Source of the DNA: an uncultured Desulfobacteraceae bacterium
GTDB taxonomy: Bacteria; Desulfobacterota; Desulfobacteria; Desulfobacterales; Desulfobacteraceae
Assembly: GCA_913041495.1 (NCBI GenBank)
Contig: CAJWHT010000022.1
Location: 1 to 43,984 of the forward strand
Direction of reading: 5' to 3'
Length of the DNA: 43,984 nt
The position numbers were made by a program, and so were the translations under genes. This document shows positions 1 to 43,984 of the stretch, in pieces (the first letter of the stretch is position 1; each line of letters begins with the position of its first letter). The notes below the pieces were generated by a model. The model did no database searches, was not told the origin of the DNA, and saw only the letters and a list, made by a program, of their open reading frames with translations.

Positions 1-186
1 CCGGGTTGAACCTGCGAATAAGCCGGCTATTTTTTAGCAACACGTCTTCTTTGAATTGTAGTATACACTTGTATAAGTGTCCGTATTGATCGGGTGTTGC
101 CTGTGCTTTAGAGCTTAAGATCATGGGCAGTGCTCTTATGTCTGGTCAATAAATCCAAACATGAAAAAAATTGGGAAATTTCAGGA
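1..186. other. Upstream region of the heme-c sensor gene
   Basis: No gene is supported here. An inverted repeat (ACACTT, four-base spacer, AAGTGT) lies at 65-80 and overlaps a weak sigma70-like pair, TTGAAT at 51-56 and TATAAG at 72-77, with a short 15-base spacer. This may be the promoter or operator of the sensor pair downstream, but the match is weak. Confidence 0.3.
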
Positions 187-2091
187 ATGAAGATCGGGGC
201 TCGACTGGCAATCCAAGTTTCAATATTTGTTTTCATAGCAACCGGCATTATTTTGTTGCTGGTTAATTTCCAGTTAAAAAGATTTGCAGTTGAAATCGCT
301 GAGGACAAGGCCAGGTTTTTTCTCGAAGAGAAACAGGCAACAATAGATTATGTGGTTGAACATTTGCGCCCTCCGCTATTTAAACTGATCAAAGAGAAAG
401 GTCTACCTGAATCATATTTTGAACCCAGCTGGATGTCTGCCGGCTATATCAATCGTAACATCATGCATTACATGTATAAAACGGAATTCGCTGACTTTTA
501 TTATAAAAATGCTGCGATCAATTCCCGAAGTCCGGAGAATGAAGCAGATCCTATCGAGAGAACTTTCCTGGAAGAAGCTCAGAAAAACCCAAAAATCCTC
601 CGTCGTGCTGAAGTGGCTGAACTGGACGGCAAACCCTATTTCATATATATGCGAACCAATACTTCAAGGTTTCAGGAGGTCTGCCTGAGATGTCATAGCA
701 CCCCGGAAAGAGCCCCGGCTGATCTGGTGAAACTCTATGGAAAAGAGAGAAGTTTTGGAAAAAAGATCGGAGATATTGTCTCAGTTCTATCAGTGCGCGT
801 TCCACTTGAAATGATCTACTCAAGCATTGATGCCTTAACCGGGAAGCTGTTTTTGATTATTTGTGGTTTTGCAGGCTTTTTCTTTACAGTCCAGTTTTTA
901 ATGACCAAGAGAAATATTGTTTCACCGTTGAATCACATAACTCATCAGGTCAATGAGATTACGAAAAATGATACTCTTTTAGGGGAACCAATTTTCACTA
1001 CGGGTAGAGATGAGTTAAAGGAACTGGCCGAAGCATTTTCAAACCTATCTAAACGACTTTCCGTCAATCAAGGCCACCTGAATAATCTCGTTAAGGAAAG
1101 GACCAGGGAACTGGAAGATGCCCGAAGAGAGTACCGGGATCTATTTGATAAGATGCTTGATGGATTCGCTCTTCACGAGATGTGTTTCGATGAATTCGGC
1201 TCACCCACAGACTATGTGTTTTTGAAGGTCAACCCAGCTTTTGAAAAAATAACAGGCTTGAAAGCAGATAGAATTATAGGAGAAAGGGTATTAAATATCC
1301 TGCCTGGAACAGAACCCTACTGGCTGGAAAAATATGGGGAAGTGGTGCTGAAAGGAAGGCCGGTTCAATTTGAACATTATTCTGGCCAACTGGATAAATT
1401 CTTTACTATCAGTGCATTTCGGGCAAAAGGTAATCAGTTTGCTTGCGTTTTTAGAGACATTACCGAGTTAAAACGCACTGAAAAAGCAGTGAAAGACCGT
1501 GAAGCCTTTCAAAGAGCGCTGATTCAATCCATTTCAGTTCCGATTTTTTATAAAGATGCCAATGGCAGATATCTCGGATTCAATAATGCGTTCGAGGATT
1601 TTTTTGGTACAAACAGAGAAGAGCTGGTTGGCAAAACTGTATTTGACATCAATCCCGCTGAGCTTGCTGAAAAGTATCATACCATGGATACCGAGTTGAT
1701 CCGCGAAGGTGGATTCCAGCAATATGAACACCAGGTGAAGACCTCAAAAGGGGAGCTTCGCGATGTGATTTTCAACAAATCAACATTTACAGACAGCAAT
1801 GGAAAAGTTCAGGGTCTTATCGGTACGATTCTGGATATTACCGAACGTAAAAAAAATGAATTAGAAAAAGAGAAAATGATATCGGAACTCCGAGACGCTT
1901 TAAAGCAAGTTAAAACATTGCGAGGCCTTCTTCCGATTTGCGCTCATTGTAAAAAAATCAGAGATGACAACGGGTATTGGAATCAATTGGAATCCTATCT
2001 GGTAAAACACTCTGAAGCTGAATTCAGCCACGGTATTTGCAAAGAATGTGCAGAGAAATATTACCCAGATATGGACATTTATGAGGAATAG
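187..2091 (+). CDS. Membrane heme-c/PAS sensor protein (DUF3365-like)
   Basis: A 634-residue sensor with no kinase or cyclase domain. A transmembrane segment near residues 8-28 is followed by a periplasmic domain of the DUF3365/Tll0287 type carrying one heme-c motif, CLRCH, at about 166-170. A second transmembrane segment near 218-238 leads into a HAMP-like linker and two PAS domains (about 320-445 and 450-580). The C-terminus has a PICAHCKKIR motif and a later CKEC pair, a cysteine-rich tail I know mainly from delta-proteobacterial sensors. A redox or small-ligand sensing role is inferred from the heme site. ATG 187 is preferred to GTG 130 because it places the hydrophobic segment at the N-terminus, although no strong Shine-Dalgarno is visible. 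The gene lies 65 bases upstream of a hybrid kinase, a plausible partner. Confidence 0.82.
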   Translation: MKIGARLAIQVSIFVFIATGIILLLVNFQLKRFAVEIAEDKARFFLEEKQATIDYVVEHLRPPLFKLIKEKGLPESYFEPSWMSAGYINRNIMHYMYKTEFADFYYKNAAINSRSPENEADPIERTFLEEAQKNPKILRRAEVAELDGKPYFIYMRTNTSRFQEVCLRCHSTPERAPADLVKLYGKERSFGKKIGDIVSVLSVRVPLEMIYSSIDALTGKLFLIICGFAGFFFTVQFLMTKRNIVSPLNHITHQVNEITKNDTLLGEPIFTTGRDELKELAEAFSNLSKRLSVNQGHLNNLVKERTRELEDARREYRDLFDKMLDGFALHEMCFDEFGSPTDYVFLKVNPAFEKITGLKADRIIGERVLNILPGTEPYWLEKYGEVVLKGRPVQFEHYSGQLDKFFTISAFRAKGNQFACVFRDITELKRTEKAVKDREAFQRALIQSISVPIFYKDANGRYLGFNNAFEDFFGTNREELVGKTVFDINPAELAEKYHTMDTELIREGGFQQYEHQVKTSKGELRDVIFNKSTFTDSNGKVQGLIGTILDITERKKNELEKEKMISELRDALKQVKTLRGLLPICAHCKKIRDDNGYWNQLESYLVKHSEAEFSHGICKECAEKYYPDMDIYEE

Positions 2092-2156
2092 CGAAGCACA
2101 GATATGCCATCAGTCCTTGTAGGCGATTTCGTCCAGATGATGATAGAGGAAATGAT

Positions 2157-5100
2157 TTGAAAGAAGACAATACTAAAAATTTCACAAAAAATTTGCGTAG
2201 AAATCTTTTTCTATATATGGCTTGTATTCTGCTTATTTTTTCATTTTTCTTAATTATAACAACGGCAAGACCAATCTATGAACGTTTAAAAGAATCAGAA
2301 AACAATAATGTTCTCCATCATTCAGAAGTTCGGGCGATGGCTGTAAACGAATGGATCAGGCATGCCATGGATATAGCCGTTCAGGTCACAAGCAGGACCC
2401 GTATCAGACAGGAACTCGAAAAATATAACAAGGGAAAAATATCGCTGGCTCAACTGAAAGCTTTCACAGAACCCAAGTTATCAGATGCTATGAATATTTC
2501 AAAAGAAATCGTTGGTATTACCCGGTTAGATAACTCTGGGAAACCTGTTGCACATTGTGGTGAAATAATCACGTCACTGCCGTCTGGCAGTGATTATACC
2601 GGCTATTTTGATACGTTTTTGTCTACACCTATTGTCCAGAATGGATATCACATGGTGATTGTCAGTGCTCCCATCCTGAATCGATCAAAAACATACGTGG
2701 GTGCAGATTTAGTTCTAATCAATCTTTACCAGCTAAAAAACATTATTGCCAATAAAGCATCTTCGGCAAAAGTCTCAAAGACGGTTCTGGGGTATCGTTA
2801 TGATGGAGCCGTTTATGGCGTTTTCACTGAAATAAAAAAGATCAAAAGTGATATGGTCAAAGACTTTCTGATGAGGAGCTTTACAGGCCAGGCAGGGATT
2901 GATGACAGTTCCCCTGAGTTTGTCGCTGCATATCAACATCTGGATATCAAAAACTGGGGACTCGTTGATCTAAAAAACAAAACAGAATTGTACAAAACAC
3001 TTAATGAAAAGCTTATTTATTGGGTTCTTACAGGTTTTTTTATATATATTTTATTTCTTTTAGGCTTTTGGTTCCTGATGAAACCGATGGCAGGAAAGTT
3101 GTTGTTGCACGCAGATGAATTAGAAAACAAGATTGAGGAAAAAACGTATGAGCTTAAAAAGGAAATCGAAAAGCGTAAAAAGGCCTCGGTGGAACTGGAA
3201 AAAAATATTGGCCAGCGCAAACAGATTGAATCGGATTTAAAGATAGCTCTTGAAGACGCACACTTTGTGAGAAGGAAAGAATCGGCGCTGCTTGAAGCAT
3301 CCCAAAAAATTCTTTTTTGTTCTACATTTGAAGAAGCGGCTCGAAATATTTTCGATAAATGTACAAAGTTGATAGGTGCAAAATCGGGTTACGTTGCCCT
3401 TTTGGCTGAAAACGGTCAGGAAAATGAAGTCCTGTTCCTTGAATCTGGAGGGCTGCCATGTGATGTCGACCCAAGTCTTCCAATGCCAATACGAGGATTG
3501 AGGGAGGTTGCCTATTTAAATAATGATGTCGCTTATGACAATCACTTTGCTGACAGTCAGTGGGCAGATTATATGCCTGAAGGCCATGTGCATCTCAAAA
3601 ATGTTCTTTTCGCTCCTATCGCCATCAATAACAGGACGATTGGATTGATCGGCATGGCAAACAAGGTTGAGGATTTCACTGAAAATGATGCCAAAATTGC
3701 CAGATCGTTTGGCGAACTGGCAGCTGTTGCTCTGACCTATGTGAGAATCCAGGATAACTTGAATAAAAGTGAAGAAAAGTATCGTCTTGCATTTCTGACC
3801 AGCCCGGACGCTATTAATCTCAACAGACTTGAAGACGGTATGTACATTGAGATTAATGAAGGCTTCACTAAAATAATGGGTTATTCACGACAGGATACTA
3901 TCGGCAAGTCTTCTGTTGATTTAAATATTTGGAACAATAAAACAGATCGGGAGCGCTTAGTAGAAGGATTACAAACAAATGGTATTGTCGAGAACCTTGA
4001 GGCAGAGTTTATAAGTAAAAGCGGTGATATTAAAACTGGACTTATGTCTGCGCGGGTTTTGAATATCGAGAACGAAAATATTATTTTGTCGATTACCCGT
4101 GACATCACGGATAAAAAAGAGATCGAAAAAAAATTAATTAAAAGTGAAGAACAATACAGAGAATACTTTGAGGAAAATCCAGCAGGTTCTTATATTTCTA
4201 CGCCTGATGGTCAGTTGATCGCCTGTAACCGCGAGTATTTGAAAATATTTGGTTTCACAAGTAAGCAAGACGCTTTTCAGACGCCCATCTCACTATTATT
4301 TGAGGATCCTAATGAACGAATGACGTTCGTAAATGAGATATCAAGAGATCTATATCTCGTAAATAAAGAGACAACATTAAAAAGGGTTGATGGTTCATCG
4401 GTTACTGTTGTTGAAAACGCTTCTGGATTATTCGATAAGGACGGAAAATTAAAACATATCCGAGGTTTTCTACTTGATATTTCTAAACAAAAAAGACTTG
4501 AAGTTCAAATTCAACAGACACAAAAAATGGAATCAATTGGTACTTTGGCCGGTGGGATTGCTCATGATTTCAATAATATTCTATTTCCCATTATAGGGTA
4601 TTCCGAACTTTTAATAGGAGAGATTCCTAAAGAGCAGACTTCTTTTCATAAAAGTTTGGAGCAAATTTACAAAAGCGCCATGAGGGCTAAAGAATTGGTT
4701 CAACAGATATTGACCTTCTCTCGCCAGGAAAAAACTGAATATAGTCCCTTAAAAATACATATCATAGTTAAAGAAGTGCTGAAACTTCTGCGTTCTACCA
4801 TTCCGAAAGATATCGAGATTAAACAGTTGATTGACCCGTCATGCAGACCCATTTATGCAAATCCTACTCAAATTCACCAAGTGGTGATGAACCTGGCTAC
4901 AAATGCTTACCATGCAATGGAGGCTGGCGGCGGCGAATTAACTATTGAGTTGAAAGAAGTTAATGTCGAACGTCAATCTGGTCCACAATCTTTTGATCCT
5001 TCACAAATCCCTGCTGGTTTCTATACACAGTTGAAGGTGTCTGATACTGGCTGTGGGATATCTCCAGAACTTATTGAAAAAATTTTCGATCCATATTTCA

Positions 5101-5663
5101 CAACGAAAGAAAAAGGCAAGGGAACCGGGATTGGATTATCGGTTGTTCATGGTATTGTGGAAAAAATGAATGGCCATATAACAATAGCAAGCAAACTTGG
5201 GGAAGGGACTATAATTAAGGTTTATTTCCCAATTGATAAAGCATTTGAGACTCAAGACACAAAAAGTTCTATCTCTGATTCAATTCAAAAGGGAACAGAA
5301 TCGATTTTACTTGTTGATGATGAAAAGGCCATTGTTCGACTTGAGGAACAGGCTTTACAAAAACTCGGCTATCAGGTGGAATCCAGAACCAGCCCCATTG
5401 AGGCGTTGGCGGCTTTCAGAGCAAAGCCAAATGCATTTGATTTGATTTTAACAGATTTATCTATGCCGAAAATGAATGGTGCTGTATTTGCGGCAGAAAT
5501 TCAGAATATTAGAGCAGATATCCCTATTATTTTGTTAACAGGTTTCAGTGATAAGTTGACCCTGGAGGAAATGAAAGCGTCGGGCATAAAAGAACTCGTA
5601 ATGAAACCTGTGGTTATGAAAGATCTTTCCAACAAAATTAGGCAGGTTATAGATGCACATTAG
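2157..5663 (+). CDS. Hybrid sensor histidine kinase with GAF, two PAS and a receiver domain
   Basis: A 1168-residue hybrid kinase. Transmembrane segments near residues 18-38 and 285-308 enclose an extracytoplasmic sensor region. A coiled coil (about 315-370) follows, then a GAF domain (about 380-540) and two PAS domains (about 545-665 and 670-785). The phosphoacceptor is His803 in the GIAHDFNN motif. The ATPase domain shows an N-box around NLATNAYHAM, then DTGCGI and GKGTGIGLS. A C-terminal receiver domain (about 1045-1165) carries Asp1100 in the TDLSMPKMNG motif. The start is TTG at 2157, with GAGGAA a few bases upstream. With the preceding heme-c sensor it probably forms one signalling unit. 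No DNA-binding output is encoded nearby, so phosphotransfer to an unlinked partner is likely. Confidence 0.92.
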   Translation: MKEDNTKNFTKNLRRNLFLYMACILLIFSFFLIITTARPIYERLKESENNNVLHHSEVRAMAVNEWIRHAMDIAVQVTSRTRIRQELEKYNKGKISLAQLKAFTEPKLSDAMNISKEIVGITRLDNSGKPVAHCGEIITSLPSGSDYTGYFDTFLSTPIVQNGYHMVIVSAPILNRSKTYVGADLVLINLYQLKNIIANKASSAKVSKTVLGYRYDGAVYGVFTEIKKIKSDMVKDFLMRSFTGQAGIDDSSPEFVAAYQHLDIKNWGLVDLKNKTELYKTLNEKLIYWVLTGFFIYILFLLGFWFLMKPMAGKLLLHADELENKIEEKTYELKKEIEKRKKASVELEKNIGQRKQIESDLKIALEDAHFVRRKESALLEASQKILFCSTFEEAARNIFDKCTKLIGAKSGYVALLAENGQENEVLFLESGGLPCDVDPSLPMPIRGLREVAYLNNDVAYDNHFADSQWADYMPEGHVHLKNVLFAPIAINNRTIGLIGMANKVEDFTENDAKIARSFGELAAVALTYVRIQDNLNKSEEKYRLAFLTSPDAINLNRLEDGMYIEINEGFTKIMGYSRQDTIGKSSVDLNIWNNKTDRERLVEGLQTNGIVENLEAEFISKSGDIKTGLMSARVLNIENENIILSITRDITDKKEIEKKLIKSEEQYREYFEENPAGSYISTPDGQLIACNREYLKIFGFTSKQDAFQTPISLLFEDPNERMTFVNEISRDLYLVNKETTLKRVDGSSVTVVENASGLFDKDGKLKHIRGFLLDISKQKRLEVQIQQTQKMESIGTLAGGIAHDFNNILFPIIGYSELLIGEIPKEQTSFHKSLEQIYKSAMRAKELVQQILTFSRQEKTEYSPLKIHIIVKEVLKLLRSTIPKDIEIKQLIDPSCRPIYANPTQIHQVVMNLATNAYHAMEAGGGELTIELKEVNVERQSGPQSFDPSQIPAGFYTQLKVSDTGCGISPELIEKIFDPYFTTKEKGKGTGIGLSVVHGIVEKMNGHITIASKLGEGTIIKVYFPIDKAFETQDTKSSISDSIQKGTESILLVDDEKAIVRLEEQALQKLGYQVESRTSPIEALAAFRAKPNAFDLILTDLSMPKMNGAVFAAEIQNIRADIPIILLTGFSDKLTLEEMKASGIKELVMKPVVMKDLSNKIRQVIDAH

Positions 5664-5701
5664 AAGCATCACTACAGTGAAGCAGAGAACGGTGATAAAT
5701 T

Positions 5702-6685
5702 TTAACCACCAATAGAAGTCATGTGGCTTATGGGCACATCCTTCGGGGTGCGGCTGTCCAGGTCGTGGGACAGGGGTTTTTGGGTCAGGGCGTCGATCAT
5801 GATCTGTTTGAGGGCATCGTCGTTCGCACCGTCCCGCAGGGGTTTTAGAATGTCGGTTTCGTAGTTTTTCAGCAGGCAGGGGCGCAGGGTGCCTCTGGAG
5901 GTGAGGCGAAGGCGGTTGCATTCGCTGCAAAAGTGGGAGGAAACCGGGGTGATGAAGCCCAGGATGCCACGGGCGTTTTCCAGGCTAAATTTTTTGGCCG
6001 GGCCGTCGTTTTTCTCCCGTTCCACCGGGGATAGGGGGCCGTGGGCTGCGATGATCCTGTCCTGGATTTCCCGGGTCAGCATCTGCTGCTGTTTTTCCAC
6101 GTCAGAATCTCCCATGGGCATGTACTCGATGAAGCGGACATGGAAGGGGTATTCCTTGGTGAGGCCGGCGATGGCCTGGATCTCGTCGTCGTTGATGCCC
6201 CGAAGGGCCACGGCATTGATTTTGATGGGGGCGATGCCCATGTCATGGGCGGTCAGGATGGCGTCCCAGACCTGGTGAAAGCGGTCCCGCCCGGTGATCC
6301 GGGCGAACTTTTCCGGGTCCAGGGTGTCCAGGCTGAAGTTCAGCCGGCGGATGCCCATGTCCAGCAGGCGCCGGATCTTATCCCGGTTCAGCAGGGCGCC
6401 GTTGGTGGTGACGGAGACATCGGTGAGGCCGTCGAGCCCGCACAGTTGTTCCAGGAAGGGGAGAATCCCTTTGCGGACAAAGGGTTCTCCCCCCGTGATT
6501 CTTACCTTGGTGATCCCCAGTTCGCAGGCCAGCCGCGTTATCCTTAAAATTTCCTCATACCGGGCAATTTTATGGTGCTCAATTACCTTGAAGGGGGTTG
6601 AGGGAATACAATACTTACATCTGAAATTGCACCGGTCGGTGACCGAGATTCTCAGATAGTTGATGGAGCGGTTGCCTGCGATCAT
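5702..6685 (-). CDS. moaA: GTP 3',8-cyclase MoaA (molybdenum cofactor biosynthesis)
   Basis: A radical-SAM enzyme of 327 residues, the usual length. It converts GTP to 3',8-cyclo-7,8-dihydro-GTP, the first step to molybdopterin. The N-terminal radical-SAM cluster motif is CNFRCKYC (Cys19, 23, 26) and the ITGGEP SAM-binding motif follows. The C-terminal cluster is ligated by CSECNRLRL and a later RPC cysteine. The chain ends in the Gly-Gly tail typical of MoaA. The start has AAAGGA upstream. It is the last gene of the fmdB-hemC-cobA/hemD-moaA run, 24 bases after cobA-hemD, and converges on the hybrid kinase with a 38-base gap. Confidence 0.96.
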   Translation of the reverse strand: MIAGNRSINYLRISVTDRCNFRCKYCIPSTPFKVIEHHKIARYEEILRITRLACELGITKVRITGGEPFVRKGILPFLEQLCGLDGLTDVSVTTNGALLNRDKIRRLLDMGIRRLNFSLDTLDPEKFARITGRDRFHQVWDAILTAHDMGIAPIKINAVALRGINDDEIQAIAGLTKEYPFHVRFIEYMPMGDSDVEKQQQMLTREIQDRIIAAHGPLSPVEREKNDGPAKKFSLENARGILGFITPVSSHFCSECNRLRLTSRGTLRPCLLKNYETDILKPLRDGANDDALKQIMIDALTQKPLSHDLDSRTPKDVPISHMTSIGG

Positions 6686-6709
6686 ATCGTGATCCTTTGG
6701 GTGTGCGCT

Positions 6710-8239
6710 TTATTCCCGGCCGTAGTGGGCCAGGAGGGCGTCAATCAGTCCCTGGATGGTATAGGGATCTGCCTCTACTGCGGGCTCAAGTCCCAGTGAT
6801 CTTGCCGTATCCGAGGTGATGGGGCCGATACTGGCCAGGGTCACGTCTTTGAGCAGTGCCGGGCCGTCCTCGCCGTCCAGCAGCGACATGAAGTTGCTCA
6901 CTGTGGATGAAGAGGTAAAGGTCACCGCATCGATACCGTCAGTTTTTAACAGATCAATCAGGGTTTCCTTGCCGTCGTCAGCCAGTTCGGTTTCATAGGC
7001 CGTGACCTCATCCACCAGGGCACCCATTCGGGTCAGTTCTTCGGGCAGGATGGTCCGGGCTTTTTTGGCCCGGGGCAGCAGTACGTTTTTCCCCTCGATA
7101 TCCACATCCTTGAAGGCGTCAACCACCGATTCCGCCCGGTAGGTTTCCGGCAGGATATCGGAGATGATACCGTAATCGGCCAGGCGTTCCTTGGTCACCG
7201 GCCCGATGCAGGCGAATTTCAGGTGGCCCAGGGCACGGACATCCTTGCCCTTGGCAAAGAGGGTGTCAAAGAAGAACTTCACGCCGTTTACAGAGGTCAG
7301 CACCAGCCATTCGTACTTGTCCAGATTATCAATGGCCTGCGCCAGGGGGGCGATGTCCTTGGGCGGGGCAATCCGGATGGTGGGAATTTCGATGCACTGG
7401 GCACCCAGGCGGGTCAGCTCGGCCACAAGACCGGAGGCCTGGGCCCGGGCCCGGGTGATAACGATGCGTTTGCCGAACAGGGGTTTGCGGTCAAACCAGG
7501 CCAGCTCTTCCCTGAGGCTGACCACATGGCCCACCACAATGATGGCAGGGGATTTGAGGCCGGCTTTTTCCACCACATCCACGATGGTTTCAAGGGTGCC
7601 GGTGACGGTCTGCTGCCGGGTGGTGGTGCCCCATCTGACCAGGGCCACCGGGGTATCGGCGGGTTTGCCGTTGGCCATGAGGTTCTTCACAATGTTGGCC
7701 AGGTTCTTGACCCCCATGAGAAAGACCAGGGTGGCGTCGGACTTGGCAAATATGTCCCACTGCATCCGGGATTCTTTTTTGTCCGGCCGTTCGTGGCCGG
7801 TGATAAAGGATACAAATGAGGTGTGGTCCCTGTGGGTCACCGGAATGCCGGCGTAAGCCGGGGCGGAAATGGCAGATGTAACGCCGGGAACAACCTCGTA
7901 GGATACGCCGTACTCCAGCAGTTCCTGGGCTTCTTCTCCACCGCGGCCGAACACGAAGGGATCGCCGCCCTTGAGACGGGCCACATTCTTGCCTTCCTTT
8001 GCCTTGTCCACCAGCAGCAGGTTGATCTTGTCCTGGGTCAGGGTGTGGTCCCCGCCTTTTTTGCCCACGTAAATGATTTCCGCATCTTTGCGGGCATATT
8101 CAAGAAGGTAGGGGGAGGCCAGGTAGTCGTAAACCACGACATCGGCCGTTTCAATGCATTCCTTGGCTTTGATGGTGAGCAGTCCCGGGTCTCCGGGGCC
8201 GGCACCGATGAGAAAGACCTTGCCCGTATTAGTTGTCAT
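6710..8239 (-). CDS. cobA-hemD: Fused uroporphyrinogen-III C-methyltransferase / uroporphyrinogen-III synthase
   Basis: A 509-residue fusion. Residues about 5-245 are the SAM-dependent uroporphyrinogen-III methyltransferase (CobA/SUMT), with VFLIGAGPGDPGLLT at the N-terminus, GGDPFVFGRGGEE and the VVPGVTSA motif. It makes precorrin-2 for siroheme, cobalamin and, in sulfate reducers, the alternative heme route. Residues about 255-505 are uroporphyrinogen-III synthase (HemD), which cyclises hydroxymethylbilane and has the poorly conserved sequence typical of that family. This fusion is common in anaerobic bacteria. It overlaps the end of hemC by 11 bases, which suggests translational coupling, so two consecutive tetrapyrrole steps are made from adjacent genes. 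Confidence 0.95.
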   Translation of the reverse strand: MTTNTGKVFLIGAGPGDPGLLTIKAKECIETADVVVYDYLASPYLLEYARKDAEIIYVGKKGGDHTLTQDKINLLLVDKAKEGKNVARLKGGDPFVFGRGGEEAQELLEYGVSYEVVPGVTSAISAPAYAGIPVTHRDHTSFVSFITGHERPDKKESRMQWDIFAKSDATLVFLMGVKNLANIVKNLMANGKPADTPVALVRWGTTTRQQTVTGTLETIVDVVEKAGLKSPAIIVVGHVVSLREELAWFDRKPLFGKRIVITRARAQASGLVAELTRLGAQCIEIPTIRIAPPKDIAPLAQAIDNLDKYEWLVLTSVNGVKFFFDTLFAKGKDVRALGHLKFACIGPVTKERLADYGIISDILPETYRAESVVDAFKDVDIEGKNVLLPRAKKARTILPEELTRMGALVDEVTAYETELADDGKETLIDLLKTDGIDAVTFTSSSTVSNFMSLLDGEDGPALLKDVTLASIGPITSDTARSLGLEPAVEADPYTIQGLIDALLAHYGRE

Positions 8240-9164
8240 TTGTATTCAGCGTCTCCAGTATGCGTTTGCCGCCGTTTGCCAGCAGCTGTTCCGCCAGTTC
8301 CCGTCCCTTGGCCTCAACCTCGGTCGCGGATGCGGTGATCTTTTCCTTGATAACGTCCTGCCCGTCTTCGGAGGCCACGACGGCCGTCAGCAGGACGGAT
8401 TCGTCTTCCTGGATCTTACCGAAGCAGGCCACGGGGATATGGCAGCTGCCTTCGACCTGTTTCAGGAAGGCCCGCTCCCCCTCCACACAGACCCGGGTGG
8501 GGCCGTGATCCAGGGCATCCATGATGGGGGCCATTTCCAGATCATTTTCACGGGTTTCGATGCACAGGGCACCCTGGCCAACCGCCGGGACCATGGTGGT
8601 TTCACTCAGGTATTCCGTGATTTCCTCTGCCTGTCCCAGGCGGCGCAGGCCTGCGGCAGCCAGGACGATGGCATCGTAATCACCTGATTTGAGTTTTTTC
8701 AGCCGGGTGTCCAGATTGCCGCGGATGGAGCGGATGGTAAGGTCCGGCCGGGCATGTTTGAGCTGGGAACCCCGTCTCAGGCTGGAGGTGCCGATAACGG
8801 CATTCTGCGGATAGTCCGCCAGTACCTTACCCTCCCGCGAGATCATGACGTCAAAGGGGTTTTCCCGCTCCGGAATGGCACCGATCACAAGACCCGGGGG
8901 AAGTTCGCCGGGCATATCTTTCATGGAGTGGACGGCCAGGTCCACCCGCTCTTCCAAGAGGGCGGCCTCGATTTCCTTCACAAAAAGGCCTTTGCCGCCC
9001 ACGGCTGCCAGGGGACGGTCCGTGATCCGGTCGCCCGTGGTTTTGATGGTGATGATCTCCACCGTAATGTCCGGGAAGGCATCTTCAATGCAAGATTTGA
9101 CATGGTTGGCCTGCCAGAGGGCAAGCTGGCTGCCCCTGGTGCCGATGCGTACGTGTGTTTTCAT
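8229..9164 (-). CDS. hemC: Hydroxymethylbilane synthase (porphobilinogen deaminase)
   Basis: A 311-residue enzyme that polymerises four porphobilinogen units to hydroxymethylbilane. The N-terminus RIGTRGSQLALWQA is the family hallmark. HSMKDMP and GTSSLRRGSQL are the substrate-binding motifs, and the Cys of VEGSCHIPVA carries the dipyrromethane cofactor. Length is normal. AGGAT precedes the ATG. It starts 3 bases after the fmdB-like gene and overlaps the CobA-HemD fusion that uses its product. Confidence 0.97.
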   Translation of the reverse strand: MKTHVRIGTRGSQLALWQANHVKSCIEDAFPDITVEIITIKTTGDRITDRPLAAVGGKGLFVKEIEAALLEERVDLAVHSMKDMPGELPPGLVIGAIPERENPFDVMISREGKVLADYPQNAVIGTSSLRRGSQLKHARPDLTIRSIRGNLDTRLKKLKSGDYDAIVLAAAGLRRLGQAEEITEYLSETTMVPAVGQGALCIETRENDLEMAPIMDALDHGPTRVCVEGERAFLKQVEGSCHIPVACFGKIQEDESVLLTAVVASEDGQDVIKEKITASATEVEAKGRELAEQLLANGGKRILETLNTNDN

Positions 9165-9167
9165 TCT

Positions 9168-9419
9168 TTATCCTATGGTGGAGGTGCTGCAGGAACCGCA
9201 ATTGGTGGACGCACAGCCGGCACAGCCGGAGCTGCCCGCGGATGTGGTGGTGGTCATTTCACCGCCGGGACCTGCGGATTTGGATACAAATCCGCATTTG
9301 GACATCTGCCTTGCCAGATCTTCACTCTTGCAGTCCGGGCACTGGGGGACATAGCTGCCCATAACCAGGGTTTCAAAATCCTTGCCGCAACCGTTGCACT
9401 TATATTCATAAATTGGCAT
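9168..9419 (-). CDS. FmdB/CxxC_CxxC_SSSS family zinc-ribbon protein
   Basis: An 83-residue protein opening with MPIYEYKCNGCGKDFE, the FmdB-type zinc ribbon start, followed by a second pair, CPDCKS. Four cysteines therefore make one rubredoxin-like zinc site within residues 8-35. The C-terminal third is low complexity, rich in Gly, Ser, Thr and Cys, and includes CAGCASTNCGSC, which may bind another metal ion. The molecular role of this family is not settled. It is the first gene of a four-gene operon, downstream of a good promoter and 3 bases before hemC, so it is co-expressed with tetrapyrrole synthesis. Confidence 0.9.
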   Translation of the reverse strand: MPIYEYKCNGCGKDFETLVMGSYVPQCPDCKSEDLARQMSKCGFVSKSAGPGGEMTTTTSAGSSGCAGCASTNCGSCSTSTIG

Positions 9420-9458
9420 GTTTCTACCTCTTTACTTCACTGGTTTAATAAACAAACT

Positions 9459-9487
9459 AATATAAGGGTTTAATCCGTTTTTTTCAA
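9459..9487 (-). promoter_or_regulatory. Sigma70-type promoter of the fmdB-hemC-cobA/hemD-moaA operon
   Basis: Read on the minus strand, TTGAAA (9487-9482) and TATATT (9464-9459) are separated by exactly 17 bases. The pair ends about 40 bases before the fmdB-like start codon, and no other gene lies between. Confidence 0.6.
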
Positions 9488-9609
9488 GGAAGATCTGGCC
9501 TGAATTTCAGCCGGTGAATCTGCAATCTTCTTTACATAATTTGACTGCCGGTGATAGTGTTGGTCCTTCGAGAATTTCGGCACTGGCAATCCCCAATGGA
9601 AAGTTAAGA

Positions 9610-10206
9610 ATGGATTCAATCTTGAAGCGTCATCTGAATAATCGCCTGAAAAACATTTTGCAAACCCGGCGGCTGACCCTGAGGCCGCTGAGAATGGCGG
9701 ATCTGGATAATATGGTGGCCAACATCATGTCCGATCCGGATGTGATGCACTGGCTCCCCCATTCGGATGCCACTAAAACCCCCGAAGGCCAGCGGGCCGT
9801 GGCCCGGGGATTTCTGGAAGATTTTATAAGCCCATGGGAGATGGAAGGCTACGGCATCTGGGCCATCTGCCTGAAAGGGCGTGGCTCCAAGGCATCCGGC
9901 ACATTCATCGGATACTGCGGGTTTCTTCCCGGGCAACTGGAAGGGGAGGGGCCCGAGCTGGCCTATGCCGTTGGGCAGGCCTATTGGGGAAAAGGGCTGG
10001 TAACCGAAGCGGCCAGGGCCTGCCTGGCCTGGCTGTTTGCCCGGAGTGATATCGACCGGGTCTATGCGGTTACGGATCGTGATAACTACGGATCCCAGCG
10101 GGTGATGGAAAAGATCGGCATGCGCCATACGAAAGGTGTGGATCTCTACGATTCCGTGGCCAAAGGCGTTGGACTGCTGCCCTTTTTTACGGTTTCCAGG
10201 CCGTAA
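9610..10206 (+). CDS. GNAT family N-acetyltransferase (RimJ/RimL type)
   Basis: A 198-residue acetyltransferase of the GNAT superfamily. TRRLTLRPLRMADLD near the N-terminus is the typical RimJ-like opening. The acetyl-CoA binding region reads VGQAYWGKGLVTEA, and NYGSQRVMEKIGM is the usual C-terminal motif. Such proteins acetylate ribosomal or other protein N-termini, or small molecules, so the substrate is not known. The ATG at 9610 is chosen because GGAAAG stands seven bases upstream. A longer GTG start at 9514 would add 32 unconserved-looking residues. The gene is divergent from the hemC operon and convergent with the YbaK-like gene. Confidence 0.88.
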   Translation: MDSILKRHLNNRLKNILQTRRLTLRPLRMADLDNMVANIMSDPDVMHWLPHSDATKTPEGQRAVARGFLEDFISPWEMEGYGIWAICLKGRGSKASGTFIGYCGFLPGQLEGEGPELAYAVGQAYWGKGLVTEAARACLAWLFARSDIDRVYAVTDRDNYGSQRVMEKIGMRHTKGVDLYDSVAKGVGLLPFFTVSRP

Positions 10207-10275
10207 AGCTGGCAAACGATCAAACGTATCGCCCGCCTGCCGTTTCTGTGCAGTGCATCACCCGTAAAAAAAAAA

Positions 10276-10758
10276 TTATCCGGCAAGATCCAGCCAGGTT
10301 CCCCCGGTGAGCGGATCAAGATCTGCCGGTGTCAGGGGAAATACGGCAAAGGGGGTGCCGGCGGCAGCCCAGATCCGGTCATGGGATTTCAGATCCTTGT
10401 CAATAAAGGTTTTTATGGGGGAGGCATGGCCCACAGGAGGGATGCCGCCGATGGCAAACCCGGTGTGATGCCTTACGAAATCCGCTTCCGCGCTTCCTAA
10501 GATTATCCCTGTGGCCGCCTTTATTTTTTTAAGGTCCACCCGGTTGGTGCCGGAGGCAATGACCAGCACCGGCGTGTCTGTGGCCTTGTCCTTGAAAATG
10601 AGGGATTTGGCGATCTGGCTGACGGTGCAGCCGATGCTGTCCGCCGCTTCTTTGGCGGTTCTTGTGGACGATGATAGCTCCTTGACCTCAAAAGAAAATC
10701 CCTTTTCCTGTAAAAATTGCTGAACCTGGCCGGCGCTTTTTCTTAATTCGGATGCCAA
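10276..10758 (-). CDS. YbaK/EbsC-family aminoacyl-tRNA deacylase
   Basis: A 160-residue single-domain protein of the YbaK/ProX editing family, which hydrolyses mischarged aminoacyl-tRNA such as Cys- or Ala-tRNA(Pro). Seen in sequence are STRTAKEAADSIGC, IAKSLIFKDK with the conserved lysine, LVIASGTNRVDLKKI, and GFAIGGIPPVGH, all characteristic of the family. Length is normal for a free-standing editing domain. The start codon is TTG, well supported by AGGAGG six bases upstream. It is divergent from the GntR gene across about 110 bases that hold a shared palindrome. Confidence 0.92.
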   Translation of the reverse strand: MASELRKSAGQVQQFLQEKGFSFEVKELSSSTRTAKEAADSIGCTVSQIAKSLIFKDKATDTPVLVIASGTNRVDLKKIKAATGIILGSAEADFVRHHTGFAIGGIPPVGHASPIKTFIDKDLKSHDRIWAAAGTPFAVFPLTPADLDPLTGGTWLDLAG

Positions 10759-10775
10759 ACGGAACCTCCTGTGGG

Positions 10776-10825
10776 TTTACATATATAATCTATTATCTAT
10801 AATAGATTGCACCTTGTCATGTCAA
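10776..10825. promoter_or_regulatory. Divergent ybaK-like/gntR promoters with an overlapping 22-bp operator
   Basis: A near-perfect palindrome lies at 10787-10808: AATCTATTAT, two bases, ATAATAGATT. The plus-strand pair TTTACA (10776-10781) and TATAAT (10798-10803), spacing 16, would serve gntR. The minus-strand pair TTGACA (10825-10820) and TATAGA (10801-10796), spacing 18, would serve the ybaK-like gene. The palindrome covers both -10 boxes, as expected for autoregulation by the adjacent GntR protein. That binding is inference. Confidence 0.55.
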
Positions 10826-10868
10826 TCCGGCTTTTATATTATGGGCGCAAAAGAAGAGAGGATGGAAT

Positions 10869-11525
10869 ATGCGTGCTGAAAGATCAGGGGTCAGCCAGTC
10901 CATTGCCCGGGGGCTGCGCAGGGAGATCATCACAGGAAAACGGGCACCGGGGGCGCCGTTGCGCCAGGATCAGATTGCGGCGGAATACCGGGCCAGCCAT
11001 GTACCGGTGCGCGAGGCGCTGCAGGCCCTTCAGTCCGAGGGGCTGGTGCTTTACCTGCCCCGGAAAGGGGCATCGGTGGCGCCCATCAGCAGGGCGGATA
11101 TCCTGGATGTCATTGACATGCGCACCGAACTGGAGGGCCTGGCGTTCCGGCGGGCCCTGGAAAACGGCGAGGCAGAGGCGTTTGACAGGGATGGGGCAGG
11201 CGCACAGATTACGGCGTCCGAAAACAGCGATGATCCGGATATCTGGGTGGCGGCCAACTGGGCGTTTCACCGCCTGCTGTATGCCGCCTGCCAAAGACCC
11301 CGGCTGATCCAGGCCATCGAAGAACTCTGGCTGCCCAGCGAACGGTACCTGCGGATGGTGTGGGAACGCCTGGACTGGCAGATGCGGTCCCAGACCGAAC
11401 ATAAGGAGTTGCTGGCGCTTGCTGCAAATAATGATATAGAGGGGGCCGTCCGGCTGCTGAAACACCATATCCGGTCAGCGGGACAAGGACTTTTGGCGTT
11501 GCTGACGGATTTACAAACCCATTGA
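10869..11525 (+). CDS. GntR family transcriptional regulator, FadR/FCD type
   Basis: A 218-residue regulator. Residues about 8-72 form the GntR winged helix, including LRREIITGKRAPG, VPVREALQALQSEGLV and PRKGASVAPIS. Residues about 80-210 are an all-helical FCD ligand domain: DMRTELEGLAFRRA is the start, NWAFHRLLYAAC carries the family His, and HKELLALAANND and LLKHHIRSAG hold the later metal-ligand histidines. Such regulators usually sense a carboxylate. GAGAGG precedes the ATG. The gene runs directly into the M20 peptidase gene, its likeliest target along with itself. Confidence 0.93.
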   Translation: MRAERSGVSQSIARGLRREIITGKRAPGAPLRQDQIAAEYRASHVPVREALQALQSEGLVLYLPRKGASVAPISRADILDVIDMRTELEGLAFRRALENGEAEAFDRDGAGAQITASENSDDPDIWVAANWAFHRLLYAACQRPRLIQAIEELWLPSERYLRMVWERLDWQMRSQTEHKELLALAANNDIEGAVRLLKHHIRSAGQGLLALLTDLQTH

Positions 11526-11536
11526 AAGGGGGCGGT

Positions 11537-12949
11537 TTGAACACAGAGGCGATAGAAAAAATTATAGAAGATATTTGGGAAACCTCCGCCATTCCGGCGT
11601 TGAAAGACTATGTGGCCATCCCGGCCAAATCCCCGGGCTTTGATCCGGACTGGGAAGCCAACGGGTATCTCATGAAGGCATTGGAACTGGCCGCGGACTG
11701 GTGCCGCGGACAGAAGCTGGAAAATGCGGATATCCGGATTGTGTGCACACCGGGAAAATCACCGGTGCTCCTGGTGGAAGTCGGTGCCACGGGAAAAGAC
11801 AGCGCAGGGGATGAGGGAGCGACCACCCTGTTTTACGGCCATCTGGACAAGCAGCCCGAATCCGAGGGGTGGGATGCCGGCAAGGGGCCGTGGATCCCGG
11901 TGATAGAGGACGGAAAACTTTATGGCCGTGGCAGTGCCGATGACGGCTATGCCGTTTTCTCCGCCGTATCCGCCATCAAGGCCCTTCAGATGGAGGGGCT
12001 TTCCCACGGCAGATGCGTCATCCTCATCGAAACCTGTGAAGAAAGCGGCAGTTTCGACCTGGGCCATTACCTGGAAAGCCTCGCTGATGTCATCGGCAAG
12101 CCCGGCCTGGTGGTCTGCCTGGATTCAGGCACCAATGACTACGAACGGTTGTGGCTGACGGTTTCCCTGAGGGGCCTTGTGGCAGGCACCCTCCGTGTAG
12201 ATATGCTCACCCGGGGCGTTCATTCCGGCGGCTCGGGCAGGGCAGCTTCCAGTTTCAGGGTCATGCGGCAACTGCTGGACCGCATTGAGGATGCCGGCAC
12301 CGGTGAGTTCCTGCTGCCGGAGTATCATGCCCGGATTCCTTCGGACCGGCTGGCCCAGATCCGGGAGACCGCGGCCCTGGCCGGGGACAGCATCATCGGA
12401 TCCATTCCCCTGGTGACGGGAGCCAGGCCTTTGGCCGATACGGCTGAAGAACTTCTGGTCAACAGTTCCTGGAAACCGGTGTTGTCCTATATCGGCGCGG
12501 ACGGTTTCCCGTCCACTGCCACGGCAGGCAATGTGCTGCGGCCGTTCACTTCACTTAAACTTTCGGTCCGGACACCGCCAACTGTGGATGCGGAAAAGGC
12601 TGCGGCTGCGCTGAAGTCCGTGCTTGAAGCAGAGCCGCCCTACGGGGCAAAGGTCAGCTTTGACGACATTGAGGCGGCCCGGGGCTGGAACATGCCCGAT
12701 ATGGGGGATGCCCTGTTTAATCGGGTGGTTGATACCGCGGAAAAATGTTACGGACATAAACCGGCCTATGTGGTTCAGGGGGGCACCATCCCGTTGATGG
12801 ACATGTTGTCCCGGCGGCTTCCTTCGGCCAAGTTTCTCATTACCGGTGTGCTGGGGCCCAACGCCAATGCCCACGGTCCCAATGAGTTTTTGCATCTGCC
12901 CTATGTGAAACGGCTGACGGCGGCTGTGGCAAGAATCATAGCTGTTTAG
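11537..12949 (+). CDS. M20 family metallopeptidase (dipeptidase-like)
   Basis: A 470-residue zinc peptidase of the M20/carnosinase-like type. The first metal ligand is in YGHLDKQPE, the bridging Asp in GRGSADDGYA, the catalytic Glu pair in ETCEESGS, a further ligand in CLDSGTND, and the last His in NAHGPNEFL. A dimerisation (lid) domain lies between about residues 210 and 360. It should hydrolyse a dipeptide or N-acyl amino acid in the cytoplasm, since no signal peptide is seen. The start chosen is TTG 11537, with a purine-rich GGGGG just upstream. TTG 11522, overlapping the gntR stop, is possible but has no ribosome site. It forms a pair with the GntR gene. Confidence 0.92.
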   Translation: MNTEAIEKIIEDIWETSAIPALKDYVAIPAKSPGFDPDWEANGYLMKALELAADWCRGQKLENADIRIVCTPGKSPVLLVEVGATGKDSAGDEGATTLFYGHLDKQPESEGWDAGKGPWIPVIEDGKLYGRGSADDGYAVFSAVSAIKALQMEGLSHGRCVILIETCEESGSFDLGHYLESLADVIGKPGLVVCLDSGTNDYERLWLTVSLRGLVAGTLRVDMLTRGVHSGGSGRAASSFRVMRQLLDRIEDAGTGEFLLPEYHARIPSDRLAQIRETAALAGDSIIGSIPLVTGARPLADTAEELLVNSSWKPVLSYIGADGFPSTATAGNVLRPFTSLKLSVRTPPTVDAEKAAAALKSVLEAEPPYGAKVSFDDIEAARGWNMPDMGDALFNRVVDTAEKCYGHKPAYVVQGGTIPLMDMLSRRLPSAKFLITGVLGPNANAHGPNEFLHLPYVKRLTAAVARIIAV

Positions 12950-13827
12950 CAGGTACCGCAATTCAAGTTGGCGAGAAAATCCGCAACAACTGATTTGACC
13001 TCCGCCCGATGTGTAAAGATGGCGACATGCTCCCCTTTTTCCGCTTTATACAATCGGGCGTTGGGGATCTCCTCCGCCAGTTTTCTGCCATGTCCATTGA
13101 AAGGAACCTGGGGATCGTGGCTGCCGTGGATGATGAGGGACGGCACAGAGATTTTATCCAATGTATACCTGTGGGCCTGGGTGATCTTGATGTCATTTAC
13201 GGTGCCGGGAAGGCGCAGGTGCATATCCTCCATCAGTCCCACGGACAGTTCTTTAAAGAGTGCCATGGTTTCTTTATCCCCGGTGGTCCGGGATAAAATA
13301 TCGGGAAAAGAAACTGATTTTTTCAACGTACCTTCAATATCTCTGTCAATTTTTCTACGCATCAGTTTGATGATAAAAGGTATGCGTGCCAGGAATTTCA
13401 GAACAGTGAAACTGAAGGGGATGGGCGTGTCATTGATACCTCCTGTTGTGGAGCACAGGACCAATCCATTGCAGCGGTCACTGTGCCTTAGGGCAAAATG
13501 AATGGCAGAATATCCCCCTCCGGAAATAGCAAACACAATGATCCGTTTGATGTTAAGGGTATCAAGGAGAGCGGCAATGAGATCTGCTTGATCTTCCGGC
13601 GCCTCTCTTCCTTTTAAGGGGGTATTCAGGTATCCGGGTCTGGATATGGAGATATATCTGTAGCCCGCAGGTCCTATGGTTCTGCCCAGAATATCAGACT
13701 GGTCATATCCCCCCATGGCCCCATGGATGGCCAGGATGACTCTATTCGGATCATCACCGGTATCTCTTTGTAAGTATTCAATGGGCCCCAGCGGGGTCTC
13801 TGCAATTCTCGGTTCAATTGTGGACAT
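12946..13827 (-). CDS. Alpha/beta hydrolase
   Basis: A 293-residue alpha/beta-hydrolase fold protein. The strand-turn motif is LAIHGAMGG, the nucleophile elbow is FAISGGGYSA (Ser), the acid is in IIHGSHDPQVP, and the catalytic His is in KGEHVAIFTH. All catalytic positions are present. The substrate is unknown. ATG 13827 is chosen because AGGAG lies about ten bases upstream, whereas GTG 13836 has it only one base away. It begins 5 bases after the TetR stop, and its 3' end overlaps the convergent M20 gene by 4 bases. Co-transcription with TetR suggests it handles the ligand or belongs to the regulated response. Confidence 0.88.
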   Translation of the reverse strand: MSTIEPRIAETPLGPIEYLQRDTGDDPNRVILAIHGAMGGYDQSDILGRTIGPAGYRYISISRPGYLNTPLKGREAPEDQADLIAALLDTLNIKRIIVFAISGGGYSAIHFALRHSDRCNGLVLCSTTGGINDTPIPFSFTVLKFLARIPFIIKLMRRKIDRDIEGTLKKSVSFPDILSRTTGDKETMALFKELSVGLMEDMHLRLPGTVNDIKITQAHRYTLDKISVPSLIIHGSHDPQVPFNGHGRKLAEEIPNARLYKAEKGEHVAIFTHRAEVKSVVADFLANLNCGTC

Positions 13828-13832
13828 GTGAT

Positions 13833-14447
13833 TCACGCTCCTTTGTTATCGAAGAACATATGGTAAATGGGGGTAATGTCGGGGCTTTGTGCAGAATCGC
13901 CGTACATAGCCTGGTGGATTGCAAGCCCGTTCACGGTATTCCAGAAGAAGAAAGCAAGATCGTCTGCGTTTCCCTCCCGTATGGTTCCCTGTTGCTGGCC
14001 GCTGGCAATGATGCCGGCGATGAGTTCGTAGGGTTTTCTCCGGTTGGCCTGAATGAGTTTTTTGGCCGGTTCCGGAATATTGTCGGAGGCGGCCGCTTGG
14101 AATACCAACACATGATAAAGACAGGCATGCGGATTTGACCGGATGATCTTTACCAGTTCATCCATGGCATATTTTATCTTTTCATGAGGTTCAAGGGTCA
14201 TGGAATCCAGAAACCTGCAGGCATTGATGATCCGGTTCAGTGCCACTTCGACCAGAGTAATGAATATGTCTTCCTTTGAAGGAAAGTAGTGATAGACCAG
14301 GCCGTTGGACATTTTTGTTTTCCGGGCCACATCACTGATTTTGGTGCCGGAAAGACCGTTGCGGACAAACAATTCCAATGCACCTGCAAGGATGCGTTCC
14401 CTGCGTTCCTGCTTGATTTTTCGGTTGGTTTCAGCGCTTCTGGGCAT
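13833..14447 (-). CDS. TetR/AcrR family transcriptional regulator
   Basis: A 204-residue regulator. The N-terminal helix-turn-helix domain (about 12-60) reads RRERILAGALELFVRNG, then GTKISDVARKTKMSNGLVYHYFPSKEDIF, a typical TetR signature. The remaining helices form the ligand and dimer domain, with no assignable ligand. ATG 14447 has CAGGAG seven bases upstream; an earlier in-frame ATG at 14513 would lie inside the operator. The gene precedes the alpha/beta hydrolase in the same operon, and a palindrome 50 bases upstream of its start fits autorepression. Confidence 0.92.
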   Translation of the reverse strand: MPRSAETNRKIKQERRERILAGALELFVRNGLSGTKISDVARKTKMSNGLVYHYFPSKEDIFITLVEVALNRIINACRFLDSMTLEPHEKIKYAMDELVKIIRSNPHACLYHVLVFQAAASDNIPEPAKKLIQANRRKPYELIAGIIASGQQQGTIREGNADDLAFFFWNTVNGLAIHQAMYGDSAQSPDITPIYHMFFDNKGA

Positions 14448-14496
14448 GAGGTTACTCCTGTGTAGTTGAGTGGAACGGGATATTTGACTACCATTG

Positions 14497-14514
14497 ATTG
14501 AATGATTATTCAAT
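14497..14514. promoter_or_regulatory. Palindromic operator upstream of tetR
   Basis: ATTGAAT, four bases, ATTCAAT forms a perfect 18-bp inverted repeat. The TGAAT-N4-ATTCA arrangement is common for TetR-family operators. Its position just upstream of the regulator gene suggests autoregulation. Confidence 0.5.
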
Positions 14515-14553
14515 AGAAAAAAGATGGGAATGTCAGATATTTTGTACAGGCAT

Positions 14554-14585
14554 AAAAAAAAGCGCCCCCTTAGGGAAGGGGGCGC
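14554..14585 (-). terminator. Rho-independent terminator of the lctBCD-like operon
   Basis: A perfect 10-bp GC-rich stem (GCGCCCCCTT / AAGGGGGCGC) with a four-base loop at 14562-14585. On the minus strand it is followed by a T-rich tract (complement of the A run at 14554-14561). It lies about 75 bases past the dehydrogenase stop codon. Confidence 0.85.
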
Positions 14586-14660
14586 CGGGGGCAGTCACAC
14601 CGGGGGGAGGTCAGGCTGTTTTTCGGCGCGGTGTCACTGGTATGTGTGGGGCTGGCTGCG

Positions 14661-16058
14661 TTAGGCGCAGACCTTGCCCGGGTTCAATATCCGTTTGGGG
14701 TCAAAGGCCAGTTTGATGGCGGCCAAAAGATTCATGCCGGAATCCCCCAGGGATTCTGCCAGGAAGGGCTTTTTGGCGTAGCCGATCCCGTGTTCGCCGG
14801 ATACGGCACCGCCCAATTCCCTGGCCTTGGTGTACATCCGGTCAAATACGGCGGATAACTTTTCCGTGAATGCCGTTTTGTCCATGGCATCCTTGAGCAC
14901 GTATAGGTGGAGGTTGCCGTCGCCGGCGTGGCCGAAGCCCATGATTCTCACGTCAAACTCTTCTTTCAGGGTGTCGGCGAATTTCACGAACTCCGCAATT
15001 TTGTTCCGGGGAACCACCACGTCACATTCATCCATGTCCGTGGTGGAGGCCTTGATGGCTTCAAGGAAGGCGCCCCTGGCTTTCCAGATGGCTTCCTTGC
15101 GTTCCTGGGTGTCGGCGATCAGGACATCTTCAGCCCCTGCATCCAGACAGATGCGGGCCACGTTTTCATAGATGTTTTCAATCTCTTCCTTGGAGTTGCC
15201 GTCAAAGTTGAGCAGGAGGTAGGCGTCGGCTGAGGAATCCGGAAACTGCATGCCCAGGAATTCTTCGGAGGCCAGGATGACATCCCTTTCCATGAACTCG
15301 ATGGCGGTGGGGATGGCCTTGGATTTGATGATTCGGGGCACGGTTTCGATGGCGGCAAAAAGATCCGGAAAGGGAATCAGCAGGCTGATGGCGGTTTTCG
15401 GCAGGGGCAGCAGGCGGAGTACGGCCTTGGTAACTATCCCCAGGGTTCCTTCGGAGCCCACAATGAGGTCCTTTACCGAATAGCCCGAGGAGTTTTTCAC
15501 CACCTTGCCGCCGAACTCCATGACTTCACCGTTGGGCAGCACCACTTCCAGGCTGCGGACGTAGTCCCGGGTCACCCCGTACTTCACGGCCCGCATGCCG
15601 CCGGCATTGGTGTTGATGTTGCCGCCGATGGAGGCGCTTTTTTCCCCGGGGTCCGGGGGATAGAAGAGGTCGCGTTCCTCCACGTACTTGGATATTTCCA
15701 TGAGCATCACACCGGGCTGGACCGTGAGGGTCAGGTTTTCCTCATCCAGTTCCAGGATCTGGTTCATGTTGTTCAGGTCGATCATAATTCCTCCGAAGAG
15801 TGCCACAGATCCTCCCACGAGGCCTGTTCCCTGGCCCCGCGGCGTTACCGGGATGTTGTTCTCAAATGCATATGTCATAATCTGCGACACTTCTTCGGTG
15901 GAATTGGCTTTGACGAGCACTTCAGGGAAATGTTCTTCGCCGGAGAGTTCGTCATGGCTGTAATCTTCGCTGATGGCACCCTCATAAAGGACCCGGTCAT
16001 CGGACACAATGGATTTGAGCATATTGATGTCTTCCGGGGTAATTGTCTTGTAAGTCAT
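14661..16058 (-). CDS. lctD: FAD-linked D-lactate dehydrogenase-like oxidase (LctD/GlcD type)
   Basis: A 465-residue flavoprotein of the GlcD/D-2-hydroxyacid dehydrogenase family. The PCMH-type FAD domain (about 40-215) contains [34 protein letters not shown] and [16 protein letters not shown]. The C-terminal FAD-oxidase domain contains [10 protein letters not shown] and [14 protein letters not shown]. Genes etfB and etfA precede it in the same order as lctB-lctC-lctD of Acetobacterium woodii, where the complex oxidises lactate to pyruvate with NAD+ and reduced ferredoxin. Lactate is therefore the likely substrate, but glycolate or another 2-hydroxyacid cannot be excluded. A strong AGGAGG site precedes the start. 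Confidence 0.88.
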
Positions 16059-16075
16059 TTGAGTTCCTCCTTTAA

Positions 16076-17287
16076 TTAGGCCGTAAGGTCTGCGGTGCAG
16101 ACGTTTTTTTCTGTGGCTTCGAGTTTTTCGATCAGGTCCGGCAGGATGTCGTAAAGATCACCCCGGATGCCGATGTGGGCGATGTCGAAGATGGATGCGG
16201 ACGGATCATTGTCAATGGCCATGATCAGGTCCGAGTTGTTCATGCCGGCCGCAAACTGCACTGAACCGGACACCCCGCAGGTGATGATGAGCTTGGGCTT
16301 GACGGTTCTGCCGGACAGCCCGATCTGGGTCTTGGGCTCGGCCCAGCCCGCCTCGATAAGCGGGCGTGTGGCCGCCACCCGGCCGCCCAGAAGGTCTGCC
16401 AGGCGCCGGACCATGGCCATGTCCTTTTCCTGTTTGACGCCGCGGCCGGCCACGACGATGACTTCGGCATCCTCGATGCTTTCGGAAATTTGCTTTTCCG
16501 CCACCTCAAGCACCCGGATGCGGGACTCCAGCATTTTTTCCTCCACATCACAAACCGTTACCACACCGGTGGGGTCAACGCAGACCGGGGCGGAGAAGAT
16601 CTTGTACCGCACCGTGGCGAACTGGGGCCGGTGGGCCGGGGTCTGGATATGGGCCATAATGTTGCCGCCGAAGGCCGGGCGGATCTGGTCGAGATCGGTA
16701 TTTTCCTGGACATCCAGGATGGTGCAGTCCGCGGTAAGGCCGGTTCTGAACCGGGCCGCAGCTCTTGGGGCCAGGGAGCGGCCGATGGTGGTGCCGCCCA
16801 CCAGGACGATGCTGGGTTTGTGGCGGTTGATGAAATCTTCCATCACTGCGGTGTAGGGTTCGATCCTAAAATGCGTCAGGGCCTCATGGTCGTAAACGAA
16901 GATTTCATCCACCCCGTAGGCCAGCAGTTCGTCCGCCTTTTTCGTTATGCCGGACCCCATGAAGACTCCGTAAACCGGGTGGTCGATTTTGGCAGCCATC
17001 TCCCGGGCCTTGCCGATAAGCTCGTGGGTAACCGGATGGATGTTTCCATTGTCATGGTCCACGTATACGGCAATGCCCTTCCACAGGGATTTATCCACAA
17101 CGACAATTTCGTCTTCCTCAAATTCAAATACCCCTTCCGGTCCTTTTTTTACGCAAAGCTTGCACATCTTGCAGGCGGCGTTGGTGACCAGGGCGTCCCC
17201 TTCCCATTCCAGGGCGTTGAAGGGGCAGACCTCCAGCAGGTCCTCCCGGGATGTGATTTTATTCTGATGAATGATGATATTGGCCAT
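16076..17287 (-). CDS. lctC: Electron transfer flavoprotein alpha subunit with N-terminal ferredoxin-like segment
   Basis: A 403-residue EtfA, longer than the usual 310-330 because of about 70 extra N-terminal residues. This segment holds Cys21 (VCPFNAL) and CKMCKLC (Cys39, 42, 45), which is enough for one [4Fe-4S] cluster. The rest is typical EtfA, with the C-terminal FAD domain showing [21 protein letters not shown] and [17 protein letters not shown]. The same architecture occurs in LctC of electron-confurcating lactate dehydrogenases. The subunit would pass electrons between the dehydrogenase, the bifurcating FAD and ferredoxin. It starts 9 bases after etfB, with TAGGAGG upstream. Confidence 0.93.
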
Positions 17288-17296
17288 GCTGCCCTC

Positions 17297-18088
17297 CTAA
17301 ATGAATTTTTCCGCGACGAGTTTTTCGTGAATCCGGCCGGCAAGTTCAGGGCCTGTACCCTGCCAGGTTTCCTTTTCCCTGTCGGTTTCGGGGGGGAAGA
17401 TCCGCACCACCTGGGTGGGGGAGCCTTTGAGGCCGTAACGGGTTTCGTCCTGGTCCGTGAAATCCTTCATGGAGAGCACCGGCACTTCCCGGTCCCGGGT
17501 GGCCATCTTGAGGCGGAAGGAGGGCAGCCGCGGCTGGTGGATGCCCTTTTCAACGGTGATCAGGCAGGGGAAGGCCGCTTCAACGGTTTCCACTGCGTTG
17601 GGCAGGTCCATATCCACCACAATACCATCGGCTTTTACTTCGCGGATGCAGGTGACGTTGGCCACGTGGGGGATGTTCAGAAATTCCGCTATTTCCGGCC
17701 CCACCTGGGCGGTGTCCCCGTCCGTGGTCTGTTTACCACAGATGATCAGGTCCGGCAGCTCCTCCGCCGCAATGCCCTGGGAGAGGGTGTAGGCGGTGGA
17801 CAGCACATCCGCCCCTGCAAATTTACGGTCGCTGAGCAGTAAGCCCTTGTCGGCCCCCATCATATAGGCTTCCCGGATGACGTCTTCGGCCTGGGGCGGT
17901 CCCATGCTGACAACGGTAAGTTCTGTCTCCCGTTCTTCTTTGATTTTGAGAGCGGTTTCCAGGGCGTAAAGATCGTAGGGATTCATTTTGGACTCAATGC
18001 CGTCCCGCTTAAGGACACCGGTCTTTTCATCGACCTCCACTTTCGTGGTGCCCGGGACCTGTTTAATGCAGGTGGTGATGCGTATCAT
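17297..18088 (-). CDS. lctB: Electron transfer flavoprotein beta subunit (EtfB/LctB)
   Basis: A 263-residue EtfB opening with IRITTCIKQVPGTTKVEVD. The family motif appears as KMNPYDLYALETAL, and the segment CGKQTTDGDTAQVGPEIAE matches the region that in bifurcating Etf proteins binds the second FAD and NADH. It is the first gene of the etfB-etfA-dehydrogenase operon. ATG 18088 is chosen because GGAGG lies four bases upstream; an in-frame ATG at 18112 lacks a site. The operon is preceded by a TTGACA promoter overlapped by a putative operator. Confidence 0.94.
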   Translation of the reverse strand: MIRITTCIKQVPGTTKVEVDEKTGVLKRDGIESKMNPYDLYALETALKIKEERETELTVVSMGPPQAEDVIREAYMMGADKGLLLSDRKFAGADVLSTAYTLSQGIAAEELPDLIICGKQTTDGDTAQVGPEIAEFLNIPHVANVTCIREVKADGIVVDMDLPNAVETVEAAFPCLITVEKGIHQPRLPSFRLKMATRDREVPVLSMKDFTDQDETRYGLKGSPTQVVRIFPPETDREKETWQGTGPELAGRIHEKLVAEKFI

Positions 18089-18098
18089 TTTACCTCCG

Positions 18099-18327
18099 TG
18101 TGACCATACCAATGGGGGATGGCCAGGGTTGAAAGTTTTTAATTTGGCGCCATGATCCGGATTTTTGTTTTATGGTCATACCAATGAATCTCATTTAGTG
18201 TCAAGTGCAAAATGTTCATATTATCATTTAGATTGGGATGTTATGAATTGGTTTATGGCATGGGGTACCAATGAAATGCTTTGGCGGTAGGGTTATATTG
18301 GTGTTTTTTGAGATTGGTATGACCAAT
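18099..18327 (-). promoter_or_regulatory. Promoter and GntR-type operator array upstream of lctBCD-like operon
   Basis: Minus-strand TTGACA (18204-18199) and TATGAC (18180-18175) are 18 bases apart and make a plausible sigma70 promoter. A TGGT-CAT-ACCA dyad at 18171-18185 overlaps the -10 box. A second dyad, ATTGGT-ATG-ACCAAT, lies at 18313-18327, and a degenerate one at 18099-18113. More half-sites occur at 18247, 18267 and 18297. TGGT-N3-ACCA is the pattern used by FadR/LldR-type regulators, so control by a lactate-responsive repressor is inferred. No such gene is adjacent. Confidence 0.6.
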
Positions 18328-18338
18328 GATCTTTGATC

Positions 18339-18366
18339 AAAAAAAATGCCCCGGAAGATCCGGGGC
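18339..18366 (-). terminator. Terminator closing the CheD-HDOD/selA/gmhA operon
   Basis: An 8-bp perfect stem (GCCCCGGA / TCCGGGGC) with a three-base loop at 18348-18366, followed on the minus strand by a T-rich run (complement of the A tract at 18339-18346). It lies about 30 bases past the truncated methyltransferase stop. Confidence 0.82.
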
Positions 18367-18394
18367 TGAGATTCCACTGTGGCCGGCAACTTTT

Positions 18395-18595
18395 TTATTC
18401 TGGCTTTTTAATCCATTGCACGCCCCGGGTGAAGATGCCTGTACCACATCCCGCGTCCAGGATGCGCTCCCCCGGTTGCGGGTCCAGCAGTGCCATGAGG
18501 AGGTCGGCTTCGTATTGCTTGATCCGACGGCCCACAGGGGTGTCAAACCAAGTGTCGTACTTGTCTGTCCAGGTGTCGAACGCGGCTTTTGGCAT
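18395..18595 (-). pseudogene. Truncated class I SAM-dependent methyltransferase
   Basis: Only 66 residues remain. They match the start of a class I methyltransferase: a leader (FDTWTDKYDTWFDTPVGRRI) followed by SAM motif I as ILDAGCGTGIFT. Full proteins of this kind have about 200-250 residues, so the rest of the Rossmann domain and the substrate region are missing. The reading frame diverges right after motif I, stops at TAA, and a terminator follows within 30 bases. This looks like an internal or 3' deletion. The start and its GGAGG site are intact, so a short product may still be made, but it could not be a functional methyltransferase. It is the last member of the operon, 24 bases after the conserved unknown gene. 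Confidence 0.7.
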
Positions 18596-18619
18596 GGCGC
18601 CTCCGGTACGGATTTTGTG

Positions 18620-19582
18620 CTATTCGGCCAGGCCTTCTATAACACCGGCGGCGATGAGGGGAATCAGGATTTCATGGTGCCCCACGATGGCATAGCCGCG
18701 TCCACGGCCCAGGGTGGGGCGGTTGACCACATTGGTCATGGGGCGATAATGCCGGATGAAATCCAGGTTGACGGTGGTAAAACCGTCCACGGTGTGGCCC
18801 AGGTTCCTGGCCAGGGTGAGGGCCTTGAGGAAGACCTCGGGCAGGATGACGGCGGAACCCGCATTGATGAACACCCCTTTTTCAAGGTCCGCCACTTGTT
18901 CGGTAAAGGTGAGGAAATCATCGTGGGAGGCTTTGCCGCAGGCGGCGGCATCAAACTCCGGGTGCATGTGGATGATATCCGTGCCCAGGGCCACATGGAC
19001 GGTGATCGGGACATCCAGCCGGGCGCCCTGGGCCGTGATGCTCAGGTGTTTGAAGGGCAGGTCCCGGTCCAGGATAAGCTGGCCCACGGCCCGGCCAAGA
19101 CCCATGTTCTGCTGGGCGGCATTCCGTATGGCCTGGTTGAGAAACTCGGAGGTTTCCCTGGCCATGCCGAAGCTGCCGTCGGTGAGGCTGACGGCCACAT
19201 CTTCGCTGGTCCTTCCGGTGTATGCGGTTTCAAGGTCATGGATAATCCCCGATCCGTTCATGGCCACCATGGTGAATACGTTTCTTTCCATGAGGTCGAT
19301 GACCAGCGGATTCATCCCGGTTTTAATCACGTGGCCGCCCATGGCGAAGCAGACTTGCCTGCGGTCCCGGGCCGCCGTTGAGATGGCCTCGATAACCGCC
19401 CGGATGTCCCTGCCCGCAAGGATGGCGGGCAGGGTGGCAAGAAAATCGGTGAAATTTCCACCGCGGGTCCAGGGGGAGGCAAAGTCATCCTTGGACACCA
19501 GGCTTTTCCTGTCCTTGATGGAATAGGTGGTAAGCCGGCTGTAGTCCAGTTTTTTACCGGCAGGCCTTTTTTCATCAGTCAT
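18620..19582 (-). CDS. Conserved protein of unknown function, possibly deoxyhypusine-synthase-like
   Basis: A 320-residue soluble protein without signal peptide. I do not recognise it with certainty. It has glycine-rich Rossmann-like segments: CFAMGGHVIKTGMNP, VAMNGSGIIHDLETA and GRGRGYAIVGHHE, and a His-rich stretch around HVALGTDIIHMHPEFD. The pattern of a small-residue motif followed by an acidic pair vaguely recalls deoxyhypusine synthase-like NAD-dependent enzymes, but the catalytic lysine motif of that family was not found. It overlaps the end of gmhA by 8 bases, so co-translation with the sedoheptulose-phosphate isomerase is likely. A role linked to sugar-phosphate or nucleotide-sugar metabolism is possible but unproven. 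Confidence 0.55.
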   Translation of the reverse strand: MTDEKRPAGKKLDYSRLTTYSIKDRKSLVSKDDFASPWTRGGNFTDFLATLPAILAGRDIRAVIEAISTAARDRRQVCFAMGGHVIKTGMNPLVIDLMERNVFTMVAMNGSGIIHDLETAYTGRTSEDVAVSLTDGSFGMARETSEFLNQAIRNAAQQNMGLGRAVGQLILDRDLPFKHLSITAQGARLDVPITVHVALGTDIIHMHPEFDAAACGKASHDDFLTFTEQVADLEKGVFINAGSAVILPEVFLKALTLARNLGHTVDGFTTVNLDFIRHYRPMTNVVNRPTLGRGRGYAIVGHHEILIPLIAAGVIEGLAE

Positions 19583-20144
19583 TGTAGAGCATCCTTTCCG
19601 ACAGGTCGCAGAGCATATGGGCCAGCATGATATGGACTTCCTGGATCCGGGCGGTTACAGGGCTGTCTACGCAGAAAGCCGTATCGCTCATATCCTTGAG
19701 CTTTCCGCCGGCACCTGAAAATCCCACCAGGGTCAACCCCATATCTTTTGCCGCTTCAGCAGCCCGGACCACGTTGGGTGAGTTGCCGGAGGTGGAGATG
19801 CCGACAGCCATATCTCCCGGCTTGCCAAGGGCCTGGACCTGTTTGAGGAAGATGTCGTCATAGGAGTAGTCATTGCCGATGCTGGTGATAATGGAGGTAT
19901 CGCAGGTCAGGGCAATGGCGGCCAGGGGCGGCCGCTCCATCTGGAATCGGTTCACAAACTCCGCGGCGATGTGCTGGCAGTCCGCGGCAGAACCGCCGTT
20001 GCCGAAAAGAAGGAGTTTTCTGCCGGCCTTCAAGGTGCCGGCAATGGCGGCGGCACAGTCCAGAATCAGTTGTTCGTGGGTATCTATAAACGCTTGTTTG
20101 GCCCGGATACTCTCCTTAAGGGTCTCCCGGATAATCTCTTTCAT
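19575..20144 (-). CDS. gmhA: D-sedoheptulose-7-phosphate isomerase
   Basis: A 189-residue SIS-domain protein. LLLFGNGGSAADCQHIAAEF and GISTSGNSPNVVRA are the phosphosugar-binding motifs, and QEVHIMLAHMLCD carries the C-terminal active-site His. The enzyme converts sedoheptulose 7-phosphate to D-glycero-D-manno-heptose 7-phosphate for the lipopolysaccharide core. The length is normal. It lies 34 bases after the TPR gene and overlaps the conserved unknown gene downstream. The other heptose genes (hldE, gmhB) are not in the window. Confidence 0.94.
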   Translation of the reverse strand: MKEIIRETLKESIRAKQAFIDTHEQLILDCAAAIAGTLKAGRKLLLFGNGGSAADCQHIAAEFVNRFQMERPPLAAIALTCDTSIITSIGNDYSYDDIFLKQVQALGKPGDMAVGISTSGNSPNVVRAAEAAKDMGLTLVGFSGAGGKLKDMSDTAFCVDSPVTARIQEVHIMLAHMLCDLSERMLYND

Positions 20145-20178
20145 GGTCGTCCTTTAGTTCAAACGGTTTAGCACATGG

Positions 20179-21408
20179 TTATGCGGATTTGATTGTTTTG
20201 TCTCCGCGGCGAGCCTGATGCGCGTCATAGCGTTCCTGAATTTCCTCCAGAACCGCTTCGTAGTCGGTATTCTCCGGGTCGATATCCCTGGCTTTTCTGG
20301 CAAAGGAAAGGGCAATGCTCAGGTTTCTATTTTGCAGGCCCATGGCTTTGGCGTAGCCGGACAGGGCCTGGGCGTCCAGGGGATTGTTTTTCACCGCCAG
20401 GTTGAATTGCGCAGCGGCTGCGGCCGGATCATTTTTATCCAGCAGGATCTGTCCCAGTATCCTGAACGCTGTGCCGGAGGCGGGGTTGATACGGGTGGCT
20501 GCCTCCAGGTGGGAAACGGACTGATCCACCCGCCCCTGTTTGAACAGGAGGTGGCCCAGCAGGAGTTCCACCTCAAAAATATCCGGATTAATGCCGTGGG
20601 CCTTTTTAAGGTAGAGTATGGATTTGTCCTCATTCTCCTTGATCCGGTGGATCAGGCCGATGTTGTAGATGACCATCACCTCTTCCGGGCTGATATTCCA
20701 GGCCAGCTCAAAGGTTTCCAAAGCGAGGTCCAGCTGATCCGTGATCCCGTAACTGACACCCAGGCTGTTGAGAAGGTTGATATTCTTGGGATCAATGGCA
20801 AGCCCCAGTTTGTACTCCTGGATGGCTTCGTCATATTTTCCCAGTTGGAAGAGGCGGTCGCCGCTGATGTTCAGGGAGATGCCGTCAAAAGAGACGGTAT
20901 GACCGTGCCCGAAGAAGGCGGCATGGTCAAAGGCCTTCAGGGCATTGGGCAGAATCCGGTCAAAGTCGAAATCCCGGTAAGGGTGAACGGCAATCCCGAG
21001 CAAAAGATCGCACCCCAGCCGCTGGGAGATTTTATCCTTGAGCAGGTTCACCAGCCGCAGTCCCTCTTTCTCATCCGCGTAATCCCAGAAAACCAGGACG
21101 AACGTGGTGTCATCCAGGTGCTCCCAGATGCCCCGCTCCTTGTCCAGAACGGCGTTAAAGCAGGCCTCAAAAACGTCTTTGGCCGTTTCAACGGTTTCCT
21201 CGGACACCTGCGGGTCAATCTGAACCAGGGTGCAGATACACCTGTCGTCAGGTATGGTTGTACCGGCCAGACGCTCTTGAAATGTGGTAAAGCGTACACT
21301 GGGACTGTGGCTCAGGTCGGAATAATAAATTTCCGGGGGATGGATCTCCTGGTCCTTCGACCCGGATTTGAGAAAATGAATTTCCTTGGCAAAAAATTTG
21401 GGTGTCAT
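20179..21408 (-). CDS. TPR protein with a degenerate GGDEF-like N-terminal domain
   Basis: A 409-residue cytoplasmic protein. Residues about 50-180 resemble a nucleotide-cyclase (GGDEF-type) fold: a strand CICTLVQID, a central LDDTTFVLVFWDY where an active enzyme would have GG(D/E)EF, and a late helix ALKAFDHAAFFG. The signature loop is lost, so catalysis is unlikely. Residues about 190-395 contain at least six tetratricopeptide repeats, for example LFQLGKYDEAIQEYKLGLAI and LLNSLGVSYGITDQLDLALE. The protein is probably a scaffold or effector. ATG 21408 overlaps the selA stop as ATGA, which indicates translational coupling. No enzymatic role can be assigned. Confidence 0.75.
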   Translation of the reverse strand: MTPKFFAKEIHFLKSGSKDQEIHPPEIYYSDLSHSPSVRFTTFQERLAGTTIPDDRCICTLVQIDPQVSEETVETAKDVFEACFNAVLDKERGIWEHLDDTTFVLVFWDYADEKEGLRLVNLLKDKISQRLGCDLLLGIAVHPYRDFDFDRILPNALKAFDHAAFFGHGHTVSFDGISLNISGDRLFQLGKYDEAIQEYKLGLAIDPKNINLLNSLGVSYGITDQLDLALETFELAWNISPEEVMVIYNIGLIHRIKENEDKSILYLKKAHGINPDIFEVELLLGHLLFKQGRVDQSVSHLEAATRINPASGTAFRILGQILLDKNDPAAAAAQFNLAVKNNPLDAQALSGYAKAMGLQNRNLSIALSFARKARDIDPENTDYEAVLEEIQERYDAHQARRGDKTIKSA

Positions 21409-22829
21409 TTTGTATTCCGTTTTGTATCCCTTTGGGTATTCAGAAGAGTGGTCAAGGTGGTGACCAGAAGGTCTTCCTGACCTGCCTGGATGGTTCTGGG
21501 GTCCATGATAAACCGGTCGTCTTCGATGCGTCCCATCACCGGAGGGGTGGCCGCCCGCAGCGCTTTTTCCAGCGCTGTAACGGACATGTGTTTCGGCCGG
21601 AGGGTGACGCACCGGGTGGGCAGCCTCAGATCGGGATAGCTGCCGCCGCCGGGTCTGGACTCCATGTCGGCCAGGGCCAGGTCGGCTGAATCGCCGATGG
21701 CGGGTTCCAATGCCTTAAAGATGTTTTCCGCCTTGCCGGAGACGGTGTCGTAGTCCATGGTCAGCATCTTAAGCGTTGGGATCTTTGCCACTGCCGCGGC
21801 TTCGTCCCGGTAGAGCTTGAGGGTGGATTCCAGTGCGGCCAGGGTGAGTTTGTCGATGCGCAGGGCCCGGGTCATGGGGTTGGCCCGGATTTTATCCAGG
21901 GTCTGCTTTTTACCCACGATGATTCCGGCCTGGGGACCGCCTAAAAGCTTGTCCCCGCTGAATGTGACAACGTCCGCACCTGTTGCCACCCGTTCGGAAA
22001 CCACGGGTTCTGCGGGCAGGCCGTAGGGGCCGAAATCGATCAGGGTGCCGCTGCCCAGGTCTTCCATGACAGGAATCCCTTTTTCACGGCCCAGGGCCAC
22101 CATATCCGCCAGGCTGACCTCGGCGGTGAAACCTTCAATTTTGTAGTTGCTGGTGTGCACCTTGAGGAAAAGGCCGGTATGCGCGTTAATTGCCCCTTCG
22201 TAATCCCTCAGGTGGGTCCGGTTGGTGGTGCCCACCTCTTTTAGGCAGCAGCCGCTTTTGGTCATGACGTCCGGCACCCGGAAGGAACCGCCGATCTCCA
22301 CCAGCTCGCCCCTTGACACCACCACTTCGGTACCCTGGGCAATGGTGTTCAGGGTCAGGAGAACGGCTCCGGCGTTGTTGTTGACGGCCATGGCGCTCTC
22401 GGCCCCGGTCAGCTCGCAGATCAGTTCCTCGATGGCCGCATACCGGATCCCCCGTTTGCCCGTGGCAAGGTTGAGTTCAAGGTTTGAATAGGCTGCGGAA
22501 ACGGTGCGGATATTGTCCAGGGCATCCTGGCAGAGCAGGGCCCGGCCCAGGTTGGTGTGGAGGACCACGCCCGTGGCGTTGATCAGTGGAATCAGGCGGT
22601 TTTTCATCCGTTCGGCTGCAATACCGGCCGCCCGGGTCAGAACCGCATCATCGCCGGTGTCAGGGGTGTTGTCCGAAAGGATCTCCTTTCGGAGGGCTTC
22701 CACTGCCGTTCTCAGGGCGTCCAGGACCACCTTTCTGGGGCAGTCGTCAAACCGGGTGTCTGCGTCGGTTGCCAGGAGCAGTTGGTCCATTGCCGGCAGG
22801 GTTTTTAATCGTTCTTGCTTATTTGTCAT
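21405..22829 (-). CDS. selA: L-seryl-tRNA(Sec) selenium transferase
   Basis: A 474-residue PLP enzyme that converts Ser-tRNA(Sec) to Sec-tRNA(Sec) using selenophosphate. Seen are INATGVVLHTNLGRALL, AMAVNNNAGAVLLTL, VMEDLGSGTLIDF and TFSGDKLLGGPQAG, where the Lys binds PLP. Length is standard. ATG 22829 is chosen for its GGAG site; an upstream ATG at 22847 has none. It overlaps the preceding CheD-HDOD gene by about 11 bases. The usual partner selB and the tRNA(Sec) gene are not in this window, but SelA implies that the organism makes selenoproteins such as formate dehydrogenase or hydrogenase. Confidence 0.96.
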   Translation of the reverse strand: MTNKQERLKTLPAMDQLLLATDADTRFDDCPRKVVLDALRTAVEALRKEILSDNTPDTGDDAVLTRAAGIAAERMKNRLIPLINATGVVLHTNLGRALLCQDALDNIRTVSAAYSNLELNLATGKRGIRYAAIEELICELTGAESAMAVNNNAGAVLLTLNTIAQGTEVVVSRGELVEIGGSFRVPDVMTKSGCCLKEVGTTNRTHLRDYEGAINAHTGLFLKVHTSNYKIEGFTAEVSLADMVALGREKGIPVMEDLGSGTLIDFGPYGLPAEPVVSERVATGADVVTFSGDKLLGGPQAGIIVGKKQTLDKIRANPMTRALRIDKLTLAALESTLKLYRDEAAAVAKIPTLKMLTMDYDTVSGKAENIFKALEPAIGDSADLALADMESRPGGGSYPDLRLPTRCVTLRPKHMSVTALEKALRAATPPVMGRIEDDRFIMDPRTIQAGQEDLLVTTLTTLLNTQRDTKRNTK

Positions 22830-24174
22830 TTGAGGCTCCATTGGCATTGGGGGTTAGAACGGTGAGGGGCAGGGCGTCCAGCAGCGTTGTTACATCAGCA
22901 GCCGAAATCCCGAGGCGGTCCAGGGCCGGGACCATGCTGCGGGTCTGCATGAATTCGTATTCAAGGCCGGTGGCAAATTTTTCCGCCAGGAGGTCTGCAA
23001 CGTAAACCACATCCACGAGCGGCTTGTGGCTGTCTGCGGATTCCGGGTTGTGATGGTGGCGGATGACCTGGGTCAGGGCGTCTGAAAATGTCCAGGCCGA
23101 GGCCAGGCTTGATCCAGCCTGGCAATGGGTGGTGCCCAGGATTTTACGTTCGGACCGGATGAATGACGCACCGGTATTGCCCAGGTTTCTGAACAACAGC
23201 GGGGCCCTGTCCGCAATAAACTGATCCAGCACCACCTTGCCGATATCGTGGAGCAGGCCTGCGGTGTAGGCCTGGGTGGGGACGACTTTTCCGGACAATT
23301 TCGCTAAATGTTCCGCAGTGGTGGCCACCCCCAGGGCATGGAAGAAAAGCCCGCCCCGGCAAAGGGAGTATCCCGAGGTTCCTGTCTGGTCGTAATAGGC
23401 GCTCACAGCGGCGGCGATAACGGTCTTGACCAGGGTATCCTTGCCCAGCAGCAGGACCGCATCCCTGAGGGTATCCACCCGGACGGTACCTGAAAACAAT
23501 GCCGTGTTGCAAAGCTTCAGGGTCTGGGCGCTCAGGACCTGGTCCCTGACCAGTTCGTCAGTGATGTCGGTGATGCCGGACCGGTTGTCCTGGAACATCC
23601 GCATGATTTTCAAGGCGGTCTGGGGGATGGGCTTGAGGGTGGCAATGGTCCGGGTGATCTCAGCTTCCGTGGGGGTATCCATGGTGTCCTCCGGTGTGAA
23701 CCCGATATCCCAGGCCGGTTTGATCTCGGTGCTGCCGGTTTCCAAGTTCAGGTTCAGGGTGCAGGTGAAAAATCCCCCGGTTTCGGATTTGACAACTTCA
23801 ATGCCCGTACGTTTGAAGATGGCTTCGGCAATGTCGGCGGACCTGCCGCCGATGTCCAGTCCGATATCCTGTTGGGATACCGGTCCCACCAGGGCGCCCC
23901 CGGCAATGGTTGCCTTGAGGTTTTCAGGGGTGCAGCCCAAATCCGTCAGTTGCTTGATCAGTATGGGAATCCCTGTGGATGCATACTTTTCCGGTACATC
24001 GGTATAGCCTCTGCCCGGCGGTTCGGGCAGCAGAATATGAAGCATGCCCCCTGCCTTTACCTTGTCATCCCAGAGGCTTACCCCCAGGCAGGTCCCCAGA
24101 TAGGCCTGGAGAATGACGGGGGCGGATGGCATCACCTTAAGGCGGCCGGCGGCAATATGTATGTTTGTGATCAT
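22819..24174 (-). CDS. CheD-like deamidase domain fused to an HDOD signalling domain
   Basis: A 451-residue fusion. Residues about 15-160 look like CheD, the chemoreceptor glutamine deamidase: YLGTCLGVSLWDD gives the catalytic Cys29, and GGMLHILLPEP gives His46, 17 residues later as in CheD. GIPILIKQLTDLGC and KATIAGGA are also CheD-like. The CheD threonine six residues before the Cys appears to be Gln here. Residues about 180-395 are an HDOD domain with LKPIPQTALKIMRM, LVRDQVLSAQTLKLCN, LLHDIGKVVLDQF and VIRHHHNPE. HDOD proteins regulate signalling without certain catalysis. The fusion could link receptor modification to another signal. It heads the operon that contains selA and gmhA. Confidence 0.85.
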   Translation of the reverse strand: MITNIHIAAGRLKVMPSAPVILQAYLGTCLGVSLWDDKVKAGGMLHILLPEPPGRGYTDVPEKYASTGIPILIKQLTDLGCTPENLKATIAGGALVGPVSQQDIGLDIGGRSADIAEAIFKRTGIEVVKSETGGFFTCTLNLNLETGSTEIKPAWDIGFTPEDTMDTPTEAEITRTIATLKPIPQTALKIMRMFQDNRSGITDITDELVRDQVLSAQTLKLCNTALFSGTVRVDTLRDAVLLLGKDTLVKTVIAAAVSAYYDQTGTSGYSLCRGGLFFHALGVATTAEHLAKLSGKVVPTQAYTAGLLHDIGKVVLDQFIADRAPLLFRNLGNTGASFIRSERKILGTTHCQAGSSLASAWTFSDALTQVIRHHHNPESADSHKPLVDVVYVADLLAEKFATGLEYEFMQTRSMVPALDRLGISAADVTTLLDALPLTVLTPNANGASNDK

Positions 24175-24444
24175 CAGTGTCTGTAATCTACTTTCTTACC
24201 AGCGTTCATTCTATTCAGCAATATAAGGTAAATTATACTAAATATCATCAATGCTTAGGCGGTTGCAACCTTTAGTTGGCTGTGGTCAGGGCTGCCAGGG
24301 CATATGAAGACAGGTCTTTCGGACAGGTGGCGGTAAAAAATAATATCAGGGTGTTAAGGCATGGTGCCCGGGTGCCGATGACTATGGTATGGCAATGCAG
24401 ATCAACCATTAATTAGAAATGTCACAATACGTGGGGTGACATCC
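24175..24444. other. Divergent intergenic region
   Basis: No gene is supported in these 270 bases. It separates the CheD-HDOD operon (-) from the EF-hand protein gene (+) and must hold both promoters. The only clear structure is a 10-bp palindrome, GGTTGCAACC, at 24261-24270, in which no known operator is recognised. No convincing sigma54 or sigma70 promoter could be fixed. Confidence 0.4.
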
Positions 24445-25890
24445 ATGAAAATTTCAGAGAGTAATATTCAGTTTATGTCCAACCATTCGGCGGAGGAGGC
24501 CGACCTGGTTCTCCAGCAGGAAACAAAGGAAACCATACAGCAACAGGGTGTTGTTTCCGGCAGGGGGCGGTCCGGCTGGGTGTCCGAAGAGGGCAGGCCG
24601 ATGATGCTGGTGGACCGGGTGAGCATTTCCCTACAGCAGTCCCGGGAGGTGCAGTCCGAATACTCGGCGGCACTGACATCCTCATCCACCGTATCCGGGG
24701 TCCAAGGAGACACGGTTGCGGCGTTTGAGCAGAAGGAACTTGTGGAAAAACTGGCCGGGGCGGTAATGGACCGGGCCGTGGTGGCCAGATCTATCCGGGA
24801 AGGGGTGGATATCGGCGGCGAGCAGGCAACGGGGCCGGTAACCGCCGTTCGGACCAACACCACTGAAAGCCTGGTGACCCTGAGTCATACCAGCATTCAT
24901 TTTGAGCAGGAGCAGATGGGATTTTCCTCCCAGGGCCAGGTGGTTACCCAAGACGGCCGGACCATTGATTTCAACCTGGATATGGCCCTGGACCGGGCCT
25001 ACATGTCCCGGACCCAGGAACAGGCCGTGATCCATACCTGGCAGCAGGAGATCAACCTCACGGATCCCCTGGTGATCAACCTTGAGGGGGGCATTCCCCA
25101 GCTCGGTGACACCCGGTTTGAGTTTGACCTGGACAACGACGGCACCACGGAGGAGATTTCCTTTGCGGCAAAGGGGTCCGGTTTTTTAAGTTTTGACCGG
25201 AACGCCGACGGTGTCATCAACAACGGGTCGGAACTTTTCGGTCCCGGAACCGGCAATGGGTTTGAGGAGCTGGCCGCCTACGACGATGACGGCAACGGCT
25301 GGATTGATGAGAGTGACGCGGTGTTTTCCAATCTCTCGGTCTGGACCAGGGATGGCCAGGGAAATGACCAGTTGATCTCCCTGAAGGATGCCGGTGTCGG
25401 TGCGATTTATCTGGACAATGCCCAGACCGAGTTTTCGGCCACCACCATGGACAACGAACTCCAGGGGCAGGTCAGGCGTTCCGGTGTTTTCCTGTTTGAA
25501 GACGGGAACGTGGGCGCGATGCAACAGATTGATCTGGCGGCCAGGGAACCCGGGGCTGATGCGTCGGCTGCCGGTGCATTCCAGGAATCTACCCAGTTGG
25601 GGGACTTCACCGTCGTTAACCTGGCGTCAATGAATATGGGGGGAAATACGGGCGGGATCACCGGGCCCTCTCCCATTGAAGCGGAGGACGTGGAAAATCC
25701 CCTATCTGCACTGATGGAGCAGATTGAGGCCCTTAAAGAGGAACTTCAGCAGATTCTCGGCACCCGGTCTTCCCGGGGACGGCGGGCCGGGCGGCTTCGG
25801 TCAATGGCAAATACCTTCTCGGATCATCAGTTATACCGGCTGACCCATCCGAACCCCGCAGGGCTCAAGGCGCAGTCCTGGCAGGCATAG
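24445..25890 (+). CDS. EF-hand calcium-binding protein, otherwise uncharacterised
   Basis: A 481-residue protein with no signal peptide or membrane segment. Three calcium-loop motifs cluster in the middle: DLDNDGTTEE (from residue 228), DRNADGVINN (from 251, a canonical DxNxDGxIxxxxE loop), and DDDGNGWIDESD (from 280). The following segment FSNLSVWTRDGQGNDQLISL with a downstream AGVGAIYLD recalls calcium-binding modules of large bacterial surface and RTX-type proteins. The first 200 residues are Gln-, Ser- and Glu-rich. A C-terminal coiled-coil-like stretch (about 412-435) ends in an Arg-rich tail. The role is unknown. ATG 24445 has GGGG eight bases upstream; GTG 24436 is an alternative. It stands alone and converges on ilvN. 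Confidence 0.7.
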   Translation: MKISESNIQFMSNHSAEEADLVLQQETKETIQQQGVVSGRGRSGWVSEEGRPMMLVDRVSISLQQSREVQSEYSAALTSSSTVSGVQGDTVAAFEQKELVEKLAGAVMDRAVVARSIREGVDIGGEQATGPVTAVRTNTTESLVTLSHTSIHFEQEQMGFSSQGQVVTQDGRTIDFNLDMALDRAYMSRTQEQAVIHTWQQEINLTDPLVINLEGGIPQLGDTRFEFDLDNDGTTEEISFAAKGSGFLSFDRNADGVINNGSELFGPGTGNGFEELAAYDDDGNGWIDESDAVFSNLSVWTRDGQGNDQLISLKDAGVGAIYLDNAQTEFSATTMDNELQGQVRRSGVFLFEDGNVGAMQQIDLAAREPGADASAAGAFQESTQLGDFTVVNLASMNMGGNTGGITGPSPIEAEDVENPLSALMEQIEALKEELQQILGTRSSRGRRAGRLRSMANTFSDHQLYRLTHPNPAGLKAQSWQA

Positions 25891-25916
25891 TCACTTTCGT
25901 TAACTGATCGGGGGGC

Positions 25917-26402
25917 TTAAGGTTCCCGGTAAAGGGCCAGAACGCCGGACCGGGCCAGTTTTTTGATACCGAAGGGCGTCAGTTTTTCCAGAAGAACGTC
26001 TATGGTGTCTTCGTCCCCGGTGACCTCAAAGATGAAATGCATGCCGCCTTCGTCCATCATCCTGCCGTTGAAATCGGTGATGGTGGTTTTGATCTGATCC
26101 CGGTCTTCGGGTTTCGCCTTGACGCAGATCAGTGCCATTTCCCTTTTAACGGCCTTTTCACCGGTCATATCCCGCAGTTTGATGACGTTGACCAGGCGTT
26201 TGATCTGTTTTTGAATCTGTTCGAGCATCAGGGGGGTGGCCAGGGTGGTGATGGTGATCCTGGACATTTTGGGATTGGCTGTGGGGGCGCCGCAGATCGT
26301 CTCGATATTGTAGCCGCGTCCGGCAAAGAGTCCGGTGATTCTGGCGGTAACGCCGGGTTCGTTTTCCACCAGCATGGTCAGGGTGTATCGGTTGGTTTTC
26401 AT
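25917..26402 (-). CDS. ilvN: Acetolactate synthase small (regulatory) subunit
   Basis: A 161-residue protein of the IlvN/IlvH family. The N-terminal ACT domain (about 5-80) reads YTLTMLVENEPGVTARITGLFAGRGYNIE with the usual valine-binding region, and the C-terminal regulatory domain follows. It activates and gives valine feedback to the catalytic subunit in branched-chain amino acid synthesis. ATG 26402 has a strong AAGGAGGG upstream. Unusually it is not next to ilvB or ilvC but follows a diguanylate cyclase by 41 bases. The two ThDP enzymes of the 35-43 kb cluster are not adjacent and look different from IlvB, so they should not be taken as its partner. Confidence 0.9.
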   Translation of the reverse strand: MKTNRYTLTMLVENEPGVTARITGLFAGRGYNIETICGAPTANPKMSRITITTLATPLMLEQIQKQIKRLVNVIKLRDMTGEKAVKREMALICVKAKPEDRDQIKTTITDFNGRMMDEGGMHFIFEVTGDEDTIDVLLEKLTPFGIKKLARSGVLALYREP

Positions 26403-26443
26403 ATCCCTCCTTTTAAAAGCGGTCCGGGAGGCATACCATAGCA

Positions 26444-27490
26444 TCAGGCCGTTTCAATGTCCAGTTCGGTCACCGTCTTGTTTCTGCCCGTATCCTTGGC
26501 CTGGTAAAGGGCATTGTCCGCCCGTTCGATCAGGTCGGGCAGGGATTCACCGGCCTGGTATTCCGCCACCCCCAGTGAAATGGTGATGGCACCGATGGGC
26601 TGGCCTGTGTTTTTGTTGATCCACCGCCTTCCCTTGAGGCTCAGCCTGATTTTTTCTGCCAGAACAAAGGCCTCCTTTAACGCGGTTTCCGGCAGGATCA
26701 GGATAAACTCCTCTCCGCCGAACCGGGCGGCGATGTCCTTGGCTTCGATGTGCTCCTTGAGCAGTTTTGCCAGCATTCTCAGGACATTGTCACCGATCAG
26801 GTGGCCGTGGGTGTCGTTGACCTGTTTAAAGTGATCGATATCCGCGATGATGATGGTCAGGGGGATCTGGTTCTTATTTACATAATCCAGGGTGCGGGCC
26901 ATGGCCTCGTCCAACCCCCGCCGGTTGAGCAGACCTGTGAGCATGTCGGTTTTTGCTGCCCGTTTCACCCCTTCCAACTCTTTTTTAAGCGCATCTATTT
27001 CGGTAATGGTGTCATCCATTTCCTGTTTCAGGGAGTTGCTCTGATGGATGATGGACTTGGTTTCGCTGAGGATGCCTTTGGATATTTTCCGGACCTCCTC
27101 GGCAGTATTTTCATTCACTAAGCGTCCTGAAAAGCTTTCCACATTGGCACCGTTTTTATCGATTTGTCTGCCGGAGCTTCCCAGGTGCCGGGTGATCTCT
27201 CCTAAAATGGTTTTAAATTCAGTGGTTTTTATTTCCGCCAACTGGCTTTGTTCATCTGCAATGTAGGACCTGAAAAACTTGAGAATGGTATCGTAGCCGA
27301 TTTGGGTATTTCGTTCTTCAAGTGTTTTTATATCCAGATTCAGGGCTTCGTTGCGGCCGGTGGCGTATTCGTACCACACCGCATAACAGATGGGATTGTA
27401 GGGCAGCTGATGCCTGGCAATCTGTTTCAGGGCCAGGCGCAGATGGGTCCCCGATTCTTCAACGCTATCCTGGTATATGTGGTCAAACAT
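26444..27490 (-). CDS. Diguanylate cyclase (GGDEF domain)
   Basis: A 348-residue cytoplasmic protein. Residues about 1-165 are mostly helical with a coiled coil near 100-170 (HQSNSLKQEMDDTITEIDAL); no membrane segment is seen. Residues about 180-340 form an intact GGDEF domain: KTDMLTGLLNRRGLDEA, IADIDHFKQVNDTHGH, and the active loop RFGGEEFILILPE. The RxxD inhibitory site five residues upstream is not present (EAKD), so product inhibition is not expected. It should make cyclic di-GMP from two GTP. ATG 27490 is preferred to TTG 27499 because of GAGGG spacing. It lies 15 bases after the DUF3786 gene and before ilvN. Confidence 0.92.
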   Translation of the reverse strand: MFDHIYQDSVEESGTHLRLALKQIARHQLPYNPICYAVWYEYATGRNEALNLDIKTLEERNTQIGYDTILKFFRSYIADEQSQLAEIKTTEFKTILGEITRHLGSSGRQIDKNGANVESFSGRLVNENTAEEVRKISKGILSETKSIIHQSNSLKQEMDDTITEIDALKKELEGVKRAAKTDMLTGLLNRRGLDEAMARTLDYVNKNQIPLTIIIADIDHFKQVNDTHGHLIGDNVLRMLAKLLKEHIEAKDIAARFGGEEFILILPETALKEAFVLAEKIRLSLKGRRWINKNTGQPIGAITISLGVAEYQAGESLPDLIERADNALYQAKDTGRNKTVTELDIETA

Positions 27491-27505
27491 TGATGTCAAT
27501 CCCTC

Positions 27506-28126
27506 TTAGGGGGTGTCCACCAGGTCGATAATCCGCCTGGAGGTATATTCGCCTACATCCGCAAGTCCGTCCACGGGCATGAACTGTCTTGCATTCTTTG
27601 AATACAGGCAGGTGACGCCGGCGGGAAAGTCGTCGTCAGGTTCGTAAAAAATATAGCAAAGGGCGATTTTGGGAAGGGGATGCACCACAAAGGAAAAGTC
27701 TCCGCCCGTACCCGGTGGTGATGCCTGGCCCTTAAGATTGGATACGATTTTGGGGATGCTGGCCTTTATTTGCGGTACGTAGGGCACCAGCAACTGCTCG
27801 GTGTGGGTGGCAAAGGCGCCGGCGTAGGGCATACTGTCCGGGAACTCCTTGAATGCCTTGAGGGGGGTCAGGTTCATACCGGCATTGCTGGCGTTCAGTG
27901 CATACAGCGAAACCAGTAGCCCCGGAATCGGGTCCTGGTCTTCGCTGGATTTTTCAACGTCCTCAAAACAGATACCGTCCGGCGATATCACGCAGATGTT
28001 GCCGAACGCGTCTAATTTAAAGCAGTCCTTCTCCCGTGTGGCCTGGATACATTGGTCAAAATCCTGGGGAAGGGATGTGTAGAGTTTGTCCAGATTATTC
28101 TGGATGAGACGGGAATAATTGTCCAT
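27506..28126 (-). CDS. DUF3786-family protein of unknown function
   Basis: A 206-residue soluble protein. The C-terminal block GGDFSFVVHPLPKIALCYIFYEPDDDFPAG and then LYSKNARQFMPVDGLADVGE recalls DUF3786, a family found mostly in anaerobes and often near redox or corrinoid proteins. No catalytic residues can be proposed. GGAGG lies ahead of the ATG. It is the first gene of an operon with a diguanylate cyclase and ilvN. Confidence 0.75.
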   Translation of the reverse strand: MDNYSRLIQNNLDKLYTSLPQDFDQCIQATREKDCFKLDAFGNICVISPDGICFEDVEKSSEDQDPIPGLLVSLYALNASNAGMNLTPLKAFKEFPDSMPYAGAFATHTEQLLVPYVPQIKASIPKIVSNLKGQASPPGTGGDFSFVVHPLPKIALCYIFYEPDDDFPAGVTCLYSKNARQFMPVDGLADVGEYTSRRIIDLVDTP

Positions 28127-28285
28127 GGTATTGCCTCCGTTGATCTAATATACTGAAAACTACCAGGCCGGATCAAGTGTTTATTTGTACGCCCTCATTT
28201 GTTGGGGAAATCTTGGGTCGGGTATGGTATGATACCGGATTTTAATTAATATAGAATGAGGAATCAAAAGAAATAGGGTATGCCA

Positions 28286-29017
28286 ATGCGTAAAAAAGGT
28301 GTGGATTATATTGTTTTTCCCCTGGACTTTCCGGACATGGAAACGGCATCGGATTACGTCCGGAAGCTGGACGGCCATGTGGGAATGTTCAAGATCGGTC
28401 TGGAGCTCTTTATCCAGGAAGGACCGTCGGTGGTCCGGCAGATCCGGGAGCTGACCGATGCACAGATCTTTTTGGATCTCAAGCTCCACGATATTTCCGC
28501 CACCGTGGGAAGAGCCATGGCCCGGGTGGCGGAGTTGGGCGTGGACCTGATTACGGTGCACACGGCCTCCTCATTCCGGATGCTTAAGATGGCGGTGAAA
28601 GGCGGAGGGGGAAAAGCCGGCGTGCTGGGCGTCACCCTGCTTACGGACAACGATGCGGCTGCGGTTGAAGCCGGCGGTTTTAAGGCCGAATATGTCACCT
28701 CCCCGCTGGCGCTTGTGATGCTCCGGGCCAGGATGGCCAAAGCTGCCGGATGTGCCGGCGTGGTCTGCTCCGGGCAGGAGGTCGAGGGGATCAAGGCGGA
28801 GCTGGGACCGGATTTTCTGGCCGTGACCCCGGGGATCCGTCCGGAATGGACCCTGACGGCCGGTGATGACCAGAAGCGGGTTACCACACCGGGCCGGGCC
28901 GTGGCCCTGGGCAGTGACTACATTGTGATCGGGCGGCCGATCCGGGATGCGGATGATCCGGTGAAGGCGGCGGATATGGTGGCTGAAGAGATCGACAAGG
29001 CATTGGCGGACGCATAA
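28286..29017 (+). CDS. pyrF: Orotidine 5'-phosphate decarboxylase
   Basis: A 243-residue enzyme that converts OMP to UMP, the last step of de novo pyrimidine synthesis. The catalytic charge network is in FLDLKLHDIS (Asp-x-Lys-x-x-Asp). Substrate loops are VTPGIRPEW and GSDYIVIGRPI, both typical of the short bacterial PyrF class. ATG 28286 is preferred because AGGG stands seven bases upstream; ATG 28280, two codons earlier, is too close to it. It is monocistronic and converges on lysC across a shared hairpin. Confidence 0.96.
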   Translation: MRKKGVDYIVFPLDFPDMETASDYVRKLDGHVGMFKIGLELFIQEGPSVVRQIRELTDAQIFLDLKLHDISATVGRAMARVAELGVDLITVHTASSFRMLKMAVKGGGGKAGVLGVTLLTDNDAAAVEAGGFKAEYVTSPLALVMLRARMAKAAGCAGVVCSGQEVEGIKAELGPDFLAVTPGIRPEWTLTAGDDQKRVTTPGRAVALGSDYIVIGRPIRDADDPVKAADMVAEEIDKALADA

Positions 29018-29058
29018 AAAAGCCCGGGTTGCGGTAAACAATTCTCCGTGACCCGGGC
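29016..29058. terminator. Hairpin terminator between pyrF and lysC
   Basis: GCCCGGGT (29022-29029) pairs with ACCCGGGC (29051-29058), with inner pairing TGCGG/CCGTG of lower quality. An A run (29016-29021) becomes a T tract on the minus strand, so it best terminates lysC transcripts, and it may also end pyrF. Confidence 0.75.
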
Positions 29059-29095
29059 GAAGTAAAAGCCGATCCGCCTTGAGTTGCAGAAGGGT

Positions 29096-30319
29096 TTATT
29101 CTCTTGGTTTTTCCAGGCCGAAAGCCGCATGCAGGGTGCGCACCGCAAGCTCGGCATATTTGGCCAGGATAACGCAGGAAATCCGGATCTCGGAGGTGGA
29201 GATCAGGCGGATGTTGATATTTTCGGAGGCCAGGGCCTCGAACATGACGGCGGCAACCCCGGAGTGGCTTTTCATGCCCAGGCCGATCACTGATACCTTG
29301 GCGATATCCGTGGCGGTTTTGATTTCTTCCGCCGCCACCTCTTCGGCCACCATTTCGGAAATTTCCAGAGCCCGTTCAAAATCATCCTTGGTCACGGTAA
29401 AGGTCAGGTCGGTCTGGCCACCGGAACGGGTGTTCTGGATGATCATGTCCACCATGATCTCGGCTTTGGCTAATGCACCGAAGATCTTGGCGGAGATTCC
29501 GGGCTGATCCGGTACTTTTTTAAGGGTGATTCTCGCCTCGTTCATGTCACAGGTGACGCCGGATACGACGGCACTTTCCATATCAGCGGTTTCATTGATA
29601 ACCATGGTTCCTTCCTCCTCGTTGAATGATGACCGGACATGCACGGGCACGTTGTATTTCTTTGCAAATTCCACTGACCTGATCTGGAGGACCTTGGCCC
29701 CCAGAATGGCCATTTCAAGCATTTCCTCGTAGGAAATCCTGTCGATCTTTCTGGCGTCGGCACATATCCTGGGATCTGTGGTGTACACCCCGTCCACGTC
29801 GGTGTAGATCTCGCAGACATCCGCCTTCAGGGCAGCGGCGATGGCTACGGCTGAGGTGTCGGACCCCCCGCGGCCCAGGGTGGTGATGTCACCGTCGTTG
29901 TCCGCGCCCTGGAAGCCGGCCACCACAACGATATTGCCTTCGTCTAGGGCCTTTTTCAGGCGTTTGCTGTCGATGTCCAATATCCTGGCTTTGCCGGACA
30001 TGTGGTCGGTGTGGATACCGGCCTGGAATCCCAAGAAGGACTTGGCCTTGTAGCCCCTGGCCTTGAGCATCATGGCCAGCAGGGCGGCCGTGGTCTGCTC
30101 GCCGGTGGCCAGAAGAACGTCCAGTTCGCGTTTATCAGGTGTTTTAGAGGCCTGGTTTGCCAGGGCAATGAGCCTATCGGTTACGCCGGCCATGGCAGAG
30201 AGAACCACCACCACCTGATCACCGCCGTCATGGGCTTTTTGCACCCGGCCGGCCACATTGGCGATTCTTTGGATATCTGCCACAGAGGTGCCGCCGTATT
30301 TGTGTACGCGTAACGACAT
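29096..30319 (-). CDS. lysC: Aspartate kinase
   Basis: A 407-residue aspartokinase, phosphorylating aspartate for Lys, Met, Thr and diaminopimelate. The N-terminus [12 protein letters not shown] is the kinase signature, followed by [15 protein letters not shown] and [14 protein letters not shown]-like [14 protein letters not shown]. Two C-terminal ACT domains (about 265-400) include [15 protein letters not shown] and [16 protein letters not shown], and should give feedback control. Length and architecture match the Gly-rich class found in most bacteria. It lies 34 bases after tsaE, the last gene of nnr-tsaE-lysC. Confidence 0.97.
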
Positions 30320-30353
30320 GTTGCCTCCTGAATATTAGCTTTTATTAATCAAT

Positions 30354-30830
30354 TTACGGTAAAGATAAGGTGCTTAACAGATTTGTCCCCTGTTGTCCAG
30401 ACGGAATGATACGAATTATCCGGTTGAAATCCTTATCAAATTCAAACCTGAGTTCCAGGTTGAAGACAAATCCGTCTTCCCGAAGAAGGTCCGGCCATTC
30501 CACCGCCACCACGGCATCTTCTCCCAGGAGGTCTTCAAATCCGATGTACTCCAGTTCGTCCGGGGCGCCCAGGCGGTATAGGTCCAGGTGGCACAGCCGT
30601 TTTACCCCGGCAGGATACTCGTTGATGATATTGAAGGTGGGGCTGGTGATGTAGTAGCCTTCATCTACGCCAAGCCCCTTGGCCAGCCCCTGGATGAGGC
30701 AGGTTTTCCCCGCCCCCAGATCGCCGGTGAGGGCAATGGAGAACAGCGCCGGAAGTTGCAGGATTGCTTCTCCGATACGTCTGCCCAGCGTCATGGTCTC
30801 TTCGGCGCTTGCGGATACAACGGTTTTCAT
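30354..30830 (-). CDS. tsaE: tRNA threonylcarbamoyladenosine biosynthesis ATPase TsaE
   Basis: A 158-residue ATPase needed with TsaB and TsaD for the t6A modification of tRNA. The P-loop is GDLGAGKTCLIQGL, followed by SPTFNIINEYP, HLDLYRL and VVAVEWPDLL, which is the family order. Length is normal. ATG 30830 overlaps the nnr stop as ATGA, so it is translationally coupled. A longer in-frame opening exists but has no ribosome site. Confidence 0.96.
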   Translation of the reverse strand: MKTVVSASAEETMTLGRRIGEAILQLPALFSIALTGDLGAGKTCLIQGLAKGLGVDEGYYITSPTFNIINEYPAGVKRLCHLDLYRLGAPDELEYIGFEDLLGEDAVVAVEWPDLLREDGFVFNLELRFEFDKDFNRIIRIIPSGQQGTNLLSTLSLP

Positions 30831-32389
30831 CGGGCCAGTTCCGCAAGTGCCGTGGGGATCACGGCCACGATATCCGACGCCAGAAAACCCATGGGGGTCT
30901 CTTCGGCCAGGATGTCCCCGCAAAGCCCGTGGATGAATGTGCCGGCAAGGGCGGCGGTATCCGGGGACAATCCCTGGGCAAGGAGGCCTGCAATGATTCC
31001 GGTGAGGGTATCTCCCATACCGCCTGAGGCCATACCGGGATTGCCGGTGGGACAGATAAATACCTCCCCGTCCGGGCAGCAGACCAGGGTCTGGGCCCCT
31101 TTGAGGACCAGTATGACCTCATGCTTTTCGGCAAAGGACAGGCCCACGGTCATCCGGTCGGCCTGGACTTCGGCCGGGGAGATGCCTGCGAGCCGCGCCA
31201 TTTCTCCTGGGTGCGGTGTCAGGATTACCGGAGATTTGGCCGTGTTCAGGATTGATGGATCATCCGCCAGGCAGTTGAGGCCGTCGGCATCAATCACCAG
31301 CGGTACCTCTGATTTGGCCAGAAGTTCCCGGACGAGTTCCCGGGTTCCCGGTTCAGTGCCCAGGCCCGGTCCTAATGCCAGTGCCTGCTTGTCCCTGAGG
31401 GTATCGAGAATGGCGTCCAGCCCTTTTACGGACAGGGTGCCGGCATCCGTTTGGGGCAGGCCCAGGGCCATGGGCTCGACAATCATGGGCTCCAGGACCG
31501 GCATCAGGCCTGAGGGCACCCCGAGGGTCACAAGACCTGCGCCGCACCGCATGGCTGCATTGGCGCTGAGCGCGGCCGCCCCTGTTTTACCCGGAGAGCC
31601 GGCCAGGATCATAAGATGGCCGAAAGTACCCTTATGGCTGTTGAAGGCCCTGGGGGGAAGGACGCTGGCGATATCTTCGGCTTCGGGAAGGAAGATATGG
31701 GGGGCTTCCCCCCGGGCAATGTGTCCAGGGATACCGATATCGATGATTTCCAGGTCGCCGGTGTGGATGTTTCCCGGATAGAGAATATGCCCGGCTTTGG
31801 CAAAGGCAAAAGTGGCTGTGGCATCTGCTTCAATGGCCACGCCGCAGACTTGCCCCGTATCCGAGTTGATGCCGGAGGGGATATCAACGCTGAAAACCGG
31901 CTGGCCGGAAAGGTTCACGGCCATGATGACGTCCCGGAAGAATCCCCGGACATCCGAGTTCAGGCCGGTACCGAAAATGGCATCCACAAACAGGTCGTGG
32001 TCCAGTATCCGTTCCCGGTAGCCCTCAAAAGCATCAGCATCCGGCACCTCGATAAATTCGGATTCCGGGTGTTCGGGTAACAGTTTTTCCACAAGTTCCA
32101 TGTTTATCCGGGCATCGCCTGCCACCCGGTCCCGCCGGGACAGGAGGATAAAGCTGACGCTGACCCCCATTTCCATGAGGTAGCGGCCGATGACAAAGCC
32201 GTCCCCCCCATTGTTCCCTCTGCCGGCAAGAATTCCCACCCGGAATTCCTCTATGGGATCAAAATGGTCCACCAGCATTTCCAGTGCGCCCCGGGCGGCA
32301 TTTTCCATGAGCACCAGGCCGGGGATACCGAATTCGTTAATTGTCTTTTGGTCCATGGCCTGCATCTGTGCGGCGGTGACAAGGATCAT
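30827..32389 (-). CDS. nnr: Bifunctional NAD(P)H-hydrate epimerase / ADP-dependent dehydratase
   Basis: A 520-residue repair enzyme for hydrated NAD(P)H. Residues about 1-215 are the YjeF_N epimerase domain, with GRGNNGGDGFVIGRYL and VDIPSGINSDTG. Residues about 225-515 are the ribokinase-like dehydratase, with KGTFGHLMILAGSPGKTGA, LGPGLGTEPGT, LTPHPGEMARL and GNPGMASGGMGDTLTG. It restores normal NADH epimers and dehydrates S-NAD(P)HX. It is the first gene of the nnr-tsaE-lysC operon, with 61 bases separating it from the DUF2804 gene upstream. Confidence 0.96.
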   Translation of the reverse strand: MILVTAAQMQAMDQKTINEFGIPGLVLMENAARGALEMLVDHFDPIEEFRVGILAGRGNNGGDGFVIGRYLMEMGVSVSFILLSRRDRVAGDARINMELVEKLLPEHPESEFIEVPDADAFEGYRERILDHDLFVDAIFGTGLNSDVRGFFRDVIMAVNLSGQPVFSVDIPSGINSDTGQVCGVAIEADATATFAFAKAGHILYPGNIHTGDLEIIDIGIPGHIARGEAPHIFLPEAEDIASVLPPRAFNSHKGTFGHLMILAGSPGKTGAAALSANAAMRCGAGLVTLGVPSGLMPVLEPMIVEPMALGLPQTDAGTLSVKGLDAILDTLRDKQALALGPGLGTEPGTRELVRELLAKSEVPLVIDADGLNCLADDPSILNTAKSPVILTPHPGEMARLAGISPAEVQADRMTVGLSFAEKHEVILVLKGAQTLVCCPDGEVFICPTGNPGMASGGMGDTLTGIIAGLLAQGLSPDTAALAGTFIHGLCGDILAEETPMGFLASDIVAVIPTALAELAR

Positions 32390-32450
32390 AGTTCTTTTCC
32401 TTAATATATATTTGGTTTTCTAAAAGGGTATCATGTCCGCAGACCCGCTG

Positions 32451-33458
32451 CTACCATTTGGCAAAATGCTCTTCCACCACCCCGGCGGTATCTGTCAGGG
32501 TGAGGCTGTGGCCGGCATCGGTTCTGATCTGCCCGTCAAACCGGCCGCAAGGCTGGATAAAGCGGCTGGCCACCAGCCCGAAATTGTCGTTGGCGCTACG
32601 CTTTCCTTCCGGGAAAAACCTGAGATTTATTTTCCGGTCCTTGGATGTGATCTTCCAGGGAGTGAGCGGCTGGGCTGTGTCATAGTCGTAATCTACGGCC
32701 GCCACGGGTTCCGGTTGTCCGTTCACCCACAGGGTGTTTTCCAGGGTGCCGTTTTCATAGACGCCCCGGGACAGGTTGAATCCCACCTTTGTTTTTTTAT
32801 CGCCCGTTTCAGGATCTGAGGCAAAGCCGGCTCCGCAGGTCCAGTTCCAGAAGGTTTTACGGTGGTAGGCCCCGTGGGTCCAGTCGTAAAGGGCAAAGGT
32901 CTGTTCCGGATCAAGGATGAATGTTCGTCCTGCGGCCCGTATTTGTCCCCGGGCGGGAATCCCTGCGGCCTTGGTGGTGAATGCGGCTTTTCCCTGCCCC
33001 ATATCCATGGGAAAGTGCATGGGAGAAAAGGTTCCGGCAGTTTCTGCCAGACGAATATCCGCAAGAAGATCCGCAGTATCCAATTCTATCCTTGCCTGCC
33101 TGCCGTTGGTGTCAAGATCTCCGGAAAATTCAATGCGCCGTTTCCCCTCCTTGAACCTGCAGATACCGGAGGCAGAGTGCCGGTCGTACCGGACCCTGCC
33201 CATGGGCGGCCTGACAAAATTGGCTTCGGTCATAATCCTGCGTTCCCGGTCAAAGCAGAAGCTAAAGGCACTGGTAATGTATCCCAGGTGGATAACGGCG
33301 GCACCGAAGAATAGTTCCGGCGATACGATCCCAAGGTAACACCAGCGTTTCTCCGTGACCCGGTTTTTCAGGGTGGCGGTGCCGGACAGAGGCAGGCCGG
33401 TAATGCCGGTGGTATCCGCAAGTCCGAAAGGGCCGGACCAGGGCTGCGTCACCTTCAT
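32451..33458 (-). CDS. DUF2804-family protein
   Basis: A 335-residue protein recognised as DUF2804 by its overall composition and segments such as KRWCYLGIVSPELFFGAAVIHLGY and HGAYHRKTFWNWTCGAG. It is predicted to be a beta-rich lipocalin-like fold with several Trp and Tyr, and has no membrane segment. Its function is unknown. It overlaps the tag stop by 4 bases (ATGA), so it is co-translated with the glycosylase gene; no functional link is known. Confidence 0.78.
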   Translation of the reverse strand: MKVTQPWSGPFGLADTTGITGLPLSGTATLKNRVTEKRWCYLGIVSPELFFGAAVIHLGYITSAFSFCFDRERRIMTEANFVRPPMGRVRYDRHSASGICRFKEGKRRIEFSGDLDTNGRQARIELDTADLLADIRLAETAGTFSPMHFPMDMGQGKAAFTTKAAGIPARGQIRAAGRTFILDPEQTFALYDWTHGAYHRKTFWNWTCGAGFASDPETGDKKTKVGFNLSRGVYENGTLENTLWVNGQPEPVAAVDYDYDTAQPLTPWKITSKDRKINLRFFPEGKRSANDNFGLVASRFIQPCGRFDGQIRTDAGHSLTLTDTAGVVEEHFAKW

Positions 33459-34021
33459 CCTTCCATTACCTCTTTATAGCGGAAGCAGGAGACCAGATGA
33501 TCGTTGACCATACCCGTAGCCTGCATATGGGCATACATGATGGTGGAACCGGTGAACTTAAATCCCCGCTGCTTGAGATCCTTGGAAAAGGCATCGCTTT
33601 GCTTTGAGGTGGCCGGCACCTGGTCCATGGATGTGAAGGCATTGATGATCGGAGAGCCGTCCACGAACCGCCAGGCATAGGCGTCAAAGGAGCCGAACGC
33701 CTCTTGAACCTTTAAAAAAGCCCTGGCATTGGTCACAGCGGAGTTCACTTTGAGTTTGTTGCGGATGATCCCCGGATCCTGGAGCAGGGCCAGGATCTTA
33801 TCCGGCCCGAACCGGGCCACCTTTTCCGGGTCAAAACCGGCAAAGGCCTTTCGGTATCCCTCCCGCCGTTTCAGTATGGTCAGCCAGGACAGGCCGGCTT
33901 GTGCCCCCTCCAGAATAAGGAATTCAAATATCCTCCGGTCATCGTGCACCGGCACGCCCCATTCGGTGTCATGGTAGTGGATATAATCCGGGTCCGAGGT
34001 TGACCAGTCGCATCTTTCCAT
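33455..34021 (-). CDS. tag: DNA-3-methyladenine glycosylase I
   Basis: A 188-residue base-excision enzyme that removes 3-methyladenine from DNA. The N-terminus MERCDWSTSDPDYIHYHDTEWG carries a zinc-ligand Cys4 and later His, and the C-terminus GMVNDHLVSCF supplies His and Cys. The HhH-type core contains LEGAQAGLSWLTIL and GPDKILALLQDPGIIRN. ATG 34021 is chosen because GGAGGG stands five bases ahead; an in-frame ATG at 34093 lacks one. The operon continues into the DUF2804 gene. Confidence 0.95.
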   Translation of the reverse strand: MERCDWSTSDPDYIHYHDTEWGVPVHDDRRIFEFLILEGAQAGLSWLTILKRREGYRKAFAGFDPEKVARFGPDKILALLQDPGIIRNKLKVNSAVTNARAFLKVQEAFGSFDAYAWRFVDGSPIINAFTSMDQVPATSKQSDAFSKDLKQRGFKFTGSTIMYAHMQATGMVNDHLVSCFRYKEVMEG

Positions 34022-34099
34022 GGGTTCCCTCCGATTGTTGTTCCTAGGTTTTTCTTCTGGTGATCTATACAATAAATAGGAGGGGGGTGTCATCAGAAA

Positions 34100-34136
34100 A
34101 CCCGGGGCATCATCCCCAAAGGATTGTGCCCCGGGT
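34100..34136 (-). terminator. Terminator of the alcohol dehydrogenase-to-VOC operon
   Basis: ACCCGGGGCA (34100-34109) and TGCCCCGGGT (34127-34136) form a 10-bp stem with a 17-base loop. Only a short T tract (TTTT on the minus strand) follows, so termination efficiency is uncertain. Confidence 0.6.
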
Positions 34137-34207
34137 ATAATTGAAGATCCGGATTACTTTTCACACCCGCAACGTTCTTCTTTGTGCCGGTCGAATACCG
34201 CAGCGTG

Positions 34208-34771
34208 TTATTTCTTTTTGATCAGGTCAACATCGCCGAGTGATGTCCCGATTTTCATCATCCAGCGGGACATGCCCACATTGACCCCAAGAAAAGTCGT
34301 CTGAATCAATTCGGTGATGTATCCGAATTGATCCATCGTATCAAAATAGGCAAATCTGGTGACGGCCTTGCCTTTTGTTTCAAAGGTCCCATGCTGAAGA
34401 AGCTTGAATCCTTCCTTTTTTAAAATATTGATCTTCTCGGATAATTGGGTGACGACAAACCCAATATGATGGATGCCGTGGCCCGGGTCACGGATGAAGT
34501 CCGTATAAACATTTTCATCCCCACGGATTACCTGAATTAATTCAAACTGCAGGCGCCCGCTGTATCCCACAACAATATCCAAATCAAGATCAATGGGGTT
34601 GCCCAGATAGTGAATATTCTTTTTGGCAATTTTGGCTCTATACCAGCAAGAGATGTTCAAGAGGGCTGAATAATGGTCCACCGCATTGGTGATGTCCTTT
34701 ACGATGATTCCCAATTGCTCCACAGGCGGCAGGCCAAGTCTTTTTAGTTCCAATGAATTTGTCGGCGTCAT
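34208..34771 (-). CDS. VOC (glyoxalase/bleomycin-resistance fold) protein
   Basis: A 187-residue VOC protein with two beta-alpha modules: QLGIIVKDITNAVDHYSALL, then IHHIGFVVTQL. Possible metal ligands are a Gln in VEQLGII, the Glu or Gln of RLQFELIQ, a His in GIHHIGF, and the Glu of ITELIQT. This Gln/Glu/His/Glu set resembles glyoxalase I more than methylmalonyl-CoA epimerase, which has His first. The reaction is unknown, but isomerisation or epimerisation of an alpha-hydroxy-thioester or ketone fits the neighbouring ThDP enzyme and SDR. ATG 34771 has AAGGAAG upstream. It is the last gene of the five-gene minus-strand operon. Confidence 0.8.
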   Translation of the reverse strand: MTPTNSLELKRLGLPPVEQLGIIVKDITNAVDHYSALLNISCWYRAKIAKKNIHYLGNPIDLDLDIVVGYSGRLQFELIQVIRGDENVYTDFIRDPGHGIHHIGFVVTQLSEKINILKKEGFKLLQHGTFETKGKAVTRFAYFDTMDQFGYITELIQTTFLGVNVGMSRWMMKIGTSLGDVDLIKKK

Positions 34772-34812
34772 ATCTTCCTTTTTTACAATATATTGAAAAA
34801 TGTTTCGAAACG

Positions 34813-35787
34813 CTATTGGTAACAGGTGTCCACCCATTTTTTGATTTGCATCATTGCCTCCTCCTGAGAAACGCGGCTGTCCCATTCAAGCTCCTGGCGC
34901 GCCCGGGTTGTATCGACACTGAGGTCTTTTTCCATGACGCCTACACCCAGCCGCGTTATCGGAGGGCGGATGCCAAAAGGGACCAATGTTTTTTCAAAAA
35001 TGGTTCCCAGAAACCAGGCCAGCCAAAATGGGATGCTGTTTTTCGGAGATTTCCCTATCCAACCGCTGATTGTTTTTAAATACTGCGCCCAGGTCAGGGA
35101 ATAATTGTCACCCAGAAAATAGGTTTTTCCTTTTGCAATATCTAAGAAGCCGGCCCGGGTTATGCCATCCACAAGGTTGTCAATATAAATAAAAGAACTG
35201 GGTGAACGGCCCTTATTGATCAGTGGAAATGGACCCCTTTTAAACGCATCCAGAATTTCTTTCACCCATACGCTTCCTGGGCCGAAAACGTTTGTGGGAC
35301 GGATAATGGTATACTCTATTTCTTCCCTTTTACAAAAGCTTGTCACCAGATCTTCGGCCTGAATTTTTGTATCGCAATAAGGAATTCCGCACATTTTAGG
35401 TTCAGCATCTTCATTTAAACCGGCCAGATCCCTGCCAAGCCCCATGCAGGCAACAGAAGAGCAATAGACAAACCGTTTTATATGCCCTTTGGAGTGTTCA
35501 AGAAGATTGCGGGTACCGTCCACCATGATGGCTTCAAATTGTTGCCTGGTCCCCCAGTCCAGGGTGCGGGCTGCCAGATGAAATACCAGGTCAATTCCGT
35601 TGGCAACACCCTCAAGTGTCTGCGGCCGGGTGAGATCTCCTCGAAAAATGTCAACCCCCAGCCTTGTCAGATTCCGGCTATCCTCCTGCGGCAAGAGCAG
35701 CCCCCGTACGTTATACCCGCCTCTCACCAGGGATTTTGTCAGATGGAATCCGATAAACCCGGCAGCACCCGTGATAAGAATATTCAT
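34813..35787 (-). CDS. NAD-dependent epimerase/dehydratase (extended SDR)
   Basis: A 324-residue extended SDR. The NAD-binding motif is ITGAAGFIGFHL, and the active site shows VYCSSVA and a YCDTK tetrad motif. The C-terminal half, including IPFWLAWFLGTIFE, recalls 3-beta-hydroxysteroid dehydrogenase or OleD-like members of the family, which act on hydrophobic hydroxy/keto compounds rather than on nucleotide sugars. That substrate class is only inferred. ATG 35787 has AAAGGAAA six bases upstream. It follows the ThDP enzyme gene by 64 bases and precedes the VOC gene by 41. Confidence 0.85.
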   Translation of the reverse strand: MNILITGAAGFIGFHLTKSLVRGGYNVRGLLLPQEDSRNLTRLGVDIFRGDLTRPQTLEGVANGIDLVFHLAARTLDWGTRQQFEAIMVDGTRNLLEHSKGHIKRFVYCSSVACMGLGRDLAGLNEDAEPKMCGIPYCDTKIQAEDLVTSFCKREEIEYTIIRPTNVFGPGSVWVKEILDAFKRGPFPLINKGRSPSSFIYIDNLVDGITRAGFLDIAKGKTYFLGDNYSLTWAQYLKTISGWIGKSPKNSIPFWLAWFLGTIFEKTLVPFGIRPPITRLGVGVMEKDLSVDTTRARQELEWDSRVSQEEAMMQIKKWVDTCYQ

Positions 35788-35851
35788 ATGATTTCCTTTA
35801 TCAGCTCCGGCATTCAACCGTGTTGATAACCGGAGCATAATGAGTTCCCGA

Positions 35852-37519
35852 TTAAAAATCAGAAAGATTCTGATAAAACATTGCCGTTGCCGGACTGACC
35901 ACCGTAGGGTCGGTGATCACGTTGATACAGGCTGGTTTGCCGGAATCCACCGCCCGTTTTATCGCCGGAATGATATCGTCGTCTTTTTTAACAAATTCCC
36001 CGTAGCCCCCCAGTTCTTCAACTATTTTTTCATAGTGGCGAAGTTCCAGTTCTGAACAGGTACACCGGTCATGGCCGATACTCATCTCCTGTGAATGTTT
36101 GATCATTCCCCAGGCACAGTCATTGTTGATGACGCATACCACCGGGATGTTATGGCGTACCATGGTATCGAACTCCATGCAGTTCATACCAAAAGAACCG
36201 TCACCATGGAGAAGGATCACGGGCTTGCCAGGGTTGGCAAGTTTTGCTGCCATGGCAAACGGAATACCGGTACCAAGGCATCCCAGCAGGGATCCTGCCG
36301 GTGCCAGCACGCCGGCCCGGTGGTCGGACATAAACCCTGTCATGCCGTAATAACTGGTATCCCCGCCGTCGGAGATATAATAGGCATCCGTCCCGATTTC
36401 GGTCATGATCTGTTGGGTCAGCCGCAGGGGAAGGATGGGGTCGGAGACGGTGTTTTTTTGTTCGGTCTCCGTCACCAGCATTGCCTGGTAGGCATTTTTC
36501 ACCGTTTCTATCCAGGGGCTGTGATCCGCTTTTTTTACCAACGGGGTCAGCCGTTCAAAAATATCGCCGCAGTCCCCTGCCAACCCCACCTGGGAGGTCC
36601 TCATGTTGTCCAGTTCGGCCGGATCAATGTCAATGCGGATAACCTTTGCCTGGGGGAAAAGCTTGGTGGCCTGCATAACCCAGCTGAACCGAATGCCGGC
36701 GGCAATGATGACATCGGCCTGGGGCGCCACGGCGGCCACGGCCGTAAACCCCCCGTCATTCATACAAAGGGCATGGGAATCTGGCAATGCCCCCCGGCCG
36801 TTGTTCAACAGGGCAAAGGGAAAGCCGATCTTTTCGATAAATTGTTTAAAGGCATCATCCTGATTGCTGAATCCCACACCGCTCCCCCCGATAAACAAGG
36901 GTTTTTTGGCGTTATCGATAAGATGGGCCGCCGCCTTAAGCTCGGACTCATGGGGCAGTACCCGTGTCCTGTGGGTCCGCTTTTCAGGAAAGACCAGGTT
37001 TTTTTCATCCATTGAGACAAAAAGGATATCCGGGGGCAGCTCCAGGAAGACAGGGCCGGGCCGTCCTGTGACGGCCTGCCTGAAGGCTGTGGCAAGGTAT
37101 TCGGGAATCCGTGCAATATCATAGCAGGTGGCCTGCCATTTGGTGATGGGTTTGACCATATCAATCTGGTTTATCTCCTGCAGGGCCAGGGTATTATCAT
37201 CCCGCAACGGGTGGCGGCCGCAAAGGACCACCAGGGGGGCTGCGTCCAGAAAGGCGTTTGCAATACCTGACACGGCATTGGTAAATCCAGGCCCTGCAGT
37301 TACAAGGCAGACACCGGGTTTGTTTTTATAGATGGACCAGCCGTGTGCCATCATTGCCGCAGCCTGCTCATGCCTGACATCCACCAACCGGACCCCGTAT
37401 TGGTTAAACCCGTCCAGCAGGTTTTCAATATGCCCGCCCGACAGAGTAAATACCGTATCCACCCCTTCCACTTCCTTCATATATTTTGCCGCAATGTGTC
37501 CGCCGAATATTTCAGCCAT
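35852..37519 (-). CDS. ThDP-dependent lyase/acetolactate-synthase-like enzyme (first copy)
   Basis: A 555-residue enzyme of the thiamine-diphosphate family with the usual three domains (N-terminal PYR, central, C-terminal PP). The catalytic Glu is in VRHEQAAAMMAHG. TAGPGFTNAVSG and GRPGPVFLELPPD are shared with acetolactate synthase and 2-hydroxyacyl-CoA lyase (HACL). The ThDP/Mg motif is HGDGSFGMN with a later NND. The segment TLALQEINQIDMV resembles HACL and oxalyl-CoA decarboxylase more than IlvB. A carboligation or C-C lyase reaction on an alpha-hydroxy/oxo acid or acyl-CoA is likely; the substrate is open. It follows the SCP2-like gene by 72 bases. Confidence 0.85.
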   Translation of the reverse strand: MAEIFGGHIAAKYMKEVEGVDTVFTLSGGHIENLLDGFNQYGVRLVDVRHEQAAAMMAHGWSIYKNKPGVCLVTAGPGFTNAVSGIANAFLDAAPLVVLCGRHPLRDDNTLALQEINQIDMVKPITKWQATCYDIARIPEYLATAFRQAVTGRPGPVFLELPPDILFVSMDEKNLVFPEKRTHRTRVLPHESELKAAAHLIDNAKKPLFIGGSGVGFSNQDDAFKQFIEKIGFPFALLNNGRGALPDSHALCMNDGGFTAVAAVAPQADVIIAAGIRFSWVMQATKLFPQAKVIRIDIDPAELDNMRTSQVGLAGDCGDIFERLTPLVKKADHSPWIETVKNAYQAMLVTETEQKNTVSDPILPLRLTQQIMTEIGTDAYYISDGGDTSYYGMTGFMSDHRAGVLAPAGSLLGCLGTGIPFAMAAKLANPGKPVILLHGDGSFGMNCMEFDTMVRHNIPVVCVINNDCAWGMIKHSQEMSIGHDRCTCSELELRHYEKIVEELGGYGEFVKKDDDIIPAIKRAVDSGKPACINVITDPTVVSPATAMFYQNLSDF

Positions 37520-37591
37520 GGTGTTCTCCTTAAATTTTGGTTAAATTTATATATTCGTCTTTTGTTTTGCTTTCCTGGCAATGGCCCAGGC

Positions 37592-37948
37592 CTAACGAAT
37601 GAGCTGGGTGACATCCTGAAACCACTTGGCGTAGAAACTCATCCCCCTGATGCAAAGCCCTCCGTCAGCCGCTGCATTAAATGAGGCATCTGCCTTTGAA
37701 CTTGTGAGGACTTTAAAGCCGATACCGGCATTCTTGAACACCAGGGCGGCATCGTAGTCGTTGTGGAAGCCGCCACAGGATGACACCTTTCCCCTGTCAA
37801 AGGTGAAAAGCCGGGCCCGTTCCCTGTCCCGTGTGGTAATGAGGATGCGTACCTGGGCTTTCCTGACAGCGTGTTTAAACGCTTTATTCAAATGTGAGGC
37901 GATTTTAAGTAATTGCGCGAGACCAAAAAGCAACAGGGTAAATTTCAT
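37592..37948 (-). CDS. Small SCP2-like protein
   Basis: A 118-residue protein starting with a hydrophobic helix (KFTLLLFGLAQLLKIA), possibly a membrane anchor or lipid-contacting helix rather than a cleaved signal. The following part, ILITTRDRERARLFTFDRG and NDYDAALVFKNAGIGFK, has the strand-helix order of SCP2/sterol-carrier domains, which bind fatty acyl or sterol ligands. The match is by eye and tentative. ATG 37948 has AAGGAG about nine bases upstream. It sits 25 bases after the alcohol dehydrogenase gene and before the ThDP enzyme, so a carrier role for a hydrophobic intermediate is possible. Confidence 0.6.
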   Translation of the reverse strand: MKFTLLLFGLAQLLKIASHLNKAFKHAVRKAQVRILITTRDRERARLFTFDRGKVSSCGGFHNDYDAALVFKNAGIGFKVLTSSKADASFNAAADGGLCIRGMSFYAKWFQDVTQLIR

Positions 37949-37973
37949 GTTCTCTTTCTCCTTTTTAATCGTA

Positions 37974-39194
37974 TTAGTCAAACCGGACCAGGGTCTTTAC
38001 GGCACCATGCCCGGCCTTATTCAGGTTCACCTCAATCATTTCCATATACTCTTCAAGCGTGAAGGTGTGGGTTACAAGGGGGGATGTCCGGATCTTTCCC
38101 TGGTTCATGAACTCCATTGCCAGGTCAAATACATGGCGGGTTTCCCCCTGGTAAACCACCCGGCCGTATCCGTATACGCCCTTGATTTGCTGGAGTTTGA
38201 GCCACAGGGGGGTCAGATCCAGTTTGACGTCGCTGCCGATGCCCACAAGGCTCAGGGTGCCAAAGGGCCCAAGGACCCTAAGGCCCATGTTCAAGGTGGC
38301 TGAATTCCCCACGGTATCGTAAATCCGGTCAAACCCTCCCATGAGAACCGGGTGGCCCAGCTGGGGCTGGTGCAAGGTGGCGCCGGTATATTCGGCAGCC
38401 GTCCGGTATACTGCCTTGAAAGGAATAATATCCGCCTGCCCCAACTCTTCGGCCAGACCTGCGGCATGGGCCGCAGGTTCGATCAGGGCGATTCCGGCAC
38501 CGGGACAAAGGGTGCGGACCGCCTGGATCACCAGGTTGCCGATGACCCCGCCGCCGATCACAAGAATTTTGTCAGAAGGTTTAGGGCTATTGTCAAACAC
38601 GGTCTGAAGGGCCACGGCAAGCGGTTCGGTCATGGCCGCAGCCTCCAGGTCAAGCGCGTCCGGGACCTTGAAAAGCTGGCTTTCATGGGCGGCGATATAA
38701 GGCGCAAATCCCCCGGTAATCCCTGAATTAAGCCCTGTGAACATGCCGGGCGGTAAATCGCCTCCGGCAGAATTTTCACAGTTCAGGGAACGGCCTGCGG
38801 CGCAGACCGCACATTGTTCAGGCAGATTCCGGACCGTGCATCCAAGACCCGGGTTTACCGTCACCACATCCCCCAATTCGAATTGGGTTACTTCCGGACC
38901 TTTTTTAATGATCCTGCCAACCGCCTCATGCCCGATAATGCAGGGAAAAGAGGTAAAGGGCGAGGCCGTGGGGGAGTCATGGAGCATCATGAGATTCAGA
39001 TCGCTGCCGCAAAACCCGCAGAAAATGGTTTTCAGCTTGACCCATTGCCCTGTGGGAGCTGCGGGTTCGGGAATTTCCACAAGACGGGTGGTTTTAAAAG
39101 GGCCCTTAAAGTAAACCTTGTTTCCGAAAATGGGCCGGATGGCTTTGGCCGCAATGAATCTTGAGGGTGTTACATTGAACTGCAATGCTTTCAT
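37974..39194 (-). CDS. Zinc-type alcohol dehydrogenase (MDR superfamily)
   Basis: A 406-residue medium-chain dehydrogenase. The catalytic zinc Cys is in FCGFCGSDLN, with the usual GHEAVGRI glutamate/His motif after it. The NAD-binding motif is VIGGGVIGNLVIQ. The structural-zinc loop is only partly kept: CTVRNLPEQCAVCAAGRSLNC has four cysteines. The protein is longer than the usual 340-380. It would oxidise a secondary or primary alcohol or reduce the ketone. It is the first gene of the operon, with a CGGAG site. Its promoter contains a TetR-type palindrome, so expression is presumably induced by a pathway substrate. Confidence 0.9.
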   Translation of the reverse strand: MKALQFNVTPSRFIAAKAIRPIFGNKVYFKGPFKTTRLVEIPEPAAPTGQWVKLKTIFCGFCGSDLNLMMLHDSPTASPFTSFPCIIGHEAVGRIIKKGPEVTQFELGDVVTVNPGLGCTVRNLPEQCAVCAAGRSLNCENSAGGDLPPGMFTGLNSGITGGFAPYIAAHESQLFKVPDALDLEAAAMTEPLAVALQTVFDNSPKPSDKILVIGGGVIGNLVIQAVRTLCPGAGIALIEPAAHAAGLAEELGQADIIPFKAVYRTAAEYTGATLHQPQLGHPVLMGGFDRIYDTVGNSATLNMGLRVLGPFGTLSLVGIGSDVKLDLTPLWLKLQQIKGVYGYGRVVYQGETRHVFDLAMEFMNQGKIRTSPLVTHTFTLEEYMEMIEVNLNKAGHGAVKTLVRFD

Positions 39195-39291
39195 ATCGAT
39201 CTCCGGATGTTGCTTTTTTAAAATTCTGCCCTGCCATGGCTAAGGCGGATTCAGCCGGGTGCTGTGATCTGTTAATTTTGTTTCTGAATGA

Positions 39292-39322
39292 TTTATATGA
39301 ACTATAGTTCGTGTTTTGTAAA
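39292..39322 (-). promoter_or_regulatory. Predicted adh-operon promoter with a TetR-type operator in its spacer
   Basis: On the minus strand a -10-like TATAAA (39297-39292) lies 18 bases from TTACAA (39321-39316). The perfect palindrome GAACTATAGTTC (39299-39310) fills the spacer, a position at which a bound repressor would block RNA polymerase. Confidence 0.55.
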
Positions 39323-39361
39323 TAGAAAATTTTTATTAAAAATAAATAATTATAATTATAA

Positions 39362-39383
39362 TATGAATAATAGTTCGTATTTT
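39362..39383. promoter_or_regulatory. Second, imperfect TetR-type operator copy
   Basis: TATGAATAATAGTTCGTATT matches the first site, TATGAACTATAGTTCGTGTT (39296-39315), except for three positions. The copies are 66 bases apart. This second copy lies 12 bases upstream of the tetR -35 box and suggests cooperative or divergent control by the TetR encoded next to it. Confidence 0.5.
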
Positions 39384-39395
39384 ATTGCTATTGGC

Positions 39396-39424
39396 TTGAA
39401 AAAATAATCGCAAACAGGTACATT
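39396..39424 (+). promoter_or_regulatory. Sigma70-type promoter of tetR-hydrolase
   Basis: TTGAAA (39396-39401) and TACATT (39419-39424) are separated by 17 bases and lie 33 bases before the tetR ATG. Confidence 0.5.
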
Positions 39425-39456
39425 CACTTCACACTTAAATACAACGCGGAGATTAA

Positions 39457-40083
39457 ATGAGCAGCATACGCACCCCCAGGCAAAAAAGAGGGATTGATAC
39501 AAAAGAGCGGATCACCAAGGCGGCCATGGCATTGTTTGCGGAAAGAGGCATTCACGGTACTACTTCAAAACAGATCGCCAAAAAGGCGGGCGTTTCCATT
39601 GGCAGTTTTTATTCCTATTTTAAAAACAAAGAAAAGCTGCTCATCGAAATGCTTGAAGATTATGTGGAAAATCATTATGACGCGGTCTGGCAGGCCCTGG
39701 GAAGCCTTAGGATGGAGACCCTTGGCAGAAATGACTTGCGTACCCTTATTCTGGGGGTGTTCAACGCCTATGAACTGGCACCGGAATTCCACCGCCAGAC
39801 CCACGCATTAAGGTATACGGATCCTGATATAAAACGCATATATGATCGTGAGAGGGAAAGGGAAGTCCGGCAGATTCAGTTTCTCATAGAGCAGAATGCC
39901 GGCCACATGGTCCCGGTAAAGGACAGCAGGGCCGTTGCCATGGTCATCCATAATGCGGTTGAAAATGTGGCCCACACAGCCAAATTTTATGGCACGGATA
40001 TCAGTGAAACTGCCCTGGCAGACGCCCTGGCTGATATGATTGCAGGGTTGCTTCTGGGCAATACGCTTTCGGCGATAAAATGA
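39457..40083 (+). CDS. TetR/AcrR family transcriptional regulator
   Basis: A 208-residue regulator. The DNA-binding domain (about 12-65) shows TKERITKAAMALFAERGIHGTTSKQIAKKAGV and then SIGSFYSYFKNKEKLL. The C-terminal ligand domain is helical with no assigned ligand. It begins after GGAG at five bases. It is divergent from the alcohol dehydrogenase operon, and two copies of a palindrome between them are its probable binding sites. The hydrolase gene overlaps its stop by 4 bases. Confidence 0.93.
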   Translation: MSSIRTPRQKRGIDTKERITKAAMALFAERGIHGTTSKQIAKKAGVSIGSFYSYFKNKEKLLIEMLEDYVENHYDAVWQALGSLRMETLGRNDLRTLILGVFNAYELAPEFHRQTHALRYTDPDIKRIYDREREREVRQIQFLIEQNAGHMVPVKDSRAVAMVIHNAVENVAHTAKFYGTDISETALADALADMIAGLLLGNTLSAIK

Positions 40084-40931
40084 TTCTTCAGGAAATTCAA
40101 ACACAAAACGGATTGATCATGCCAGCCACCCCCATAAACAGTATCCGTTTCAATACACGTTGTACCGGTGAAGGGCCGGCCTTTATCTGGGGGCATGGAC
40201 TCATGGCCAGCATGAAAAGCGAGGATCTTGTTGATCTGTTCGAATGGGACAATTTCCCGGAGACAAACCGGTTGATCCGGTATGATGCCAGGGGGCACGG
40301 GGAAACCCAGCCCACGTTTTTTCCTGAAGACTATCACTGGAAACAACTGGCAAAAGACATGCTGGCAGTGGCCGAAAGCTATGGTGAAACCCGCGTCATT
40401 GCCGGGGGCCAGTCCATGGGCTGTGCCACGGCGATTTATTCCGCCTGTATTGCACCGAAAAAAATAAAAGGCCTGATTCTGGTCAATCCGCCCACAGCCT
40501 GGGAAACCCGGGCAGAACAAGGCAAACTTTACAATAAAATGGCAACCACGGGCCGGCTGCTCGGCGGCGGTATGCTGGCCCGGATGATGCGTAATAAACT
40601 GTCCCGCCTGCTTCCCCAATGGCTGATCGATGCCAAAAAGGGCAGGGTTGAAGGCGCACTCGAAGGTCTGAAACCCTTGAAAAGAAAAACCCTTTTTAAC
40701 CTGTTCAAGGGCGCGGCCCTGACCGATTTGCCTTCCGGCGAAACGATTAAAAAAATCCAGGTACCCTGCCTAATTCTCGGATGGACTGGAGACCCCACAC
40801 ATCCGGTGGAAACAGCAAAAGAGATTCACCGACTGCTTCCTGATTCCGAACTCGTGATTGCCAATGGGTACTCTGATTTTAAGAAATGGCCTGGACTGAT
40901 ACGCGATTTTGTAAAAAACAACGACAAATAA
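40080..40931 (+). CDS. Alpha/beta hydrolase-like protein, catalytic His not evident
   Basis: A 283-residue alpha/beta-hydrolase fold protein. The oxyanion motif is IWGHGLMAS, the nucleophile elbow is AGGQSMGCATA (Ser), and the acid position is LILGWTGDPTHPV. In the place where the family has GGH or GEH, the C-terminus reads VIANGYSDFKKWP, so no clear catalytic His is visible. The protein may be non-catalytic, or may use another residue. The ATG at 40080 overlaps the TetR stop (ATGA); ATG 40119 is an alternative start that would look more like a family N-terminus. It is co-transcribed with the TetR gene and converges on the second ThDP gene. Confidence 0.8.
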   Translation: MILQEIQTQNGLIMPATPINSIRFNTRCTGEGPAFIWGHGLMASMKSEDLVDLFEWDNFPETNRLIRYDARGHGETQPTFFPEDYHWKQLAKDMLAVAESYGETRVIAGGQSMGCATAIYSACIAPKKIKGLILVNPPTAWETRAEQGKLYNKMATTGRLLGGGMLARMMRNKLSRLLPQWLIDAKKGRVEGALEGLKPLKRKTLFNLFKGAALTDLPSGETIKKIQVPCLILGWTGDPTHPVETAKEIHRLLPDSELVIANGYSDFKKWPGLIRDFVKNNDK

Positions 40932-40966
40932 AAAAACAGGACGTGATAGGAGCCACCCGAGCGTTA

Positions 40967-41012
40967 CCGGGGGGCCATGAAATATCAAGACACGAATTTC
41001 ATGGCTCCCGGA
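40967..41012. terminator. Long hairpin between the converging hydrolase and ThDP enzyme genes
   Basis: GCCATGAAAT (40974-40983) and ATTTCATGGC (40996-41005) pair perfectly, and flanking GGG/CCC extends the stem to about 14-16 bp with a G-T pair or bulge. The loop is 12 bases. No T tract follows on either side directly, so it may be a Rho-assisted or bidirectional end, or an RNA-stability hairpin. Confidence 0.45.
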
Positions 41013-41041
41013 AAACGGTTTACGTCAGTCCTTTGATGTTC

Positions 41042-42736
41042 TTAGAGCATTTCAGCCATGGCCAGCGCTTTTGATCCCGGACCGACCACTGCCGGGTCTG
41101 TCATGACATTGATGCAGGTGGTCACATCTGAAGCAAAGGCCTCTTCCAAGGCCGGAATAATATCGTCTGGGGTTTCAACCAGGATGCCTTTACCGCCCAG
41201 TGAGGCCACGGCCTCGTGGTAGGGAGGATTGCCAATCTCCACCGTGCCGGGGATAAAACGGGCGAATTTCATCTGCATGCTGTTTGAGGTCATTCCCCAT
41301 TTCTGGTTATTGTCGATGACCACGACGATGGGCAGATTTTTTCTAAGAGAGGTTTCAATCTCCATGAAATTAAATCCCATGGAACCATCACCGATATACA
41401 CAAGTACCCGGCGATCCGGATTGATTAACTTTGCAGACAATCCATAGGGAAGTCCCACCCCCAGACAGCCAAACAGGGAGGAATCAATGATGTTCAAAGG
41501 TCCAGTGCAGGTTCTTGCTCCTGAAATCCAGGTCTGGGCATCCCCCCCGTCTGCAACGATGATATCATCGTTTCTGTTCATGAATGCATTCACTTTTTCG
41601 GCCAGTAGCCCAGGGTATATAAACCCGGAGGGTTCAACGACCTCCTCCCTGGCGGCAGCTTTCATCTCGCTGTCCGTCCGTGACAAGGTTTCCACCCAGT
41701 CCCGGAATTTATTGCCCGGATTTCCTTTGGTTTCGGATAAAATATCAAGACATTCGCTCAACAGGGCTTTTATATCCCCAAAGACAGGTAGGTCAATTGT
41801 TTTGTTGCGGCCGATCTCCTCAGGTTCAATATCCACCTGGATAATTTTTGCGTCCGGCTTGTAAAAAGCGCCAAAGACATTGTAAAGACAAAGCCGGTTA
41901 CCCAGGAGAATCACCAGGTCAGACTCTGTTGTGGCCATTCCTGCGCATCCCGGAAGGGTGGGCACGGAAGCGCCAAAACAAAGGGGATGGGTGTCCGGGA
42001 TTATTCCTCTCCCCATTTTTATGGTAAACACAGGGATCCCGGTCTTTTCAACAAAGCTGCGCAGTTCAGGGCCGGCATCCGAATAATGAATTCCGCTGCC
42101 GGCAAAGATAACCGGCTGTTTGGCCTCCCTGATCATTTCCATCATTCTGCGGGCATCGTTTTTGTCCACGGGCCTGGAGGATACTTTGGTAGAGATATGA
42201 TTCACCTTTGACGGGTCAACATCGCCGTCCAGGACATCAATGGGAAGTTCAAGAAACACAGGGCCGGGCCTGCCCTGGCCCGCAAAACGAAACGCCATGT
42301 CAATATATTCGGGAATCCGTTCCGGTTTTCGGCAGACAAAGGATTTTTTCACAATGGATTCTATGATAGGCCTCTGGCGCATATCCTGCAGCCCGAGCCT
42401 GTCCGGTGATTTAGGGCCGTGGGCCCCAGCAATAAGGACCATGGGGGCATTTGTCATCTGGGCGTTCACCATGGGGGATATGGTGTTGGTGAATCCGGGG
42501 CCGAAGGTGACAAGAACAACCCCCGGCTTTCCCGTCATCCGGCCGTAGGCTTCCGCCATGAAGGCCGCCGCCTGTTCATGCCGGGCAGTAATGATCTCTA
42601 TTGGCGTCTTCTCAACCGCATATTGAACCGGGCTGATACTTTCGCCGGGAACGCCGAAGATATACTCAACCCCGGCGTTTAAAAATGCATCACTGATCAA
42701 CCCCCATCCTTTTAATTTCTCATGTTGTTCGTTCAT
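41042..42736 (-). CDS. ThDP-dependent lyase/acetolactate-synthase-like enzyme (second copy)
   Basis: A 564-residue ThDP enzyme. The catalytic Glu is in TARHEQAAAFMAEAYG, GPGFTNTISPMV and GRPGPVFLELPID follow, and the ThDP/Mg motif is IGDGSMGFN with a later DNN. It differs clearly from the first copy, with GVPGESISPV at the N-terminus instead of TLSGGHIENL, and it shares the GLQDMRQR segment position. A carboligase or 2-hydroxyacyl-CoA lyase role is plausible; acetolactate synthase is possible but there is no ilvC nearby. An AGGAG site lies 11 bases before the ATG. It follows an extended-SDR gene by 34 bases, so ThDP enzyme and SDR are paired here as in the first operon. Confidence 0.85.
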   Translation of the reverse strand: MNEQHEKLKGWGLISDAFLNAGVEYIFGVPGESISPVQYAVEKTPIEIITARHEQAAAFMAEAYGRMTGKPGVVLVTFGPGFTNTISPMVNAQMTNAPMVLIAGAHGPKSPDRLGLQDMRQRPIIESIVKKSFVCRKPERIPEYIDMAFRFAGQGRPGPVFLELPIDVLDGDVDPSKVNHISTKVSSRPVDKNDARRMMEMIREAKQPVIFAGSGIHYSDAGPELRSFVEKTGIPVFTIKMGRGIIPDTHPLCFGASVPTLPGCAGMATTESDLVILLGNRLCLYNVFGAFYKPDAKIIQVDIEPEEIGRNKTIDLPVFGDIKALLSECLDILSETKGNPGNKFRDWVETLSRTDSEMKAAAREEVVEPSGFIYPGLLAEKVNAFMNRNDDIIVADGGDAQTWISGARTCTGPLNIIDSSLFGCLGVGLPYGLSAKLINPDRRVLVYIGDGSMGFNFMEIETSLRKNLPIVVVIDNNQKWGMTSNSMQMKFARFIPGTVEIGNPPYHEAVASLGGKGILVETPDDIIPALEEAFASDVTTCINVMTDPAVVGPGSKALAMAEML

Positions 42737-42770
42737 CTGACTTCGGCTCCTGTTCTATTAAGCGTTACGG

Positions 42771-43748
42771 TTATATGAGCTTTTCTTGTTTAAGCCATAG
42801 ATGACAGTCCGTCACCATTTCCAAAATCGTTGTTGTGCTGAATCCTAAGGCACGTCTGGCTTTGGTATCGTCACAGGTGAGGTGGCCCACCAGGCGCAGG
42901 TATTTGGGATAGGTCATCAACGGTTCTTGCCGGGTGATGAATGATGCGGCCAGGGAGGTGTATAAAATCAGTTTCAATCTGGTTTTTGAGATCTCCTTTA
43001 ACGGCAGTCCTGCACCGGTGACCTTGAGAATATCCGAAATAACATCCCTGAAACTTGCCCGGGTGCCCCCAAGGAGGTAGTTTTCCCCCTTTTCCCCGTT
43101 TTCAACAGCGGATATATGGGCCCGGGCAATATCTTTGGCATGTGAAAAGGTGCCGACCCCTGGCGGATAGCCAGGCAGTTTGCCGGAACAGACATTTTTT
43201 ATCAATTGTGACCAGTTGCCCGGGTCATAGGGACCGATAATATTACAGGGGTTTAAGATGACGGCAAAAAGCCCTTCTTGAACCGCCTTTTGCACCTCCT
43301 GTTCTGCCAGGTATTTGGTCCGGTTGTAACTCATCCCGCAGCCCAGGGCATTTGACGGTGTCTTTTCGGTCAGCTTGTGGTTATGGTACCCGTATGCAGA
43401 GCTTGAAGAGGTATGAATGAAGCGGACGGCTTTTTTATTAATGGCTTCCCTGCACATGTTTGTCGTGCCGACAACGTTGATATTGAATTGTCTTTCATCA
43501 TTTTTTTTCCACATGCTGATATCGCCTGCCAGATGGAAAATCGCATCCGGTTGATCCGGTATTGCCCTTTTCAAGGATGCTGGATCCAGGATATCCCCCT
43601 CAACCTTATCAACGTCGAAGCGGTCAAGGAATTTTGTATTCTCCCCGGGCAGATGAAGGGCCGTGATATGCCAGTTTTCAGCTTTAAGCTGCTGGATAAG
43701 ATTCAGCCCTAAGAATCCGGTGCCACCGGTAATAAATCCCGTTTTCAT
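42771..43748 (-). CDS. NAD-dependent epimerase/dehydratase (extended SDR, second copy)
   Basis: A 325-residue extended SDR. NAD binds at FITGGTGFLGLNLIQ. The active site has HTSSSSAYGY and MSYNRTKYLAE (Tyr-x-x-x-Lys). FHLAGDISMWKK and ILNPCNIIGPYD are typical of the dihydroflavonol-reductase/3-beta-HSD branch. Substrate is unknown. ATG 43748 is preferred for spacing to the AAGGGGG site; ATG 43751 and 43763 are alternatives in the same frame. It is the first gene of a pair with the second ThDP enzyme and probably has its own promoter in the 230 bases upstream. Confidence 0.86.
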   Translation of the reverse strand: MKTGFITGGTGFLGLNLIQQLKAENWHITALHLPGENTKFLDRFDVDKVEGDILDPASLKRAIPDQPDAIFHLAGDISMWKKNDERQFNINVVGTTNMCREAINKKAVRFIHTSSSSAYGYHNHKLTEKTPSNALGCGMSYNRTKYLAEQEVQKAVQEGLFAVILNPCNIIGPYDPGNWSQLIKNVCSGKLPGYPPGVGTFSHAKDIARAHISAVENGEKGENYLLGGTRASFRDVISDILKVTGAGLPLKEISKTRLKLILYTSLAASFITRQEPLMTYPKYLRLVGHLTCDDTKARRALGFSTTTILEMVTDCHLWLKQEKLI

Positions 43749-43984
43749 CATTTCCCCCTTCATGCAGACATACGCAAGGATACAAGTATAAGTGATGCCT
43801 ATTCAGCAGCGATCTGTAATGAAAAAAGGTTAAAGGAATGTTTGGTGGCGGTAATTAACCCCAAAACAAGCGCATTTATAAAAATAATGGGCTCATCCCC
43901 GCCTAGTTAGAAATCCATATTGAGTAATTTTTTTCTGGAGGCCAGACCCTTTCAGAAAATCGCACCTCACCCTGAAAACATCGG
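43749..43984. other. Upstream region of the SDR-ThDP pair, window edge
   Basis: No coding region is supported on either strand. The sequence is AT-rich and should hold the promoter of the SDR-ThDP gene pair. No copy of the GAACTATAGTTC operator of the neighbouring TetR was found here, so this pair may be regulated separately. Confidence 0.35.

Follow-up and report, generated by a model that had tools for sequence, protein, structure and literature searches.

The window analysed here is the whole contig CAJWHT010000022.1 of an uncultured Desulfobacteraceae bacterium (assembly GCA_913041495.1), 43,984 nucleotides long. The nine genes studied lie at 34.2-43.8 kb, together with two operator-like palindromes:

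34208..34885 (probable start 34771), minus strand: VOC metalloprotein with a presumed glyoxalase-I-like Q/E/H/E ligand set (Pfam Glyoxalase_4)
34813..35838 (probable start 35787), minus strand: SDR1, an extended SDR of the HpnA/OleD/3beta-HSD kind (Pfam Epimerase, 3Beta_HSD)
35852..37519, minus strand: ThDP1, benzaldehyde-lyase-like, with His30, Glu51 and Gln114 (three TPP_enzyme domains)
37592..37948 (open frame extends to 37981; translation taken from the invariant Met at 37948), minus strand: SCP2-like lipid-carrier protein, by predicted fold
37974..39194, minus strand: ADH, a zinc-type medium-chain dehydrogenase, operon gene 1 (Pfam ADH_N and ADH_zinc_N)
39297..39312, no strand: ATGAACTATAGTTCGT, an operator-like palindrome close to the ADH promoter
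39363..39378, no strand: operator-like palindrome 2, ATGAATAATAGTTCGT, tetR-proximal
39457..40083, plus strand: TetR-family regulator, divergent from the operon (Pfam TetR_N)
40080..40931, plus strand: alpha/beta hydrolase (Pfam Abhydrolase_1)
41042..42736, minus strand: ThDP2, of a sister family, with Ser (GES motif) at the BAL-His29 position (TPP_enzyme domains, clade, residues)
42771..43763 (probable start 43748), minus strand: SDR2, an extended SDR directly upstream of ThDP2 (Pfam Epimerase)

All nine genes are open reading frames at the positions given in a preliminary description of this DNA. ADH, SCP2-like, ThDP1, SDR1 and VOC follow one another in this order as a tightly packed operon on the minus strand, and ribosome-binding sites are clear ahead of SCP2, ThDP1 and ThDP2. 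Pfam domains bear out the gene identities proposed in that description for eight of the nine genes, the exception being the SCP2-like gene, which lacks a Pfam match and is identified by its predicted fold. The open frames and Pfam domains also confirm its two ThDP enzymes (555 residues for ThDP1, 564 for ThDP2), each adjoining an extended SDR, and its local TetR gene is present and divergent from the operon. The alpha/beta hydrolase gene, missing from the list in that description, overlaps the end of tetR by 4 bases; it is not conserved with the cassette, being found in none of 78 other loci.

Searches of Pfam and NCBIfam at E 0.001 gave no match for the window's SCP2-like protein, and the profile of its family returned a single match against PDB sequences (E 1.1), which is not an SCP2. 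The AlphaFold2 model of the protein has a pLDDT of 96.1 and gave 33 Foldseek matches at E ≤0.001, led by UbiJ-SCP2 (E 1.3e-6) and including alkylsulfatases, while its comparison with the SCP-2L domain of human MFE-2 (1ikt) yielded a Z of 13.1 and an rmsd of 2.3 over 109 aligned positions. An SCP2 fold is thus confidently predicted for this small protein. The predicted fold is that of the SCP2 domains of UbiJ and MFE-2, from which the window protein differs both in sequence, with 12-18% identity among the alignments listed, and in being encoded by a stand-alone gene between the ADH and the ThDP enzyme. Its start Met is invariant in 48 sequences and has AAGGAG upstream.

Conservation of the cassette was counted over 39 ThDP1 loci, each flanked on either side by 2.6 kb or more, taking neighbours within 4.5 kb; loci around ThDP2 paralogues, 16 in number and treated with identical thresholds, served as controls. 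An SCP2-like gene lies near ThDP1 in 37/39 loci (absent from two) and an ADH homologue in 32/39 (absent from seven), as compared with 0/16 control loci for either gene, a difference that goes beyond chance. The ADH-SCP2-ThDP1 arrangement is kept in Desulfobacterales, Syntrophaceae and Spirochaetes. An SDR was found in 13 of the 39 loci and a VOC gene in 11. Of the five-gene order whose conservation in other genomes the preliminary description had raised, the ADH-SCP2-ThDP1 part therefore holds and forms the core unit, and the SDR and VOC part does not, these two genes being optional. One ThDP1 locus (L071) has a weaker ADH match 1.4 kb further on, and distant ADH genes (24-26%) occur in four of the 16 control loci.

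Two operator-like palindromes occupy the TetR-ADH intergenic region. In the other loci that carry a TetR gene, it stands in the same divergent place, and other loci have sites related to the palindromes upstream of their cassettes, so that an operator/promoter motif recurs. The exact string TGACAATATG is common to 11 other loci and absent from the TetR-ADH region of the window. A genome scan at one mismatch gave 18 palindrome sites per strand versus 7 in the reversed control, from which we claim no wider TetR regulon. The divergent TetR gene and the recurring motif suggest that the cassette is repressed by TetR.

Comparison of the ThDP1-family profile with solved structures placed benzaldehyde lyase (BAL) of Pseudomonas fluorescens (PDB 2ag0, EC 4.1.2.38) at the top with 335 bits, ahead of 2-hydroxyacyl-CoA lyase (HACL) at 328 bits, a lead of only about 7 bits, oxalyl-CoA decarboxylase (OXC) at ≤319 bits and acetolactate synthase (ALS) at ≤269 bits. 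With single sequences, an HACL-type protein came first for both ThDP1 and ThDP2. His30 and Gln114 of ThDP1 correspond to BAL His29 and Gln113, which we take to be catalytic positions, and are present in 15/15 ThDP1 rows (invariant in 23). The His is shared with BAL and three of four plasmid relatives; the five E. coli references and three HACL/HACS rows lack it, as, more generally, do the ALS, HACL and OXC rows; our literature search found no statement of a catalytic role for BAL His29. The available text of PMC3534367 describes Gln at position 113 as common across the superfamily. In the tree, BAL shares a clade (100/100) with plasmid proteins from Variovorax and Rhodococcus, and ThDP1 forms its own 100/100 clade outside that group, for which reason we call it BAL-like and not BAL. 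Two of the plasmid relatives, both in the clade of BAL, have SDR-type genes next to them, together with ADH or aldehyde dehydrogenase genes; unlike the window, these two annotated neighbourhoods list no SCP2-like partner, and an aromatic substrate is not expected for ThDP1.

ThDP1 and ThDP2 are 35% identical and fall into separate, fully supported clades of sister families. The duplicated module of the preliminary description thus holds as a pair of divergent enzymes and not as a recent duplication. At the position of BAL His29, ThDP2 carries Ser in 5/5 rows. An SDR2 homologue lies directly upstream of ThDP2 in all five other loci examined, and 12 of the 16 ThDP2-paralogue loci have an SDR directly upstream of the ThDP gene. 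The ThDP1 and ThDP2 families co-occur in two phylum samples, in counts uncorrected for kinship. ThDP2 and SDR2 may therefore constitute a linked module with the same broad chemistry, another substrate and a changed active site. An SBF transporter gene was seen near ThDP2 or its paralogue in two loci (L119 and L121).

The remaining enzymes of the operon resemble broad families. Among the NCBIfam models listed, ADH matches IolM best, with 114 of 450 bits, and stays far under every cut-off; SDR1 matches HpnA (143 bits) and OleD (122 bits), both under cut-off; the SDR matches include 3Beta_HSD, HpnA and SdmB. In the VOC protein, E115, H140 and E192 are invariant in 11 rows and the Q before LGI is conserved; by comparison with glyoxalase I, these are presumably the four metal ligands.

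We propose, with a probability of roughly 40%, that the operon, kept off by TetR until induced, encodes an acyloin pathway in which a C-C bond of a lipophilic alpha-hydroxyketone is cut or, in reverse, formed. To judge from its fold, the SCP2 protein would hold the hydrophobic substrate, and ADH and/or SDR1, by family, would convert a hydrophobic alcohol, or a vicinal diol, to the hydroxyketone and back. The ligand set of the VOC metalloprotein is consistent with a shift or epimerisation of an alpha-hydroxycarbonyl through enediol chemistry, as in glyoxalase I. ThDP1, from its family, His30/Gln114 and profile score, would attack the carbonyl and cleave the compound into two aldehydes, as benzaldehyde lyase does with benzoin, or carry out the carboligation. 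The making or cutting of a C-C bond by ThDP chemistry, as put forward in the preliminary description, is favoured. An acyl-CoA thioesterase cluster that adjoins TetR in three loci, and an AMP-dependent ligase that comes after SDR1 in L039, speak for the proposed pathway. Because the cassette is patchy and self-contained, with a recurring repressor-operator arrangement, we regard catabolism as the likelier direction. What we infer from these data is the substrate, the direction, the sequence in which the steps run and the repression. A C-C cleaving ThDP enzyme with an engineered His28, the cyclohexane-1,2-dione hydrolase of Azoarcus, is described in the available text of PMC12247030; it offers an analogy only and turned up in none of the sequence comparisons listed.

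The same gene set could also serve biosynthesis, ThDP1 making a long-chain acyloin from a pair of fatty aldehydes, or from an aldehyde together with pyruvate, which SDR1 or ADH would reduce to a diol, or VOC isomerise, towards a lipid, signal or storage compound. We hold this to be unlikely. It would suit the likeness of SDR1 to the lipid-biosynthesis enzymes OleD and HpnA and the wax-ester synthase found in 14/51 ThDP1 genomes (none with ADH downstream of ThDP1), but no conserved reductase or transferase was seen adjoining the cassette among the neighbour clusters, and in the phylum sample, where 22 genomes have ThDP1 and 14 the synthase, the two are not associated, since only G000 and G387 hold both. 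Lipids of another kind would be at issue if the SCP2 protein carried a sterol-like substrate, SDR1 and SDR2 acted as 3beta-HSD and SBF imported a bile-acid-like anion. The 3Beta_HSD, HpnA and SdmB matches and the SBF genes of L119 and L121 agree with such steroid, hopanoid or bile-acid metabolism, which is nonetheless improbable: hopene cyclase exceeds the cut-off in 2/51 ThDP1 genomes (5/51 at E 1e-60), and a search of the genome to which the window belongs did not find it. Proteins with SBF or SCP2 folds accept ligands of many kinds.

Other alternatives turn on the class of the ThDP enzymes. As a 2-hydroxyacyl-CoA lyase or synthase, ThDP1 or ThDP2 would split a 2-hydroxyacyl-CoA into formyl-CoA and an aldehyde (alpha-oxidation) or add formyl-CoA to a carbonyl. 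The close profile scores and the single-sequence matches speak for this, as do the SCP2 fold known from MFE-2 and the position of HACL/OXC within the same larger group of the ThDP decarboxylase superfamily (100/99 branch). The conserved ThDP Glu is common to HACL/OXC and the enzymes here. It is quite unlikely all the same, for the HACL/OXC rows form a 100/100 clade with neither ThDP1 nor ThDP2 in it, lack the BAL-type His and read NNGGIG/NNNGIY in the C-domain segment where ThDP1/ThDP2 have NNDCAWGM or NNQKWGM-like sequences; no formyl-CoA gene conserved with the cassette was seen among its neighbours, and an AMP-dependent ligase occurs near it only in L036 and L039 (in L039 after SDR1). Of the HACL and carboligase options in the preliminary description, a BAL-like enzyme fits ThDP1 somewhat better than HACL in profile and residues. 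Among NCBIfam models, PRK05858 matches each of the two enzymes best and bears the name acetolactate synthase, which the evidence does not back: it scores 413 (ThDP1) and 344 (ThDP2) bits against a cut-off of 587, TIGR00118 scores 329 and 323 against 538, and the catabolic AlsS model TIGR02418 scores 267 against 551 for ThDP2. A 100/99 branch separates E. coli IlvB and IlvI from ThDP1/ThDP2, a separate enzyme of the window's genome (own_L004) groups with IlvI (94/81), and the nine genes include no small regulatory subunit, making acetolactate synthesis or another pyruvate-based housekeeping carboligation very improbable. The preliminary description had named clustering of both enzymes with catabolic acetolactate synthases, or a gene order conserved nowhere, as outcomes against its reading; the order is conserved and neither enzyme groups with IlvB/IlvI, in a tree drawn without catabolic AlsS, which was judged by profile scores alone. 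Ketone activation as in the acetone-using sulfate reducers Desulfococcus biacutus and Desulfosarcina cetonica is scarcely credible. The organisms are similar, and the available text of PMC7888143 reports an acetone-induced ThDP enzyme annotated as acetolactate synthase; the cluster described there includes a B12 mutase, and its ThDP enzyme is of 77.6 kDa, whereas the enzymes here are smaller, have other partners and stand among nine genes that include no mutase. The comparison drawn in the preliminary description thus stands as an analogy and goes no further. For this locus, neither acetone activation nor acetolactate synthesis nor hopanoid metabolism is a good fit.

The acyloin pathway proposed above would make the cassette what it looks like, an apparently undescribed route for oily hydroxy-ketones or diols; a literature search, with subscription journals mostly outside its reach, found no described counterpart. 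It points to a C-C bond chemistry for hydrophobic compounds, conserved and open to testing, among sulfate reducers, syntrophs and spirochaetes, anaerobes to which oxygenases are of no use. It would also give ThDP lyases a lipid-carrier-coupled branch and assign a metabolic role to a new SCP2 sequence family. In the GES-motif ThDP family, the His of the presumed catalytic position is replaced while the arrangement with a partner SDR is retained. A bolder version, which we offer tentatively and consider somewhat doubtful, is an anaerobic pathway so far undescribed and common to more than one phylum. In it, an SCP2 protein dedicated to the task would deliver a diol or alpha-hydroxyketone of long chain to the BAL-like lyase, and in the accompanying ThDP-SDR module the ThDP enzyme would have swapped the BAL-type His for a new reaction.

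Wax-ester metabolism as a general function of the cassette was tried as a candidate and rejected, with an overlap of two between ThDP1 and WS/DGAT in the phylum sample of 395 genomes and ThDP1 present only in G000 among the eight of 59 relatives that have WS/DGAT. Beyond the cassette, no gene common to many loci appeared among the neighbour clusters, part of the neighbours being annotated. By eye, neighbour clusters 6 and 8 are antisense to SCP2/ThDP1 and cluster 7 is a sensor kinase. Clusters 9-18, some of them ATP-synthase-like by eye, occur in four or five loci of apparently one lineage, as a block in L012, L014, L015 and L021, with cluster 9 also in L016.

The coordinates and domain calls of the preliminary description proved correct on re-examination. 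The source genome, of which the window forms one contig, measures 5.77 Mb in 328 contigs, with 99% completeness and 4.6% contamination, and the ADH operon lies at the right end of the window, where the features are arranged as follows:

34208-34885, minus strand, VOC protein
34813-35838, minus strand, SDR1, the extended SDR paired with ThDP1
35852-37519, minus strand, ThDP1
37592-37948, minus strand, SCP2-like small gene
37974-39194, minus strand, ADH
39297-39312, operator-like palindrome
39363-39378, operator-like palindrome
39457-40083, TetR gene, divergent from the ADH-to-VOC genes and overlapping the next gene
40080-40931, alpha/beta hydrolase, overlapping the TetR gene
41042-42736, ThDP2, preceded by SDR2
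42771-43763, SDR2

A single scan of the genome collection revealed 78 loci with ThDP1 relatives (56-81% identity over the best segments), chiefly in Desulfobacterales, Syntrophaceae/Smithella and Spirochaetes, including Desulfosarcina widdelii PP31 and Desulfatibacillum alkenivorans DSM 16219; lone matches labelled Myxococcota, Gammaproteobacteria, Bacillota or Clostridia come from MAGs and may be misbinned. Conservation of the cassette is real. Counting partner genes within 4.5 kb at the 39 loci where ThDP1 is flanked by 2.6 kb or more on each side, we found the SCP2-like gene in 37, ADH in 32, an SDR1-type SDR in 13, TetR in 12 and a VOC gene of either type in 11. Across all 78 loci, many truncated by contig ends, the numbers are 66 (SCP2-like), 58 (ADH), 21 (SDR1-type), 22 (VOC) and 18 (TetR). 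The ADH count rests on a 200-bit threshold, and L071, scored as lacking ADH, has a weaker match downstream. At the same thresholds, none of the 16 control loci, which carry a ThDP2 paralogue, matched SCP2, ADH, SDR1-type SDR or VOC; distant ADH genes (24-26%) are present in four of them.

Two gene orders are observed, TetR< ADH> SCP2> ThDP1> [SDR1> VOC>] in one group of loci and [VOC> SDR1>] SCP2> ThDP1> ADH> in the other. The preliminary description had called for a check on gene order, and the complete order of the window is indeed kept in other genomes, at L011 and L023 and also at L022, where the VOC match is weaker; L016 keeps it with the second VOC type. The distribution is patchy: strong ThDP1 matches (E <=1e-150) occur in 0/18 same-genus and 0/17 other same-family genomes examined, in 4/59 relatives and 22/395 phylum genomes (own genome included in both), and in 22/247 genomes of the phylum of G482 (this centre genome included). 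At L033 (5276-7907, Desulfatibacillum alkenivorans), SCP2-ThDP1 genes have no adjacent ADH; next to them are another TetR, a gene resembling SDR1 (43%), one resembling acetoacetate decarboxylase and, by eye, one of SDR type. A ThDP1 subfamily (53-54%) at L178 and L179 has an SDR downstream and, in divergent orientation, a TetR (Pfam for L178); no SCP2-like match was found at these two loci.

ThDP1 and ThDP2 are both full-length, three-domain ThDP enzymes sharing 35% identity. Single-sequence searches returned HACL-type (2-hydroxyacyl-CoA lyase) proteins at the top for both, and a 23-sequence ThDP1 profile against the PDB scored benzaldehyde lyase (BAL) highest at 335 bits, followed by HACL (328), oxalyl-CoA decarboxylase (OXC, <=319) and acetolactate synthase (<=269). 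In a 44-row tree, they form separate clades (each 100/100) within one large group that also holds BAL, on a long branch, and HACL/OXC, both enzymes lying outside the BAL and the HACL/OXC clades. A 100/99 branch parts this group from IlvB, IlvI, Gcl and PoxB, so that neither enzyme clusters with IlvB/IlvI, the placement that the preliminary description had wished to see checked.

We take His29 and Gln113 of BAL to be its catalytic residues. The His is found in 15/15 ThDP1 rows, BAL, 3/4 plasmid relatives (the Bosea sequence lacks it) and 8/8 ThDP2-paralogue rows, these being the 8 of 16 loci placed in the alignment; it is missing in the IlvB, IlvI, Gcl, OXC, PoxB and HACL/HACS rows and replaced by Ser (GES) in 5/5 ThDP2 rows. 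A Gln at position 113 is common in the superfamily (PMC3534367) and on its own is barely informative.

An SDR2 homologue lies immediately upstream of ThDP2 at each of the five other loci covered (that of G568 not being among them), and a different, classical SDR occupies this position at 12 of the 16 paralogue loci (Pfam for one SDR), the four without being L125, L127, L134 and L136. That the same kind of partner is drawn from two SDR classes hints at an alcohol/ketone pair as the putative substrate or product of the ThDP enzymes. Transporters occur near some ThDP2 or paralogue loci (SBF in L119 and L121; MFS in L120 and, after an MCP gene, in L055). Near a second ThDP gene, L122 and L135 have an SGGH-type paralogue with an upstream classical SDR; by eye, this second gene resembles sulfoacetaldehyde acetyltransferase. 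Second ThDP genes (26-28%) are also present in L123, L125, L129, L132 and L136.

Taking ThDP2 and its paralogue together at E <=1e-150, 394 phylum genomes (own dropped) contained ThDP1 in 21, the ThDP2 family in 26 and both in 8 (Fisher p 1.4e-5, kinship ignored); for 246 genomes in the phylum of G482 (G482 dropped) the numbers are 21, 15 and 13 (p 1.4e-14, kinship ignored). The two genes are ~5.3 kb apart in L055 and 3.5 kb in the window. Strict ThDP2 orthologues (>=58%) occur in six further genomes, G094 (identical by coordinates to G465, the L033 source genome from D. alkenivorans), G443, G109, G472, G482 and G568, all with ThDP1 except G109; G472 and G482 were also reached via ThDP1 loci. 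As just 3/50 genomes reached via ThDP1 loci have strict ThDP2, it is the rarer partner.

The window copy of the SCP2-like protein matches no Pfam or NCBIfam entry. A 48-member alignment yielded an AlphaFold2 model with pLDDT 96.1, for which Foldseek ranked UbiJ-SCP2 first (E 1.3e-6) and VIA-align human SCP-2L structures, e.g. MFE-2 1ikt (Z 13.1, rmsd 2.3, 109 residues). Given these SCP2-domain matches, the small protein is, by its predicted fold, an SCP2 sequence family that both libraries miss. A solved relative, 1pz4, has a bound C16 fatty acid according to its title, and lipophilic cargo would be a fair inference from the model. Hints of acyl chains come from neighbors at few loci, namely an acyl-CoA thioesterase II gene that lies behind the cassette's TetR and is read in the same direction (L012, L024, L025; Pfam for the L024 copy only) and an AMP-dependent ligase that comes after SDR1 in L039 and has a homologue in L036. 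The VOC proteins retain a Q/E/H/E ligand set across two distinct subtypes.

The best-supported reading of the cassette is a lipid-carrier-linked acyloin lyase/ligase pathway, with candidate substrate and direction, leaning to cleavage. No description of the cassette was found in the open literature searched. The acetone pathway differs in its B12 mutase and a ThDP enzyme larger than those here (PMC7888143). A hopanoid substrate is unlikely, hopene cyclase exceeding the cut-off in 2/51 ThDP1 genomes (5/51 at E 1e-60). WS/DGAT is present in 14/51 yet without association in the phylum sample.

A TTGACAATATGAAC...TTCATA-like block is found repeatedly in the regions that separate TetR from the cassette. 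The exact TGACAATATG string occurs in 11 of 18 readable regions and is absent from the window's own TetR-ADH region. Palindrome matches with <=2 mismatches number 6 in the whole window versus 1.8 expected, at least 6 being reached in 2/100 shuffles. The simplest reading of these sequences is a putative operator overlapping the promoter.

Elsewhere in the window, positions 1-6000 have a G+C of ~0.40, compared to 0.53-0.59 across 6-34 kb, and include two genes for sensory proteins (PAS/HAMP and hybrid histidine kinase). The radical SAM protein at 5702-6685, MoaA-type with a Mob_synth_C domain and weaker matches to prokaryotic viperin models, is most likely an ordinary MoaA, and 32451-33458 encodes a DUF2804 protein.
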